Shown piece by piece: positions 1 through 55,667 of a stretch of 55,667 bases of DNA. Under the pieces are notes generated by a model. The model did no database searches and had not been told where the DNA came from. It worked only from the letters and a program-made list of their open reading frames with translations. Source of the DNA: Sinomonas gamaensis (GTDB taxonomy: Bacteria; Actinomycetota; Actinomycetes; Actinomycetales; Micrococcaceae); assembly GCF_005876955.1 (NCBI RefSeq), contig NZ_SSCL01000020.1:1-55667 (forward strand). The letters are read 5' to 3'. The stretch's first letter is position 1. Each line of letters opens with the position of its first letter. Made by a program: the position numbers and the translations under genes.

Positions 1-47
1 CCGTCGGCTTCTGGGATGAGCTGGAAAGCCGGACTGGGCGGCTGGCG

Positions 48-453
48 TCAGGCGGGCCAGGGGTAGAGGGATTCAAGCCGGACGGTGCCCGTGGGGTTCC
101 CCTGGCCGTCGTACCGGAGGTCTGCGTCTTCATGCGAGCCGGCCGCGTGCGCGATCGCGGCAAGGACCAGTGCAAGATTCCGGCGGTCCAGAGTGGTGGC
201 CTCCGACAGGTCCACAGCGGGGCCGACGAGCAGCGAGACGGCGATGCGAACCACGCTGCTCACCACCGGACCAGACGCCGGATTCGTAGAGGAGCTTGTC
301 CACGTCGACCGAAGCGATGTCACCTTCGCGGTCGATCCAGGGGACACCGTCGTAGATTGCGCTGCCCTGGCGGATCAGCAGCTCCACGCCCGCCTCGGTG
401 TCATACCGTCCCCGCGCCCAGGCGCGAAGAGCGTCTTCGATGCTGATCGTCAT
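48..453 (-). pseudogene. Hypothetical protein gene broken by one frameshift
   Basis: Two overlapping minus-strand frames join into one coherent protein of about 134 residues. The first starts with MTISIEDALRAWARGRYDTEAG at 453 and reads well to about 'LLYESGVWSGG' (near 262). The coherent reading then moves to a second frame, 'VVRIAVSLLVGPAVDLSEATTL...', and ends with TGA at 48. After the switch the first frame becomes arginine/proline-rich noise. I do not recognise the family. One base change in length would restore it, so either the gene is dead or the assembly has an indel. It diverges from the metallophosphoesterase operon, with a palindrome between them. Confidence 0.6.
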
Positions 454-551
454 AGTGGCCTCGTTTCGATACGGTTCGGCCGCATCTGAAGTTCTGTGGC
501 CGGACGGGCGGGAGAGCGCATGCGTTTGGGTACAGCGTAGGGCTGGCCTGA

Positions 552-584
552 GATTTCATTAATGTTCGGAACACTAATGAAATC
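552..584. promoter_or_regulatory. 33-bp near-perfect palindrome, likely operator
   Basis: GATTTCATTAATGTTC and its opposite arm match at 15 of 16 positions around a central G at 568. The core TGTTCGGAACA is AT-flanked and stands out from the GC-rich surroundings. It lies 50 bases before the start of the gene at 635 and 99 bases before the divergent gene ending its start codon at 453. This is the usual place for a dimeric repressor site. No cognate regulator is recognisable next to it. Confidence 0.55.
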
Positions 585-634
585 GTGCCCTCGATAGTCT
601 GAAGCCCTCGCTGACTACATGGAGGGCCCGGAAG

Positions 635-952
635 ATGCAGACGCTCACGGATTTGGATGCGGGCGACTGGCTGCTCACGACTGCCTCAGGATCGACCCAC
701 CGTATATCAGTCCGCCCAGGTGGCATCAGCACTGTCACCAGGCTCCCCCGGCAGGCCCCCCAGGTGACCGAGAGGGACCTCATCGCCGACTTAAGGAGGG
801 ACGGCGAGACGCTGCCCCTGGTGGGGATTCACAAGCTGACCGTCGGCGAGGACGGGGCCTTCTTCCTCCGGGTGAGGACCGACTGCGTGACGCTGCGCCA
901 GACCACGACCGTCATTTCCATCCAACCCCTCGAGCCCCTGGACAGGTCCTAA
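635..952 (+). CDS. Hypothetical protein, first gene of metallophosphoesterase operon
   Basis: A 105-residue protein beginning MQTLTDLDAGDWLLTTASGS. The start is supported by GGAGG at 620-624. It is predicted to be soluble and mostly beta-strand, with no signal peptide or membrane segment. I do not recognise the family. Its stop codon overlaps the ATG of the next gene (TAATG at 950-954), so the two are probably translationally coupled and may act together. A longer open frame running from 619 through the next gene is an artefact: over this stretch it is arginine/proline-rich, while this frame is not. Confidence 0.65.
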   Translation: MQTLTDLDAGDWLLTTASGSTHRISVRPGGISTVTRLPRQAPQVTERDLIADLRRDGETLPLVGIHKLTVGEDGAFFLRVRTDCVTLRQTTTVISIQPLEPLDRS

Positions 953-1740
953 TGGTCTGGCGGGCCGGCGTCATGGGCGACTGGCATGGCCACTATGGCC
1001 ATTTCCGGGCCGTCTGCCGGACGCTCAAGCACGCTGGGATCCACCGCCTGTACTGCGTCGGGGATGCTTCTTTTGACTGGCCGGGACAGCACCGGGGCCG
1101 CACTGAGAAGAGGATGCGCCTCCTGCTGGAGCAGAACGACATTCTCTATACGTTCGTCGGTGGCAATCATGACAACTGGGCCACGCTCGAGACCTTGCCC
1201 GCGAATCCGGACGGCACGCGCCGAGTCGCGGACCGGTTCTCCTACCTGCCAAACGGTGTGGTGATCGAGCACGACGGCGTCAGAATCGCCGGCTTGGGTG
1301 GTGCGTACAGTGTCGACAAGGCATGGCGACGTGAAGGCCGGGACTGGTGGCCCCAGGAAGAACCGACCCCCGAGCAGGCCCAGCAGCTGATCGAAGCATC
1401 GGCCGGAGGCGTGACGCTCATGCTCACCCACGACGTCCCAATGGGGGCGACAGGGCTCAAAGGCATGTCCGGGCTCTCCGCCAAGACGATTGAGCGGGCC
1501 AACCAGACACGGATTCTGCTCCAAGACACCGTCGAGCGCGTCCGACCGAAGGCTTTGTTCGCCGGCCATTGGCACCAGAGATTGCGCTCTGAGCTCCAGT
1601 GGGATGACGGGACCAAGACGATGGTTGAGGTTTTGGCGGCCGAGCAGAGCTGGGCGGGAAATCTCGTGGAGGTGTGCGTGGACGACGACGGTGAGGTCGA
1701 AGTGAAGCCGCTGAAGATCCAGGTGACATTCGCTGCATGA
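952..1740 (+). CDS. Calcineurin-like metallophosphoesterase
   Basis: 262 residues with the full metal-binding set of the superfamily in order: GDWHG (D10, H12), GDASFD (D38), GGNHDN (N72, H73), a THD motif (H160) and GHWH (H206, H208). It should be a cytosolic two-metal phosphoesterase; the substrate (protein phosphate, nucleotide or nucleic acid) cannot be told from sequence. I chose ATG 952 because it overlaps the upstream stop; ATG 973 is an alternative that would still keep the first aspartate. It is the second gene of a small operon, and a 31-codon frame overlaps its end by ATGA. Confidence 0.85.
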   Translation: MVWRAGVMGDWHGHYGHFRAVCRTLKHAGIHRLYCVGDASFDWPGQHRGRTEKRMRLLLEQNDILYTFVGGNHDNWATLETLPANPDGTRRVADRFSYLPNGVVIEHDGVRIAGLGGAYSVDKAWRREGRDWWPQEEPTPEQAQQLIEASAGGVTLMLTHDVPMGATGLKGMSGLSAKTIERANQTRILLQDTVERVRPKALFAGHWHQRLRSELQWDDGTKTMVEVLAAEQSWAGNLVEVCVDDDGEVEVKPLKIQVTFAA

Positions 1741-1832
1741 GCGGCTTCGAAGATCGGGCCGTGGACCGTCTTGTGCGGCTCGATGAGCTGCTGGCCCTGG
1801 CCTCTGAGCTGGGAAGATTCCACGACAGATAG
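1737..1832 (+). CDS. Possible 31-residue peptide overlapping phosphoesterase stop
   Basis: ATG overlaps the phosphoesterase stop codon (ATGA at 1737-1740). The frame encodes MSGFEDRAVDRLVRLDELLA... and ends TAG inside the following hairpin. Composition is helix-like and charged (leucine at regular spacing), which fits a small adaptor or a chance frame. Coupled stop/start is the only positional evidence. Confidence 0.35.
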   Translation: MSGFEDRAVDRLVRLDELLALASELGRFHDR

Positions 1833-1856
1833 GCGTATCTGTTATGGAATCTTCCC
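1811..1856. terminator. Long hairpin, likely bidirectional terminator
   Basis: GGGAAGATTCCA and TGGAATCTTCCC pair perfectly, and the stem continues inward to a GGCG loop with two mismatches (about 21 pairs in all). There is no U-run, as is common in high-GC bacteria. It ends the phosphoesterase operon and separates it from the periodic non-coding block that follows. Confidence 0.6.
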
Positions 1857-1952
1857 GCCCCTGATCCGTCCGCCCGCTCTCAGGCGGCGAAGCTCCTGAG
1901 GGCGGCGGCGATCGTCTCCAACGGCAGGTCTTGGGGCTGACCTAGCGGTGGC

Positions 1953-2335
1953 GTGCGCACCTCCTTCCTGAAAGGTGTATGGACCGCTGGGTCGACGGAT
2001 GGGGGGACCTCTGTACGGACCACGGGACGAACGGCGTCTCGAACGTTTGTGCGCATGTGTCTGCGGACCTCTGATCAGATGCGCAGGCGAACGTCGATCC
2101 GGACATCGATGGGGATGGCTGAACAAAGGTTGCTTCGAACCAACGTGCTGACCTATGCGCAGATCATCGGCCACTCATCCGTCCAGAGGTGAATACAGAC
2201 CTGTAGACGAACGAGAGAACGGATGAATGATCGAAGCCCCGTGCGTCGGCACGAACAGACCATGGGACATCTCTGCGTCAGGTTCTCCGGGCGCACCTCG
2301 GTACAGACACGCTCACGCACTTCCAATCCGGATCA
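1953..2335. repeat. Degenerate 12-bp periodic array
   Basis: The motif CG-N-AC(G/C) recurs every 12 bases with almost no phase slip. Read as protein in one frame it gives Arg-Thr every fourth residue, for example VRTTGRTASRT around 2013-2045. The phase holds from about 1959 to 2155 and is picked up again at about 2257-2335. The individual 12-mers differ too much for a simple microsatellite. No convincing ribosome site or protein family supports coding. The flanks (1857-1952, 2336-2511) show no gene. The spacing resembles iteron or centromere arrays; see findings. Confidence 0.55.
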
Positions 2336-2511
2336 ACGCACGGGCGTACGTGCGGGTCGTTGCACACCGCTCTGTGCACACCTCCGATCTGGTGTAGGTA
2401 CCGACCTCCGGGCCGCCAGAACGGGAAGGGGGGCGGCTCGCATGATGCGGGCCGCCCGATCCGGTGCCAGAGTATGACGCGAAATGGAAGGATTCGGCCC
2501 TAATCTGAAAG

Positions 2512-2787
2512 GTGCATGGGCTGCAAAAAGCAGGAGGTCCGGTGGCCGTGAAACGCTACCCCGCGGTTCCCGGCGGCGCCGCCCGCGGGCGTACTTTCGA
2601 CGAGCGCATAGACCCGCTCGATGATGTCGTTATCGATCTCGGTGCAGGGTCCCTGCTTGGGGACGATCCCGATCCTGATCCGGAGGGGACGCGTCGTGGG
2701 CTGCAAGCACTGCTGAAGCTCGCCCGCAGGAGCCTTGAGGCTGAACGGGCGAAGCTGCGGCATGAGCGGGGCGACACGACCAGCTGA
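2512..2787 (+). CDS. Hypothetical small acidic protein
   Basis: Up to 91 residues, ending ...LLKLARRSLEAERAKLRHERGDTTS. GTG at 2542 is an alternative start that would remove a poorly coding-looking leader. The middle is rich in aspartate and glycine (FDERIDPLDDVVIDLGAGSLLGDDPD) and the C-terminus is a likely basic helix. I do not recognise it. It converges on the broken nucleotidyltransferase gene. Confidence 0.45.
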   Translation: MHGLQKAGGPVAVKRYPAVPGGAARGRTFDERIDPLDDVVIDLGAGSLLGDDPDPDPEGTRRGLQALLKLARRSLEAERAKLRHERGDTTS

Positions 2788-2799
2788 TCGACCCTCGGC

Positions 2800-3112
2800 T
2801 CACAGCGGCACCGCCTCAGCCAGGATGCGCTCCATGGCCCGGCCCGCTCGAGCCTGTGGTCACGGCGTCGACCTCAATGCCTCCGAGCAGGTCGACTATG
2901 TCGAGTCGTAACAATGCGAGGTCGAACAGCGATGCCTCAGGGTCGGGGGCGACAAGGAGGTCGAGGTCGGACTCGGGTCCGTCCTCGCCCCGGGCAGCGG
3001 ATCCGAACACCCGCACGTTGCCGACGTGGTGCCGGCGGGCGAGCTCGAGGACCTCGTCCCTGTGCTCCACGAGGAGCTGTGAGGGGCGACGGGCCCGCGG
3101 AGTCCTGGTCAC
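2800..3112 (-). pseudogene. MNT-type nucleotidyltransferase, frameshifted at C-terminus
   Basis: Begins MTRTPRARRPSQLLVEHRDEVL and carries the GSAARGEDGPESDLDLLV core (GSxxRG...SDxDL) of minimal nucleotidyltransferases. These act as MntA antitoxins that AMPylate HEPN toxins. The reading frame departs after 'EVDAVTTGSS' near 2845. In another frame the expected family ending AMERILAEAVPL and a TGA at 2800 appear at once, so a single base is lost or gained. No HEPN partner follows on the minus strand, so this is half a decayed toxin-antitoxin pair. Confidence 0.7.
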
Positions 3113-3190
3113 GGCCCCATTCTTGCGTCAAGGCCACCGGATCCTGACATCGAACCTCGGACAGCAAATGGATCTTCGATCGGTAGCCGC

Positions 3191-3456
3191 TCATTCGGCC
3201 GCGACCCGCTTTGCCTGGTCCCACCGGATGGGCGCGCCTCGCGGAGGCGCTGCGTCTCATCCCACGCTGCATCCACTGCTCGGATGTGCGCGAGCTCCTC
3301 TGCGTCCTCCAGGAGCTAGCGAATCTGCTGTGCGTCCACGATCGCGGCGACACGGCGGCCCCTGCGTGTCAAGTGGACAGGCTCGTGCTTGCGGTTCACT
3401 TCGTCGACAAGGGCCGACAGTCGCGAGCGGGCGTCCGTGACGGTGACTCCGCTCAT
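3191..3456 (-). pseudogene. Phd/YefM-type antitoxin with nonsense and frameshift; truncated RelE start
   Basis: ATG 3456 opens MSGVTVTDARSRLSALVDEV and continues to RRGRRVAAIVDAQQIR, the typical Phd/YefM DNA-binding fold. A TAG at 3316-3318 interrupts it, yet the same frame reads on as LLEDAEELAHIRAVDAAWDE, then slips and ends WDQAKRVAAE-stop. The stop overlaps an ATG (3194) that begins MSGYRSKIHLL. This matches the expected position of a RelE-type toxin, but the similarity ends within a few residues. The module is therefore dead on both halves. Confidence 0.65.
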
Positions 3457-3729
3457 GCTCAGATCTTGCCTGTCCTACATCTCTAACGAGAAGGGGCGAA
3501 GCCCCGCTGTCATCGCTGGAGTCTCAGTTTGGGCTTCGCTTCAGCGCCTGTCCGGCTCTTCTCTCGGAGCACCGGGGCTAGCTGGATCGGGATTGCCGTC
3601 CTCGCCTCGGGTGCGGCGGGCGACGGAAGACGCGAGCAGCCACCGCATTCTCTGCGGAGGGCACTCAACGGGGTTCTTGAGGGAGTCCGCGCACGTTCAT
3701 CCTGGCGCACGATGCTGGTTGAAGGTGGT

Positions 3730-3903
3730 CTAGCCCTCTCCGGTTCCGTTGGTGTGCGGGAGGGTGAGGAGGGCCGTCCAGTCGGAGGCGAACTTCTGCT
3801 GGAGGGACTGCAGCTGCTCGCTGCCGGTGCACAGTGCGCTCTGGGCGTCCGTCTCGACCTGGTCCTTATCCCTAAGGTTCTTCTGTCCTTGGCATAGCCT
3901 TTG
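3730..3903 (-). pseudogene. C-terminal fragment of HNH-like lipoprotein paralogue
   Basis: The minus-strand frame LRDKDQVETDAQSALC...LQSLQQKFASDWTALLTLP ending at 3730 parallels the C-terminus of the intact lipoprotein at 11011-11739 (NDKDVVESKARTAVC...LDAVQKVFSIDWTQI). Only about 55 residues remain. Similarity is lost just before the IS110 left flank, so the insertion or a nearby deletion removed the rest. The 3457-3729 interval has no other gene I can support. Confidence 0.5.
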
Positions 3904-3904
3904 G

Positions 3905-4080
3905 ACAGCCCGGGTGCCGGGGTGTGGCTTGCGTCTTTGTGCTGAGAGTGAAGCTAACAATGAATGGCCGCCCCGGCCCTGGACGCCTCGACCACTGATT
4001 GAGATCTGATGCGAAGAGTCGCTGCTTAGGGACCTGTCGGCGGGGTCGTCCGTGGGTATGGAATCGACGAGAGGAGAACC
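3905..4080 (+). ncRNA. Candidate bridge RNA region of the IS110 element
   Basis: IS110-group elements encode a structured guide (bridge) RNA between the left end and the transposase. Here a 175-base non-coding stretch occupies that place. It contains GC-rich complementary segments such as CCGCCCCGG, alternating with looser A/T-containing stretches such as GAAGCTAACAATG. I infer the RNA from position and family; I did not fold it. Confidence 0.35.
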
Positions 4081-4083
4081 AAT

Positions 4084-5319
4084 TTGGCCCCGGCCCATGA
4101 CCTCTGGATAGGCATCGACGTCGGCAAGACCGAGCACCACGCCTGCGCCATCGACAGCAATGGCAAGACCGTCTGGTCGATGCGGATCTCCAACAGCCAG
4201 GAAGCTATCGAGCAGCTGATCGGAAAGGGGACCGCGACGGCCCGATCGCCACGGTGGGCGATCGACATCACCAGCGGAGAGTCTGCGATCCTCTGCACGC
4301 TCCTCCTGGCCGCGGCCCAGACCTTGGTCTACATTCCCGGCAGGGTCGTCAACCGCATGAGCGCGGCTTTCGGCGGAGAGTCCAAGACCGACGCGAAGGA
4401 CGCCCGCGTAATCGCAGACATCGCCCGCCTGCATGCCAATCTCCGGGCGGTCGAGCCAAAGGACCCAGTCGTGGCGCAGCTTATGCCGCTGCTGTCTCAC
4501 CGGAAGGACTTGAACGAAGACTGGGTCCGCGGGATCAACAGGCTCCGGAGCAGCCTTGCCTCGATCTTCCCCGCGCTCGAGCAGGCCCTTGACCTGAAGA
4601 CTCTGGCCCCGCTGAAGCTGCTGACCGTGGCCAGGACACCAGCCCAGCTCCGCGGGATGGACAAGGATGCGCTCTCCCGCAGGCTCATCGATCTTGGCGT
4701 CCGACGCCCCACTGCTCTGTCTCTGGCCGAAAAATCGCTCACGGCCGCCGGGGCGCAGACCATCGAGCTGCCGGGAGAGGAGATCGTCAATGAGCTCGTC
4801 GCCGCCCAGGCCCGCAAGCTTGTCGGGCTCCACGGCGAAATCTATGAGCTCGACAAGAGAATCGCCGCCTGCTTCCGAGAACACGAAGCCGCGCAGATCA
4901 TCGAGTCCATGCCCGGATTCGGGCCGGTGGTCGGAGCCGAGTTCCTCGCCGTCACCAACGGACGTCTGGAGTCCTTCCCCAACAGCGGCCATCTGGCAGC
5001 CTTAGCCGGCCTCGTCCCAGTCGCGCGCGACTCCGGGCGGGTGGCGGGGAACCACCACAGGCCCAAGCGGTACAACCGTCGGCTCCGGCGCGCCTTCTTC
5101 ATGGCCGCCCTCTCGAGCCTGAAGAGCTCGGAGGCCTCGCGGAGGTTCTACGACCGCAAGCGCTGCGAAGGCCGCAATCACACCCAGGCGATCCTCGCTC
5201 TGGCCCGGCGCCTCGTCAATGTCCTGTGGGCGCTCCTGCGCGAGGGCCGCACATTCACAGCCAGCCCTCCAGCTCCCACTGCAGTCATCACGATGCCGGA
5301 GGAGGCGATTGCCGCATGA
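4084..5319 (+). CDS. IS110-family transposase
   Basis: 411 residues from a TTG start preceded by GAGAGGAGAA. The N-terminal RuvC-like DEDD domain shows GIDVGK (D12), the acidic ITSGES segment (E66) and TDAKDAR (D103, D106). The C-terminal Transposase_20 domain is marked by ESMPGFGPVVGAEFLA (274-289) and HLAALAGLVPVARDSG, whose serine (S317) is likely the nucleophile. It catalyses RNA-guided recombination of the element. The gene looks intact and usable. Confidence 0.92.
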   Translation: MAPAHDLWIGIDVGKTEHHACAIDSNGKTVWSMRISNSQEAIEQLIGKGTATARSPRWAIDITSGESAILCTLLLAAAQTLVYIPGRVVNRMSAAFGGESKTDAKDARVIADIARLHANLRAVEPKDPVVAQLMPLLSHRKDLNEDWVRGINRLRSSLASIFPALEQALDLKTLAPLKLLTVARTPAQLRGMDKDALSRRLIDLGVRRPTALSLAEKSLTAAGAQTIELPGEEIVNELVAAQARKLVGLHGEIYELDKRIAACFREHEAAQIIESMPGFGPVVGAEFLAVTNGRLESFPNSGHLAALAGLVPVARDSGRVAGNHHRPKRYNRRLRRAFFMAALSSLKSSEASRRFYDRKRCEGRNHTQAILALARRLVNVLWALLREGRTFTASPPAPTAVITMPEEAIAA

Positions 5320-5694
5320 GAGCGTGCCCCAGCCCAAAAGGCTGCCTCGCGCGAGGTTCAGGAGCGATTGCCTGACCGGCTGATGTGAGCCAATTCAGGT
5401 CCGAACCAGGTCTGGGGCGGGCTTCGCGAAGGATTCCGATCTTAAGATTCTCCGGATGCGGCATGTCCCAGAATCAGGATGACGGCTCAACCCAGGACCG
5501 CTGGGGTAGGTGTCCGTGACGTGGATGTTGCTGTTGTCGTACGTTCAAAGGGCAATTCATCGTGCGGGGTATACGCACCTCGGGCTGGGCTGAGCCCTCG
5601 GGGAAGGTTGAAGGGCACCCCTAGCACGCTGGATGGCCGGCTTGCGGACACGGAATCTGATGTGGCGCGCGACGACTGCGATACGGTCAGGAGC

Positions 5695-6234
5695 GTGATT
5701 GAGGACGAAGGGGCAACCGGAGTCAGCCGGTTGCTGGGGGTCGAATTAGGCTTTCGACCGCTTCTGGTCAAAGGCGATCGACAGGCCGTAGGCACCGCCC
5801 TGTTGGGCTGGGCCGATTCTGGGCTGACCGTGCGCACGTTGCGGGGGTGGAAGATGCGAAATCTGTCCGGCCTCTTCGACGAATTCGCCGCCGCACTCCA
5901 GTTCCCGCTCTACTTCGGCGAGACCATGGACGCGTTCAACGAGTGCATTGCCGATCTCGACGAGACGCTGCCTGCTGGCGAAGGCTACGTCCTGGCCATT
6001 GTCGAGCCGGACCATCTCCTGGCGGACGAAGATGACGGGACTCTAGAATGGTTCGTCCGTTCGCTGCAGTCAGCTGCGGAGACATGGAGCCACCCGATCG
6101 AGCTCGGCGAATGGTGGGACCGGCCAGCGATCCCGTTCCACATTGTCCTTGCAGGAGAGTCCGACGCGATCGAGCTAGCAGCACGCCGCTGGTCGAGGGC
6201 CGGCATAGGGCCCATGCCCTTCGGGCGAGTGTAA
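5695..6234 (+). CDS. Barstar-like protein
   Basis: The core VRTLRGWKMRNLSGLFDEFAAAL...YFGETMDAFNECIADL matches the barstar fold (short strand, helix, then the F/Y-G-x-x-x-D-A segment). Barstars bind and inhibit barnase-type RNases or other polymorphic toxins. About 180 residues follow from GTG 5695; the frame is open back to 5479 but that part looks poorly coding, and the true start is uncertain. No toxin gene is adjacent, so it is an orphan immunity protein. It begins a run of unknown plus-strand genes. From 5400 to 5694 I see no other feature. Confidence 0.65.
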   Translation: MIEDEGATGVSRLLGVELGFRPLLVKGDRQAVGTALLGWADSGLTVRTLRGWKMRNLSGLFDEFAAALQFPLYFGETMDAFNECIADLDETLPAGEGYVLAIVEPDHLLADEDDGTLEWFVRSLQSAAETWSHPIELGEWWDRPAIPFHIVLAGESDAIELAARRWSRAGIGPMPFGRV

Positions 6235-6315
6235 TCGGGGCCTCGATGATCATCACGACTGGACTGGCTGTGAATCCATTCGCCGACACGACCCGCTAGT
6301 TACGGGTGAACATCG

Positions 6316-6828
6316 TTGGCTGACACGCTGACGCCCGCCGCGCTCACGCGCCTCGTTCCGCCGTCGTCTTGGACGGCTAGCTCGTTGCCCGGCGAGACTC
6401 GGCGTTGGTTTGAGGTCTTACTGTTTGACGAAGATCAGAAAGCACTTGTCCTCGAGGCGTCACGCCGTTGGCTATGGGCTTCAGTGGACAGCAGCGGCAC
6501 GAGGCATCTGCATGAACTCCAACCGCCAGATGTAGTTGGAGTCCTGCCCTTACTCGAGCTCGATCCGGCAGCGCTGCAAGGGAAGCTCACCGACGCTGCG
6601 GACATTCTTCGGATTTCGCCCGCCGACCTGATCAATGTCTTGCCCTCAGCGGAGGTATTCGCAGCTGCACTCGAAACCAGGTCTGACTACTGGATCGACC
6701 GAGCGCTCGAGTGGATTACGAGGCTTCCCGCGCTGAACATTCCGCTGGCAGCCATTCGACCCGTCGTCGACGACCCGAGGGTCGGGCAGAGCGTCCGACA
6801 CCGCATCAGGAAGCTGTTGTCGACCTGA
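6316..6828 (+). CDS. Hypothetical protein
   Basis: 170 residues from a TTG start, beginning MADTLTPAALTRLVPPSSW. It is a soluble alpha/beta protein with several aromatic residues early on and two leucine-rich helices (LLELDPAALQGKLTDAADIL; IDRALEWITRLPALNIPL). I do not recognise the family. It lies 81 bases after the barstar-like gene on the same strand and could be co-transcribed with it. Confidence 0.6.
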   Translation: MADTLTPAALTRLVPPSSWTASSLPGETRRWFEVLLFDEDQKALVLEASRRWLWASVDSSGTRHLHELQPPDVVGVLPLLELDPAALQGKLTDAADILRISPADLINVLPSAEVFAAALETRSDYWIDRALEWITRLPALNIPLAAIRPVVDDPRVGQSVRHRIRKLLST

Positions 6829-6892
6829 GCGAGCACGTAGCCGCATCGTTCAGAGAGGCATTGAGAGCTGAGCATGATGCTAGCTTGACGAC

Positions 6893-7798
6893 ATGGAGCG
6901 CAGTCGAGACGAGCGGCGCCAACGTCGGCTTCCGCGACCCTATGCAGGCGAATATCCAGAGCGCCGCGTTGCAGCCTACCGTCCCGTCGGGAGCGGCCCC
7001 GATCCACTGAGAACTCTCGACATTGCCCGCATCGGCCAGTACCCCCTGCTGACGGCATGGGCGGCTCTCCACAACGCGGACCTGACGGGCAGGCCCGGAG
7101 TCCAGATCCTAGACCGGGCCATAGACGAGAAGACGATCGATGTGGACGGTCCGATCATGAGCGAGGTCGCCTATTTCGTCGGGGACCTCGTCTGCGAAGA
7201 GCAGCCGGGCTGCCGGTGGAATGTGGACGCTTGGGGGCTCCCCGTCCTAGCCCTAGACAGCGAAGACGGCCGCGGCCGGACGGTGTGGGATGTCCTCAAG
7301 TTCCAAGCGAAGGATCAATCAGGAGTCCCCCTCACTGGTGGAGGCAATCGACCGCTTCGGCACCTAATCCGAGGGGCCAAAACAGGAGTGACGGCTTCGA
7401 CGCCCGAAACGATGCCCCCTGGCGGATGCCTAACGGGCAGCTTCGGTACGCCATCCAGCTGGCGGTCGAGGTGCCGGTGGAACAACGACCGGCCACCACG
7501 ACTTTACTGGGCGAATCGGCGCGTCGGGTTCGCCGTGCCAACGGCGTTGGGCAGGCATCCAGACAAGTTCAGCACCCTCGCCGTTGGCTGGCGGTACGTT
7601 CACAATGCGGGCTGGCTCCTTGAGGTCAGGGACACGGAGCCTAGTCCCGAGTTGGCCGCCTGGTTGTTCGACGATGTGCCGATGCGCGTTGGCGGCGATC
7701 ACTTGGTTCAATTCAATGGTCTCGTACGCGTTCAGCTCGCGGCCATGCGGGACAGGCATATTCGACCGGAACATGGCGAGCGCCTGATGGGGCCCTAA
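6893..7798 (+). CDS. Hypothetical protein; C-terminal third doubtful
   Basis: The first 175 residues look coding (IGQYPLLTAWAALHNADL; MSEVAYFVGDLVCEEQPGCRWNVDAWGLPVLALDSEDG). Beyond about 7430 the frame overlaps the opposite-strand DUF4238 gene, which has much better protein character there. The remainder of this frame (GCLTGSFGTPSSWRSRCRWNN...) reads like noise. The original gene probably ended or broke near 7400. I do not recognise the family. Confidence 0.45.
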   Translation: MERSRDERRQRRLPRPYAGEYPERRVAAYRPVGSGPDPLRTLDIARIGQYPLLTAWAALHNADLTGRPGVQILDRAIDEKTIDVDGPIMSEVAYFVGDLVCEEQPGCRWNVDAWGLPVLALDSEDGRGRTVWDVLKFQAKDQSGVPLTGGGNRPLRHLIRGAKTGVTASTPETMPPGGCLTGSFGTPSSWRSRCRWNNDRPPRLYWANRRVGFAVPTALGRHPDKFSTLAVGWRYVHNAGWLLEVRDTEPSPELAAWLFDDVPMRVGGDHLVQFNGLVRVQLAAMRDRHIRPEHGERLMGP

Positions 7799-8524
7799 AG
7801 GGAAGACGATAACCGGTGCTCCGAAATATCCCCCGCCGTTAGGGTGGTCGTCCCCCATTCTCTCGTAGATCTGCACGACAGGCTCGTCGCCTGTAAGTAG
7901 GGGCTTTGCCGTGCTGTACAGCACGAATTGGCGACTACTGAGCACCTCGGCCAGCACACTTGCGCCTTGGATGGCCATGACCATCTCCTGCTCAGCGAGC
8001 ATCGGAACGCTCCAAGGGTCAGCGATAGCAGCAGCGAAATAGCGCTCGATCTGGCCGACTCGCTCAGGGGTCGGTTCCTCCCCGGCCCGCGTAAGCATGG
8101 CCTCAATCGCGCCAGGGCGGTGCAGTTCCCAAAGCTGGTACTGCCCAGCTCCCATCATCCAACGCCCTTGATAGCGGTGCGAGCGGGATCTGGTGATCTG
8201 CACCCCGATGAAGTGAAGAAGATGTCCCCATTGAGTATCGTCGAGGCTGCCTAGCCCGTCCGAGTCGATCGCCTCAAAGACCTTGGCTGCGCGCCCCTCG
8301 AGATCTGACAGCCACGTCTCCCAAACCACAGGAGAGCCACCGTCCACGGCCCCATCTGGTACCCGGTAGTAATCGGTCTCAATAAGCGCGTTGATCGGCG
8401 CGGCAGTAAAGCTCCTTCGGGTAGAGAGGTCGGTCACTCTAAGGCGATTGTTGATGGCCCAGCGATCCAGATAGAACCGGGGTACGAGGTGGTGCCGACG
8501 GGACTCTTGTCCATTGGCGGTCAT
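7430..8524 (-). CDS. DUF4238 domain protein
   Basis: 364 residues from ATG 8524. The opening QESRRHHLVPRFYLDRWAINN is the signature H-H-x-x-P-x-x-Y-L of DUF4238. Further conserved features are LLHFIGVQITRSRSHR, a central FVLYSTAKPLLTGDEPVV strand and IELNQVIAANAHRHIVEQ near the end. Function is unknown; members are scattered on accessory DNA and may be nucleases or toxins. The frame is open 56 codons further upstream but loses the family start there. It faces the unknown plus-strand gene. Confidence 0.8.
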   Translation of the reverse strand: MTANGQESRRHHLVPRFYLDRWAINNRLRVTDLSTRRSFTAAPINALIETDYYRVPDGAVDGGSPVVWETWLSDLEGRAAKVFEAIDSDGLGSLDDTQWGHLLHFIGVQITRSRSHRYQGRWMMGAGQYQLWELHRPGAIEAMLTRAGEEPTPERVGQIERYFAAAIADPWSVPMLAEQEMVMAIQGASVLAEVLSSRQFVLYSTAKPLLTGDEPVVQIYERMGDDHPNGGGYFGAPVIVFPLGPHQALAMFRSNMPVPHGRELNAYETIELNQVIAANAHRHIVEQPGGQLGTRLRVPDLKEPARIVNVPPANGEGAELVWMPAQRRWHGEPDAPIRPVKSWWPVVVPPAPRPPAGWRTEAAR

Positions 8525-8753
8525 AGCTCTTGAGGCGTCGAGAATGCGCCGAAGTTCGGGCGACACTTCGCCCTTGGATCTTCCGGATCTTCGGTTTGTC
8601 AATTCAAAGATCCAAAGAGCTGGACGATTTGATGCTCCATACCTCGACAGTACGGGATATTCGGAATGGTGTTGGCGAGGCGGCCGCACCACGAACGGAT
8701 TGAAGTGCGCGCCCGTCGAGGTGGTCCCTCTGCGAATGCGAACGAATCGGGCC

Positions 8754-9644
8754 TCATGCTTGTGCTTCGAAGAGCCTGTTCGTCAGCGGACCGATGCGCT
8801 CCGCGATGACGTTGTTCCAGGCATCCTGGTACTCCTGCTCGAGTCCGAAATGCGCGACCACCCCGCTGACAACCGTGCAACTGGTCTTGGTCATCGCCCC
8901 GATGAACGGGAGCACGAGCGCAGGGGGCTGGACGAACCCGATCCCGGCTTCGATGTTCCTGCCAAGGAACGCCGACACCCCGGCCGTCTCGCCGTGGGCT
9001 ACGGACGAGAGCTGCGAGTAGAAGGCCCGTCCATCAAGCCCAGGGACGCACTCGGACACGACCATGGAAGCCAGTGCCGTAACGCCGACTTTCTCCCGTT
9101 CGAAGCCCAACGCCGCGAGCTTATCCTCAAGAGCTGCCATGTGAGCACGTACGTCGAGCGGTTCGCCTCGCAGGTCACGGAAGGCGTCGCCGACCTTCTT
9201 CACCGACACTTCGAGCTCTGCAAGGCCCAGACTGAGGTGGCGCCCTACCATCTCCTTCGCCGTGGGGGCCATGAGGAGGTAGTGAGCCTTCCCCAGCGCC
9301 TCGACTGCACCCCGGGTGAGGGTTGCGAGGGACATGGCCTGCCCTTCGCCCAGGACCGCCGCGAACGAGCGCAGATGATCCAGGGCAGTGAAGACGCATA
9401 CGCCGATCGCCAGATGCCCTGAGGCGACGTACGAGCTTCCCGTCAAGGTCGGAGAATTGGCGCTGTCCTCCATATACACCTCAGCCCGGGACCCGTTGCG
9501 TGGGGGTCGCCCCAAAGCCAAATGCGTGATCGTCTCGGCGCCGGGCGCAATAACTGAGATGAGTTCCCTGATCAGGTCGACCTGGTCCGCGCTCAAGCGA
9601 TCCTCAGACGCTGAGGTGGCGGCAGGATCGCTGTCGGCTGTCAT
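8754..9644 (-). CDS. Hypothetical protein
   Basis: 296 residues, MTADSDPAATSASEDRLSADQ..., mostly helical. A central part (LATLTRGAVEALGKAHYLLM; FYSQLSSVAHGETAGVSAFLG) resembles the helical 'retired/absent residents' type domains found beside mobile genes, with S-x-x-A-H-G as a possible conserved loop, but I cannot name a family. It is encoded back to back with the DUF695 gene at 9769. Confidence 0.7.
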   Translation of the reverse strand: MTADSDPAATSASEDRLSADQVDLIRELISVIAPGAETITHLALGRPPRNGSRAEVYMEDSANSPTLTGSSYVASGHLAIGVCVFTALDHLRSFAAVLGEGQAMSLATLTRGAVEALGKAHYLLMAPTAKEMVGRHLSLGLAELEVSVKKVGDAFRDLRGEPLDVRAHMAALEDKLAALGFEREKVGVTALASMVVSECVPGLDGRAFYSQLSSVAHGETAGVSAFLGRNIEAGIGFVQPPALVLPFIGAMTKTSCTVVSGVVAHFGLEQEYQDAWNNVIAERIGPLTNRLFEAQA

Positions 9645-9768
9645 GAGCCAACGCTACTGCTTCAGTATCGAGCCTCAGCCCGAGAGCATGTGTCCGATAG
9701 ACGATCCCTCACTGACACAGCAAGACTGCAGGGCCGGGATTATGGGCGCGGACCCGTAGTCTTGCGCC

Positions 9769-10782
9769 ATGCGCCTCTTCCGTAGGAGCGACCCGGTTGC
9801 CCTCGTACATCCCATCTCTGCTTTTTGGGAATGGTGGGGAAGGCAGGGTCGCACGATTGACCCGCACCAGCCGTCGGCAGCTCTTGAACAGCTAAGCCAG
9901 CGGGTTGCGGCGGTCCATCCCGGCCTCACCTGGCACTTCGGGGCAGGCAGCGAGTCCGAACACCGGCTCACCGTATCGGCCGGCGGGGTCGCGGAAGTTC
10001 GCCCGACGGCCGAGCGCTGGCTCCGCGCTGCACCGCCGGCAGACGCGACCTGGGAGTTCCGCGCCAGCCAAGAGGCCGAGCCGGAAGCCTTCAACGAGAT
10101 CCTCGAGATCGCCGGGAGCAAGCTCGATCTGTGCAAGACCCTGTTCCGGGTCGAGCCCGTGGAAGAGATGCTCAGGGTCAACGTCGGAGTCCACCACCCC
10201 GCGTTCCCAGACGTCCCGAGGCAAGTCCGGCTGCAAGTGACCTATCTCGTTCTCGACTGGCTTCTGGGAGAGGACGACGTCGAGCGATGGCTGGGCCAGA
10301 TTGAGGCGCTGGAGACGGCTCCGGACACGGTCGGAGACGGCGCCGGCCTGCTCCGCGCAGTCGCCTCGATCGCTGAGCGCCGCGACCCTGACGAGTGGAG
10401 CCTTGCGCAGTGGCAGGAAGCAGACGGCACGCCCGGCATTGCGCTGTTCCGCCAGGCGCTGCGTTGGATCGACTACCCCACACTCGATGTCCACCACAGC
10501 ATCCATGCTTCCTATGCATCCCAGCCCAACGGACTTCCCGCCAACGGTGCCGCGCTCGAACCGCTTCGCAGGCTCGATTACGAACTGGAAGCCCTTCTTG
10601 GCTCCCGCGGCATACTTGTCGGTCACCAGACGATCGCCGGAGGTCGAACTTTCCACGTCTACACCGACGGTGAAGACCAGAACATCGCGGCTGGATTGGC
10701 CGACTGGGCCCGCTCCCGTCGCCTCGCGATCGAGTCTGCAAGCGACCCGGCTTGGCGAAGGGTGCGGCACTTCACCGGATGA
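9769..10782 (+). CDS. DUF695 domain protein
   Basis: 337 residues. The N-terminus (HPISAFWEWWGRQGRTI) and the C-terminal domain (LRRLDYELEALLGSRGILVGHQTIAGGRTFHVYTD) match the DUF695 pattern, where a Phe-Trp-Trp opening precedes a long alpha/beta body. Function is unknown. No signal peptide. The gene is intact and flanked by non-coding DNA on its right (10783-10860). Confidence 0.75.
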   Translation: MRLFRRSDPVALVHPISAFWEWWGRQGRTIDPHQPSAALEQLSQRVAAVHPGLTWHFGAGSESEHRLTVSAGGVAEVRPTAERWLRAAPPADATWEFRASQEAEPEAFNEILEIAGSKLDLCKTLFRVEPVEEMLRVNVGVHHPAFPDVPRQVRLQVTYLVLDWLLGEDDVERWLGQIEALETAPDTVGDGAGLLRAVASIAERRDPDEWSLAQWQEADGTPGIALFRQALRWIDYPTLDVHHSIHASYASQPNGLPANGAALEPLRRLDYELEALLGSRGILVGHQTIAGGRTFHVYTDGEDQNIAAGLADWARSRRLAIESASDPAWRRVRHFTG

Positions 10783-10860
10783 GCGGCCCACATCCTGTTC
10801 CCTCCGCCCCTCGGCGATCCCGTAACGGGCGTTGCTCGGCGTTCGATTGTCCGCAGGGCG

Positions 10861-10978
10861 TCAGCTGTGAAGGCGAGTGTGGTTGAGGCGGTAGGAGTCA
10901 GCGCCGGTTTGGATGATGGTGCCGTTGAAGTTGATGGTTAGATGGGTTCGCTCGGTACCGGGTTTGAGGGAGACCAGC
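10861..10978 (-). pseudogene. C-terminal fragment of an unidentified gene
   Basis: On the minus strand the frame reads ELVSLKPGTERTHLTINFNG then TIIQTGADSYRL and ends LNHTRLHS-stop at 10861. The text is protein-like and compact, in contrast to neighbouring frames, but no start is present. Such a tail could come from a transposase or other mobile gene; I cannot identify it. Confidence 0.3.
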
Positions 10979-11010
10979 TCGACGTCAGTTGGCGTCAATC
11001 CGAAAAACGG

Positions 11011-11739
11011 CTATTGGAGCTGAATTTGAGTCCAGTCAATCGAGAACACCTTCTGCACCGCATCCAGGTTCGCGGCCCCGGAACAAACGGCGGTCCGGGC
11101 CTTGGACTCCACGACATCCTTGTCGTTCGCTGCGAACCCCTCGTCCTGACTTGACTTCGTCCATTGAGATTCATTGTGCACGTAGGACGACGGGGTGGAA
11201 TGGATTAACGAGAGCGGATCTGGCCAGAGGTTCCTGACGTCGCTTGCCCCGCCGATGGTCAAGGGCTCGAGGTGGTCGAGCTCGTACTTGGACGCGTCGG
11301 AGGCGGGGATCCCGTAGGCGGCCATGATCTTGAGTTTGGCCGGGTCGGTGAGCGTTACGGGTGGCCGGACGCTGGAGGTGTATCCGCCCTTGCGGCACAC
11401 CGTCTCCTTCAGGTTCGCCTGCGTCACGGCACTGTCGACCGCGCCGGGGGTGCACTTGGGGTCCGGGAGGGGCTCCTTCTCGGCCGTCCAGCGGATGTGG
11501 CAGCTGTTCGGGGCCGGGATCGTCCCATCCAGCCCGGCCTGCGTCCATCCGTGGCCGTTGGCGACGACCGGGCCCGAGGTGTCTCGTGAACCCGGCTCCT
11601 GTGAGACGCCTGCCGTGGACCCGTCGGAGGCACTGTGGGCCCGCCCGGCCGATGGGATCTGGGCACACCCCGCCACCGGCAGGAGGGCGGCTGCGAGAGC
11701 GAGTGCGGCGAGGGCTCTTCGGGGGTCCATGAACCTCAT
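11011..11739 (-). CDS. Secreted lipoprotein with HNH-like motif
   Basis: About 242 residues from MRFMDPRRALAALALAAALLPVAGC: positive start, hydrophobic stretch and a lipobox LPVAGC, so it should be anchored outside the membrane. The mature part carries YELDHLEPLTIGGASDVRNLWPD, the D-H-x-x-P-L-x-x-G-G-x-x-x-x-x-N-L core of HNH nucleases, and several cysteines. The later H/N of a full HNH site is not clear, so nuclease activity is uncertain. A C-terminal fragment of a paralogue lies at 3730-3903. The frame is open to 11814 but that would bury the signal peptide. Confidence 0.75.
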   Translation of the reverse strand: MRFMDPRRALAALALAAALLPVAGCAQIPSAGRAHSASDGSTAGVSQEPGSRDTSGPVVANGHGWTQAGLDGTIPAPNSCHIRWTAEKEPLPDPKCTPGAVDSAVTQANLKETVCRKGGYTSSVRPPVTLTDPAKLKIMAAYGIPASDASKYELDHLEPLTIGGASDVRNLWPDPLSLIHSTPSSYVHNESQWTKSSQDEGFAANDKDVVESKARTAVCSGAANLDAVQKVFSIDWTQIQLQ

Positions 11740-11940
11740 GTGTGCGGCCTCCTCAGCCCTCTTAGACGGCCCGATGCATGAACGAGCGGGAATATTCTGC
11801 CCCGCCCCAGACACCTCTGGGGCAGCGGCCCACGATCGACCTTACGGCTGACCCGTGGATGTGTGTCGGTGCCCCGCCCTAGACTGCTGATCCCTGGGGC
11901 AGAGCGCCCCACGAGACGACATTCGGGGAGGGACAGACGG

Positions 11941-12693
11941 ATGGCGGCACCAAGGCTCGAGGCCGACAGTCGAGAGGTGGCACTCACCGCACTCGGGCTC
12001 GTTGCGGTGCTCGGAGTGGCGAGCTTCACGCTCTCATTCCAAGGACTCATCCAGGCCGCGGCGTGGGCTGGCATCCCGCCTCTCCTGCGGTGGCTGGTGC
12101 CGATCGTCGTCGACTCGACCATCCTGGTCTACGCCCTCGCGGCCGCCGTGCAGCGCGCCAGAGGCGAGAACACGCGGCTGTCGTGGGCGGCTGTGGCGTT
12201 CTTCACCACCGTCTCGGTTGCCGCGAACGCCGCGCACGTCCTCGCACCCGAGGGGGTGCCGGCACAGCTCACTCTCCCGCTGGCGTTCGGAGCAGCTCTG
12301 GCGGCCATCATGCCGATCTCGCTGTTCTTTGCCACCGAGTCGGTCGTCCAGATGGCCGTGGCGCCGCCGCTCGGCACCATCGCCCAGCGCCGGAAACGGG
12401 CCCTGCTGAAGCTGGCCCAAGAGCGAGGCGAAGATCTTGGGGCGCTCGGGCTCTCGGCGGATGGGTCGGGCTCACGGGCCAGTGCTGGGCCACGGCCGGG
12501 GCAGCGGGCTGGGACAACTGGGCCAGCGCGCCCTCGTGTGGAGGCCGACCCGGCCAAGGTGCGAGAACTGGCGGAGCGTGGCATGTCCCATCGGGAGATC
12601 GCGAGCGAGCTGGGACTGTCCAAGAGCAGCGTGGGGCGGATCCTTGCCGGCGGCCAGAAGGGCGGTCGGGAACCGGTCCCCGCCGGCACGTGA
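11941..12693 (+). CDS. DUF2637 membrane protein with C-terminal HTH
   Basis: 250 residues. Four membrane segments lie at about 12-30, 42-62, 76-96 and 103-121, matching DUF2637 (actinobacterial plasmid-transfer or Spd-like proteins). After a glycine/proline-rich linker the C-terminus is a helix-turn-helix: VRELAERGMSHREIASELGLSKSSVGRIL. ATG 11941 is preceded by GGGGAGGGAC. Family members occur mostly on plasmids and integrative elements, so it supports a conjugative or plasmid origin for this segment. Its DNA target is unknown. Confidence 0.85.
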   Translation: MAAPRLEADSREVALTALGLVAVLGVASFTLSFQGLIQAAAWAGIPPLLRWLVPIVVDSTILVYALAAAVQRARGENTRLSWAAVAFFTTVSVAANAAHVLAPEGVPAQLTLPLAFGAALAAIMPISLFFATESVVQMAVAPPLGTIAQRRKRALLKLAQERGEDLGALGLSADGSGSRASAGPRPGQRAGTTGPARPRVEADPAKVRELAERGMSHREIASELGLSKSSVGRILAGGQKGGREPVPAGT

Positions 12694-12762
12694 AATCGTC
12701 TCACAACCCCTAAGGGTTCATGAGACAACTCGGGTGTCGGTGCGGGTGGGCATCATGAGGGC

Positions 12763-13422
12763 GTGACCTTCCCCATCCGCACCGCCCGCCGGGGCGACGC
12801 CGTCCTGCCCGGACGCATCGGCTACGACACCACCGCACCCGTCCTGCTCCTCCACACCGTCCAGACCGAGGAGGCCCTCCTGGAGCTCCTCGACACCGGC
12901 CGCCTGATCCCCGACCCTGCCCGGGCGATGGAAGGCTACGACGACGCCTACGCTTGGCTGCTCGGCCACATGGAGAAGCGCCTCCCCACCCGCGGGAACG
13001 GCATGGTGTGGCTGTGGGCAAAGATCCGCCGGGACGACCTCATCCACAACATCCGCTACTCCGACGGCCAGGTGCTCCTGACCTGCAGGATCCCCCGGGA
13101 GCGGGTCCTGCTGTCCCAGTACGACGACTGGCACCAGGTCCTCAACTCGATGCCCAACATCCTCGGCCTCCCCGGCGAGACGGAGGACGCCTTCGGCGCT
13201 CGGCTCTACGCCGAGCTCGTCGACTTCTATGGTCGGGTCCGGGCCGCAGGATGCGACCTCCAGATGGTGACAACCTGGCCGTCCGAGCTCCGGGAGGAGA
13301 TCGAGACGAGTTGGGAAGAGATCTTCGACCCGGCCAACTACAGTCGGCGCAGCTATTGGCAGGCCACCGTGCACGAACTGCTGGCCGAGGACGTAGTCGA
13401 TGCCGTCCGCCTGGACGGATGA
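12763..13422 (+). CDS. DUF3841 domain protein
   Basis: 219 residues from GTG. The landmarks are LLHTVQTEEALLELLDTGRLIPD near residue 30, YAWLLGHMEKRLPTRGNGMVWLWAKIRR, then VLLTCRIPRERVLLSQYDDWHQVLN and SWEEIFD, in the order seen in DUF3841. Function unknown; the fold resembles ART/RNase-type effectors found on accessory DNA, but no catalytic residue can be assigned. It is 45 bases upstream of the next unknown gene and may share its transcript. Confidence 0.75.
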   Translation: MTFPIRTARRGDAVLPGRIGYDTTAPVLLLHTVQTEEALLELLDTGRLIPDPARAMEGYDDAYAWLLGHMEKRLPTRGNGMVWLWAKIRRDDLIHNIRYSDGQVLLTCRIPRERVLLSQYDDWHQVLNSMPNILGLPGETEDAFGARLYAELVDFYGRVRAAGCDLQMVTTWPSELREEIETSWEEIFDPANYSRRSYWQATVHELLAEDVVDAVRLDG

Positions 13423-13467
13423 GCCGATAGTCTGGGCGGACTGCCGGCTGCTGCAAGGAACACCGCG

Positions 13468-14946
13468 TTGGAGCACCTCAGCAAGGCCCATGCACCAGAC
13501 CACCCCATCTATGCGAAGATCCGGGCGCTGTCCGCCGTCGCCAGCGAGGTCTTCGACGAACTCGAGGTCCAGCCGCTCTTCGATGACCCGGACGGCGTCC
13601 TTTCGGTGGACGGCTGGCTCCCCGCCGAATCCGGAGACGACCTCGAGCTCACGCTCTGGAGGCCCACCGGAGAAGCAGCAGGGCTGTGCCTCCTCATCGG
13701 CTCGCACATCGATCAGGGGAAGGCGAAGCCAGAGCATGTCTACCGCCTGACCCCCGAGCCGCCTTCGTATGGCCTAGAGCTTCCCGACTCGGGGACGGCA
13801 GAGGGGATCCGGCGGGCGCTCGTGCCGATGACCCTGATCTTCGAGCTCGCCGAACCCACCCATCTCGGCCTACACGGCGTGGAGCGGGACCGCAGCCTCC
13901 AGCAGCTCAACGAGGCGGTCGTCGACGGGTTCGACTCGGGTCTGTCAGACGTCTCAGACGAGGCGGCCGAAGAGCGGGGCGCCTCGATCGTCGAAGAGAT
14001 CCAGCTCCTCTGCGCGACCGGCATCTGCACCCACGTCTCCTTCGAGTACAACCACGACCTCCCCTCCGAGCTCGCCACCCACGGCATCCTCGACACGGCA
14101 GACGGGGACGAGTCTGCCCTGAAGGTGTGGACTAACCCCGACGAAGACAGCATCTGGGTCAGCGTCAACGGCAACGCCCACCAGTACGACCCGGAGGCGG
14201 AGGCCCCTAACCCGAAGTGGCACCCCGACGAGGGGGTACGGCGCCTCCTTGCCGAGGCGATCAGCGACCTGTGCGACATCCATTTCCTGGCCCTGCTGCT
14301 GTTCGCCGGCACCGTCCTGGAAACCAAGACGCGCGTGGCAGGGAGCCTCACAGGGTACGCGGCAGCGGCGATCGAAGACCCGGACGACGAGGATCAGGAC
14401 CTCGATTTCGAGGACGAGGTCTTCGAGGACTGGAGGGACTCAGCAGAGGCGTTCGCCGAGCACTGCAAGCTCCCGCTGTTCGGCGGCGTGACCCTCCAGG
14501 AAGGCCCGTACGGGGAGTTGAACATCGCAGGCACCACGCATCTCGGCAGGCCGGGCGAGAACGTGGAGCTGAAGGTCTACTGGCATCTGAAGGACCCCGA
14601 CTCCGAGCCGGAGCACTGGCTGGCAGTCGGCAACGCGAGCGGGCCCGCACACCTCGCGGACCCGGCGTACCCCGAGCTCCTCAAGGGCTTCCCCGAGGAA
14701 TGCCACGACCATCTTCGCCATGCGATCGGCCACCTGCACCAGATGGTCCACCTCGCTGCCGATGTCGTCGCAGGCAAGGCCGAGGAGGCGAGGGACTACC
14801 TCGAGCAGAGGACGGACGAGGGCCAGCTCGGGGACATGATCCTGCAGACGCTGGAGAGCCAGTCTGTCTCGGACGCGATCGAGGGTTTGAACGGGGTGGC
14901 GAGGCTGTACACGGGCTCGATGCCCGAATGGGCGCCTCTCGACTAG
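13468..14946 (+). CDS. Large acidic hypothetical protein
   Basis: 492 residues from a TTG with AAGGA upstream. It is strongly acidic, with a run EDPDDEDQDLDFEDEVFEDW around 308-327. No signal peptide is visible; one hydrophobic stretch (IHFLALLLFAGTVL) could be buried or membrane-associated. I do not recognise the family. Codon use is uniform and the frame is unbroken. It directly follows the DUF3841 gene. Confidence 0.7.
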   Translation: MEHLSKAHAPDHPIYAKIRALSAVASEVFDELEVQPLFDDPDGVLSVDGWLPAESGDDLELTLWRPTGEAAGLCLLIGSHIDQGKAKPEHVYRLTPEPPSYGLELPDSGTAEGIRRALVPMTLIFELAEPTHLGLHGVERDRSLQQLNEAVVDGFDSGLSDVSDEAAEERGASIVEEIQLLCATGICTHVSFEYNHDLPSELATHGILDTADGDESALKVWTNPDEDSIWVSVNGNAHQYDPEAEAPNPKWHPDEGVRRLLAEAISDLCDIHFLALLLFAGTVLETKTRVAGSLTGYAAAAIEDPDDEDQDLDFEDEVFEDWRDSAEAFAEHCKLPLFGGVTLQEGPYGELNIAGTTHLGRPGENVELKVYWHLKDPDSEPEHWLAVGNASGPAHLADPAYPELLKGFPEECHDHLRHAIGHLHQMVHLAADVVAGKAEEARDYLEQRTDEGQLGDMILQTLESQSVSDAIEGLNGVARLYTGSMPEWAPLD

Positions 14947-14986
14947 CCCAGCCAAGCTTGGACGGCCGGTCCTTACGTGGCCGACC

Positions 14987-15442
14987 CTATTCGGCATGCC
15001 CAACCTTTGGCGACTCGGCGCCGTCGGCACCGTCGCCCCGCCACAGCGGGCAATGCCCGTCGAGCCACTGGCGCCGGCCCGGTTCGAGGCGGCCGAGCCG
15101 CTCCCGGGTGCGCTGCATCCCCAGCCACATCGCCACGGACAGCTCGCCGGGGTCTGTGGATTCGGGGTCGGGGTGCCGGCTGGTGGAGAGCATGAACGAG
15201 GACGCCTCGCGTGCGTGCTCCAGCCAGGCCTCCTCGGGTCCGGGGGCCCAGCCGTTCAGGACCATGTTCAGGCAGACGGCCCGGAACGGGTCGATCGTCC
15301 CGCGCGCCAGGGCGAGGCGCTGGAGCCGCAGCCACAGGCCCAGGCTGCGCTCCTCCTCGGTACCGGTCGCCGGGCTTGGCCAGCGGCCGTTGCGGTCGCG
15401 GAACTGCGCGATCCTCTGCGCGGTGTCCCATTCGCCGCCCAT
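14987..15442 (-). CDS. Helicase-associated (HA) domain protein
   Basis: 151 residues from MGGEWDTAQRIAQFRDRNGRWP. This and LGLWLRLQRLALARGTIDPFRAVCLNMVLNGW are the aromatic-rich HA repeat that normally trails superfamily 2 helicases. A second half-repeat (LSVAMWLGMQRTRERLGRLEPGRRQWLDGHCPLW) follows. No helicase domain is attached. Such free-standing HA proteins are common in Micrococcaceae; they may bind DNA. A second, shorter relative is at 30122-30427. Confidence 0.75.
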   Translation of the reverse strand: MGGEWDTAQRIAQFRDRNGRWPSPATGTEEERSLGLWLRLQRLALARGTIDPFRAVCLNMVLNGWAPGPEEAWLEHAREASSFMLSTSRHPDPESTDPGELSVAMWLGMQRTRERLGRLEPGRRQWLDGHCPLWRGDGADGAESPKVGHAE

Positions 15443-15591
15443 TGCCTTGCCCCTCCTTGGTCCCGGTGCGTGGTGCCTTCCATGACACCGGCCATGCGTA
15501 GGCGGCCCGAAGTCGGCCACCAGACCGATCCGGGTCTCGACCAACTGGTCCCGCCGGGAGGACACTCTCCGCGTGGCGAAGGAGGTGCACG

Positions 15592-16053
15592 ATGGAAGGT
15601 CCCTCGGAAGAGCTGCGTACACGGGTGGCCTCCGAGGTCAGGCCGCTGGTCGACGGGATGCGGCCAGACGTCGTCGACGCGAGCGGCGAGGAGGCCCTCA
15701 CCGGAACCCTGGAGATGGTGAGCAGCTCATGTTCTGAAGATGTGCGCACTGATCGTTCCGTCGCGACAGGGGCGCGCGAGCTGTCCGCCTCTGAAGCGGA
15801 AGACCTGCTGGCGGCCGTGCATGCATGGGCCGCCCTCGCCTCGTACGCCGCCGCCCGCATCTATGGCCCAAACAGCCCCATGCGGGGCGGCCTCGCAGGG
15901 TGGAGCAAAAGGGTCGCCGGTGTCCTCCAGAAGATCGCCGGGATCCTGCTGACACCGTTGAAGCTGGCGGCCCAGTCCCTTAGGGCGTCATCGTGGTCGA
16001 TCGGCGTGAACTTCCCGTGGGCCGGGGTGGCTGTCTCGCTGACGTGGCCGTGA
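15592..16053 (+). CDS. Hypothetical protein with hydrophobic C-terminus
   Basis: 153 residues; a strong ribosome site GGAGG lies 7 bases before ATG. The C-terminal 60 residues (LAGWSKRVAGVLQKIAGILLTPLKLAAQSLRASSWSIGVNFPWAGVAVSLTW) look like an amphipathic or membrane-associated helix followed by strands. I do not recognise it. It lies between the HA gene and the decayed nuclease. The interval 16054-16279 shows nothing further. Confidence 0.6.
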   Translation: MEGPSEELRTRVASEVRPLVDGMRPDVVDASGEEALTGTLEMVSSSCSEDVRTDRSVATGARELSASEAEDLLAAVHAWAALASYAAARIYGPNSPMRGGLAGWSKRVAGVLQKIAGILLTPLKLAAQSLRASSWSIGVNFPWAGVAVSLTWP

Positions 16054-16279
16054 GCCCGGACAGAAGTGCGGAAGGCCGCGAGAGGTGCGCGGACGGCCCC
16101 TGTGGTGGGGGATCGTAGGCAGGGCACGGTCGATCCTTCTTCTCGGGTGGTGCAGGTGGGTTCGTTGCTGGTGATGGTCCTGTGTGCGGCGATCCGCCAA
16201 AGCGTCATGAGACCTCCAGAGATACGTGCCGGGCGGCCCGGCGGGCAAGGAATGCCTCCGCTTGATCGGGGATGCGCAG

Positions 16280-16860
16280 CTATTGCGTCGTCAAGCCGGA
16301 TCGCGTCGGGCCGAACCCCTGGGCCGCTTCGACCCGGTCGATGCACCCGATCATGGGCACCCCGGCGACGGAGATCCCCTCGAGCTTGTCCTCGAGGCCC
16401 TTCAGGAGCACGTGGGCGGGGTCCTCGGTCTTCCACAGGACTTCGTAGCAGTGCTTTGCCACGGCGATCCACTCGGCTCGCTGGGCGGCGAGCTCCTTGA
16501 GCTCCTGCCGGCTCTCCCCGCCGGTTGCCGCCCACTGGGCGTCGGCCTTGGCCAGGAGGATCTTGTAGGCCCGCTCCATGGTGCGGTCCTTGGCCGGGAG
16601 GGCGAACAGGTCCTCCAGGACGGAGTGCGCGGCGGTGCCCAGGGGTGTGGTCGAAGGGGTTCTCGACCTCGCGCTCCCGGGTGAGACGCTCCCCCACTCA
16701 GCGTGCGGCGCAGCCTTGGAAGGACTTCGACGTCGAGGGGGACAGGGCGGGCCGCCGCATGGCGGCGAGGGTCGCCTGGTCGGTGACCTTCAGGGGTGCT
16801 GCCGTCCCACTCGGCGATGCCGGCGATCACGGTGCAGTGGTCGTGGTCATGGTGTGCCTA
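16280..16860 (-). pseudogene. Cas4/RecB-like PD-(D/E)XK nuclease remnant
   Basis: Pieces in three frames assemble into the N-terminal half of a phage-type Cas4/RecB exonuclease: IAGIAEWDGSTP, then VTDQATLAAMRRPALSPSTSKSFQGCAAR, an in-frame TGA where the family has Trp, VGERLTREREVENPF, a frameshift, and TTPLGTAAHSVLEDLFALPAKDRTMERAYKILL (G-T-x-x-H active-site motif). It ends VAGVPMIGCIDRVEAAQGF-, just where the catalytic D and E-x-K strands should come. Such nucleases sit with primase-helicase genes in actinophages, as here. Confidence 0.6.
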
Positions 16861-16928
16861 TGCCAGCACTCGCCCGACGGCCGTCGGCTCAGCACCCGGA
16901 GCAGGGCCCCCGGTTGGTGAGGCCGCCT

Positions 16929-17249
16929 TTGACCGACGCGACCGACGTTGACCGACGCCGTTGGTCACGGAAAATCCGCGCCATCACTGGGATCCGAGCC
17001 CGTTTTCGGTCTCTGACCAACATGGGGACTCCGGAACATAGGACCCATATAGAGAGGAGATATAGGTTTCTTCGAAACCGGAGGCCCACTTATCTATATC
17101 TATCTCTTCATGACGTATACCTTTCTTGTTAGTCAGCTGGTCACTCGGGTTCTCGCCCTACTGCCGACTGGGATCTAGCCCGACCAACGCTGTTGGTCAA
17201 CGTCGGTCACGTCGGTCAAAAAACCCCCGAAAACCACGATTTCGGCCAC
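16929..17249. repeat. Long direct repeat, copy A: inverted iterons around AT-rich core
   Basis: Starts with GACCGAC at 16931, 16940 and 16950 plus an inverted GGTCA, and ends with GTTGGTCA, CGTCGGTCA and GTCGGTCA at 17193-17219. The iterons at the two ends therefore face each other. Between them lies a low-GC stretch (ACTTATCTATATCTATCTC at about 17090) ideal for strand opening, and a GGAACATAGGACCCATATAG segment. About 90% identical by eye to copy B at 23048. The primase-helicase gene begins 64 bases downstream. Confidence 0.8.
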
Positions 17250-17312
17250 CATCGCCGGCCAGAGCCGCTCACCGACCCGCACCCGTGCTCCGACCCCGTG
17301 CATAGACCTGGC

Positions 17313-20300
17313 ATGACCATCGAGCACAACGGCGCGCAGGACGCGCCCGAGAACAGCAGCGACGAGCAGACCCTGGACGAGGCGGCGGAGGCGTTCATCG
17401 CCAAATTCGCCGCAAGCGCTCCCGCCGGGCAGCGCGACCTCCCCGCCTGGGCCCCGGACGACTACACCGGGACCATCATTGGCAGCGGCGCCTACAAGCT
17501 GGCCGACTCGGCCGTCGCCCCGCTCGTCGCAGCCGCCCGCGGCTACTCCCGCATCGACGAGGACAACTTCGGCACCGTCAAGGACATGGGCGTCCGCCTC
17601 AACTCCAAGCAGGGCCAGCGGATGAAGCGCACCATGGGCCTCCCCGGCCGCGACGGGATGCTCATGCCCTGGTACAGCGTGAACGACATCGCAGCCAACC
17701 AGGCCAAGAACGCCCCGCTCGTCCCCTTCACACACCAGCTTCGCCCTGGCCTGCCCGAGAACAACGACAAGGGCAAGCCGGTCAAGTACGAGTTCGTCTC
17801 CCAGGTCGGGACCCCGCTGGACGTGCATCCCGCCGTCCCGACCGACTGGATCGACGGCGCCCCGACCCTGATGATCGCCGAAGGCCTCCTCAAGGGCGAC
17901 TCCGCCCTGTCCGCGTACCTGAAGCAGCACGGGGCCAGCTGGGACGACCTCGCCTTCACCGGCCCCCTCGCGGAGGCCCGCGAGAGGATGCGCGCCCTTA
18001 TGGACGCCATCCCGGAGAAGGACCGGGTGTTCATCTTCAACATCGGCGGCATCTACAACGACCGGCAGAACCCGGTCGACTGGCGCTCCATCCTGCTGAA
18101 GAACCGGGCTGCGATCGTCGCCTACGACGCCGACTTCAAGGAGAACCCGCACGTGTGGCGGGCCGCGAAGGGCATGGAGACGTTCCTCAAGGGCAAGGGC
18201 GTCTCATCCGTCCGGTTCCTGGACCCGGACGTCGTCGATGAGAAGAAGCCCGGCGTGGACGACTTCCTCGCCCAGACCCCCGGCGGGTGGCCGGCCCTGA
18301 TGGGCACCTGCATCACCGACATCGGCCAGATGCCCTCCGACTACAAGCCCGGGGACGTGCGCATCTCCGAGGACGGGCTGCGCACCGAGGAATACTCCGC
18401 CGGGGAAGATGGGCAGGGGTACTGGAAGACGGTGGTGGACCTCGGCGGCCGGATCAAGGTCATCGAGGACCGCCGCAGGCCCACGGAAGAAGAGACAAGA
18501 TCTCTCGTGTTCAACTCCGACGTCTCCCCTGACGAGATGGAGGAGTCCAGGGTCGAGATCGAGGTCGCGTGGAAGGACAGGCTCGGAGAGGCGATCAGGG
18601 CCACCGCCAGCGGCCCGGCCTTCCTGCTCGCCACCCACCCCCAGGACTGGGTGCGGGCCAAGGCGACCATGCCGTCGCACACGCTGCTCGCCAACCCCGA
18701 CTGGTCTCCGAAGGGTCACCGGGGTGATCAGTGGCTGCGCGCGGTGAAGGCCAACCGGCTCGATGATCGCGTTCTGAGGACGAGATGGATGCAGATGGGG
18801 TGGGTTCCCGTCGAGGGCGGCGACCCGGTCTTCATCGCAGGCCAGACGATCGTCGGCGGCGGCGAGCAGTTCCGCAAGACCGCCGAAGCGGGCGTCACCC
18901 CCGGCGTCATGCCGGTCTCCACCTCCTTCGGCGTCGGGGAGGACATCCCGGTCGCGGACTGGGACAGCCAGACCTACCGGGACATGGTCGCAGCGGACAT
19001 CCGCGAGGTCGTCGCCCACTACGTCGACTCGGGCGCCTGGACCGACCCGGCCACGGGTGTGCTCGTGATGTGCATGGGCCTGCGTCCCGTCCTGCCCATC
19101 CGCCCGAACTCGACCGGCTACTTCTGGGGCCCGAAGGGTAAGGGCAAGTCCTTTACTGCCCACCGGTGCATGCAGTTCTGGGCCGCCTCCCCCGGTCGGG
19201 ACTGGATCGACAAGCTCCCCGGCTCGGCCTCGGACACGGCCGCGTATATGGAGAAGGCCGTCTCCATGGCCCCGATCTGGGTGGTCGACGACCTCGCCCC
19301 GTCGACGTCGCAGCGGGCCGCGGACGCAGGCGCCTCCAAGCTGGAGGACCTGATTCGGGCGGTGTTCAACGACTCCGGCAAGGGCCGCATGAACGCGGAC
19401 ATGACCGCCCGCGCCCAGAACCGCCCGATGGCGCAGCTGATCGTCACGGCCGAGAACCGGCTCGCGACCGCTTCGGCCATGGAACGCACCATCCCTGTCG
19501 CGATCGGCGAGGGCGCCCTGTCGCCGTCGACCGAGGTCACCGACGCGCTCGTCCAGCTCGGCAAGGACGGTGTCCCGGCCCCGGCTCACCGCGCACCTGA
19601 TTCAGTGGATCCAGCACCGCGGACGCGAGTACCCTTCCCGCTGGGCTGGATACTTCGAGGAGGTCCTCGCCCAGTTCCACGAGGGCGCGAAGGAGGACGT
19701 CAAGCGGCTCATGGAGGCCGCCGGCGCGGAGCGGTCCAAGATCGAGCGCACCTCGAACCTGATGGGCGACGTCCTCTCGGTGCTGCCGCTGCTGCAGGAG
19801 ATGGCGATCCGCGCCGGGGTCGAGCAGGTTCTGGTCGACCGGCTCTCGGTGGATCAGATGGGCCTGCCGGTGGTGCAGAACGCCATGGAGACCCACGAGG
19901 AGAACCGGGAGGCTGCCCCGGGCATGTCGCTGGTGAGGGCGCTGAAGAACCTGCTCCAGTCCGGGCGGGCGCACGTGGTCGCGGTCGAGGACCCCTCGCG
20001 GGCCCCGTTCCTGGGCTCTGACGAGCAGGAGGTCGCCCGGCAGGCCCTGACGAACAACCAGCTCGGCTGGATCGCGGGCGGCTCGGACGGCTCCCTGCGC
20101 CCCGGCGGGGAGAGCGTCGGGTTCCTGGTGAAGATCATGGACCACGACGCAGTCCTGTTCTCCAGGGAGACGGCGTTCAACGCCGCCCGCCGCGCCTACC
20201 CCGACCTGATCCCGCCGGGACAGGGTGCCGCGTCGGCGTGGATGGCTGTCTGGGACGAGGGGCACGCCATGCCCGTGCGCCGGGAGAAGGGCCGCGGGGG

Positions 20301-20436
20301 CCGGGAGCTGGCGACCTACCGGTACCGGTTCGGGAACATCGACCTGAGGGGCATCCCGGTGAGCCTGGACACGCTGTTCAGCGGCGGCCGCATCCACGCC
20401 GAGCTCGAAGACGACGAGCAGGACCTCGCCGCCTGA
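17313..20436 (+). pseudogene. Primase-helicase (DUF3854 toprim plus SF3/DUF927-like helicase), one frameshift
   Basis: Start ATG 17313 (MTIEHNGAQD). Residues about 180-330 form a toprim-like DUF3854 domain (LMIAEGLLKGDSAL; AIVAYDADF with the metal-binding D). A helicase ATPase follows: Walker A GPKGKGKS near residue 606, Walker B WVVDD near 656, then LIRAVFNDSGKGRMN and IVTAENRL. At 19569 one extra base separates '...DALVQLGKDG' from '(V)SRPRLTAHLIQWIQHRG...', which runs cleanly to 20436. Total about 1,040 residues if repaired. A GTG at 19570 could restart translation and give two subunits. It should start replication of a plasmid or phage-like element from the adjacent repeat. Confidence 0.75.
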
Positions 20437-20454
20437 CCGAGGCGGCTGGACAGA

Positions 20455-20479
20455 GGGCCCGGACAAGGCGTCCGGGCCC
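20455..20479 (+). terminator. Rho-independent-type hairpin after primase-helicase
   Basis: GGGCCCGGAC and GTCCGGGCCC form a perfect ten-pair stem with an AAGGC loop, followed by TTCG. It starts 18 bases after the stop. Confidence 0.75.
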
Positions 20480-20506
20480 TTCGCCGTCCCATTTGCGTGA
20501 TTCCAT

Positions 20507-20959
20507 ATGTCCATGAACAGGTGGGGGACTGCAGCGACTTTGGCCGCTTCCTTGCTAGCCCTTGCTGGGTGCCAGGGAGCACCTTCTGACGCGGGGACAG
20601 CGAAAGCGGCGGCGAAGGCCATGACGGTGGCCGGAACCCTCTCAATTTCAGGCAAAGCCGAAGGCGCTGCCTTCGCTGCCTCCTCCGGGAAGGCGTGCCG
20701 GCTCAGCCAAGCCGCGGCCTGGATCCACGATGGAGGCCTAGTGGTCCTGGCCCCCTCCGGGGACAGTGTCACGGCGACGGTCGCCATGGAGGGCACGATC
20801 GACGCCCAGCATCGATGCAACCTTCCGTTCACAGCTTCCCGGGTGCCCGACATGGACGGCACCTACCGCATACGGGTCGGCCGGGGATCGGCCGTGACCG
20901 AATCCCCCTACTCCAGGGGCACGCTGGCCGCGGCGCCAAACGTCACGTATCTGGACTAG
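20507..20959 (+). CDS. Small lipoprotein
   Basis: 150 residues with a signal peptide and lipobox (ATLAASLLALAGC), so exported and lipid-anchored. The mature part has an alanine-rich linker and a beta-rich domain with two cysteines (GKACRLSQAAAW; AQHRCNLPF) likely to form a disulfide. Family unknown. ATG 20513 is an equally good start. It lies between two terminators and is probably transcribed alone. Confidence 0.7.
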   Translation: MSMNRWGTAATLAASLLALAGCQGAPSDAGTAKAAAKAMTVAGTLSISGKAEGAAFAASSGKACRLSQAAAWIHDGGLVVLAPSGDSVTATVAMEGTIDAQHRCNLPFTASRVPDMDGTYRIRVGRGSAVTESPYSRGTLAAAPNVTYLD

Positions 20960-20975
20960 GACTCGAGAACAGGCA

Positions 20976-21007
20976 GGAGGCCCGGACCAAGACAGTCCCG
21001 GGCCTCC
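20976..21007. terminator. Convergent-gene hairpin terminator
   Basis: GGAGGCCCGGAC pairs with GTCCCGGGCCTCC (one bulge) around a CAAGACA loop and is followed by CTT. It sits between the lipoprotein gene and the minus-strand HTH pseudogene and can serve both. Confidence 0.7.
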
Positions 21008-21038
21008 CTTAGTGTGAACACTCCCCCAGCGGGGCCTT

Positions 21039-21345
21039 TCAGGCGGCGTCTGCTTCGGTGATGCCGAACTCCTTGGAGACGATCCGCACGGCCATGGCCT
21101 TGATCTCGCGGATGTGGGTGCGGATGGTGGAGCGGGAGAGGCCCCATCGGCTCTGCGATCTCGGCGACGTCCACGATGAGGGGCGGGGCGCCGTCGCGGT
21201 AGGGGCCGCCGAGCCGGAGGTGGGTGACCTTTCCGAGCTGGGTGTTGGCCTCCCCCGACCTGGTCGACGATGAGCCTGACAGCCTTGGCCCCCCGGTGTG
21301 CGGCCGGGCGTCAGGACGAGCGCAAGCCGCACACATGGGTGCCCA
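21039..21345 (-). pseudogene. HTH protein remnant with homopolymer frameshifts
   Basis: Segments in three frames join as AKAVRLIVDQVG + EANTQLGKVTHLRLGGPYRDGAPPLIVDVAEIAE + RWGLSRSTIRTHIREIKAMAVRIVSKEFGITEADAA-stop. The last part is a LuxR/Hin-like helix-turn-helix (GLSRSTIRTHIREIK). The breaks fall in a G-run near 21250 and at about 21148. In the upstream frame a TGA precedes RPAAHRGAK, so the N-terminus is also lost. Confidence 0.55.
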
Positions 21346-21347
21346 TG

Positions 21348-21596
21348 ATGTTCGATGCGTACCCGGGACAGTTCGACCACAAGACAGCGCTGGGCTCCCT
21401 CGCCTCAGTCGCCACGACTGAACGCAAGGCGGCGATCGTCGACGAGCTCATCGAGCTCCTGCCCGAGAAGCTCACCGACATGGAAGACCTGCAGATGGCC
21501 GACTTCCTCCTCCGGTGCCTCGGGTCAGCCGAGGAGCATTCCGTGACCGAGTCGCCACAGCGGGTAACTGATCCAGAGCAGGGAGATCCATCATGA
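21348..21596 (+). CDS. Hypothetical small helical protein
   Basis: 82 residues, MFDAYPGQFDHKTALGSLASVATTERKAAIVDELIELLPEKLTD..., all helix-prone. ATG 21345 directly before it is an alternative start. The start lies just after a CACACATGG motif (21330-21338) shared with other accessory genes. Its stop overlaps the next ATG (ATGA), so the two are coupled. Confidence 0.6.
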   Translation: MFDAYPGQFDHKTALGSLASVATTERKAAIVDELIELLPEKLTDMEDLQMADFLLRCLGSAEEHSVTESPQRVTDPEQGDPS

Positions 21597-21904
21597 GCGC
21601 CACCGTCCATCCCATCCGCCGCGAGCTCACCCTCGCCCAGGTTCTGGCCGTCGTCGACCCCGACGGGGCCCTCCACGGGCTGATCGAGACACTGCTCGGC
21701 CTCGGGGACCCGGCCACAGTGCGGGAGGCGGAGAAGGCCGCTGCGACGGCCGACGCTGCCGAGAGGGCCGTCGCATCCCTGATCCGGTCCGTCGAGTCCC
21801 GCTCCCCGCGGTGGCATGAGCTCATGCTCGTGTCCGAGGCGATCTCCCGCCGCGCAACCCGGATCGAGTCCGCCGCACGCGTCTTGGGCACCCGCGCCGC
21901 CTGA
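21593..21904 (+). CDS. Hypothetical protein
   Basis: 103 residues, MSATVHPIRRELTLAQVLAVV..., helical and alanine-rich with repeated charged helices (REAEKAAATADAAERAVASLIRSVESR). Coupled by ATGA to the preceding gene; no known family. Probably part of the element's small accessory operon. Confidence 0.6.
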   Translation: MSATVHPIRRELTLAQVLAVVDPDGALHGLIETLLGLGDPATVREAEKAAATADAAERAVASLIRSVESRSPRWHELMLVSEAISRRATRIESAARVLGTRAA

Positions 21905-21949
21905 GCGTGTCCGCTCGAACCCCTGCACGGCCTGAGAGAGGATTCTGGG

Positions 21950-22492
21950 ATGTCCCGCGACCGCTTCATGCGCATCCACAGCCCCGAGTTCAAGGCGATG
22001 AGCGAAAGGGTCCTGCAGGTCACCGCACTGACCTCCCGGCTCAACGTCCTGCCCTTTGAGGACGAAGCGGGCAAAGCCGAACTGCTCGAGCAGATCCTGG
22101 GCCGGCCCCTGCCGGAGAAGGCCACGATCTACCCGCCCTTCTACACCGACCACGGCCTCAACCTCGACCTCGCCGAACGGGTCTTCATCAACCAGGGCTG
22201 CACGTTCCTGGACTACGCCGGAATCCGCATCGCCAAGAGGGTGATGATCGGCCCCAAGGCCACCTTCATCACCAGCGGCCACCCCGTCGACCCAGAGGAG
22301 CGCAGAGTCTGGCTGACCGGTGCCCCCATCGACATCGAAGAGAACGTCTGGATCGGCGCCGGTGCGACAATCCTGCCCGGCGTCACCATCGGCCGGGACT
22401 CCGTGATCGCCGCCGGCTCTGTCGTGGCCGACGACGTCCCAGCTGCCACCCTCGTGACCGGCACCAAGGCCTCCGTACGCCGTCAGTGGTGA
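21950..22492 (+). CDS. Sugar O-acetyltransferase (maltose/galactoside acetyltransferase family)
   Basis: 180 residues. It has the N-terminal cap (FMRIHSPEFKAMSERVLQVTALTSRLN) and a left-handed beta-helix of hexapeptide repeats (IGPKATFITSGHPVDPEERR..., APIDIEENVWIGAGATILPGVTIGRDSVIAAGSVV). The H in TSGHPVD is the usual catalytic base. It transfers acetyl from acetyl-CoA to a sugar hydroxyl. Length and repeats match Maa/LacA/NodL; the substrate is not predictable. Likely cargo of the element, with AGAGAGGA upstream. Confidence 0.88.
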   Translation: MSRDRFMRIHSPEFKAMSERVLQVTALTSRLNVLPFEDEAGKAELLEQILGRPLPEKATIYPPFYTDHGLNLDLAERVFINQGCTFLDYAGIRIAKRVMIGPKATFITSGHPVDPEERRVWLTGAPIDIEENVWIGAGATILPGVTIGRDSVIAAGSVVADDVPAATLVTGTKASVRRQW

Positions 22493-22526
22493 GCCCGCAG
22501 CCGCAGGCCTTCCCGGTCGGCGGCTC

Positions 22527-22961
22527 CTAGCGGGACTGGGTCGCGTACTCGAGGGCGACGTCGCCGATCTCGTCGCGCTCGTCGCTGCCCTCAGGGGCGT
22601 AGGCCTCCCAGTCGCCTTCCCACTCCACCGAGGCGTCCCCGGGCAGGAGACGCGCACGCACCCTCGCCCCGTTCGGCATCGCGAGGACCGCCTCGGGGAA
22701 CTCCCCCGTGGTCTCCAGCTGCGGGTCACGCACATGCGCCGGGGTGCTGTCCACATCCGCCACGCCGAGCACCGCCGAGACGGGCAGCTCGACCCCCGCG
22801 GGCCAGGCGCCCATCGGGTGAGGGTACTTCGGGTCCGGGTGGGGGAATCTGGCAAGCGGGTCTGCAGCGAGGGACACCTCCGGCTCGCGGTGCTCCACGG
22901 GGGCGAACTGGCCGCCGGTGGGACGGCCCGCGGGCTGGCGGTTCACAGGGATCGTGCTCAT
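22527..22961 (-). CDS. Hypothetical protein with 'GRPTGGQFA' N-terminus
   Basis: 144 residues opening MSTIPVNRQPAGRPTGGQFAPVEHREPEV. The Pro-Ala-Gly-x-Pro-x-Gly-Gly-Gln-Phe-Ala opening is shared by many unrelated-bodied proteins of actinobacterial plasmids and phages. The body is acidic with a predicted beta domain. Role unknown. Confidence 0.65.
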   Translation of the reverse strand: MSTIPVNRQPAGRPTGGQFAPVEHREPEVSLAADPLARFPHPDPKYPHPMGAWPAGVELPVSAVLGVADVDSTPAHVRDPQLETTGEFPEAVLAMPNGARVRARLLPGDASVEWEGDWEAYAPEGSDERDEIGDVALEYATQSR

Positions 22962-23047
22962 GCCCGTCTGTGTGCGGCCCGGAGCGGACCCGCCGGCATC
23001 GGGTCGCCGAACGCGTTCAACACCCGGATCGGCGTCAAAACCGGCTC

Positions 23048-23379
23048 TTGACCGACATGACCGACGCTGACCGACGTTGACCGACAGCGTCGGTCATCGA
23101 AAATCCGCGCCATTACTGGGATCCGGGCCCGTTTTCGGTCTCTGACCAACATGGGGACTCCGGAACATAGGACCTATATAGGGGAGGGGTGTATATGTTC
23201 TCCGGAACCGGAGGCCCACTTATCTATATCTATCTCCTTATGACGGATACCTTTCTTGTTAGTCAGTTGGTCACTCGGCCTCTCGCCCTACTGCCGACTG
23301 GGATCGAGCCCGACCAACGGTGTTGGTCAACGTCGGTCATGTCGGTCAAAAAACCCCCGAAAACCCCGATTTCGGCCCA
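23048..23379. repeat. Long direct repeat, copy B: inverted iterons around AT-rich core
   Basis: Four GACCGAC units at 23050, 23059, 23069 and 23079 plus an inverted GTCGGTC, and at the right end GTTGGTCA, CGTCGGTCA and GTCGGTCA (23323-23347). The central part keeps CTTATCTATATCTATCTC and GGAACATAGGACC. It matches copy A almost base for base outside short hypervariable patches. The next gene starts 65 bases downstream, nearly the same spacing as for copy A. Confidence 0.8.
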
Positions 23380-23444
23380 AAACGTCGGTCACGGCCCCAG
23401 ACGGGTGTCGACGACGGCGGAGATGTCCGCACACATTACGTCCC

Positions 23445-24276
23445 ATGCTGAAGACGACCAGGACGCCGGCTGAGCGCGCACTGCACACCTTCCGCACCGA
23501 CTGCGACGGCAACCGGATGGAGATCAAGCTCGAACAGGGCCCCTACCGGCACCTCTCGTTCCGGTCCCCCGGCTCCGGCCTCTACTGGTACGACCTGATC
23601 ACCACGCCGGGTCAGCTCACGTACCGTGGCGACTGGGGCTCTTGGATTTTCGCCAGGTGCGAGGACATGTTCGAGTTCTTCCGGCTCCAGCGCACCAAGA
23701 CCATCAACCCCGACTACTGGTCGCAGAAGCTGGTCGCGGACGACGCCTACACCAAGCACCGCGGCTTCTCCCCGGAGAAATTCCGGGCAGAGGTCGTCCA
23801 GCAGTTCTGGGACCGCCGGGACCGGCTCGGCTCAGATGCAATCGACGTGTGGCAGGCGATCCGCGAAGAGGTTCTGGACCAAGTTCGAGGACTACACCGA
23901 GGAGAACGAGGCGATCCGCTCGGCGTACGAGTTCGGCCACAAGGGGTGCGAGTTCTGGAGCCCCGAGGACTGGGATGTGAAAGAGTACGCACACCAGTAC
24001 CTCGTGGCGCTGTACGGGATCGTCGACGGCATCGCCCGTTACGACGCCGCCAAGACGGCTGCGCTGCCCGCCGGGCTCGTCGCCGCACAGCGCTATGGCC
24101 TACCGAATCGTCCGCCACCCCTGGCCGACACCCGCCCAGATTCGCATGTCCACGACCCGACGGACCGTGGATGCCGCAGTCGCAGACATGGTCCAAAGTG
24201 CACATACGGTTGTTCTCATGACCGTTCCCTCATCGCCCGCACGCCTGTTTATCGGATCCTCTTCGGAGGGGCGTGA
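23445..24276 (+). pseudogene. Phage-like hypothetical protein, one frameshift
   Basis: ATG 23445 opens MLKTTRTPAERALHTFRTDC. The section YRHLSFRSPGSGLYWYDLIT and GDWGSWIFARCEDMFEFFR is a pattern I associate with an uncharacterised protein of phages and plasmids. The frame breaks near 23880 (REEVLDQ / WTKFEDYTEENEAIRSAYEFG) and continues as CEFWSPEDWDVKEYAHQYLVALYGIVDGIARYDAAK. The C-terminus runs into the TIR-like gene and is probably truncated. CACACATTA precedes the start. Confidence 0.6.
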
Positions 24277-24961
24277 CCTTGCCCGCCACCTGCAGACGGA
24301 ATTAGCCGGCAGCTGCGAGGTCGAACGCTGGGACCAGAACGTCTTCGAGCCATCCGGATACACACTCGACTCGCTCCTGCGAATCGCTGCAAGCGTCGAC
24401 TTCGCGGTTCTGGTTGCCACTCCCGACGACACGACCGTCAGCCGCGGTGTCACCACACCGTCCGCTCGTGACAACATCATCCTGGAGTTCGGACTGTTCG
24501 CTGGGGTCCTCGGGCGAGAACGGGTCTACCTACTAGCCACAGGGGAGCTGAAATTGCCAACCGATGTCCTGGGACTGACACGTCTGGCCTATCACCCCCC
24601 GGCCGGCGAGAACACCCGCGCTGCAGTAACTGCAGCCGCCCTTCAGATCGAAGAAAGGATCCGGAGTCTCGGCCGTGTGAATCGGATAGACGAGCCAAGC
24701 GCTCGTAACGCCCCGAACGCCGCTCTGGAACAGGAACTCGCCATCGTCTGCGCAAATGCTGTGGCTCAGGGTTGGGTGGTGAAGGCCAATAGTGCAACAA
24801 CCCTGCGCCTGCGTTCCCCTAGGGGCAAGACGCACACTCTGACAAAAGGCCAGCCCGAGCTCACTCGCGTCGAACTTCGGCGCTTTGCCGCTGAGCTTCG
24901 AGCCGCGGGCCTGCGAGTGAATCACAGCGTGCGGCGACCGGTGACCGAATCGCCCTTCTGA
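24218..24961 (+). CDS. TIR-like nucleotide-binding effector (CAP12/Pycsar TIR family) with extra C-terminal domain
   Basis: 247 residues from ATG 24218 (MTVPSSPARLFIGSSSEGRD). Residues 9-108 match the PF10137-type TIR-like domain: RLFIGSSSEG at the start, VERWDQNVF, DFAVLVATPDD, and RDNIILEFGLFAGVLGRERVYLL with the catalytic-position Glu90. Such domains degrade NAD+ and act as abortive-infection effectors in CBASS or Pycsar. No cyclase is adjacent. Residues about 168-240 form a separate module (NAVAQGWVVKANSATTLRLRSPRGK; RVELRRFAAELRAAGLRV) that resembles small HicA/dsRBD-like nucleic-acid binders, by inference. A longer frame from 24095 overlaps the previous pseudogene and is not family-like. 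Confidence 0.8.
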   Translation: MTVPSSPARLFIGSSSEGRDLARHLQTELAGSCEVERWDQNVFEPSGYTLDSLLRIAASVDFAVLVATPDDTTVSRGVTTPSARDNIILEFGLFAGVLGRERVYLLATGELKLPTDVLGLTRLAYHPPAGENTRAAVTAAALQIEERIRSLGRVNRIDEPSARNAPNAALEQELAIVCANAVAQGWVVKANSATTLRLRSPRGKTHTLTKGQPELTRVELRRFAAELRAAGLRVNHSVRRPVTESPF

Positions 24962-24977
24962 GCCTGCTGCCGAGCGT

Positions 24978-25023
24978 GTCCCCCTGCGAAACTTGCCGTT
25001 GCGGCGTTGCCCCGCAGGGGGAC
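24978..25023. terminator. Hairpin after the TIR-like gene
   Basis: GTCCCCCTGCG and CGCAGGGGGAC form an eleven-pair stem with a 24-base loop that holds GCCGTTGCGGCGTTGCC. It could end the TIR transcript. From 25024 to 25218 no gene is seen, only further short GC-rich complementary segments. Confidence 0.45.
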
Positions 25024-25218
25024 GGCACTCCAACTCGGGCTCCACCGAGAGCCCCCGAAGGGCGGCCGTGCCTCGGCTGCGCCCCTGGGTTGTCAGTTGG
25101 CCAAGGGCATGGCGCCCAAACCGCCTCCAGGGCGGGGCCCACAACCTGTAACGCAACGTCCACAGTCTATGCGAATCCACTCATCCAATAACCCACTCGA
25201 CCCGGATAAAGGCGTTCT

Positions 25219-25518
25219 TTGACCGAGACCCGGAGCATCCAGGACATCTGCTCGGACTTCATGCGGGCGCTGGAGAAGGCCGTGCTCGAGCGGCCGGCGC
25301 GGCAGGAGTTCGTGGACGGCCTGCCCGGGTGGGTGTCGCATGAGCGGGAGGTCATGCACGAGGCGGTGAACGCCGAGCGCGTCCGCATCGGGCTCCCTCC
25401 GGTGGACATCGAGGAGGTGCGCCGGGTCGAGGCCCGGGCGTTCGGCAGGCACAGCTTCGCGGCGAGGTGGGCGATCGGGTGCGCCTGCATCGCCCTCGGC
25501 AAGGAACCGCCAGCCTGA
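25219..25518 (+). CDS. Hypothetical protein
   Basis: 99 residues from TTG: MTETRSIQDICSDFMRALEKAVLERPARQEFVDGLPGWVSHEREVMHEAVNAERVRIGL..., helical, with a hydrophobic C-terminal helix (FAARWAIGCACIAL) carrying two cysteines. No family recognised. Free-standing, among other small accessory genes. Confidence 0.6.
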   Translation: MTETRSIQDICSDFMRALEKAVLERPARQEFVDGLPGWVSHEREVMHEAVNAERVRIGLPPVDIEEVRRVEARAFGRHSFAARWAIGCACIALGKEPPA

Positions 25519-25685
25519 AGACGGGGTCGCGCAAGAGGCAACTGCCTCATCCCCCCTCTACTGGTGAAGGCACCCTTCTGGGTGCGAGCCGGAATCTGCC
25601 ACGGTGGCAGAATTCGGCACTCCCTACGCTGCTGAGACGGTTCCGCCCGGAGCGGCCCCATACAGACCGACGGAAGGAGAACCGC

Positions 25686-26012
25686 GTGGCGCGGAAGAGG
25701 TCATCTGAGCACGACTGGATCTGCCGGCGGTGCGGTTGCCCGTGCGACCTGGCCGGCGGGGAGTCCAAGCACATCGGCGGCGGACAGAACATGCGCGGCT
25801 GCGGCCCATCGGCTGTCCCTGTCCTCCGCAGCGACTACGAGGCCGAGATGAAGGCCGACGCGATCGCCTTCGCCGCACTGCACGCACGGTGGGCAGAACG
25901 TTGGATACCCCCGTCGCCGAGGAACGGCGGACCATCAGCCAGGCGGCTCACCGAGGCGGTCCTTCGAGGCGTGTCGTGCCCATCGGTCACAGCAATCGAA
26001 GCGATAGCTTGA
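25686..26012 (+). CDS. Hypothetical protein with cysteine-rich start
   Basis: 108 residues from GTG 25686 with a strong GGAAGGAGAA ribosome site. It starts VARKRSSEHDWICRRCGCPCDLAGGESKHIGGGQNMRGCG. The C-x-x-C-x-C cluster and later histidine and cysteine suggest a zinc knuckle, so nucleic-acid or protein binding is possible. The C-terminus (AIAFAALHARWAERW...) is helical then proline-rich. Unknown family. Confidence 0.55.
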   Translation: MARKRSSEHDWICRRCGCPCDLAGGESKHIGGGQNMRGCGPSAVPVLRSDYEAEMKADAIAFAALHARWAERWIPPSPRNGGPSARRLTEAVLRGVSCPSVTAIEAIA

Positions 26013-26053
26013 ACATGCACAATGTACGAGTGAACTAAAGGGGCAGCAGGCGG

Positions 26054-26575
26054 ATGAAGACCCTCCAGGTGGCCGGCGCAGCGGTAGGGGCCGTCCTGCT
26101 CTTGGCCGGCTGCGGCCAAACTGGCAATTCAGCGACATCTGGAAACCCTCCGACCGCATCGGCCCCTTCTTCAGCCGGAAAGACCGCGGCCTCTCCGTCC
26201 GCAACTGCTACATCCGCATCGAGTCCATCACCTACGAAGCCGAACCCGATGGACATCAGGGTCGTCAACCTGCCTTCGTTGAAGAGTCGCTTCGTTGCTG
26301 CTGGGGGAGTGTGCCCAAATATGACGAGAGTGGAAATGAGTCCGAACGCCCTCCCTCTGGAGGGCGGCGACTGCGGTTCGGGCACCCACCTGTACTTCTT
26401 CGACGTTCCAAGCAAGGTCGATCGGTGGCTTGCGAACAACGAGGATCTGGCGAAGGAAACCGGGGACAGGACTCCTGTCGTCTATGGTCCAGGCTGGATT
26501 GTCCAGTCGCCGCTGGCACCCCAAGTCGCGGACGCAATGGTGGGGGCGCTCGTGCCTGACCCCACTCGCTATTAG
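26054..26575 (+). CDS. Lipoprotein
   Basis: 173 residues with signal peptide and lipobox (GAAVGAVLLLAGC), a long Ser/Thr/Pro/Ala linker to about residue 64, and a compact domain with two cysteines (GGVCPNMTR; EGGDCGSGTHLYFFDVPS) ending GALVPDPTRY. It should be anchored at the outer face of the membrane. Function unknown. It is the second lipoprotein with this linker-plus-domain plan in the accessory region (other at 20507). Confidence 0.7.
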   Translation: MKTLQVAGAAVGAVLLLAGCGQTGNSATSGNPPTASAPSSAGKTAASPSATATSASSPSPTKPNPMDIRVVNLPSLKSRFVAAGGVCPNMTRVEMSPNALPLEGGDCGSGTHLYFFDVPSKVDRWLANNEDLAKETGDRTPVVYGPGWIVQSPLAPQVADAMVGALVPDPTRY

Positions 26576-26785
26576 GGAGCTCGCAACTCCGGCACCTGCC
26601 CTCTAGGCATGCACGGGGCGGCTCGGTTACTTCGACCCGCGCATCGATGCTCCCAGCGCCGATGACCGGGCGGCTATCGAGAAGCTAATCCGGAAGCGCG
26701 CCCTCGACGCGGCCTGAGAGTGGCAGGTCAGCCTACGCATGGCCGGGGGCTGACCGCCGTCCCCGTGCTTCGTGAGGAATCCGCC

Positions 26786-26992
26786 GTGCCTTTCAACCCG
26801 AGCTACGCCGTCGCCGCCCTCATCACGGTGGCGATCTTCGCCGCCCTGTTCGTCGTCGTCCGGGTCGCCGCCTACCGCGCCCGCTAGGATGCCCTTGCCC
26901 GTCGCGCCGAGCTCGTCACCGAACGCACCGAAGTCCCGCGCGGCCGGTTCATCACAGGCGGGCCCGAGGTCGAGCAGTTCGACGCCGCCTGA
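26786..26992 (+). pseudogene. Small membrane protein gene split by an in-frame TAG
   Basis: GTG 26786 opens VPFNPSYAVAALITVAIFAALFVVVRVAAYRAR, a single membrane helix, then TAG at 26885-26887. The same frame goes on as DALARRAELVTERTEVPRGRF and ends at a TGA at 26992. The continuation is clearly protein-like, so this was one gene of about 68 codons. The truncated 33-residue helix may still be made. From 26576 to 26785 I see nothing. Confidence 0.5.
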
Positions 26993-27057
26993 CCCAGGGA
27001 ACGGCATCCCCGCCGTCCGCGCACATGGGCTCCTGAACCGAACCCCGAAGGAGCACG

Positions 27058-27315
27058 ATGGACCAACTCAAATCCCTGGTAGAGCAGATCGCCGGCAACC
27101 CTTCCGGGGTGGCCATGGGCGTCCTGGGTTCCGTCGCGGTCGGCGTGTTCATCAACAAGATCCTGAAGTTCTTCATCGCCCTCTCGGAAGACCTCGAGGC
27201 GAACATCGTCGAGTCCCTGTCGTCACGATCGCTGTCGCCACGGCGCCGCCCTGCACAGCGGCTCGGTTCCCGGCGACCCCGCCTAGCAGCAAGGGGCTGG
27301 ACCCGCCGCCGCTGA
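27058..27315 (+). CDS. Hypothetical small membrane-associated protein, C-terminus doubtful
   Basis: Up to 85 residues from ATG 27058 with GAAGGAGC before it. MDQLKSLVEQIAGNPSGVAMGVLGSVAVGVFINKILKFFIALSEDLEANIVESL looks genuine and has one hydrophobic helix. After that the sequence turns to Arg/Pro-rich (RSLSPRRRPAQRLGSRRP...), while another frame (TIAVATAP...LTISATHTAAVREAVVASPE) looks better, so a frameshift near 27220 is likely. Confidence 0.5.
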   Translation: MDQLKSLVEQIAGNPSGVAMGVLGSVAVGVFINKILKFFIALSEDLEANIVESLSSRSLSPRRRPAQRLGSRRPRLAARGWTRRR

Positions 27316-27424
27316 CCATCTCGGCGACGCACACGGCTGCCGTTCGGGAAGCCGTTGTCGCGTCGCCGGAGGTTGCCTCTCCCGCACACATGGGTAACAC
27401 CAACGAATGAAGGAGGCACCGGAG

Positions 27425-27670
27425 ATGGCGGTCGAGAGCAGAGACCACGGCTACAGCCAGAGCGTGCAGCAGGGGGACCGCCTGGACGGCACTGAATCCG
27501 GCCACGGCTCCGGGTTCGGTCTCGGGCTCATGCGCTACTACGAGGAACGGCAATTCATGTCGCCCGAAGAGCGAAACCGGCCGCTGCCGGAGCTGCCCCG
27601 CTCAACTCGCCCCGAGATCCAGGCGATCGCCAAGGCAGAGATCGACCGGCTCTTCGGACGCGCCGCCTGA
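27425..27670 (+). CDS. Hypothetical protein
   Basis: 81 residues from ATG 27425 (MAVESRDHGYSQSVQQGDRL...); ATG 27407 is an alternative start, but AAGGAGG lies between the two and favours the later one. Ends STRPEIQAIAKAEIDRLFGRAA, a probable helix. Unknown family, soluble. A CACACATGG motif stands 32 bases before the start. Confidence 0.55.
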   Translation: MAVESRDHGYSQSVQQGDRLDGTESGHGSGFGLGLMRYYEERQFMSPEERNRPLPELPRSTRPEIQAIAKAEIDRLFGRAA

Positions 27671-27715
27671 CCCTGACCTCCGCGCGCGCCCATCGCCAGG
27701 CGCTAGCGTGACTGC

Positions 27716-28369
27716 ATGGAGTCCCTCGAGACCCTCTGGCCCGCCTATGGTCTCCGCCTGACCACACCGCGGCTGGTTCTCCGCCCCATCCGCGACGACG
27801 ACATCCCGGCCTTCGTCGAGGCCGCCGCCTCGGGCATCTACGAGAACCGCGACGGGCACATCCCCTTCCCCGCCGACTGGGCCCACGCGCCCGACATGGC
27901 CTCGAACAGCGCCCGCTGGATCTGGGAGCACCGCATCCAGGCCAGCCCCAGCTCCTGGGTCATCATGTTCGGCGTATCCACCCGCGACGGCGAGTTCCTC
28001 GGCAGCCAGGATGTCGCCGCCAAGGATTTCCCCGCCCTCCGGACCATCAGCACCGGCTCATGGCTGCGCCGCAGTGCGCAAGGCCAAGGGCTGGGCAAGG
28101 AGATGCGCGCCGCCGTCCTCGTGTGGGCGTTCGATCATCTCGGCGCCGACCTCGCCATGACGAGCACCTACGACTGGAACTCACCGTCCATTGGGGTCAG
28201 CTCTGCACTCGGTTACGAGCCGAACGGCGAGGGCCGCCTGAAGAACTCGCTGGGCGTCGTCGAACGCGAGGTCCGGTATCGGCTCCCCAAGGAGCGGTTC
28301 CGCCGCCCCGACTGGGAGCTCGAAGTCGAGGGGCACGAGGCCGCAGCGGCCTTCCTCGGCGTCAGGTAG
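27716..28369 (+). CDS. GNAT family N-acetyltransferase
   Basis: 217 residues; LRLTTPRLVLRPIRDDDIPAFVEAAASG is the typical RimJ/RimL-type opening. The acetyl-CoA loop is RRSAQGQGLGKEMRAAVL (Q/R-x-x-G-x-G/A). DWNSPSIGVSSALGYEPNG is the family's conserved substrate-side segment. It should acetylate an amine on a small molecule or protein; the target is unknown. Intact, and likely cargo. Confidence 0.85.
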   Translation: MESLETLWPAYGLRLTTPRLVLRPIRDDDIPAFVEAAASGIYENRDGHIPFPADWAHAPDMASNSARWIWEHRIQASPSSWVIMFGVSTRDGEFLGSQDVAAKDFPALRTISTGSWLRRSAQGQGLGKEMRAAVLVWAFDHLGADLAMTSTYDWNSPSIGVSSALGYEPNGEGRLKNSLGVVEREVRYRLPKERFRRPDWELEVEGHEAAAAFLGVR

Positions 28370-28402
28370 AACATCATGCCGCTCACCCCTGGGGGGTCAG
28401 AC

Positions 28403-28890
28403 TCATCCGCACCAGATGTCCCCGGCCAGAAGCCTGTGCGCTTCTGCCCGCGCCTCCTTCTCGCTCAGCCCGGCATGTTCCAGATCCCGCACGAGCCTTC
28501 CCCACTGCTGGGAACCTGTTCTCGCCAGTGCCGGCTCTGATGGCGAGCCAGGTTCCGGGCCTTCTCCGTCGCCGGCAGGCGCGGCTTTGGAATGGCGATC
28601 TCGCGATCGGGAAGTGCGGTGGGTTCCGGGGGGCATAGCGGCCAGCCCTTTCTGCCCATCGATCTTCTCTGGCCTATGGGCGTCCAAGCCGCGCCGCCCC
28701 ACTGCTCGAGGGAGCGTTCTAAATATTCTCCACCCGGACCGTTCGATTTGACCCGCCAGAGATCGTCCGGCGCAAAGATCAGCGGGGACAGGGAAAGCGC
28801 CGATCGTCCTATGCCCTCTCCCTGGATCGGGCGCCAGTCGTACGCCGCCGCACGGGACAGCTTCTCGTCATCGAGGGAAAGGGGGTCCGG
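28403..28890 (-). pseudogene. Possible broken minus-strand gene
   Basis: One frame reads LSLDDEKLSRAAAYDWRPIQ and LSLSPLIFAPDDLWRVKSNG then YLERSLEQWGGAAW (about 28890-28690). A different frame gives a good C-terminus, GSQQWGRLVRDLEHAGLSEKEARAEAHRLLAGDIW, ending at 28403. They may be one frameshifted gene; no family is recognised and the join is unclear. Otherwise 28370-28960 is without a supportable gene. Confidence 0.3.
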
Positions 28891-28960
28891 AATGCACGAC
28901 GGTCGGGGTGTAGCAGCGGCGATGGAGGCCGCACGGGCCTGAGGACTCGCCGCCTCTTGT

Positions 28961-29182
28961 CTATGTTGTGCCGTCCCGATCTTGGCGTGCGCGGACGTAC
29001 AGGAGGCGGCCGAATTCAACGATGACGAACACGACGACAAAGATCGCGATGGAACCGGCGAGGTGCGGATCGCCTAGCGGCGTTGTCATCAAGGCGACAA
29101 AGACTCCCGAAGCGACTGCCCACAGGATATTGAGGGTCCACCTCGGGTTCTCGTTCGCCAGCCTTTGCTTTGGCTTGTCCAT
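28961..29182 (-). CDS. Small two-helix membrane protein
   Basis: 73 residues from MDKPKQRLANENPRWTLNILW. It has two membrane segments (LNILWAVASGVFVALMTT and AGSIAIFVVVFVIVEFGRLLYV) and a charged tail. Its start codon overlaps the stop of the secreted protein gene upstream, so the two are translationally coupled and may form a membrane/extracellular pair. Confidence 0.6.
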   Translation of the reverse strand: MDKPKQRLANENPRWTLNILWAVASGVFVALMTTPLGDPHLAGSIAIFVVVFVIVEFGRLLYVRARQDRDGTT

Positions 29183-29673
29183 CAGTTGGATTCCTTGACG
29201 AAGAAGTTGCTCGCCTTTCGCACCCAGTTGCCCGAGGCATCGTTGCTCAGGGAGAGCGGGGTGGTGTTCGGCACGACCAGCCAAGCCTCTTCGGTTCGGT
29301 CAGAGTTCCCGACCCTTGCACCGGACCGCAGTCCGTACGAGCCGAAGGTGTTCATGGAGGCGCACCCCATCTGCTGGCCCCTGCCGCCTGAATCAACTGC
29401 AGCCACACAGATCAAGTCGCTGCCCTTGACGAGCGCGAAGTATTCGAATGCGCTGCCGCTGCCGAGGAACCGGGAGCTTCCGAGGTCTACGCCTACAGCC
29501 CCAAAGGTCTTCGCCGCTGAAGGCGGCAACCGGTCCGATGGCTGCTGGGCTGAGGCCATCGCGGGCACGATGTCAGTGGGTACTGTGATCTGGTGTCCTC
29601 CTGGGGCAGACGCTGAGACTGAGGACAGGCCTGCGAGGATGATCAGTGCCGCCGATAGCACCTGCCACTTCAT
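29182..29673 (-). CDS. Secreted hypothetical protein
   Basis: 163 residues from MKWQVLSAALIILAGLSSVSASAPG: a clear signal peptide with likely cleavage after Ala-Ser-Ala and no lipobox. The mature part is beta-rich with two cysteines (DLICVAAVDSG; QQMGCASMN) and ends FFVKESN. GGGGGAGTGG precedes the ATG. The longer frame up to 29919 is Arg-rich noise. It is coupled to the small membrane protein. Confidence 0.65.
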   Translation of the reverse strand: MKWQVLSAALIILAGLSSVSASAPGGHQITVPTDIVPAMASAQQPSDRLPPSAAKTFGAVGVDLGSSRFLGSGSAFEYFALVKGSDLICVAAVDSGGRGQQMGCASMNTFGSYGLRSGARVGNSDRTEEAWLVVPNTTPLSLSNDASGNWVRKASNFFVKESN

Positions 29674-29843
29674 CTTCCACTCCCCCAGAGAAGACCCACG
29701 TTGTGAAGTTCGTGAGCGTAGCTCGAATTGGACCGATTGGACAATATCTGTAGCAGCGAGCACGACGGCAGGCCATTCTCGTCGTCGTCGTCGTCGTCGA
29801 ATCGCACCACGGACCGGGCACGTCACTGCTTGGGTCCGCACAC

Positions 29844-30083
29844 ATGGTTTCCATGCAGAAGCTGACCTCCCATCTGGACCTCGCCACGGCCTCCGTCGCG
29901 CACCTCGTCTCGCAGGCATCGCACGACACCTCGTCCGGCGTCTTCGACATGATCGCCCGCTGGGTCGCGCACGCCGCCCTCTGGCGCATCATGGGCTCGC
30001 TCGGTCTGCCCGCGGCGATCGCCGTCGGCGTCGCAGCCGTCCTGTTCATGGTGCACCGCAGCCGGCGCCGGAACCGAGGCTGA
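29844..30083 (+). CDS. Small membrane protein
   Basis: 79 residues (MVSMQKLTSHLDLATAS...), or 76 from ATG 29853. One or two helices: an amphipathic segment, then IMGSLGLPAAIAVGVAAVLFMV followed by HRSRRRNRG. The start overlaps a CACACATGG motif at 29839-29847, as at 53729 and 52856. Unknown role; holin-like size, but that is only a guess. Confidence 0.55.
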   Translation: MVSMQKLTSHLDLATASVAHLVSQASHDTSSGVFDMIARWVAHAALWRIMGSLGLPAAIAVGVAAVLFMVHRSRRRNRG

Positions 30084-30121
30084 GGCCAGCCCCGGGGCCC
30101 CAGCAGGAAGGGGATTCGTCC

Positions 30122-30427
30122 TCAGGTGTAGCGAGGGTCGTGCGTAGCCGCAGCTGCCCAGCCCCGCCCAAATGCCGCGTCGGCGAACGACTGGAGGGTG
30201 CGCCCGAGCATTCCCCTGGCCGCAATCTCCCGCTGCTGCTGGAGCCACTGCCCCAGCAGCGCCTCGTGCCGATCGGACGATTGGCCGTCGGGGAACCTCC
30301 CGGTGGCTTGGCCGAAGGCGCGCACGTGCTGGACCATCGACAGGAACGGCAGATCGGCCCGTCGGCCCTCGCCGGGGGTCATCCCCGACATCTGGCGCGC
30401 GAGGTCCTGATAGAACCGCTCATCCAT
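30122..30427 (-). CDS. Short helicase-associated-like protein
   Basis: 101 residues from ATG 30427: MDERFYQDLARQMSGMTP... . The segment LPFLSMVQHVRAFGQATGRFPDGQ...LLGQWLQQQREIAARGML resembles one HA repeat (aromatic, G-x-x-P, then W-L-x-x-Q-R) like the protein at 14987-15442. No catalytic domain. It marks the right edge of the accessory segment. Confidence 0.5.
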   Translation of the reverse strand: MDERFYQDLARQMSGMTPGEGRRADLPFLSMVQHVRAFGQATGRFPDGQSSDRHEALLGQWLQQQREIAARGMLGRTLQSFADAAFGRGWAAAATHDPRYT

Positions 30428-30577
30428 TGCGCCCCCCTTATCTCCAGCCATCACCGTGGTGCCCGGCCCGTGTCGCCCACATCAACTCTGCCGGTTGCTC
30501 TCCCCGCCGGTCATGAGTGCCGGGTACTCGACTTCTACCAGGCCCCTACCCCCAGTACTCATGTAGATTGCCAAGCT

Positions 30578-30598
30578 ACTTGGTCCTTGTGACCAAGT
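30578..30598. promoter_or_regulatory. Inverted repeat at accessory/PTS junction
   Basis: ACTTGGTC, a five-base CTTGT spacer, and GACCAAGT pair perfectly. This lies in the 308-base non-coding gap between the HA-like gene and ptsH. It could be an operator or the stem of a terminator for ptsH. I see nothing else in 30428-30735. Confidence 0.35.
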
Positions 30599-30735
30599 TG
30601 TGAACCCCGTTATGCCGCGGCTGCGGGCGCCCACTAGCGGCGCAGTTCTGCCATCGAAGATGGTCCTTTTCTCGCTCTCGAGCCCTGCGCGGAGATGAGA
30701 CGGTGCTCGCCGAGGGGGGACTCCTCCTCCAGCGT

Positions 30736-31014
30736 TTAGGAGGCGTCCAGGTCGCTCTCGACGAGTGCGGCGAGCCTTGCTAAGGCGTCTTCGGCTCCAG
30801 GCCCTTCGGCGCGCAGCACCACCTTGTCGCCGTTGCCGGCGCCAAGCGTCATGAGGGAGAGGATGCTGGAGGCGTCGAGGGCCTCATCCTCTGGTGCGCC
30901 GTGCATGGCGATGGTCACCTCGAGGTCGAGCTCGGCGGCGGCTTCGGCGAAGATCGCGGCGGGTCGTGCGTGCAGGCCGGAGGCGCTGGCGACTACGGCG
31001 GTGCGTTCGGGCAT
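30736..31014 (-). CDS. ptsH: HPr phosphocarrier protein
   Basis: 92 residues. ASASGLHARPAAIF places the phosphorylated His at position 15, and LDASSILSLMTLGAGNGD holds the conserved serine region (S49/S50). It passes phosphate from Enzyme I to the PTS EIIA. It is the last gene of the beta-glucoside operon and has AAGGAGAA before its ATG. Enzyme I is not in the window, so it must be elsewhere. Confidence 0.92.
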   Translation of the reverse strand: MPERTAVVASASGLHARPAAIFAEAAAELDLEVTIAMHGAPEDEALDASSILSLMTLGAGNGDKVVLRAEGPGAEDALARLAALVESDLDAS

Positions 31015-31117
31015 GGGGTTCTCCTTGTGATTGTTGGATCCGCGGAACGGCTTGAGGATCGCGAAAAAAGACCTAGAATTCGGCTTGGCCGACGGGTCTT
31101 GGCGATGCGGGCGGGGG

Positions 31118-31966
31118 TCAGCTCATGGCGCTCACGTCCGCCACCAGCCGGGCCACGTGCAGCGCAAGGTAGGCCACTTCGTCCCGGGTGAGAGAGGCGT
31201 CCAGGCCCATCTCCAGCAGGTACTGGATCTTCGCCGCGCACACGACCGCTTCCGGGCGGCTTTCGGTGATGGCATCGACCAGGACGGTGGATTCCTCTGA
31301 GATCTGCTTCCCGGATGCGACCCGGCTGAAGAGGTAGCGCAGGTGGGTCACGAAGCGGGCCGCGTTCATGGACTGCTGGTCCACGGTGATCCCGAAAGTC
31401 CTGTCGACGAGGGCGAACGCCTGTGCGATCACCTCGGTCATCTGCATGGCCTTGTCCACCCCGGGGGTGGCGAACTGGGCGTTGACGAAGTGCATGGCCA
31501 GCGCGACGGCCTCGTCGGGGTGCAGGCGTACGCCGAGGGATGCGGCGATGAGCTCGAGTGCCTCGCGCCCGGTGGCGAGCTCCTTGGGGTAGAGCTGGGA
31601 GACCTCCCAGGCGAGCGGGAACTGCGCCGGGATGCCCTCCTGCTGGCGTTCGACGGCGAAGCCGAGGTGGTCCGCCAGCGGCACGACCAGGGCCTGGCTG
31701 ACGCGCAGTCCCAGCCGTTCCCCGGCGAGGGCGGCGACTTCGCCCGCGGCCTTCAGGCACTCCAGGGGGATGTCGTCCAGGAATCGGGAGAGCCGTTCCA
31801 GGTTGGCATTCTCCGCGGCGACGAAGACCTGGTCCGCGGCTTCGCGGAGGACCTCGTCGCCGGGCTTGCGGCCGTGGCCGAGGCCGCGTCCGATCACCAC
31901 GAGGTCCCGGCTGTCGTCGTCGACCGCGAGCACCGCGTTGTTGTTGAGCACGCGCTTGACCTGCAC
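31118..31966 (-). CDS. licT: BglG/LicT-family transcription antiterminator
   Basis: 282 residues: N-terminal CAT RNA-binding domain (MQVKRVLNNNAVLAVDDDSRDLVVIGRGLGHGRKPGD), then two PRD domains with the phosphorylatable histidines (for example ALAMHFVNAQF and YLALHVARLV). Unphosphorylated by the PTS when substrate is present, it binds a RAT hairpin and prevents termination. A matching RAT and terminator lie upstream of the operon at 35544-35617, so it should control its own operon. Confidence 0.92.
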   Translation of the reverse strand: MQVKRVLNNNAVLAVDDDSRDLVVIGRGLGHGRKPGDEVLREAADQVFVAAENANLERLSRFLDDIPLECLKAAGEVAALAGERLGLRVSQALVVPLADHLGFAVERQQEGIPAQFPLAWEVSQLYPKELATGREALELIAASLGVRLHPDEAVALAMHFVNAQFATPGVDKAMQMTEVIAQAFALVDRTFGITVDQQSMNAARFVTHLRYLFSRVASGKQISEESTVLVDAITESRPEAVVCAAKIQYLLEMGLDASLTRDEVAYLALHVARLVADVSAMS

Positions 31967-32053
31967 GACTCACCTTTCCTTCCTTCGAAAATCCACGGCG
32001 GCGGCGCGGGGCCGAACCCCGCGCCACCGGTGCCCGCAGCGCGGGCCCTGCCC

Positions 32054-33499
<1,446 letters not shown>

Positions 33500-35446
33500 T
33501 CAGCGCCCGACGGCGGCGATCGCCGAGCCCGCCGCGACCGTCCCGGCCTGAAGCTGTTCGACCGGGGCGTCCTTGGGGCCGTTGGTCACCACGACGAGGA
33601 CGGTGGCAGGGTGGCCGGCGGCCCTGATCGCCTCCAGGTCCGCGGTGACGAGCGGCTGGCCGGCCTCGACGCGGGCGCCCTTGGCCAGCGCCCCGTGGAA
33701 GCCCTCGCCCTTCATGGTCACGGTGTCGATGCCGACGTGGACCAGCACCTCGGCGCCGTCCTCGGTCTTGATGCCGAAGGCGTGGCCGGTGCTCATGGCC
33801 ACTGCCACGGTGCCGCTGACCGGGGAGGCGATCACGCTCTCGACCGGCTCCACGGCGATGCCCGGGCCCATGGCGCCGGAGGCGAACACCGGGTCCGCGA
33901 CCTCGGACAGTGGCACCACGGTGCCGGCGCAGGGCGCGGCGAGCTCCACGGTCTCGGTGCGGACCAGGGTGGCCACGCGGCCCTCCCCTCCGGCGGCGGC
34001 CTCGGAGGCGGTGGCGCGCGGGCCGGAGGGCAGCGAGGCGTCGGCCTCGGCTGCGGCGGCCTCCGCGGCGGGCTTTTCGAAGCGGAAGGACAGGAGGAAC
34101 GTCAGCGCGGCGGAGACGGCGGCGGAGATCACCAGGGCGATGATGATGTTGACCATGTTCTGCAGCGAGTTGTCGCCGATGTACAGCAGCACGGCGGGCA
34201 GGCCGGAGGAGCCGGTGGCGAAGCGGTGGGTCTGGGTCAGGCCCGCGTAGAGGCCGCCGGCGCCGCCGCCGATCATGGCCGCGATCAGCGGGTAGCGCTT
34301 GGGCAGGGCGATGCCGTAGAGGATCGGCTCGGTGATCCCCATCAGGCCGGTGATGCCGCCGGCGGTGGCGATCTGGCGGGTCTTGCGGTCGCGGGTGCGG
34401 AAGGCCACCACGAGGGAGGCGGCGCCCATGGCGATGTTGGAGACCAGGGCGCCGGGGCCGAAGATGCTCTCCTTGCCGGTCTGGGCCAGCTGGACCACGC
34501 CGAGCGGGGCGATGCCGTTGTGCAGGCCGAACATGACCATCACCGGCAGCGTGGCGCCGACCAGGAGGGCCGGCGCCCAGGCCGCGTTGGTGCTCAGGAA
34601 GGAGAAGAAGGAGCCCAGGTAGCCGCTGAGGATGCTGCCGATCGGGCCCAGGACGCCGAGGGCGAGCGTGCCCATGATCAGGAAGGTCAGCATGGGCACG
34701 AACACCAGGTTCACCGACTTCGGGATCACCCGCGTCAGGGCCCGCTCCACGTAGTACTGGGCGAAGATCACCAGGATGATCGGGATGACCGCCCCGGAGT
34801 AGTTCACCAGCGGGAACGGAAGGATGTCGAAGAACGTGACTGGGTCCTTCTTGCCCACCAGCGCCACCCAGTTGGGGTGCAGCATCATCGCCGCCACGGC
34901 GGCGGCGAGGATGGGGCTGATCTTCAGCTTCTGCGCTGCGCTGAAGGCCAGGAGCACCGGCAGGAAGTAGAACACAGCGTCGGCGAAGAGGTTCACCAGG
35001 GCGTAGGTCTGCGAGCCGGTGCTCACCACCTTCAGCACCACCAGCAGCGCCAGGAGCGCCTTGACCATGCCCGCGCCCGAGAGGGCCGGGATGAGCGGCT
35101 GGAAGACGCTGGAGACGAACTCGATCACCGCACTGCCGACGTTCGTCCGCTTCTTGACCTTGGCGGTGCCGCCGTCGGCCGAAGGGGTGGCGAGGCTGCC
35201 GAGCTCGCGCTCCACCTCGTCGAAGACGTCCTTGACGTGCATTCCCACGACCACCTGGAACACCCCGCCCTTGGAGAGGGTTTTGGCTATCCCGTCCGTG
35301 GCGTTCAGTTCGTCCACGGCGACGGCCGATTCGTCCTTCAGGACGAAGCGGAGCCGGGTCTGGCAGTGGTAGTACTCACTGATGTTGGCCCTCCCGCCAA
35401 CGAGCCGCACGATCTCCGCGGCCAGGGGAGCATATTGCCTGCTCAT
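33500..35446 (-). CDS. bglP: PTS beta-glucoside transporter EIIBCA
   Basis: 648 residues. The EIIB domain is first, with phospho-cysteine C28 in YYHCQTRLRF; the EIIC membrane domain spans about 105-460 with about ten hydrophobic segments and ITEPILYGIALP. After an Ala-rich linker comes EIIA, with active His570 in LVHVGIDTV. It imports and phosphorylates aryl- or alkyl-beta-glucosides. It is the first gene of the bglP-bglA-licT-ptsH operon, behind a RAT/terminator leader. Confidence 0.94.
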   Translation of the reverse strand: MSRQYAPLAAEIVRLVGGRANISEYYHCQTRLRFVLKDESAVAVDELNATDGIAKTLSKGGVFQVVVGMHVKDVFDEVERELGSLATPSADGGTAKVKKRTNVGSAVIEFVSSVFQPLIPALSGAGMVKALLALLVVLKVVSTGSQTYALVNLFADAVFYFLPVLLAFSAAQKLKISPILAAAVAAMMLHPNWVALVGKKDPVTFFDILPFPLVNYSGAVIPIILVIFAQYYVERALTRVIPKSVNLVFVPMLTFLIMGTLALGVLGPIGSILSGYLGSFFSFLSTNAAWAPALLVGATLPVMVMFGLHNGIAPLGVVQLAQTGKESIFGPGALVSNIAMGAASLVVAFRTRDRKTRQIATAGGITGLMGITEPILYGIALPKRYPLIAAMIGGGAGGLYAGLTQTHRFATGSSGLPAVLLYIGDNSLQNMVNIIIALVISAAVSAALTFLLSFRFEKPAAEAAAAEADASLPSGPRATASEAAAGGEGRVATLVRTETVELAAPCAGTVVPLSEVADPVFASGAMGPGIAVEPVESVIASPVSGTVAVAMSTGHAFGIKTEDGAEVLVHVGIDTVTMKGEGFHGALAKGARVEAGQPLVTADLEAIRAAGHPATVLVVVTNGPKDAPVEQLQAGTVAAGSAIAAVGR

Positions 35447-35543
35447 GATTTCCTCGCGTTCTCAGAACTGCCCGCGGCAGTCAGGTGAAGCAACGCGGCT
35501 AGGGGTTCCTGTGGGAGAGCGCGGGCTGCACTCCCGGGCGCAG

Positions 35544-35589
35544 AAAAGGCCCAAGCCGGTTGACCGATGACGGTCGAAGAGCTTGAGCC
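35544..35589 (-). terminator. Leader terminator of bgl operon
   Basis: On the minus strand GGCTCAAGC pairs with GCTTGGGCC (one G-U) and is followed by TTTT. A smaller GACCG/CGGTC hairpin sits in its loop. It lies about 100 bases before the bglP start and overlaps the RAT, which is the arrangement needed for antitermination. Confidence 0.8.
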
Positions 35590-35617
35590 TTGCCTCGCCC
35601 GCAGCGAGTTACATACC
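35587..35617 (-). promoter_or_regulatory. RAT antiterminator site for LicT/BglG
   Basis: The minus strand reads GGTATGTAACTCGCTGCGGG then CGAGGCAAGGC. It fits the RAT plan GGxTTGTTACTxx(loop)xxAGGCAAxACC: conserved ATGTAACT and GAGGCAAGG flank a CTCGC/GCGAG hairpin. Its 3' part shares bases with the terminator stem, so the two structures exclude each other. Binding by the operon's own LicT is inferred. Confidence 0.75.
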
Positions 35618-35741
35618 CAGGTCTCGAAAGAACCAGAACCGATTGTGGCAGGTGATGCCGGTCACGTCAAATGCGTCTCGCCTCAGGGGTGCACTGGCAG
35701 GGCCTTCCGTCCGCGTAGGGCAGGTTCCTAGGGTGGAGGGC

Positions 35742-36725
35742 ATGGAGTATGCGCACTTGGGCAGGTCCGGGCTGCTGGTGAGCCGGCTGAGTCTGGGCAC
35801 GATGAACTTCGGGATGGTGACCGATGAGGGCGCCAGCGTCGCGGTGCTGGACGCCGCGGCGGAAGCAGTCATCAACCTGATCGACACCGCCCACGTGTAC
35901 GGCGGCCCGCAGTCCCCGGACATGAGGCAGGGGTACGGGATCTCAGAGGAGATCATCGGCCGGTGGCTCAAGCGGACGGGTGTGCGCGACGAGGTCGTCC
36001 TGGCCACCAAGGCCTACCAGCCGATGGGGCTCGGCCCGAATGACCGCCGCCTGTCCGCGTTCCACATCAAGCGGGCCTGCGAGGCCAGCCTGCGCCGGCT
36101 GCAGACCGAGCACATCGACCTCTATCAGATGCACCATGTGGATCGGGCCACCCCGTGGGAGGAGGTCTGGCAGGCGATGGAACAGCTGGTGCGGGAGGGG
36201 AAGGTCACCTATGTCGGCTCCAGCAACTTCGCCGGCTGGGACATCGCCACGGCTCAGTCGGCCGCGCAGGGCCGCCAGTTCCTCGGCCTGGTCTCCGAGC
36301 AGAGCGTCTACAACCTCAGCAACCGCATGCTCGAGCTCGAGGTCATACCGGCCCTGGAGCACTTCGGGATCGGGCTCCTCCCCTACGGACCGCTCGGCGG
36401 CGGCCTGCTCGCCGGGGCCCTGGAGAAGGCCACGGTGGGTCGCCGGTCCGCGCCGGAGATGCAGGAGAGGACCCAGCAGAACCGCGCCCAGCTGGAGGCC
36501 TACGAGGCGTTCTGCCGTGAGCTGGGGCAGGCCCCGGCCGACGTCGCGCTGGCCTGGCTGTTGCACCAGCGTGCCGTCAGCTCGGTCATCGTCGGTTCCC
36601 GCACCCCGGAGCAGCTCGAGGCCAGCCTGCGCACACCTTCGATCGCCCTCGACGAGGTGGCCCTGTCCCGGCTGGACGGAATTTGGCCCGGCCCAGGCCA
36701 CGCCCCCCAGGCCTACGCCTGGTAG
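35742..36725 (+). CDS. Aldo/keto reductase
   Basis: 327 residues, MEYAHLGRSGLLVSRLSLGTMNFG... with the catalytic tetrad in place: IDTAHVYG (D and Y), LATKAY (K) and LYQMHHVD (H). NADPH-dependent reduction of aldehydes or ketones; the substrate is unknown (AKR11/12-like). GTG 35733 is an alternative start. It is divergent from the bgl operon. The 5' part of the open frame (35583 on) covers the RAT region and is not coding. Confidence 0.88.
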   Translation: MEYAHLGRSGLLVSRLSLGTMNFGMVTDEGASVAVLDAAAEAVINLIDTAHVYGGPQSPDMRQGYGISEEIIGRWLKRTGVRDEVVLATKAYQPMGLGPNDRRLSAFHIKRACEASLRRLQTEHIDLYQMHHVDRATPWEEVWQAMEQLVREGKVTYVGSSNFAGWDIATAQSAAQGRQFLGLVSEQSVYNLSNRMLELEVIPALEHFGIGLLPYGPLGGGLLAGALEKATVGRRSAPEMQERTQQNRAQLEAYEAFCRELGQAPADVALAWLLHQRAVSSVIVGSRTPEQLEASLRTPSIALDEVALSRLDGIWPGPGHAPQAYAW

Positions 36726-36839
36726 CGCCTACAGGGACCGAGCACGGCAGCACCGGACCCCGGCCTCGACCCCGCTGTAAGACGCTGAACGGTCCCTCGG
36801 TCAGGGCCCCTGACATCGATTGCTTCGAAGGAGAAAACG

Positions 36840-40019
<3,180 letters not shown>

Positions 40020-40195
40020 GCCCTCAACGCTACGCGGACCAGCTGCCCGAGAGGGATGCCCTGCCGGTACACCCTTCGCCAGGGACTCCCTGCCCCCACA
40101 GGCACCGGCTGTCATGGAAGCAGTTCGATTCCCCGGAACGGAGGGCAGTGGACCAAAGCCAGGGCCTCCAGGGACCGGGGAGAAGGAGAGATGTC

Positions 40196-40540
40196 ATGAC
40201 CGAGAACACCGAGACCCAGGCGACCGGGTGGACGGGGGGCAAGAACGTCTTCGGAGGCTTCGCGCCCGCAATGGTGCACTACACCGACAAGGTCCTCTTC
40301 GACGAGGTCTGGGAGCGGCACGGCCTGTCGAAACGCGACCGCAGCCTGGTCACGGTCGCAGCGCTCACCGCACTGGGAAAGACGGAACAGCTCCGGTTCC
40401 ACCTAGCCTTCGCCCGGCAGAACGGGGTCGCCGACGAGGAACTGAAGGAAGCGCTCCTGCAGCTGTCCTTCTACTCCGGCTGGCCCAACGGCATGGCCGC
40501 CACCACCGTGCTGAAGGACATCATCGAGAAGGAGGACTAG
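40196..40540 (+). CDS. Carboxymuconolactone decarboxylase family protein
   Basis: 114 residues from ATG 40196 with GAAGGAGAG before it. The CMD core is FDEVWERHGLSKRDRSLVTVAALTALGKTEQLRFHLAFARQNGV and LLQLSFYSGWPNGM. No CxxC pair, so it is the decarboxylase/lactonase-like type rather than AhpD peroxidase. First gene of the cluster divergent from the XRE regulator; 4 bases from the next start. Confidence 0.88.
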   Translation: MTENTETQATGWTGGKNVFGGFAPAMVHYTDKVLFDEVWERHGLSKRDRSLVTVAALTALGKTEQLRFHLAFARQNGVADEELKEALLQLSFYSGWPNGMAATTVLKDIIEKED

Positions 40541-40544
40541 GACC

Positions 40545-41567
40545 ATGCATGGAACCCTCATCCACGCACCCGGCGACGTCAGGTACGAGCAGCGTCAGGA
40601 CCCGGAGATCCTCGCACCGACCGATGCGATCATCCGCCTGGCCGCCACATGCGTGTGCGGGTCCGACCTGTGGGACTACCGCGGCATCAACACCGTCGAC
40701 CAGCCCACCCCCATGGGACACGAGTACGCGGGCGTCGTCGAGCAGACCGGCGATGCGGTGCAGGAGATCAAGGTCGGCGACTTCGTCGTCGGATCGTTCT
40801 TCGCCTCCGACAACACCTGCGCGATCTGCCGGGCGGGCTTCCAGTCCCGCTGCGAAAACGTCGAATTCGCAGGGGCCGGCGGTGCGCAGGCCGAACTCCT
40901 GCGCGTGCCCCTCGCCGACGGGACCCTAGTCGCCACGCCGGGGATGCCCGACGAAGACCTGATCCCGTCGCTGCTGGCCGCCTCGGACGTGCTCGGCACC
41001 GGCTGGTACGGGGCCGTGGCCGCCGAGGCCGGGCCCGGCAAGACCGTCGCCGTCGTCGGCGACGGCGCGGTCGGCCTGCTCGCCGTCCTCGCCGCCAGGG
41101 AACTCGGCGCCGAGCGGATCATCGCCATGTCCCGGCACGAACCGCGCCAGAAGCTCGCGCTCGAGTTCGGGGCGACCGACATCGTCACCGAACGCGGCGA
41201 CGAAGGCGTGGCGCGGGTGAAGGAGCTCACCGGCGGGCTCGGCGCCCACTCCGTCATCGAGGCCGTCGGCACCCAGGAGGCCACGATGCAGGCCATCCGC
41301 TCCACCCGGCATGGCGGGCACGTCGGCTTCGTCGGCGTCTCCCACGGGGTGCAGATCCCCGGCGACGAACTGTTCTTCGCCGAGATCCACCTCCATGGCG
41401 GCCCCGCCCCCGTCCGAAGGTTCCTGCCGGACCTGATCGACCGGATCTGGAAGCGCGAGATCGACCCCGGCAGGGTGTTCGACCTCACCCTTCCCCTTTC
41501 CGAGGTCGCCGAAGGCTACCGGGCGATGGACCAGCGGCGGGCGATCAAGGCCCTGCTCCGACCCTGA
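40545..41567 (+). CDS. Zinc-dependent alcohol dehydrogenase
   Basis: 340 residues of the medium-chain reductase family. Catalytic zinc ligands are in CVCGSDLW and MGHEYAG; a cysteine cluster (NTCAICRAGFQSRCE) fits the structural zinc; and VAVVGDGAVGLLAVLAA is the Rossmann dinucleotide loop. It oxidises an alcohol or reduces an aldehyde with NAD(P). It follows the CMD gene closely and ends at a strong terminator. Confidence 0.9.
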   Translation: MHGTLIHAPGDVRYEQRQDPEILAPTDAIIRLAATCVCGSDLWDYRGINTVDQPTPMGHEYAGVVEQTGDAVQEIKVGDFVVGSFFASDNTCAICRAGFQSRCENVEFAGAGGAQAELLRVPLADGTLVATPGMPDEDLIPSLLAASDVLGTGWYGAVAAEAGPGKTVAVVGDGAVGLLAVLAARELGAERIIAMSRHEPRQKLALEFGATDIVTERGDEGVARVKELTGGLGAHSVIEAVGTQEATMQAIRSTRHGGHVGFVGVSHGVQIPGDELFFAEIHLHGGPAPVRRFLPDLIDRIWKREIDPGRVFDLTLPLSEVAEGYRAMDQRRAIKALLRP

Positions 41568-41575
41568 GGCCCACA

Positions 41576-41615
41576 CCCGGCGGGAGGAAGGCGCGCAACG
41601 CCTCCTCCCGCCGGG
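41576..41615 (+). terminator. Strong hairpin after ADH gene
   Basis: CCCGGCGGGAGGA and TCCTCCCGCCGGG pair perfectly over 13 bases, and the stem continues inside with AGGCG/CGCCT. It starts 9 bases after the dehydrogenase stop. No U-run. Confidence 0.75.
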
Positions 41616-41699
41616 CGTGCGCCCAGCGCGGGGAATGCCCTGCGAGCACCACCGGAGCATCCCCCGCGCCTCCCGTCCCCATCGACATCGAGGACCACC

Positions 41700-43094
41700 A
41701 TGACTGCACCATCGGCTGACCAGACGCGCCCCGCCTCGGCTCCCGAGGCAGTGCGAGCGACGGTGACGCTGGCCGCATCCACCCTGGTGTTCTTCGTGAT
41801 CACCCTGGACGCGGTCATCGTCAACGTCGCCCTGCCCAGCATCCGCGACGAGCTCGGCGGTGGAATCGGCGACCTGCAGTGGATCGTCGACGGCTACACC
41901 CTCATGTTCGCTGCGCTGCTGCTCTCCTGCGGATCCCTCGCCGACCGGCTCGGGCCCAAGCGCCTCCTCCTCCTCGGGATGGTGCTGTTCATGGCGGCGT
42001 CTTCCGTGTGCGGTCTGGCGCCCAGCATGCCGGTGCTCATCGCCGCCCGGTTCGTCCAGGGCGCGGCCGCGGCGACGATGATGCCCGCATCGATGGCGCT
42101 GCTCAACCACGCCTACACTGCCCCGGCCCGACGGAACCGTGCGGTGGCGATCTGGGCCATAGGCGGCTCTCTCGCCTCCACCTCCGGCCCCGTCCTCGGC
42201 GGCCTGCTGACCCTGGCCAGCTGGCGGCTGATCTTCTTCGTCAACATCCCCGTGGGCCTGATAGCCCTGTACCTGATCGCCCGCTCGATCCCCGTCGCCC
42301 ACCACAGGGCACCGATCGACTGGGCGGGGCAGATCACCGCCGTCCTGGCGATGGCCGGACTCACCTTCGGGGTGATCGACGCCGGCGAGTCCGGATTCGC
42401 CGCACCCCAAGCCATCTTCGCCCTTGCAATTGCGCTGGTGGCGGCCGCGGCCTTCGTGGTCATCCAACGTCGGGTCGCCCACCCGATGGTGCCCCCGGAC
42501 CTCTTCCGCGACCGCAACGCCGGGATCAGCGTGCTGATCGGGTTCGCCTTCATGGTCGGCTTCTACGGGCTCCCGTTCGTGATGAGCCTCGGCCTCCAGC
42601 AGCACCGCGGCCTCACCGCGCTGGAGACCGGCTTCGTATTCCTGCCGATGATGCTCATCGGCCTCGCGCTCACACCTCTCACTCCGAGGATCGGGGAACG
42701 CGTCGGCCGGAAGGCCCTCATCATCACCGGCCTGGCCGCCATGGCCGCCGCACTGCTCCTGCTTGCCATGCTGCCCGCCGCACCTTTGTGGCTGGTCTCG
42801 AGCCTGATGACCCTCGCCGGCATCGCCGGCCCCTTCGTCAGCCCGCCGACGACCGCGATCCTGCTGGATAGTGTCCCGGCCCGCCGTGGCGGCATCGCCT
42901 CCGGCGTGTTCAACACCAGCCGCCAGATAGGCGGCGCGGTAGCCGTCGCAGTTTTCGGGCTGCTGCTGAACAGCCTGCCCTCCCGGGCCGGGGAGGCCGC
43001 AAGCCTGCTGGCCGCCGCCGCGGTCTGCCTGCTCACCGCGGGGGCGGCCCTCTGGCTCGACCTCCGTCAGCGTCCCGAGCCGCTGCCCAGATGA
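41700..43094 (+). CDS. MFS drug-resistance transporter (DHA2/EmrB-QacA type)
   Basis: 464 residues, 14 likely membrane segments. FFVITLDAVIVNVALPSIRDEL (motif D1), GSLADRLGPKRLLLLG (motif A) and the GPVLGGLLTLASWRLIFFVNIPVG motif C region are typical of 14-segment proton/drug antiporters. It should export hydrophobic or toxic compounds at the cytoplasmic membrane. It lies behind a terminator, so it may have its own promoter in 41616-41699. Confidence 0.9.
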   Translation: MTAPSADQTRPASAPEAVRATVTLAASTLVFFVITLDAVIVNVALPSIRDELGGGIGDLQWIVDGYTLMFAALLLSCGSLADRLGPKRLLLLGMVLFMAASSVCGLAPSMPVLIAARFVQGAAAATMMPASMALLNHAYTAPARRNRAVAIWAIGGSLASTSGPVLGGLLTLASWRLIFFVNIPVGLIALYLIARSIPVAHHRAPIDWAGQITAVLAMAGLTFGVIDAGESGFAAPQAIFALAIALVAAAAFVVIQRRVAHPMVPPDLFRDRNAGISVLIGFAFMVGFYGLPFVMSLGLQQHRGLTALETGFVFLPMMLIGLALTPLTPRIGERVGRKALIITGLAAMAAALLLLAMLPAAPLWLVSSLMTLAGIAGPFVSPPTTAILLDSVPARRGGIASGVFNTSRQIGGAVAVAVFGLLLNSLPSRAGEAASLLAAAAVCLLTAGAALWLDLRQRPEPLPR

Positions 43095-43173
43095 CCGTCG
43101 CCCGAGCCCGCGGGCCCATTCTCTCGCCCCGCCCCATGGCTGCCAGCCACATCCAACAGAAGGAGTTCATCCC

Positions 43174-44127
43174 ATGAAAGCGATAGCCGTCAAAACCTAC
43201 GGTGGCCCGGGTGTGCTCCACCCGGTCGACCTTCCCGATCCGCACGCCCGGGCCGGAGAGATCCGGATCAGGGTCCGCGCGGCCGCGGTTGCCCCGGTCG
43301 ATGCGATGCTGCGCACCGGCCTCCTGGCCGGATTGAACGCCGGGCTGAACCCGCCGTTCGTGCCGGGCATGGAGGTCGCCGGCACTGTCGACGAGGTCGG
43401 CGACGGCATCGACCCCGCCCTGGCGGTGGAGGTCGGTGATGAAGTCGTCGGGTTCGTGGACAACCTCGGCTCGCACGGCGGTTACAGCGACTACGTCGTC
43501 CTGCCAGCGGCCTCCGTGGCAACCGTTCCCGAGGGGGCCACGGCAGCGGAGGCGGCCAGCTTCCTCAACAACTCGCTCACCGCGCTCAACGCACTCGAGA
43601 CGCTGCTGCTGCCGGCGGCCGCGACGCTGCTGGTCACCGGCGCGGCCGGTTCGGTGGGAGGCTATCTCGTCCAGCTCGCCCACCACGCCGGCCTGCACGC
43701 CATCACGATCGCCGCCCCCGACGATGACGACCTGGTGCGCTCGTTCGGCGCCGACCACCTGGTCCACCGCGGACCCGACGCAGTCCAGGACCTCCTCGCA
43801 GCCTTCCCGGGCGGGGTGGACGCGGTCGCCGACGCCGCCCTGCTCGGCGACGGCATCGTCGAGACGATCCGCGACGGCGGACAGCTCGCGACGTTTCGCC
43901 CCTATCCCGGCGACCCGGGACGCGGGATCCGGGTGCGGAGCCTGAACGTCCGCCAACGCGCAACCGACCACGCCGCGATCACGCGCCTCCGCGATCTGGT
44001 GAACCAGGGCGTCCTGGCCCTGCGTGTCGGCGCGGTGCTGCCTGCCGTGAAGGCACCCGAGGCGCACCGACTCCTTGACGCCGGCGGCGTCCGCGGCCGG
44101 ATCATCCTCGAATTCCCCGTCCACTGA
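43174..44127 (+). CDS. NADP-dependent quinone oxidoreductase family protein
   Basis: 317 residues of the zinc-free medium-chain reductase family: MKAIAVKTYGGPGVLHPVDLPDPHARAGEIRIRV, VPGMEVAGTVDEVG, and the Rossmann loop VTGAAGSVGGYLVQLA. It reduces quinones or activated alkenes with NADPH. AGAAGGAG precedes the ATG. It is probably co-transcribed with the MFS gene and DUF2255, consistent with a quinone or reactive-aldehyde response cluster. Confidence 0.9.
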   Translation: MKAIAVKTYGGPGVLHPVDLPDPHARAGEIRIRVRAAAVAPVDAMLRTGLLAGLNAGLNPPFVPGMEVAGTVDEVGDGIDPALAVEVGDEVVGFVDNLGSHGGYSDYVVLPAASVATVPEGATAAEAASFLNNSLTALNALETLLLPAAATLLVTGAAGSVGGYLVQLAHHAGLHAITIAAPDDDDLVRSFGADHLVHRGPDAVQDLLAAFPGGVDAVADAALLGDGIVETIRDGGQLATFRPYPGDPGRGIRVRSLNVRQRATDHAAITRLRDLVNQGVLALRVGAVLPAVKAPEAHRLLDAGGVRGRIILEFPVH

Positions 44128-44152
44128 CCCCCCGACGAAGGAAACAAGCCTC

Positions 44153-44536
44153 ATGAGCTCCTGGAGCGCCGAAGACATCGAACGCATCGCCGCCAGCGAC
44201 GACCTGCACATCGCACCGTTCCGCCCCGACGGGACCACCGGGACCCCGACCTGGATCTGGTCCGTTGTCGTCAACGGGCGCTTGTTCGTGCGGGCGTGGA
44301 ACGGAACCCGCTCGCGCTGGTACCAGGCCGCAATGACCCACCGCGGCGGGCAAATCACAGTCGCGGGCACGACCTATAACGCACGCTTCCACCCCGCCGA
44401 CCCGGCCCTGGCCGAACTGATCGATGCCGCCTACCGTGCCAAGTACGCCGCCAGCAGCTACCTCCCGCCAATGGTCTCCCCCGGCCCACAAGCTGCCACC
44501 GTGGAGATCACCCCGAGATCCACGGACCAAGACTGA
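44153..44536 (+). CDS. DUF2255 family protein
   Basis: 127 residues; starts MSSWSAEDIERIAASDDLHIAPF with GAAGGAAA upstream. TPTWIWSVVVNGRLFVRAWNG and SRWYQAAMTHRGGQI match DUF2255, a flavin-reductase-split-barrel-like family often found beside quinone reductases. Function not established. Last gene of the cluster, 25 bases after the oxidoreductase. Confidence 0.85.
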   Translation: MSSWSAEDIERIAASDDLHIAPFRPDGTTGTPTWIWSVVVNGRLFVRAWNGTRSRWYQAAMTHRGGQITVAGTTYNARFHPADPALAELIDAAYRAKYAASSYLPPMVSPGPQAATVEITPRSTDQD

Positions 44537-45102
44537 CGTCGCCCGCCCCGCTCGCCACCGCACCACCCCGGAACGGGTCACGATGGACCTGCGCCCTCAT
44601 CCCAGTGCTCTGTTCCGTCATGACCGCTTCGGGGCTGACCCGCCTGCCGGAAGGCGTTCGCAGTGCCCCCATAGCTGGGGAATTGTGAGGGCGTCGGCGC
44701 ATCCGTGCACGATTCGACGCTCGCAGATGGTAGCTGGACCCAACCGGATCGATGGTCTCGCGTCGAAAATTCCCCGGAGTGCGTGCTCGCCGCCGGCGTG
44801 GTCGAGAACCGTCCCTCCGGCTCTCCGTCGAGGTCAGCTCCTGCGCCTCCTCCCGAAAGGATCACCTGGATGACGAAGGGATGCGGCTCGCCGTCGAAGG
44901 CGATTCGCGGCCTTCTCGAGTGGAAGATTCCTGGCTGAGAGGCACTTGACTTCTACTTCATGCCTTGGAGTCATCTGGGTCCTCGCCGACGTGGGCAGAG
45001 CGCACCTCAGGGCCGACTGGACTGGGAGGGCGCCGGGCACCTTGTGGCGCGCGAAGGGGTCGGAGTGGCTGGTGAGCCGCGAGCTTGGAAGGGGCGGCGT
45101 GC
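44537..45102. other. Non-coding gap between DUF2255 and LacI genes
   Basis: 566 bases with no supportable gene. Several short open frames lack ribosome sites and look compositionally random. TTGACTTCTACTTCATG at 44947 resembles a promoter element with half of a GACTTC/GGAGTC inverted repeat, but no gene follows it. No terminator-grade hairpin was found by eye. Confidence 0.4.
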
Positions 45103-46173
45103 TCAGGCTGGCGCGGGCGCCCTGCCGTCGGTATCGGGCAGGGGCTTGCCGCGAGGGCCGAGCGTGCTCTCGCGGAGGATGAGGCGGGGTTCGAGCGTGA
45201 GCGTGCGGTGTTGGTGGTCTGGGTTCTCGATCTCGTCGAGCAGGAGCCTCATCGCCTCGCTGCCCATGCGGTGACCGTCCTGGCTCACCGTAGACATGGA
45301 AATCGCCGCTTCGGTGGTGAATTGGTTGTTGTCGTATCCGATGACGGCGATGTCGTCCGGGACACTGAAGCTTCTTGCCATCAGCTCGTGGATGACTCCC
45401 GCGGCGATTCGGTCGGACGGCGAGAGGATCCCGTCAGGGATCCTCTCAGGGGAGCGATTGGCGATCTCCGCGGCGATCTTGCGCCCCTCGTCGCTCTTGA
45501 GTCGGCGGCAGTTGATGATCTCGAGAGTCACATCGCCAGCCTCCAGGACGGCGCGCAGGGCTCCGTTGCGGCGCTCCTTGATGGCGTAGAACTCCTCAGG
45601 TCCACCTGCGAAGAGCAGGCGCCGGCGGCCGAGCTCGATGAGGTGGCGGGCTGCCATGTAGCCGCCAAGCTCCTCGTCGGAGATCACCGCGCAGCAGTCC
45701 TTCCGGCCTTGGGCCAGGTTGACCAGCACGACCCGCCGGCCATGGCGCCGGACCCGGTCGACGCCCTCGAGGCTGGCGTTCATGGGAGCGAACAGGATCC
45801 CGGCCACGCGAGCCTCGTCGAAGATGTCGAGGTACGACTCCTGCCGATTGAAGTCGATGTCGCTGTTGGCGAGGAGGAGGGCGTGGGCGGCTCTGCGGGC
45901 CTGATCTTCTGCGCCACGGGCGATGTCGACGAAGAGCGAGTTGTCGATGTCGGTCAACACCAGACCGACCGTCCGGCTGGCGCCCGCGGCCAGCGAGCGG
46001 GCTGCGCTATTGGGGACGAAGCCAAGCTGCTCGACTGCCGCGCGGACCTTTGCCAGCGACCGCTCGGACACCTTTTCAGGCTTGTTCAAGGCGTGCGAGA
46101 CCGTTCCAAGGGACACGCCCGCGAGGCGCGCGACGTCCTTCATGCTCGGGGTGCGTCCCCCATTGGCGGGCAT
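45103..46173 (-). CDS. LacI-family transcriptional regulator
   Basis: 356 residues from ATG 46173; TTG 46206 would add 11. The HTH and hinge (MKDVARLAGVSLGTVSHALNKPEKVSERSLAKVRAAVEQLGFVPNSAARSL) are canonical, including the V-S-x-x-T-V-S recognition helix. The periplasmic-binding-like ligand domain follows (VGLVLTDIDNSLFVDIARGAEDQ to MSTVSQDGHRMGSEAMRLLLDEI). Divergent from the rhamnoside ABC operon. Two perfect TGAAGCGCTTCA palindromes in the shared promoter region are its likely operators. Confidence 0.92.
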   Translation of the reverse strand: MPANGGRTPSMKDVARLAGVSLGTVSHALNKPEKVSERSLAKVRAAVEQLGFVPNSAARSLAAGASRTVGLVLTDIDNSLFVDIARGAEDQARRAAHALLLANSDIDFNRQESYLDIFDEARVAGILFAPMNASLEGVDRVRRHGRRVVLVNLAQGRKDCCAVISDEELGGYMAARHLIELGRRRLLFAGGPEEFYAIKERRNGALRAVLEAGDVTLEIINCRRLKSDEGRKIAAEIANRSPERIPDGILSPSDRIAAGVIHELMARSFSVPDDIAVIGYDNNQFTTEAAISMSTVSQDGHRMGSEAMRLLLDEIENPDHQHRTLTLEPRLILRESTLGPRGKPLPDTDGRAPAPA

Positions 46174-46229
46174 CCTGGTCAACGGCTCGTCCCTCAGCTT
46201 TCTCAATGCGTTCGCTCAGGGCCCTGTTC

Positions 46230-46241
46230 TGAAGCGCTTCA
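46230..46241. promoter_or_regulatory. LacI-type operator 1
   Basis: TGAAGCGCTTCA, a perfect 12-base palindrome with the central CG step preferred by LacI proteins. It is 57 bases upstream of the regulator start and probably mediates autoregulation. Confidence 0.75.
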
Positions 46242-46361
46242 TCGAACGGCTTCCTGCCAGACTAATCCTCTTCCCGATCCCAAACAACCTATCTTCCCCC
46301 AAGAAAATCGTTTCAAAAATATGTTGACCACATCACACCCTGCCCCTACGCTGGACGAAGC

Positions 46362-46373
46362 TGAAGCGCTTCA
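46362..46373. promoter_or_regulatory. LacI-type operator 2
   Basis: The identical palindrome TGAAGCGCTTCA, 132 bases from the first (about 12.5 helical turns) and about 85 bases before the first permease start. Two identical perfect sites on either side of a divergent promoter allow DNA looping. Confidence 0.75.
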
Positions 46374-46458
46374 AAATCTTCCCCCCAGACTCGATGGAGA
46401 GGTTCGCGTTGATCCTGTTGACCAGCACCGCGGTGCCAGCCCTGCACGGACGGGTCGG

Positions 46459-47415
46459 ATGAGCTCGGCGGACAGCCAGTCGCTGGCCGTGGCCGAAGCC
46501 GCCGCCCCCGTTCCCCTCGCCCGCCCTCGCGGTGCCAGGATTTCAGCCCGCATCGGAGCTGTGCCGTGGTGGTTCGTCCTCCCGGCCCTCGCCTTCTACG
46601 TGTTCGTCGTGCTGTGGCCGAGCATCGAGGGCGCCGGGTTCGCCTTCACCAACTGGGACGGGCTCTCGGCGACGAAGGACTTTGTCGGATTTGCGCAGTT
46701 CCAGCGCCTCCTGACTGACCCGGCGGGCGTCGGCGCCGTCGTGCACACGCTGCTGATCGCCCTATCGATCACGATCGTGCAGAACCTCGTCGGGCTGCTC
46801 CTCGCACTCGGCGTGCACACGAAGATCAAGAGCCGCAACGTGCTCCGGGTAGCCCTGTTCACCCCGGCGGTGATCACCCCGGTCGCGACCGGGTACCTCT
46901 GGAAGTACCTCATGACCCCCGATGGGGCCATCAACCAGATCCTGGGGTTCTTCGGCCTGACCGCACTCCAGCACGACTGGCTGGGGGATGCGAACATCGC
47001 GCTCTGGTCGATCGTCGCGACCGTCGTGTGGCAGTTCGCCGGGTACTCGATGGTGATCTTCCTCGCCGGCCTGCAGGGGGTGCCCGAGGACGTCCTGGAG
47101 GCCTCGCGTCTTGACGGCGCCGGACCGTTCCGCCGGTTCTGGTACGTCGTCCGGCCGGAGCTGGCCCCGGCGATCACGATCAACCTGATGCTCTCGATCA
47201 TCGGCGGCCTCAAGCTCTTCGACCAGGTCTGGGTCATGACCTCCGGCGGCCCCGGCACCTCCACGGACACGATGTCCACGCTGATCTACAAGAACGCGTT
47301 CCAGTTCGGCGACTTCAGCTACGGCATCGCCATGGCGCTCGTCCTGGCCGTGTTCGTGGCCATCCTCTCCTCGGCCCAGTACAAGCTCCTCGGAAGGCAG
47401 GGCGGAAGCAAGTGA
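46459..47415 (+). CDS. Sugar ABC transporter permease (MalF-type)
   Basis: 318 residues from ATG 46459, six membrane segments. The EAA loop that docks to the ATPase is EASRLDGAGPFRRFWYVVRPELAP near residue 215. The open frame extends far upstream, through the operators and antisense to the LacI gene, which is not coding. With the next gene it forms the membrane channel; the ATPase is not encoded here, as usual where a shared MsiK-type ATPase serves several importers. Confidence 0.9.
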   Translation: MSSADSQSLAVAEAAAPVPLARPRGARISARIGAVPWWFVLPALAFYVFVVLWPSIEGAGFAFTNWDGLSATKDFVGFAQFQRLLTDPAGVGAVVHTLLIALSITIVQNLVGLLLALGVHTKIKSRNVLRVALFTPAVITPVATGYLWKYLMTPDGAINQILGFFGLTALQHDWLGDANIALWSIVATVVWQFAGYSMVIFLAGLQGVPEDVLEASRLDGAGPFRRFWYVVRPELAPAITINLMLSIIGGLKLFDQVWVMTSGGPGTSTDTMSTLIYKNAFQFGDFSYGIAMALVLAVFVAILSSAQYKLLGRQGGSK

Positions 47416-48233
47416 ACCGCTACACGTGGAGGACGTTCGTCCTCGAGGCAGTGATGGTGCTGGTCGGCGTCGTCTTCTTCCTCCCGGTGTACGTCCTGAT
47501 CAACCTGGCCCTGAAGAAGCCGGACGACCAGTCCTCGCCCTTGGCGCCGGTCACGAGCATCACCCTCCAGAACTTCTCGGACGCGTGGGGCCAGGCCAAC
47601 CTCGGGCAGGCCCTCCTGACGAGCGCGTTCGTGACGGTCTTCAGCGTCGCGATCATCGTAGCGATCTCGGCCCTGGCCGCCTACCCGCTGGCACGTGTGA
47701 CCAAGCGCTGGTCCCGCTGGCTGTTCTTCGTCTTCATGATCGGGCTGCTCCTGCCCTTCCAGCTCGCGCTCATCCCGCTCTACACGACCATCCGCGACCT
47801 CGGGCTGCTGGGGAACCCGGTCTCGCTCGTGCTTTACTACGCCGGGCTCCAGGTCCCGTTCTCGGTCTTCCTCTACACAGGCTTCATCCGAGCCGTGCCA
47901 CTCGACTACGAGGAGGCCGCCTCCATCGACGGGGCCGGGCCGATGCGCAGCTTCTTCTCAGTGATCTTCCCGCTCGTGCGCCCCATCACCGGGACCGTCG
48001 TCATCCTGAACGTCCTGCACGTCTGGAACGACTTCCTCACCCCGCTGCTATACCTCAGCGGCAGCAGCCAGCAGACCGTCCCGGTAGCGCTGTTCTCGTT
48101 CGTGAGCCAGTACGTCTCCCAGTGGAACCTCGTGTTCGCCGGGCTCGTGATCACGATCGCCCCGATCCTCATCGCCTACTTCGCGATGCAGAAGACCATC
48201 ATCAAGGGCTTCGCCAGCGGCCTCAAAGGCTAG
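47412..48233 (+). CDS. Sugar ABC transporter permease (MalG-type)
   Basis: 273 residues from a GTG overlapping the preceding stop (GTGA). Six membrane segments; the EAA loop is EEAASIDGAGPMRSFFSVIFPLVRP and the ending MQKTIIKGFASGLKG is typical of MalG/CUT1 permeases. Translational coupling ensures one-to-one production with the first permease. Confidence 0.92.
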   Translation: MNRYTWRTFVLEAVMVLVGVVFFLPVYVLINLALKKPDDQSSPLAPVTSITLQNFSDAWGQANLGQALLTSAFVTVFSVAIIVAISALAAYPLARVTKRWSRWLFFVFMIGLLLPFQLALIPLYTTIRDLGLLGNPVSLVLYYAGLQVPFSVFLYTGFIRAVPLDYEEAASIDGAGPMRSFFSVIFPLVRPITGTVVILNVLHVWNDFLTPLLYLSGSSQQTVPVALFSFVSQYVSQWNLVFAGLVITIAPILIAYFAMQKTIIKGFASGLKG

Positions 48234-48338
48234 CCCACCGCTCAAGAACACAACCCGCCACTAAGGCACTGGGCCATCCCACGCCCATGCCAGTCAGTCA
48301 GTCAGCAGCGCCCGCTGAAGTTCAAAGGAGAGCAATAC

Positions 48339-49619
48339 ATGCACAAGAAGAGCCTTCTGGCCCTCTCAGTCGCGGTCGTCGCGGCCGTGGGCCTCAGCGC
48401 CTGCAACGGCGGCGGCAGCTCCGCATCCGGTGGAGGGGGCGGGGACGGGAAGACCCTCACCCTCGCCGCCACGACCAACGAGAAGCCCGCCCTCGACGCC
48501 GTCGTGGCGAAGTTCAAGGAACAGAACCAGGGCGTCGACGTCAAGTACACGACCTCAGCGCTCGACCAGTACCAGACCACCACCAGGACCCAGCTCTCCT
48601 CCGGAACCGCTCCGGACGTCGTGTTCGTCTGGCCGGGCGACGGCAACCCCATGGCCACCCGTGTCGTGGCCAAGGGCGGCTTCCTCGAGGACCTCTCCAG
48701 CCAGTCCTGGGCCAACAGCTTCCCCGCTGGCATCAAGCCCGTCACCCAGTACAACGGCAAGACCTACAGCGCCTCTGTCACGTTCTCCGGCATCGGCGCC
48801 GTCTACAACATGACCGCGATGAAGGCAGCCGGCCTCACCCCGCCGACCACCTGGAGCGGTCTCCTGCAGTTCTGCTCACAGGCAAAGGCCAAGGGCAAGA
48901 CCGCCTTCGAGCTCGGCGCCCAGACCAACTGGGTCACCCAGCTCATTCCATACTCCCTGACCCCGACCCTGGTCTACGGCCCGAACCCCAGCTTCCCGCA
49001 GGACATGGCGGACAAGAAGGCCACGTTCAGCGACTCGAAGTGGTCCGACGCGCTCAACAAGTACCTCGATATGCAGAAGGCCGGATGCTTCCAGGCCAAC
49101 CCGCTCGGCACCGACTACAACGCGAGCCTCACCGCGGTCGCCAAGGGCGAGGCCCTGAGCGTGATCCAAGTGAACTCCGCCGTGGCCGCCATCAACCAGC
49201 AGGCCCCCCAGGGCACGGAGCTGAACATGCTCCCGGTCCCCGCGACCGACAACGCATCGGAGACCCGCATGGCCGGCGCGGCAGGCTCCACCTACGGAGT
49301 CAACGCCAAGGCCAAGAACAAGGACCTCGCGATCAAGTTCGTGAACTTCCTCGAGAGCCCGGAGGGAATGAACCTCTACGCCCAGACCAACAAAGCGCTC
49401 CCCGCGGTCCCGAACGACAGCTTCAAGGTCGACCCGGCCCTGGCCACGCTGCAGCAATACCAGAAGGACGGGAAGACGGACGCGTTCATGGACCAGAACT
49501 GGCCCAACGCCCGCGTCCAACAGACCCTCTTCCAGGTCGTCCAGGACCTCCTAGCAGGAAAGACCGACGTCTCCTCGGCCCTGAAGCAGATGGACACCGC
49601 CTACAGCCAAGGTTCCTAA
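48339..49619 (+). CDS. Sugar ABC transporter substrate-binding lipoprotein
   Basis: 426 residues; signal peptide and lipobox VGLSACNG (Cys at about 22), then a Gly/Ser linker. The body is a CUT1 (SBP_bac_1) binding protein: VAKFKEQNQGVDVKYTTSA, GTAPDVVFVWPGDGNPMA, and MAGAAGSTYGVNAKAKNKDLAIKFVNFLESPEG. It captures the glycoside outside the cell for the two permeases. AAGGAGAGC precedes the ATG. Its position before the rhamnosidase gene points to a rhamnose-containing substrate. Confidence 0.92.
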   Translation: MHKKSLLALSVAVVAAVGLSACNGGGSSASGGGGGDGKTLTLAATTNEKPALDAVVAKFKEQNQGVDVKYTTSALDQYQTTTRTQLSSGTAPDVVFVWPGDGNPMATRVVAKGGFLEDLSSQSWANSFPAGIKPVTQYNGKTYSASVTFSGIGAVYNMTAMKAAGLTPPTTWSGLLQFCSQAKAKGKTAFELGAQTNWVTQLIPYSLTPTLVYGPNPSFPQDMADKKATFSDSKWSDALNKYLDMQKAGCFQANPLGTDYNASLTAVAKGEALSVIQVNSAVAAINQQAPQGTELNMLPVPATDNASETRMAGAAGSTYGVNAKAKNKDLAIKFVNFLESPEGMNLYAQTNKALPAVPNDSFKVDPALATLQQYQKDGKTDAFMDQNWPNARVQQTLFQVVQDLLAGKTDVSSALKQMDTAYSQGS

Positions 49620-49657
49620 CCCCTTGCGGCCCGCCCCCCGGCCGCAAACGAACTCCT

Positions 49658-49692
49658 CCGGCGGCGGTGGCCCTTCGGGCCGCCGCCGCCGG
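49658..49692 (+). terminator. Hairpin between binding protein and rhamnosidase genes
   Basis: CCGGCGGCGGTGGCCC and GGGCCGCCGCCGCCGG pair with one mismatch around a TTC loop. In this position it may stabilise the upstream mRNA and reduce read-through, giving more binding protein than enzyme. Confidence 0.7.
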
Positions 49693-49727
49693 TGCACTCA
49701 CCACCACCGATCCTTGGGAAGAAGGCC

Positions 49728-52346
49728 ATGACCCTCCCGGCATCAGCCACATCGACACCGCAGACCGCAACCCCAACAGTGAACCGAGTCCGTGCCGAGC
49801 ATCACCGCGAAGCACTCGGCATCGCCGACACACGCCCCCGCCTCTCGTGGCAGACCGAAGCACCGGAAGGCTGGGCCCAGAGGCAGTACGAGGTGTCCCT
49901 GGCCCGTCCCAGCGGCCAACGTCAGACGAAGACAGTGGCTTCGCCGGAATCGGTGCTGGTCGAGTGGCCGTTCGACCCCCTGGGCTGCCGCGAGCGGGTC
50001 GAGGTCCGAGTCCGCGTCTGGGGTGCCGACGACGAGCCCAGTGAATGGAGCGCGCCCCTGCCGGTGGAAGCAGGCCTGCTCTCGGCCGGCGACTGGACCG
50101 CCGAAGCGGTCTCTCCCGCCTGGGAGGAGGACCGTGACGCAGACAACCCGCCAGCCCTGCTGCGGCGGTCCTTCGGCCTCGGGCCGGGCGTCGCGTCCGC
50201 CCGCCTCTACGTCACCGCCCACGGGGTGTACGAGGTCGAGATCAACGGCCAGCGCGTCGGGGACGAGGTGCTCGCCCCGGGCTGGACCAGCTACCACCAT
50301 CGCCTCCTCTACTCGACCTTCGACATCACAGACCTTCTCCAGGAGGGCGAGAACGCCGTCGGCGCCTGGCTGGCAGACGGCTGGTTCCGCGGCCGTATCG
50401 GCTTCAAGGGCGGGAAGCGGAACGTCTACGGCGACCGCACCGCCCTGCTCGCACAGCTCGAGATCACCTACACCGACGGACGCCGCGAGACCTTGGCCAC
50501 CGACGAGAACTGGAAGGCCTCCCGCGGGCCCATCACCCTCGCCAGCCTCTATGACGGCGAACGCTACGACGCCCGCCTCGAGCAGCAGGGCTGGTCCCGG
50601 CCAGGCTTCGACGACTCCTCCTGGGCAGGGGTCCGCATCGCGGGCCTGGACAAGTCCACCCTCGCGGCCCCAGCCGGCCCCCCCGTACGCTGCACGGAAG
50701 AACTCGCCCCCCAGAGGATCTGGGTTTCGCCCTCCGGCAAGACCCTCGTCGACTTCGGCCAAAACCTCGTCGGCCGCCTGAGGCTCGCCCTCGCCGGCAA
50801 ACCCGGCCAGACCGTCACCCTGCGTCACGCCGAAGTGCTCCAGGACGGCGAGCTCTACACCCGCCCACTCCGGCTCGCGGCCTCCACCGACGAGTACACC
50901 CTCGCGGACGAAGCGAAGCACACATGGGAGCCGCGCTTCACCCTGCATGGCTTCCGCTACGCCGAGATCACCGGCGCCGTCGATGCCGTCGACCTGGAAG
51001 CGCTCCGGGCCCGCGTCCACCACACCGACATGGAGCGCACCGGATGGTTCGAATGCTCCGACCCGCTCCTGAACCGCCTCCACGAGAACATCCTGTGGAG
51101 CATGCGCGGGAACTTCGTCAGCATCCCCACCGACTGCCCTCAGCGCGACGAGCGCCTAGGCTGGACCGGGGACATCCAGGTCTTCGCCCCAACCGCCTCG
51201 TTCCTGTACGACTGCTCAGGGATGCTCGCCGGATGGCTCAAGGACGTCGCCAACGAGCAGCTCCCCGACGGAACCGTCCCCTGGTACGTCCCATGGGTCC
51301 AGGCCGGAAGCTGGGACGAGACGATCCCGGGCGCGGTGTGGGGTGATGTTGCAGTATTGACCCCTTGGACGCTGTTCGAGCGATTCGGCGACAAGGGGGT
51401 GCTCGCAGAGCAATACGCGAGCGCCAAGGCGTGGGTCGACCTCATGGCCGAACGGGCCGGCGAGAACCACCTTTGGGATGAGGGATTCCAGCTCGGGGAC
51501 TGGCTCGATCCGGCAGCCCCCCCGCACGATCCAGCCGACGCCCGCACCGACCGGCACCTCGTGGCCTCTGCCTACTTCGCTTGGTCAGCCCGCCACCTCT
51601 CCCGCATCGCAGGGGTCCTGGAAAAAGCCGAGGACGAACGGCACTACGCCGAGCTTGCCGAACAAGTCAGGGAGGCCTTCGCACGTCGCTACGTCCGGGA
51701 TGACGGGACGATGACCAGCGATGCCCAGACCGCCTATGCCCTCGCCCTCGTGTTCGACCTGCTCCCAGCAGGTCAGCAGCGGCAACGGGCAGCCGATCGG
51801 CTCGCCGAGCTCGTGACCCAGTCCTCGAACCGGATCGCCACGGGCTTCGCCGGAACGCCCGTGATCAGCGATGCCCTAACGATCGGTGGCCACATCGCCT
51901 CGGCCTACGATCTGCTCAAGGAAGAGGAGTGCCCCTCTTGGCTCTACGCCGTCAAGCAGGACGCCACGACCATCTGGGAACGCTGGGACTCGATGCTCCC
52001 CGACGGCACGGTCAACCCCGGCGAGATGACTTCCTTCAACCACTACGCCCTCGGCGCGGTCGCAGACTGGATGCACCGGGTAGTCGCGGGCATCGCCCCC
52101 GCCGAACCCGGCTACCGACGGATCAACTTCCGCCCTCAACCGGGGGGTGGCCTTTCCCACGCCTCCGCCCGTCACGAGACTCCCTACGGGACGGCATCGA
52201 TAGCCTGGCGGCTCGGCAACGACAGACTCGAGGTGGAAACGCTCGTTCCCACAGGGACCACCGCCGTCCTCGAGCTCCCCGGCGCCGACCCCGTCGAGCT
52301 CTGTCCCGGACGGCACCAGAACTCCGCAGCGTTTGTCCTCGCATGA
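49728..52346 (+). CDS. Alpha-L-rhamnosidase (GH78)
   Basis: 872 residues from ATG 49728. Domain order is typical of GH78: an N-terminal Ig-like domain (NRVRAEHHREALGIADTRPRLSW), the Bac_rhamnosid_N jelly roll (ASARLYVTAHGVYEVEING), a concanavalin-like part (VDFGQNLVGRLRLAL), then the six-hairpin catalytic domain with CPQRDERLGWTGDIQVF (about 470-485; acidic acid/base region) and TTIWERWDS (about 747). It has no signal peptide, so it removes terminal alpha-rhamnose inside the cell after import. Last gene of the LacI-controlled operon. Confidence 0.93.
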   Translation: MTLPASATSTPQTATPTVNRVRAEHHREALGIADTRPRLSWQTEAPEGWAQRQYEVSLARPSGQRQTKTVASPESVLVEWPFDPLGCRERVEVRVRVWGADDEPSEWSAPLPVEAGLLSAGDWTAEAVSPAWEEDRDADNPPALLRRSFGLGPGVASARLYVTAHGVYEVEINGQRVGDEVLAPGWTSYHHRLLYSTFDITDLLQEGENAVGAWLADGWFRGRIGFKGGKRNVYGDRTALLAQLEITYTDGRRETLATDENWKASRGPITLASLYDGERYDARLEQQGWSRPGFDDSSWAGVRIAGLDKSTLAAPAGPPVRCTEELAPQRIWVSPSGKTLVDFGQNLVGRLRLALAGKPGQTVTLRHAEVLQDGELYTRPLRLAASTDEYTLADEAKHTWEPRFTLHGFRYAEITGAVDAVDLEALRARVHHTDMERTGWFECSDPLLNRLHENILWSMRGNFVSIPTDCPQRDERLGWTGDIQVFAPTASFLYDCSGMLAGWLKDVANEQLPDGTVPWYVPWVQAGSWDETIPGAVWGDVAVLTPWTLFERFGDKGVLAEQYASAKAWVDLMAERAGENHLWDEGFQLGDWLDPAAPPHDPADARTDRHLVASAYFAWSARHLSRIAGVLEKAEDERHYAELAEQVREAFARRYVRDDGTMTSDAQTAYALALVFDLLPAGQQRQRAADRLAELVTQSSNRIATGFAGTPVISDALTIGGHIASAYDLLKEEECPSWLYAVKQDATTIWERWDSMLPDGTVNPGEMTSFNHYALGAVADWMHRVVAGIAPAEPGYRRINFRPQPGGGLSHASARHETPYGTASIAWRLGNDRLEVETLVPTGTTAVLELPGADPVELCPGRHQNSAAFVLA

Positions 52347-52418
52347 ATTAGCCCTGAGGGAGCCAACCTCGGAGAAGTAGTCGCCAGAGAGCCCCAGCCA
52401 ACGGCTTCCAACGCACGG

Positions 52419-52460
52419 ACGGACGGCCTATCTGCCGATACCTTCAGATAGGCCGTCCGT
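52419..52460. terminator. Terminator of the rhamnoside operon
   Basis: ACGGACGGCCTATCTG and CAGATAGGCCGTCCGT form a perfect 16-pair stem with a ten-base loop, followed by TCT. It lies 72 bases after the rhamnosidase stop. Confidence 0.85.
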
Positions 52461-52697
52461 TCTCGGTAGACAGACGTCCAGATTGGGAACCAGACCTGCT
52501 TTTCACCGAGAATGTCGGGAGCTATCCATGAATCATCGATCGGCCTTGAGAGCAAATTCCTACTGCTCATCCCAAGTGCTGAACACATTCGCGCCGCTCC
52601 CAGCTTGGACCAAGAAGGAGCCATTCACGGATAGATCTGGCTGCCTCTGTTCCAACAGGGTCAAGCTCCTCCGATTCTCTGTACTGAAGCGAAACGC

Positions 52698-52728
52698 TCG
52701 CCTACTTGGAAGAATCCCAAGTAGGCGA
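52698..52728. terminator. Second hairpin in the metabolic/accessory junction
   Basis: TCGCCTACTTGG and CCAAGTAGGCGA form a perfect 12-pair stem with a seven-base loop. It may face the other way. Apart from these two stems, 52347-52855 contains no gene I can support; short frames there lack coding character. Confidence 0.65.
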
Positions 52729-52864
52729 CCGATGTCACGCAACTAGGCCCGGTTCTTCCACCTAGACCCGTTTCTCACATCCTCTGCTGCCTCATCATCA
52801 GCTGCTCAAAGCTGGCTCGGCGGGCGCGGGCACCGCGGCAGATGGTTCCGTACACATGGTGTTC

Positions 52865-53097
52865 ATGGAGCACAGCACCCCGGCGACTGAACCTGAGTTC
52901 ATCGACGCCGCGGCATCTTCGTCCGCCTCCCCGGCGAGGCCCGCGGCGCCTGGCTTACCCCGAAGTACACCCGCAACGACCGCCGCGTCCACGCCGCCCT
53001 CGCCCGCACTCCAGAGGAGCTCGAGAAGTTCGAGCGTGTCGCGGCCAAGCTCCGCGAGGAGAACCCGGACGCCCTCGTCGAAGTCCGCAAGCTCTGA
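52865..53097 (+). pseudogene. Hypothetical gene with one frameshift
   Basis: Starts MEHSTPATEPEFIDAA (ATG 52865, or 52856 as MVFMEHS...). At about 52910 the sensible reading shifts to GIFVRLPGEARGAWLTPKYTRNDRRVHAALARTPEELEKFERVAAKLREENPDALVEVRKL-stop. The C-terminal part is clearly protein-like and helical. One base too many (GCCGCGGC) explains the break. A TACACATGG motif covers the upstream start. Family unknown. Confidence 0.55.
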
Positions 53098-53109
53098 AAG
53101 GCCAAGCGC

Positions 53110-53361
53110 ATGACTGCCACTGCCCCTGAGCCCGGCGACGCCCTCGCCGAGGCGATCACCACGAACGCCCGCGAGATCCGTGTCCTCCTGCTCGTGCAAA
53201 AGGGCTACACGAAGACGATGGCCGAGCGGACCTATGACCAGGACCCCGAGGCGCGGAAGGTGTTCGTCGATCTCGCCGGCGCCCAGGCCCGCCGCATCGT
53301 CGCCGCCCTCGGCCAGGACTGGGACACCCTCGCCGAATCGACCCGCTCCCCGGAGCGCTGA
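53110..53361 (+). CDS. Hypothetical small helical protein
   Basis: 83 residues, MTATAPEPGDALAEAITTNAREIRVLLLVQKGYTKTMAERTYDQDPEARKVFVDLAGAQARRIVAAL... . Predicted all-helical and soluble. No family recognised. It follows the frameshifted gene by 12 bases and belongs to a run of small phage- or plasmid-type genes. Confidence 0.6.
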   Translation: MTATAPEPGDALAEAITTNAREIRVLLLVQKGYTKTMAERTYDQDPEARKVFVDLAGAQARRIVAALGQDWDTLAESTRSPER

Positions 53362-53364
53362 GCC

Positions 53365-53544
53365 GTGTCCCGCAGCGACCGCGACCGGCGGCACCGGCCG
53401 CACTCCCCCAAGCGGTGCCCGGAGTCCGCCAACGGCGGCTGCAGCTAGTGCGTCACCGGCGACGAGAAGCGGCCCGCACGGCGCCGCGACCGGCACAGTG
53501 CGAAGGCCGAGACCCGGAAGGCCCGTACCGAACCCGACGAATGA
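53365..53544 (+). pseudogene. Cys-containing small gene with in-frame TAG
   Basis: GTG 53365 gives VSRSDRDRRHRPHSPKRCPE then SANGGCS, a TAG, and without frame change CVTGDEKRPARRRDRHSAKAETRKARTEPDE-TGA at 53544. The cysteines on both sides of the stop (K-R-C...G-C-S-stop-C) look like a small zinc-binding unit. Highly basic, so a DNA binder is possible. Confidence 0.45.
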
Positions 53545-53728
53545 TCCACGTCCCAGCTGAAGCCCGCGCCTCGACACCGGTGCGGCTTCACTGCTGTCCG
53601 AAAGTGCTCCTCTCACCTGCGATGACTCGCCGCGCAACATACCGGAGACCTCTACTGAGAGCGGCCTTGCACATGTACAGTCATGCCAATGCCGGGAGGG
53701 GACCCCGGCCCAGCAAGGGGGACCACAC

Positions 53729-53947
53729 ATGGTTTCGATCAGCCCCGCAGCGGCGATGGTGCGGCTGCGGCCCGGCGACGTGTTCGCGCTCAGCTCCGGC
53801 ACGGACACCCGCGAAGGCACGGTGCTCACCGTCGACCTGCGCGGGATCATCCGCTTCCGGGATGGTGCCACCGGCAAAACGCTCATGGCCGACCTCGCCC
53901 ACTGGGACGCCGTCCAGGTGCCGGCCCGGCTGAGGGCTGCCTCATGA
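53729..53947 (+). CDS. Hypothetical protein, beta-rich
   Basis: 72 residues, MVSISPAAAMVRLRPGDVFALSSGTDTREGTVLTVDLRGIIRFRDGATGKTLMADLAHWDAVQVPARLRAAS. The pattern of short strands resembles a small KOW/SH3-like barrel. The start lies inside a CACACATGG motif. It overlaps the next gene by ATGA and shares a similar layout with it, so the pair may be an old duplication. Confidence 0.6.
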   Translation: MVSISPAAAMVRLRPGDVFALSSGTDTREGTVLTVDLRGIIRFRDGATGKTLMADLAHWDAVQVPARLRAAS

Positions 53948-54156
53948 GCCCCCGTGCCCTCCGGATCGAATCCCACGACGAGCTCCATCCCGGCGACGGC
54001 GTCCTGGTCTTCGCCAACGACCGGTACATCGTCGGCCTCGTCGTCTCCACCGCACCCGGCACCCTGGTCTTCGAGCGCCAGGACACCAACGAGCAGATCA
54101 CCGTCGATCTGAAAGACGCAGTCGTCTTCCTCATCGAAGGCGGACTCCCCGGCTGA
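53944..54156 (+). CDS. Hypothetical protein, beta-rich
   Basis: 70 residues, MSPRALRIESHDELHPGDGVLVFANDRYIVGLVVSTAPGTLVFERQDTNEQITVDLKDAVVFLIEGGLPG. It shows the same P-G-D-x-V ... strand ... V-D-L ... order as the preceding protein. Small barrel fold likely, role unknown. Coupled to the upstream gene by ATGA. Confidence 0.6.
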   Translation: MSPRALRIESHDELHPGDGVLVFANDRYIVGLVVSTAPGTLVFERQDTNEQITVDLKDAVVFLIEGGLPG

Positions 54157-54197
54157 CACCCCAGCCCGCGTCCCCGGCGAGCGTCCAGCTCGCACAT

Positions 54198-54680
54198 ATG
54201 ATCGGGCGCGTGAGCTCCACCCCGCCCCGCCCCAAACGCCTCCGCGAAGACTTCGGCCTCGACGCCGCCTGGCTCGCCGCCCGCATCGAGGAGAGCCCCC
54301 TCGTCCTCGGGGTCGGGACCGGTCTGCCGGCGTTCGAGCGCACCATTCTCCACGAGCGTCCCGATCAGTTCGCCGTCATCCTCTTCCACCCCGCCGACGG
54401 CGTCCGCCGCATCGTCGAGGTTCAGCTCGGCGCCGCCGACCAGGAGCAGATCGCCCGCGCCCTCCAGCACTGGGAGGACGAACGTGTCCGGCTCCCCCGC
54501 GTCGAGCACCGGGTGGCGATCGCCGCCGAACGCATCCCTGACGAAGTCGCCCAGGCTGCGGCCCGAGTCGCCAAGGCGGTCCCGCTCGAGGTCATCGAGC
54601 TGCACGCGGAGAAGACCGGGAACATCGTCGCCGTCCTTGGCGAACCCGTCCAGCTCCCCGATGCTGAGGCCGAGCACTGA
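54198..54680 (+). CDS. PD-(D/E)XK-like protein
   Basis: 160 residues. The stretch VRRIVEVQLGAADQEQIARALQHWEDERVRLPRVEHRVAIAAERI resembles an uncharacterised PD-(D/E)XK-type family whose members read 'EVQLGATD..HI.RTI.YW..ER.RYPQY.H.AV..AE.IT'. Here E-x-Q takes the place of the usual E-x-K, as in that family. Nuclease activity is therefore possible but unproven. GTG 54210 (VSSTPPRP...) is an alternative start. A CGCACATATG motif precedes it. Confidence 0.6.
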   Translation: MIGRVSSTPPRPKRLREDFGLDAAWLAARIEESPLVLGVGTGLPAFERTILHERPDQFAVILFHPADGVRRIVEVQLGAADQEQIARALQHWEDERVRLPRVEHRVAIAAERIPDEVAQAAARVAKAVPLEVIELHAEKTGNIVAVLGEPVQLPDAEAEH

Positions 54681-54810
54681 TCTGCACGGCAGGGCGGTAG
54701 CCCCCTGACAGCGACCACTCATCCCGCGCCGACCGTCCGGGGAGGCGTGGGCCGGGCGATAGCCCCGACCGGATGGGCCCGGCTGCCGGTGACGTGGTGG
54801 CCATATTAAG

Positions 54811-55480
54811 AAGGGCTCGGTCGCTGCGCGACCTCGCCCGGAGGGCGTTGCGTCGCCCCTCCTCGTCCGGCGTCTCGTTCCCCTTGGTTCCGCGCTTCGC
54901 TGCGTTCACCGTGACGGTTCCCCTTTGGGCCGCTGCGCGGCCCCGGTGCGCGGGGCGGCGCCCGGTCCGCGCGGCGGGCCGGGTGGCGTGCGCCCCGTGC
55001 CGGGGCGCTGCCCGCGTGCTGGGTGGCCTCGTCCTCGGGTCGGCCCTGTCATGGCTGGGTGCCATGACATGAAGGGCGGCGACTTGATTGCGGCCTTCGG
55101 CCGCGGGCCCGTGGCGTCCCCCAGTATGTGCCTCGTCTCGGGCTTCATGGCGGGGAGCAAGGGCGGCTGCGCCGCCGGTGCCGTCGTCGGCCGGTCCGCC
55201 GGTTCGGCTGGCCGTCGCGCTTCGACCCGTCCCCCCGCTTCGTGCTCCTGCCCGTGCATCGTCACGGCGAGCAAGGCGGCTGCGCCGCCGGGACCGTCGT
55301 GTCCACCGTGGCGTGCCCCGTCACGCCACCCCGATCCGTGAACCCGAGGGGCCTTGCGTGGGCGGCACACTCCCGGGGCGAAGCCCCTCCCTGGTGGCCG
55401 TGCCCCGACACGCCACCACTCCGCCCAGCGCACCGCACCCCTTCACGCTCCACCAGCCCGCCCCACGGGCGGGCCCACAC
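54811..55480. repeat. Field of three-base-loop hairpins, telomere-like
   Basis: No gene is supportable in 54681-55611. Instead there are at least six perfect short palindromes with three-base loops: GGTCGC-TGC-GCGACC (54819-54833), GGGCCGC-TGC-GCGGCCC (54927-54943), GCGGCC-TTC-GGCCGC (55090-55104), GGCGGC-TGC-GCCGCC (55162-55176 and again 55275-55289) and GGGGC-GAA-GCCCC (55375-55387). There are also GCGCCCC/GGGGCGC and TGGCGTG/CACGCCA stems with longer loops. The GCTNCGC centre is the hallmark described for telomeres of actinobacterial linear replicons. Confidence 0.5.
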
Positions 55481-55554
55481 CCCCGCACACCACCCTCACC
55501 CGACAAACCCGACCCTCCTGGCACCCACCCGGGGGCGCAGCTGTCGGCGACTCG

Positions 55555-55667
55555 TGAAGACTGACCCTCTGGGGTCGCGTGAATTTTGACCCCCTCCGCG
55601 ACGCTTGGAGGGTGTTGGGAGTGGAGGATTGGGCCGAGATCCGTCGTCTGCATCGCGCGGAGGGCGT
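55555..55667 (+). mobile_element. Left end of an IS21-family element (runs off the window)
   Basis: GACTGACCCTCTGGGGTCGC and TGAATTTTGACCCC give the repeated TGACCC motifs seen at IS21-type left ends, directly followed by an IstA-like start. The rest lies beyond the window. Confidence 0.55.
55612..55667 (+). CDS. IS21-type transposase IstA, N-terminal fragment
   Basis: The last 56 bases encode VLGVEDWAEIRRLHRAEG, cut by the window edge. The phrase EDWAEIRRLHRAEG is the conserved opening of actinobacterial IS21/IstA transposases, just before their helix-turn-helix. GTG 55612 or GTG 55621 may be the start; GGAGG at 55607 favours the second. Confidence 0.7.
   Translation, partial: MLGVEDWAEIRRLHRAEG

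Follow-up and report, generated by a model that had tools for sequence, protein, structure and literature searches.

Iteron-type plasmid origins consist of short repeats of a single specificity beside an AT-rich region of low stability, with a sequence that differs between plasmids, and some of these origins lack a DnaA box. A single origin is the general view for most bacterial replicons, and the hr regions of baculoviruses also serve as origins. The same hr regions appear as dispersed AT-rich repeats described as enhancers (PMC2834656). There are also accounts of scattered centromeres (N15-type, the OB sites and pSM19035 parS), in which several arrays of one specificity occupy separate places on a replicon (PMC5016525), of haloarchaeal replicons with multiple origins (PMC3936714, PMC4441112) and of repeats conserved among Arthrobacter plasmids, described for conjugal transfer modules (PMC6305408). 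Judged from its sequence, there is about an even chance that each of the two repeats considered here is a copy of an iteron-bracketed, origin-type unwinding element that belongs to a Micrococcaceae megaplasmid family and occurs several times per replicon.

The window, the whole stretch of 55,667 nucleotides analysed here, is an entire contig (C13) of Sinomonas gamaensis, one of 35 contigs in a genome of 4.32 Mb, and incorporates two direct repeats (16929-17249 and 23048-23379; spacing 6129-6130) with the following features.

16929..17249, + strand: element copy 1, facing iteron arrays round an AT-rich core, ranking first or second in the window for low stability; flanked by a PD-(D/E)XK-like gene (-) and a primase-like gene (+) whose starts diverge
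16931..16966, + strand: left iteron array of copy 1, three GACCGAC (16931, 16940, 16950), then GTTGGTC (16960); exact pattern
17015: inner unit of copy 1, GACCAAC
17083..17105, + strand: conserved AT core of copy 1, GGCCCNCTTATNTATATNTNTCT with 0 mismatches
17182..17217, - strand: right iteron array of copy 1, GACCAAC (17182), GTTGGTC (17192) and two GTCGGTC (17202, 17211); exact pattern
17227..17245, - strand: terminator-like hairpin and T run at the right edge of copy 1; consensus match only
23048..23391, + strand: element copy 2, including an extra GTCGGTC (23384) past the end given in the preliminary description; flanked by a GGQFA-type gene (-) and a phrog_4657-type gene (+) whose starts diverge
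23050..23095, + strand: left iteron array of copy 2, four GACCGAC (23050, 23059, 23069, 23079), then GTCGGTC
23213..23235, + strand: conserved AT core of copy 2, GGCCCNCTTATNTATATNTNTCT with 0 mismatches
23312..23347, - strand: right iteron array of copy 2; exact pattern
23357-23375: terminator-like hairpin and T run in copy 2, like that of copy 1

The copies agree almost throughout in order and sequence, as the preliminary description had it, with 91.3% identity over 321 nt in a gapped alignment (E 8e-128) and, without gaps, 90% over a block of 199 nt and 93% over one of 113 nt. A search of the 4.32-Mb genome with the 199-bp block returned the two copies, two inverted arms within these and nothing else, every match being on C13, and the block was found in none of fourteen genus mates (0/14). 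Exact-pattern positions likewise bear out the left-hand counts of three and four GACCGAC units at a spacing of 9-10, while the downstream starts, placed in that description 64 and 65 bases beyond the copies, lie at 64 (17313) and, in the second case, at a measured 66 bases (23445). Exact GACCRAC units number nine in copy 1 and twelve in copy 2, against an expected 0.14 per 400 bp in the rest of the window. Within the 800 bp before each gene, the commonest 8-mer occurs five times at copy 1 (100 shuffles: mean 2.4, maximum 5) and eight times at copy 2 (mean 2.6, maximum 7); this control is cruder and weaker than the exact-unit count, and copy 1 equals the shuffle maximum. Copy 1 forms an imperfect inverted repeat (arms 16928-17002 and 17146-17220, 72%), and copy 2 is not listed as one, although its left arm matches the complement of the right arm of copy 1. 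The two copies rank first and second among the 100-bp sites of lowest stability in the window. Four terminator-like hairpins were found in the region versus a shuffle mean of 2.2, and nothing in the whole window passed the Rfam gathering thresholds.

The genes and start-codon boxes around the copies are as follows.

16304..16850, - strand: remnant or divergent frame-broken relative of a megaplasmid PD-(D/E)XK nuclease
16848..16863, - strand: GCATAG box and start codon of the PD-(D/E)XK-like gene; by eye, with protein match
17300..17315, + strand: GCATAG box, 7 bases and the primase-like start codon; by eye
17313..20436, + strand: primase/helicase-like gene with Walker A-like GPKGKGKS
20507..20959, + strand: small protein with a lipobox-like start (by eye), the lipoprotein of the preliminary description
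21045..21291, - strand: frame-broken remnant, C-terminal HTH of a protein encoded upstream of the primase in megaplasmids
21950..22492, + strand: hexapeptide acyltransferase (PF00132, E 2.2e-13), previously called an acetyltransferase
22527..22961, - strand: GGQFA-type protein, N-terminal motif NRQPAGRPTGGQFAP
22959..22977, - strand: CCGCACACA box and start codon of the GGQFA-type gene, left of copy 2; by eye and ORF
23427..23447, + strand: CCGCACACAT box and start codon right of copy 2
23445..24042, + strand: phrog_4657-type protein, frame broken near 23882-23911, with relatives on megaplasmids of the same family

The frame of the primase-like gene changes near 19580, either as a pseudogene or through a sequencing error, and an unbroken relative of its protein (69% identical) is encoded on contig C11 of the same genome. 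Further relatives occur on eight megaplasmids (37-49% identical) and in nine other genomes of the family (37-52%). The toprim/SF3 identity given in the preliminary description is tentative. The PHROGs database gives 'DNA primase' at 7e-7. The window protein has no Pfam match, with DUF3854 (4/12, best E 0.0034) and several P-loop families as leads among twelve aligned relatives, and a PDB sequence search with the single protein returned nothing, while the profile gave two weak matches (E 0.17 and 0.94). An AlphaFold2 model of the N-terminal 759 residues with two relatives was set aside at a mean pLDDT of 33. The match of the PD-(D/E)XK-like gene covers about the first 200 of the 600 residues of the megaplasmid nuclease, and the small lipobox-like protein has no Pfam or PHROGs match. 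The arrangement of GCATAG box and start recurs before the primase or PD-(D/E)XK genes of relatives. N-termini like NRQPAGRPTGGQFAP are common on megaplasmid genes and were seen by eye also on the gene beside copy B of relatives. That copy 2 goes together with the phrog_4657-type gene was considered and rejected, because the relatives of this gene lie far from every copy, at about 122 (BIM), 403 (A6) and 365 kb (YJN), and the 350 bp upstream of those on three Curtobacterium plasmids show no array by eye.

Among the eight plasmids encoding a relative of the primase-like protein, five carry the element, in four to five copies each (21 in total), 44-134 kb apart. These five (A6, YJN, BIM, cao and zgY) are circular Arthrobacter-group megaplasmids of 375-440 kb, with A6/YJN and cao/zgY as sister pairs and BIM without a sister in the comparison. 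The remaining three, from Curtobacterium, have a single-copy region before the primase, with no element seen in the part scanned. Facing arrays round an AT core occur in the window and in 17 copies of cao, zgY, BIM and A6, the unit patterns on the relatives having been picked per plasmid by eye without a shuffled control. In near-complete scans of four plasmids, the copies hold exactly ranks 1-4 (A6, cao, zgY) or 1-5 (BIM) among 100-bp sites of lowest duplex stability. Their spacing is more even than random (CV p: A6 0.0026, BIM 0.0053, YJN 0.0069, cao 0.062, zgY 0.047), with a combined p of about 1e-4 for three lineages (A6, BIM, cao). Copies are 82-98% alike within A6, BIM, cao and zgY, and those at the same position in sister plasmids 71-76%. 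Thus A6, cao and zgY copies resemble their plasmid-mates more than their positional counterparts, as expected if one plasmid-specific protein binds all copies. This is not clearly so in YJN, a poor fit with weak arrays and copies 72-94% alike. Positions are conserved: a copy adjoins the primase gene in the window, A6, YJN, BIM, cao, zgY and a further genome (G125), lying between the primase and PD-(D/E)XK genes in six relatives, and the gene neighbourhoods of the copies are the same by eye in A6/YJN/G125 and in cao/zgY. At the DNA level the window element matches the others over short stretches (22-35 bp with BIM; 37 bp, E 0.1, with a YJN copy).

With one mismatch allowed, the core GGCCCNCTTATNTATATNTNTCT was found in five of 395 genomes and its reversed control in none. 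Four of the five are among the ten primase carriers (Fisher p 1e-6), a test that is partly circular because the motif was derived from sequences including G000, G317 and G322; independent of the derivation are G125 (a primase carrier, three matches) and G107 (no primase match, one match). By eye, the G125 and G107 sequences resemble A6/YJN copies. The exact core pattern occurs in 2/5 BIM, 2/4 cao and 3/4 zgY copies. On A6, runs of at least three TAG trinucleotides are confined to the copies and occur in all four; on BIM, all five copies and one other site have them; a TAG tract beside AT-rich DNA also occurs in the YJN, G125 and G107 copies, and none was seen in those of the window, cao or zgY. 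A viral scan with a shorter core pattern gave 14 contigs with one match each, a count without comparison to chance. Arrays with other units, alike by eye, precede the primase in G148, G162, G169, G376 and L007, of which only that of G162 stands above the shuffles when the commonest 8-mer is counted; in the stretches retrieved, the arrays of G148, G162 and G169 each occur once, and no core was found in the stretches of G148, G162, G169 and G376. The region upstream of the C11 primase relative has a weak array, and this region occurs once in its own genome.

The element shares with iteron-type origins the one-specificity repeats beside AT-rich, low-stability DNA and the plasmid-specific sequence. 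It differs from them in that the core has an array on either side, the two facing each other, in that several near-identical copies lie 44-134 kb apart per replicon, and in that no Rep-family initiator or iteron-binding protein was recognised among the proteins scanned (Pfam, PHROGs), the neighbour being primase/helicase-like. Unlike scattered centromeres, the elements coincide with the least stable DNA, share an AT core and, in one case, lie beside a primase-like gene. The TAG tract beside AT-rich DNA of the A6, YJN, BIM, G125 and G107 copies resembles the DnaA-trio tracts of oriC (PMC8287927); unlike oriC with DnaA-trios, the 23 copies with 60-bp flanks contain no consensus DnaA box (TTRTNCACA), and the window, cao and zgY copies have no TAG tract. 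Several origin-like sites per replicon are a likeness to haloarchaeal replicons, but the element is bacterial and its copies on one plasmid are nearly identical. The replicon and sequences of baculovirus hr regions are unrelated, and the element's function is putative. Conservation among plasmids is also a likeness to the Arthrobacter repeats, which differ in being described for conjugal transfer modules.

The preliminary description read the repeats as origin-type control elements, a reading supported by iteron arrays in facing orientation around the contig's least stable DNA, next to a primase/helicase-like gene, and by the recurrence of this architecture beside relatives of that gene. The presence of two copies on this contig and four to five on the five complete relatives suggests that the plasmids of this family have several origin-like sites. 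A plasmid-encoded protein would bind the facing arrays, strain on the AT core between them would open the duplex there, and the primase/helicase encoded beside copy 1 would load on the opened DNA; copies would be alike within a plasmid and different between plasmids since all would be read by one plasmid-specific protein, and at least one copy per replicon should fire. Gene orientation tends to diverge at the copies (20-kb flanks, mean percentile 0.75, p 0.0008; 13 copies of A6, BIM and cao). Raw GC skew falls rather than rises across 14 of 17 copies (10-kb flanks), opposite to the usual origin; GC3 skew runs at about -0.21 to -0.22, a C bias on the coding strand that may lie behind this fall. 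Strand-corrected skew follows one two-phase trend in A6 and BIM (permutation p<0.001) and zgY (0.006), with none in cao (0.78), and a single trend of this kind tends to argue against several equal origins. In A6 the corrected minimum is 2 kb away from a copy and in cao, with its non-significant trend, <1 kb; in BIM and zgY no copy comes closer to it than 49-54 kb, and the bootstraps are wide. It is rather unlikely, though conceivable from the sequence pattern, that the megaplasmids would fire from four or five evenly spaced, near-identical origins under one initiator, each origin having a least-stable core held between plasmid-specific iterons that face each other, with the window as part of a shrunken member keeping two.

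The main rival, unlikely on balance but with an appreciable chance, holds that the copies are dispersed centromere sites, where a ParB- or RHH-type protein binds the arrays, ParA moves the plasmid and plasmid-specific repeats give compatibility. Units of 7 bp at 9-10-bp spacing, the even distribution, the homogenisation and same-specificity arrays at several sites (four to five copies in 5/8 plasmids) fit this explanation, as does a ParA-type gene about 2 kb upstream of the primase in BIM, whose syntenic counterparts are annotated as AAA or ParA family ATPases in four further plasmids. However, low duplex stability is no requirement for a centromere, other repeat clusters (ACAGAGTCTGT in cao, GGACCACC in BIM and C11) could be centromere or transfer sites, and no ParA match was found in C13 or C11, both of which may be incomplete. 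No centromere-binding protein was recognised. Operators or enhancers, through which a plasmid regulator on the arrays controls flanking promoters (cf. pSM19035 omega or baculovirus hr), are improbable: by eye, a start codon with a GCATAG or CCGCACACA/CCGTACACA box follows 13 of the 21 copies and a Lys/Ala-rich gene four more, and each window copy has a boxed, divergent start on either side, yet in four of the 21 (BIM_96, BIM_358, cao_124, zgY_116) the 200 bp to the right contain no start of this kind, GCRCACA-ATG sites number 80-111 per plasmid versus four to five elements, and operators require neither even spacing nor low stability.

There is little to recommend clt-like transfer sites read by an FtsK/TraB-type DNA translocase. 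The elements presumably resemble the 8-bp TraB repeats of Streptomyces, FtsK/SpoIIIE-domain genes occur on cao and A6 (with one copy 2 kb or 8 kb, respectively, from the FtsK gene) and a T4SS-type gene on cao, but the GGACCACC arrays at a DUF2637 gene (BIM, C11) fit a transfer role better and an AT core would not be expected. Even less probable is the earlier proposal that recombination between the copies would free a replicating circle of 6.1 kb. Direct repeats 91% alike over 321 bp do flank the primase, but the primase frame they enclose is broken and the five complete relatives carry four to five dispersed copies, 44-134 kb apart, rather than flanking pairs; the 6.1-kb distance is therefore particular to this contig, and a reading of the copies as ends of an excisable module is not supported. 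The suggestion of a satellite phage also lacks support, as the phage collection gave no match by DNA or protein, the relatives found are megaplasmids and no IMG/VR stretch matched the primase-like peptide patterns in a scan whose reach is limited to close relatives. Mobile MITE-like repeats with terminal inverted repeats, already disfavoured, are barely credible: the copies are multiple, non-coding and have inverted arms, but they keep the same gene neighbourhoods (by eye) in diverged plasmids rather than occupying unrelated insertion sites, those of A6, cao and zgY change together, and the element was not found elsewhere in its own genome.

No description of the element was found in the openly accessible literature searched. 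If the origin-type reading is true, well-spaced origin-like sites that are kept alike on each megaplasmid would provide a direct test of the one-origin rule in culturable soil strains, while if the elements are centromeres instead they would form an unusually regular dispersed set. Either way, the element, with its core in five of 395 genomes, marks a plasmid family.

The two repeats of the window, which is the complete contig C13 (55,667 bp), are real and far exceed chance expectation, sharing 91 % identity across 321 bp. The preliminary description, which placed them with inverted iterons around a 6.1-kb replication module, correctly gave three left GACCGAC units in one copy and four in the other, to which one inverted unit is to be added. 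The right side of each copy carries four GACCRAC units, the first of them outward; in both arrays most units face the interior of the element, where one or two further units stand singly. The commonest 8-mer before the gene occurs five times at copy 1 and eight times at copy 2, against shuffle maxima of five and seven, a cruder and less striking control than the unit counts. The surroundings of the two copies are as follows.

Left of copy 1, opposite strand: PD-(D/E)XK-like gene, frame-broken, matched in approximately its first 200 residues only
16929-17249: copy 1
17313..20436, plus strand: primase/helicase-like gene starting right of copy 1, frame change near 19580
Left of copy 2, minus strand: GGQFA-type gene
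23048-23391: copy 2
Right of copy 2, plus strand: phrog_4657-type gene, frame-broken

The several broken frames suggest either that this part of the plasmid is decaying or that the sequence contains errors. A second primase-like gene, unbroken (69 %), is encoded on contig C11 of the same genome, and C11 and C13 have segments in common with each other and with the megaplasmids described below. A 7.3-kb stretch of the window (3871-11170) is without counterpart at the syntenic place in C11, where its flanks join at 48434/48435, and includes an ORF (4084-5319) which we take to encode an IS110-like transposase. To the right of copy 2, positions 24095-24961 encode a protein with a TIR domain that belongs to the CAP12/Pycsar effectors (PF10137, E 7e-27), likely an anti-phage defence gene. 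The last 126 bases (55542-55667) recur at 98-100 % in the first bases of C11, C12 and C31; matches of approximately 75 % lie internally in C21 and close to where C14, C23 and C26 begin. These bases are thus a repeat common to contig ends, perhaps an insertion sequence or a repeat of another kind.

A tblastn search with the window primase-like protein retrieved eight plasmid records, all circular and of 375-608 kb, five from the Arthrobacter group and three from Curtobacterium, while a protein search of phage records gave no match. The gene is present in 10 of the 395 family genomes, including that of S. gamaensis. A clustered-repeat scan of the A. caoxuetaonis plasmid (cao) identified two arrays of one kind, and subsequent similarity searches recovered all copies, 21 in the five Arthrobacter-group megaplasmids. 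The short matches left uncounted (3/8 in one search, weak rows in another) are flanking promoter-like or array pieces.

Element copies in the megaplasmids, with array unit and exact core GGCCC-CTTATNTATAT
A6, pACHL01 of Pseudarthrobacter chlorophenolicus A6 (NC_011879; 426,858 bp): four, at 8, 131, 222 and 335 kb; CGACC; core in 4/4
YJN (NZ_CP053545; 440,465 bp): four, at 0, 86, 203 and 337 kb; inward arrays weak or absent
BIM (NZ_CP061722; 417,721 bp): five, at 37, 96, 160, 249 and 358 kb; GACCGA/GGCGACC; core in 2/5
cao, plasmid of Arthrobacter caoxuetaonis (NZ_CP099467, G317:C2; 374,851 bp): four, at 124, 168, 280 and 369 kb; GCCAAC; core in 2/4
zgY, plasmid of Arthrobacter sp. zg-Y1110 (NZ_CP104273, G322:C2; 400,603 bp, 400,000 covered): four, at 116, 165, 291 and 393 kb; mixed GCCGAC/CCAAC; core in 3/4
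Window: GACCRAC; core in 2/2

At least three further copies occur in draft genome G125 and one in G107, and the region before the primase gene, the part examined in the three Curtobacterium plasmids, is single-copy. Inward arrays surround an AT core in 17/17 copies of cao, zgY, BIM and A6, the unit patterns having been picked by eye for each plasmid without a shuffled control. The core is common to an alignment of eleven copies, and a longer form, allowing one mismatch, was found in five of the 395 genomes (S. gamaensis, 2; G125, 3; G317, 4; G322, 3; G107, 1), with none for the reversed control. The window and all five megaplasmids supplied copies from which this motif was derived, which leaves the hits in G125 and G107 as the only independent ones and makes the Fisher test of its association with primase carriers partly circular.

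Ranked by nearest-neighbour energies across A6, cao, zgY, BIM and the window, the least stable 100-bp sites are exactly the element copies (four each in A6, cao and zgY, five in BIM, two in the window). The same ranking at 60 bp departs from this in BIM alone, where the copies take ranks 1-4 and 6. Within a plasmid, similarity between copies is 82-98 % in A6, BIM, cao and zgY and 72-94 % in YJN, compared to 71-75 % for same-position copies of cao and zgY and 72-76 % for those of A6 and YJN. Homogenisation is thus shown only for A6, cao and zgY, since BIM has no sister plasmid among those compared and the YJN copies range so widely. On visual inspection of the sequence to the right of the copies, the element positions appear to be old: a copy lies before a PD-(D/E)XK gene in A6, YJN, BIM, cao, zgY and G125, before a GGQFA-type gene in this set with G107 in place of BIM, and before a Lys/Ala-rich gene in the first set without BIM.

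A promoter-like box, GCRCACA, mostly CCGCACACAT and usually 7-8 bases before ATG, occurs in A6, BIM, cao and zgY (80-111 sites per megaplasmid versus 0-2 in the complement control), and also at window 23427-23447 and 22959-22977. There are three sites in 260 kb of G169, and the strict form has five in the S. gamaensis genome, on C11, C13 and C14 only. The box may mark the regulon of a plasmid-specific sigma factor or polymerase, and may identify contigs of this replicon family in S. gamaensis. BIM (17937-18738) and C11 (47048-48334) carry densely packed GGACCACC/GTGGTCCA repeats, a possible transfer or partition site, in or close to a DUF2637-HTH gene; a relative in the window lies at 11863-12693, and stretches of G131 and G169 have GGACCA repeats related to these. 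In cao, a non-coding tract of approximately 2 kb, made up of palindromic repeats of the ACAGAGTCTGT/TAACAGA type, runs from 373.9 kb across the start of the record as far as 1.0 kb, close to the minimum of raw GC skew, and a similar tract begins near the zgY record end.

In a test picked after the positions had been seen, the copies are spaced more evenly than expected by chance (p 0.0026, A6; 0.0053, BIM; 0.0069, YJN; 0.062, cao; 0.047, zgY). This represents three lineages because A6/YJN and cao/zgY have positions in common, and A6, BIM and cao combined give 1e-4. Even spacing and multiple copies would fit either dispersed centromeres or origins; we regard the centromere explanation as rather doubtful. 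Scattered iterons of centromeres have been described (PMC5016525). No description of the element was found in the accessible portion of the literature searched; a 2016 work on conserved Arthrobacter plasmid repeats may have a bearing on the rival reading of the copies as transfer sites. Around the 13 copies of A6, BIM and cao, genes within 20-kb flanks show a tendency towards divergent orientation (mean percentile 0.75, p 0.0008; zgY being left out as sister of cao), which was counted in favour of equal use of all copies. Raw GC skew drops across 14/17 copies (10-kb flanks), and the gene-strand-corrected skew has a single trend in each of A6, BIM and zgY but lacks one in cao, with wide bootstrap ranges; both skew results count against equal use of all copies. 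The bolder proposal that several copies fire per replicon, a special case of the origin-type reading, is unlikely. Taken together, the low stability of the copies, the arrays that face each other, the units specific to each plasmid and the primase-like gene alongside are best matched by an origin-type element, and there is an even chance that the element is of this type, with at least one copy active per replicon.
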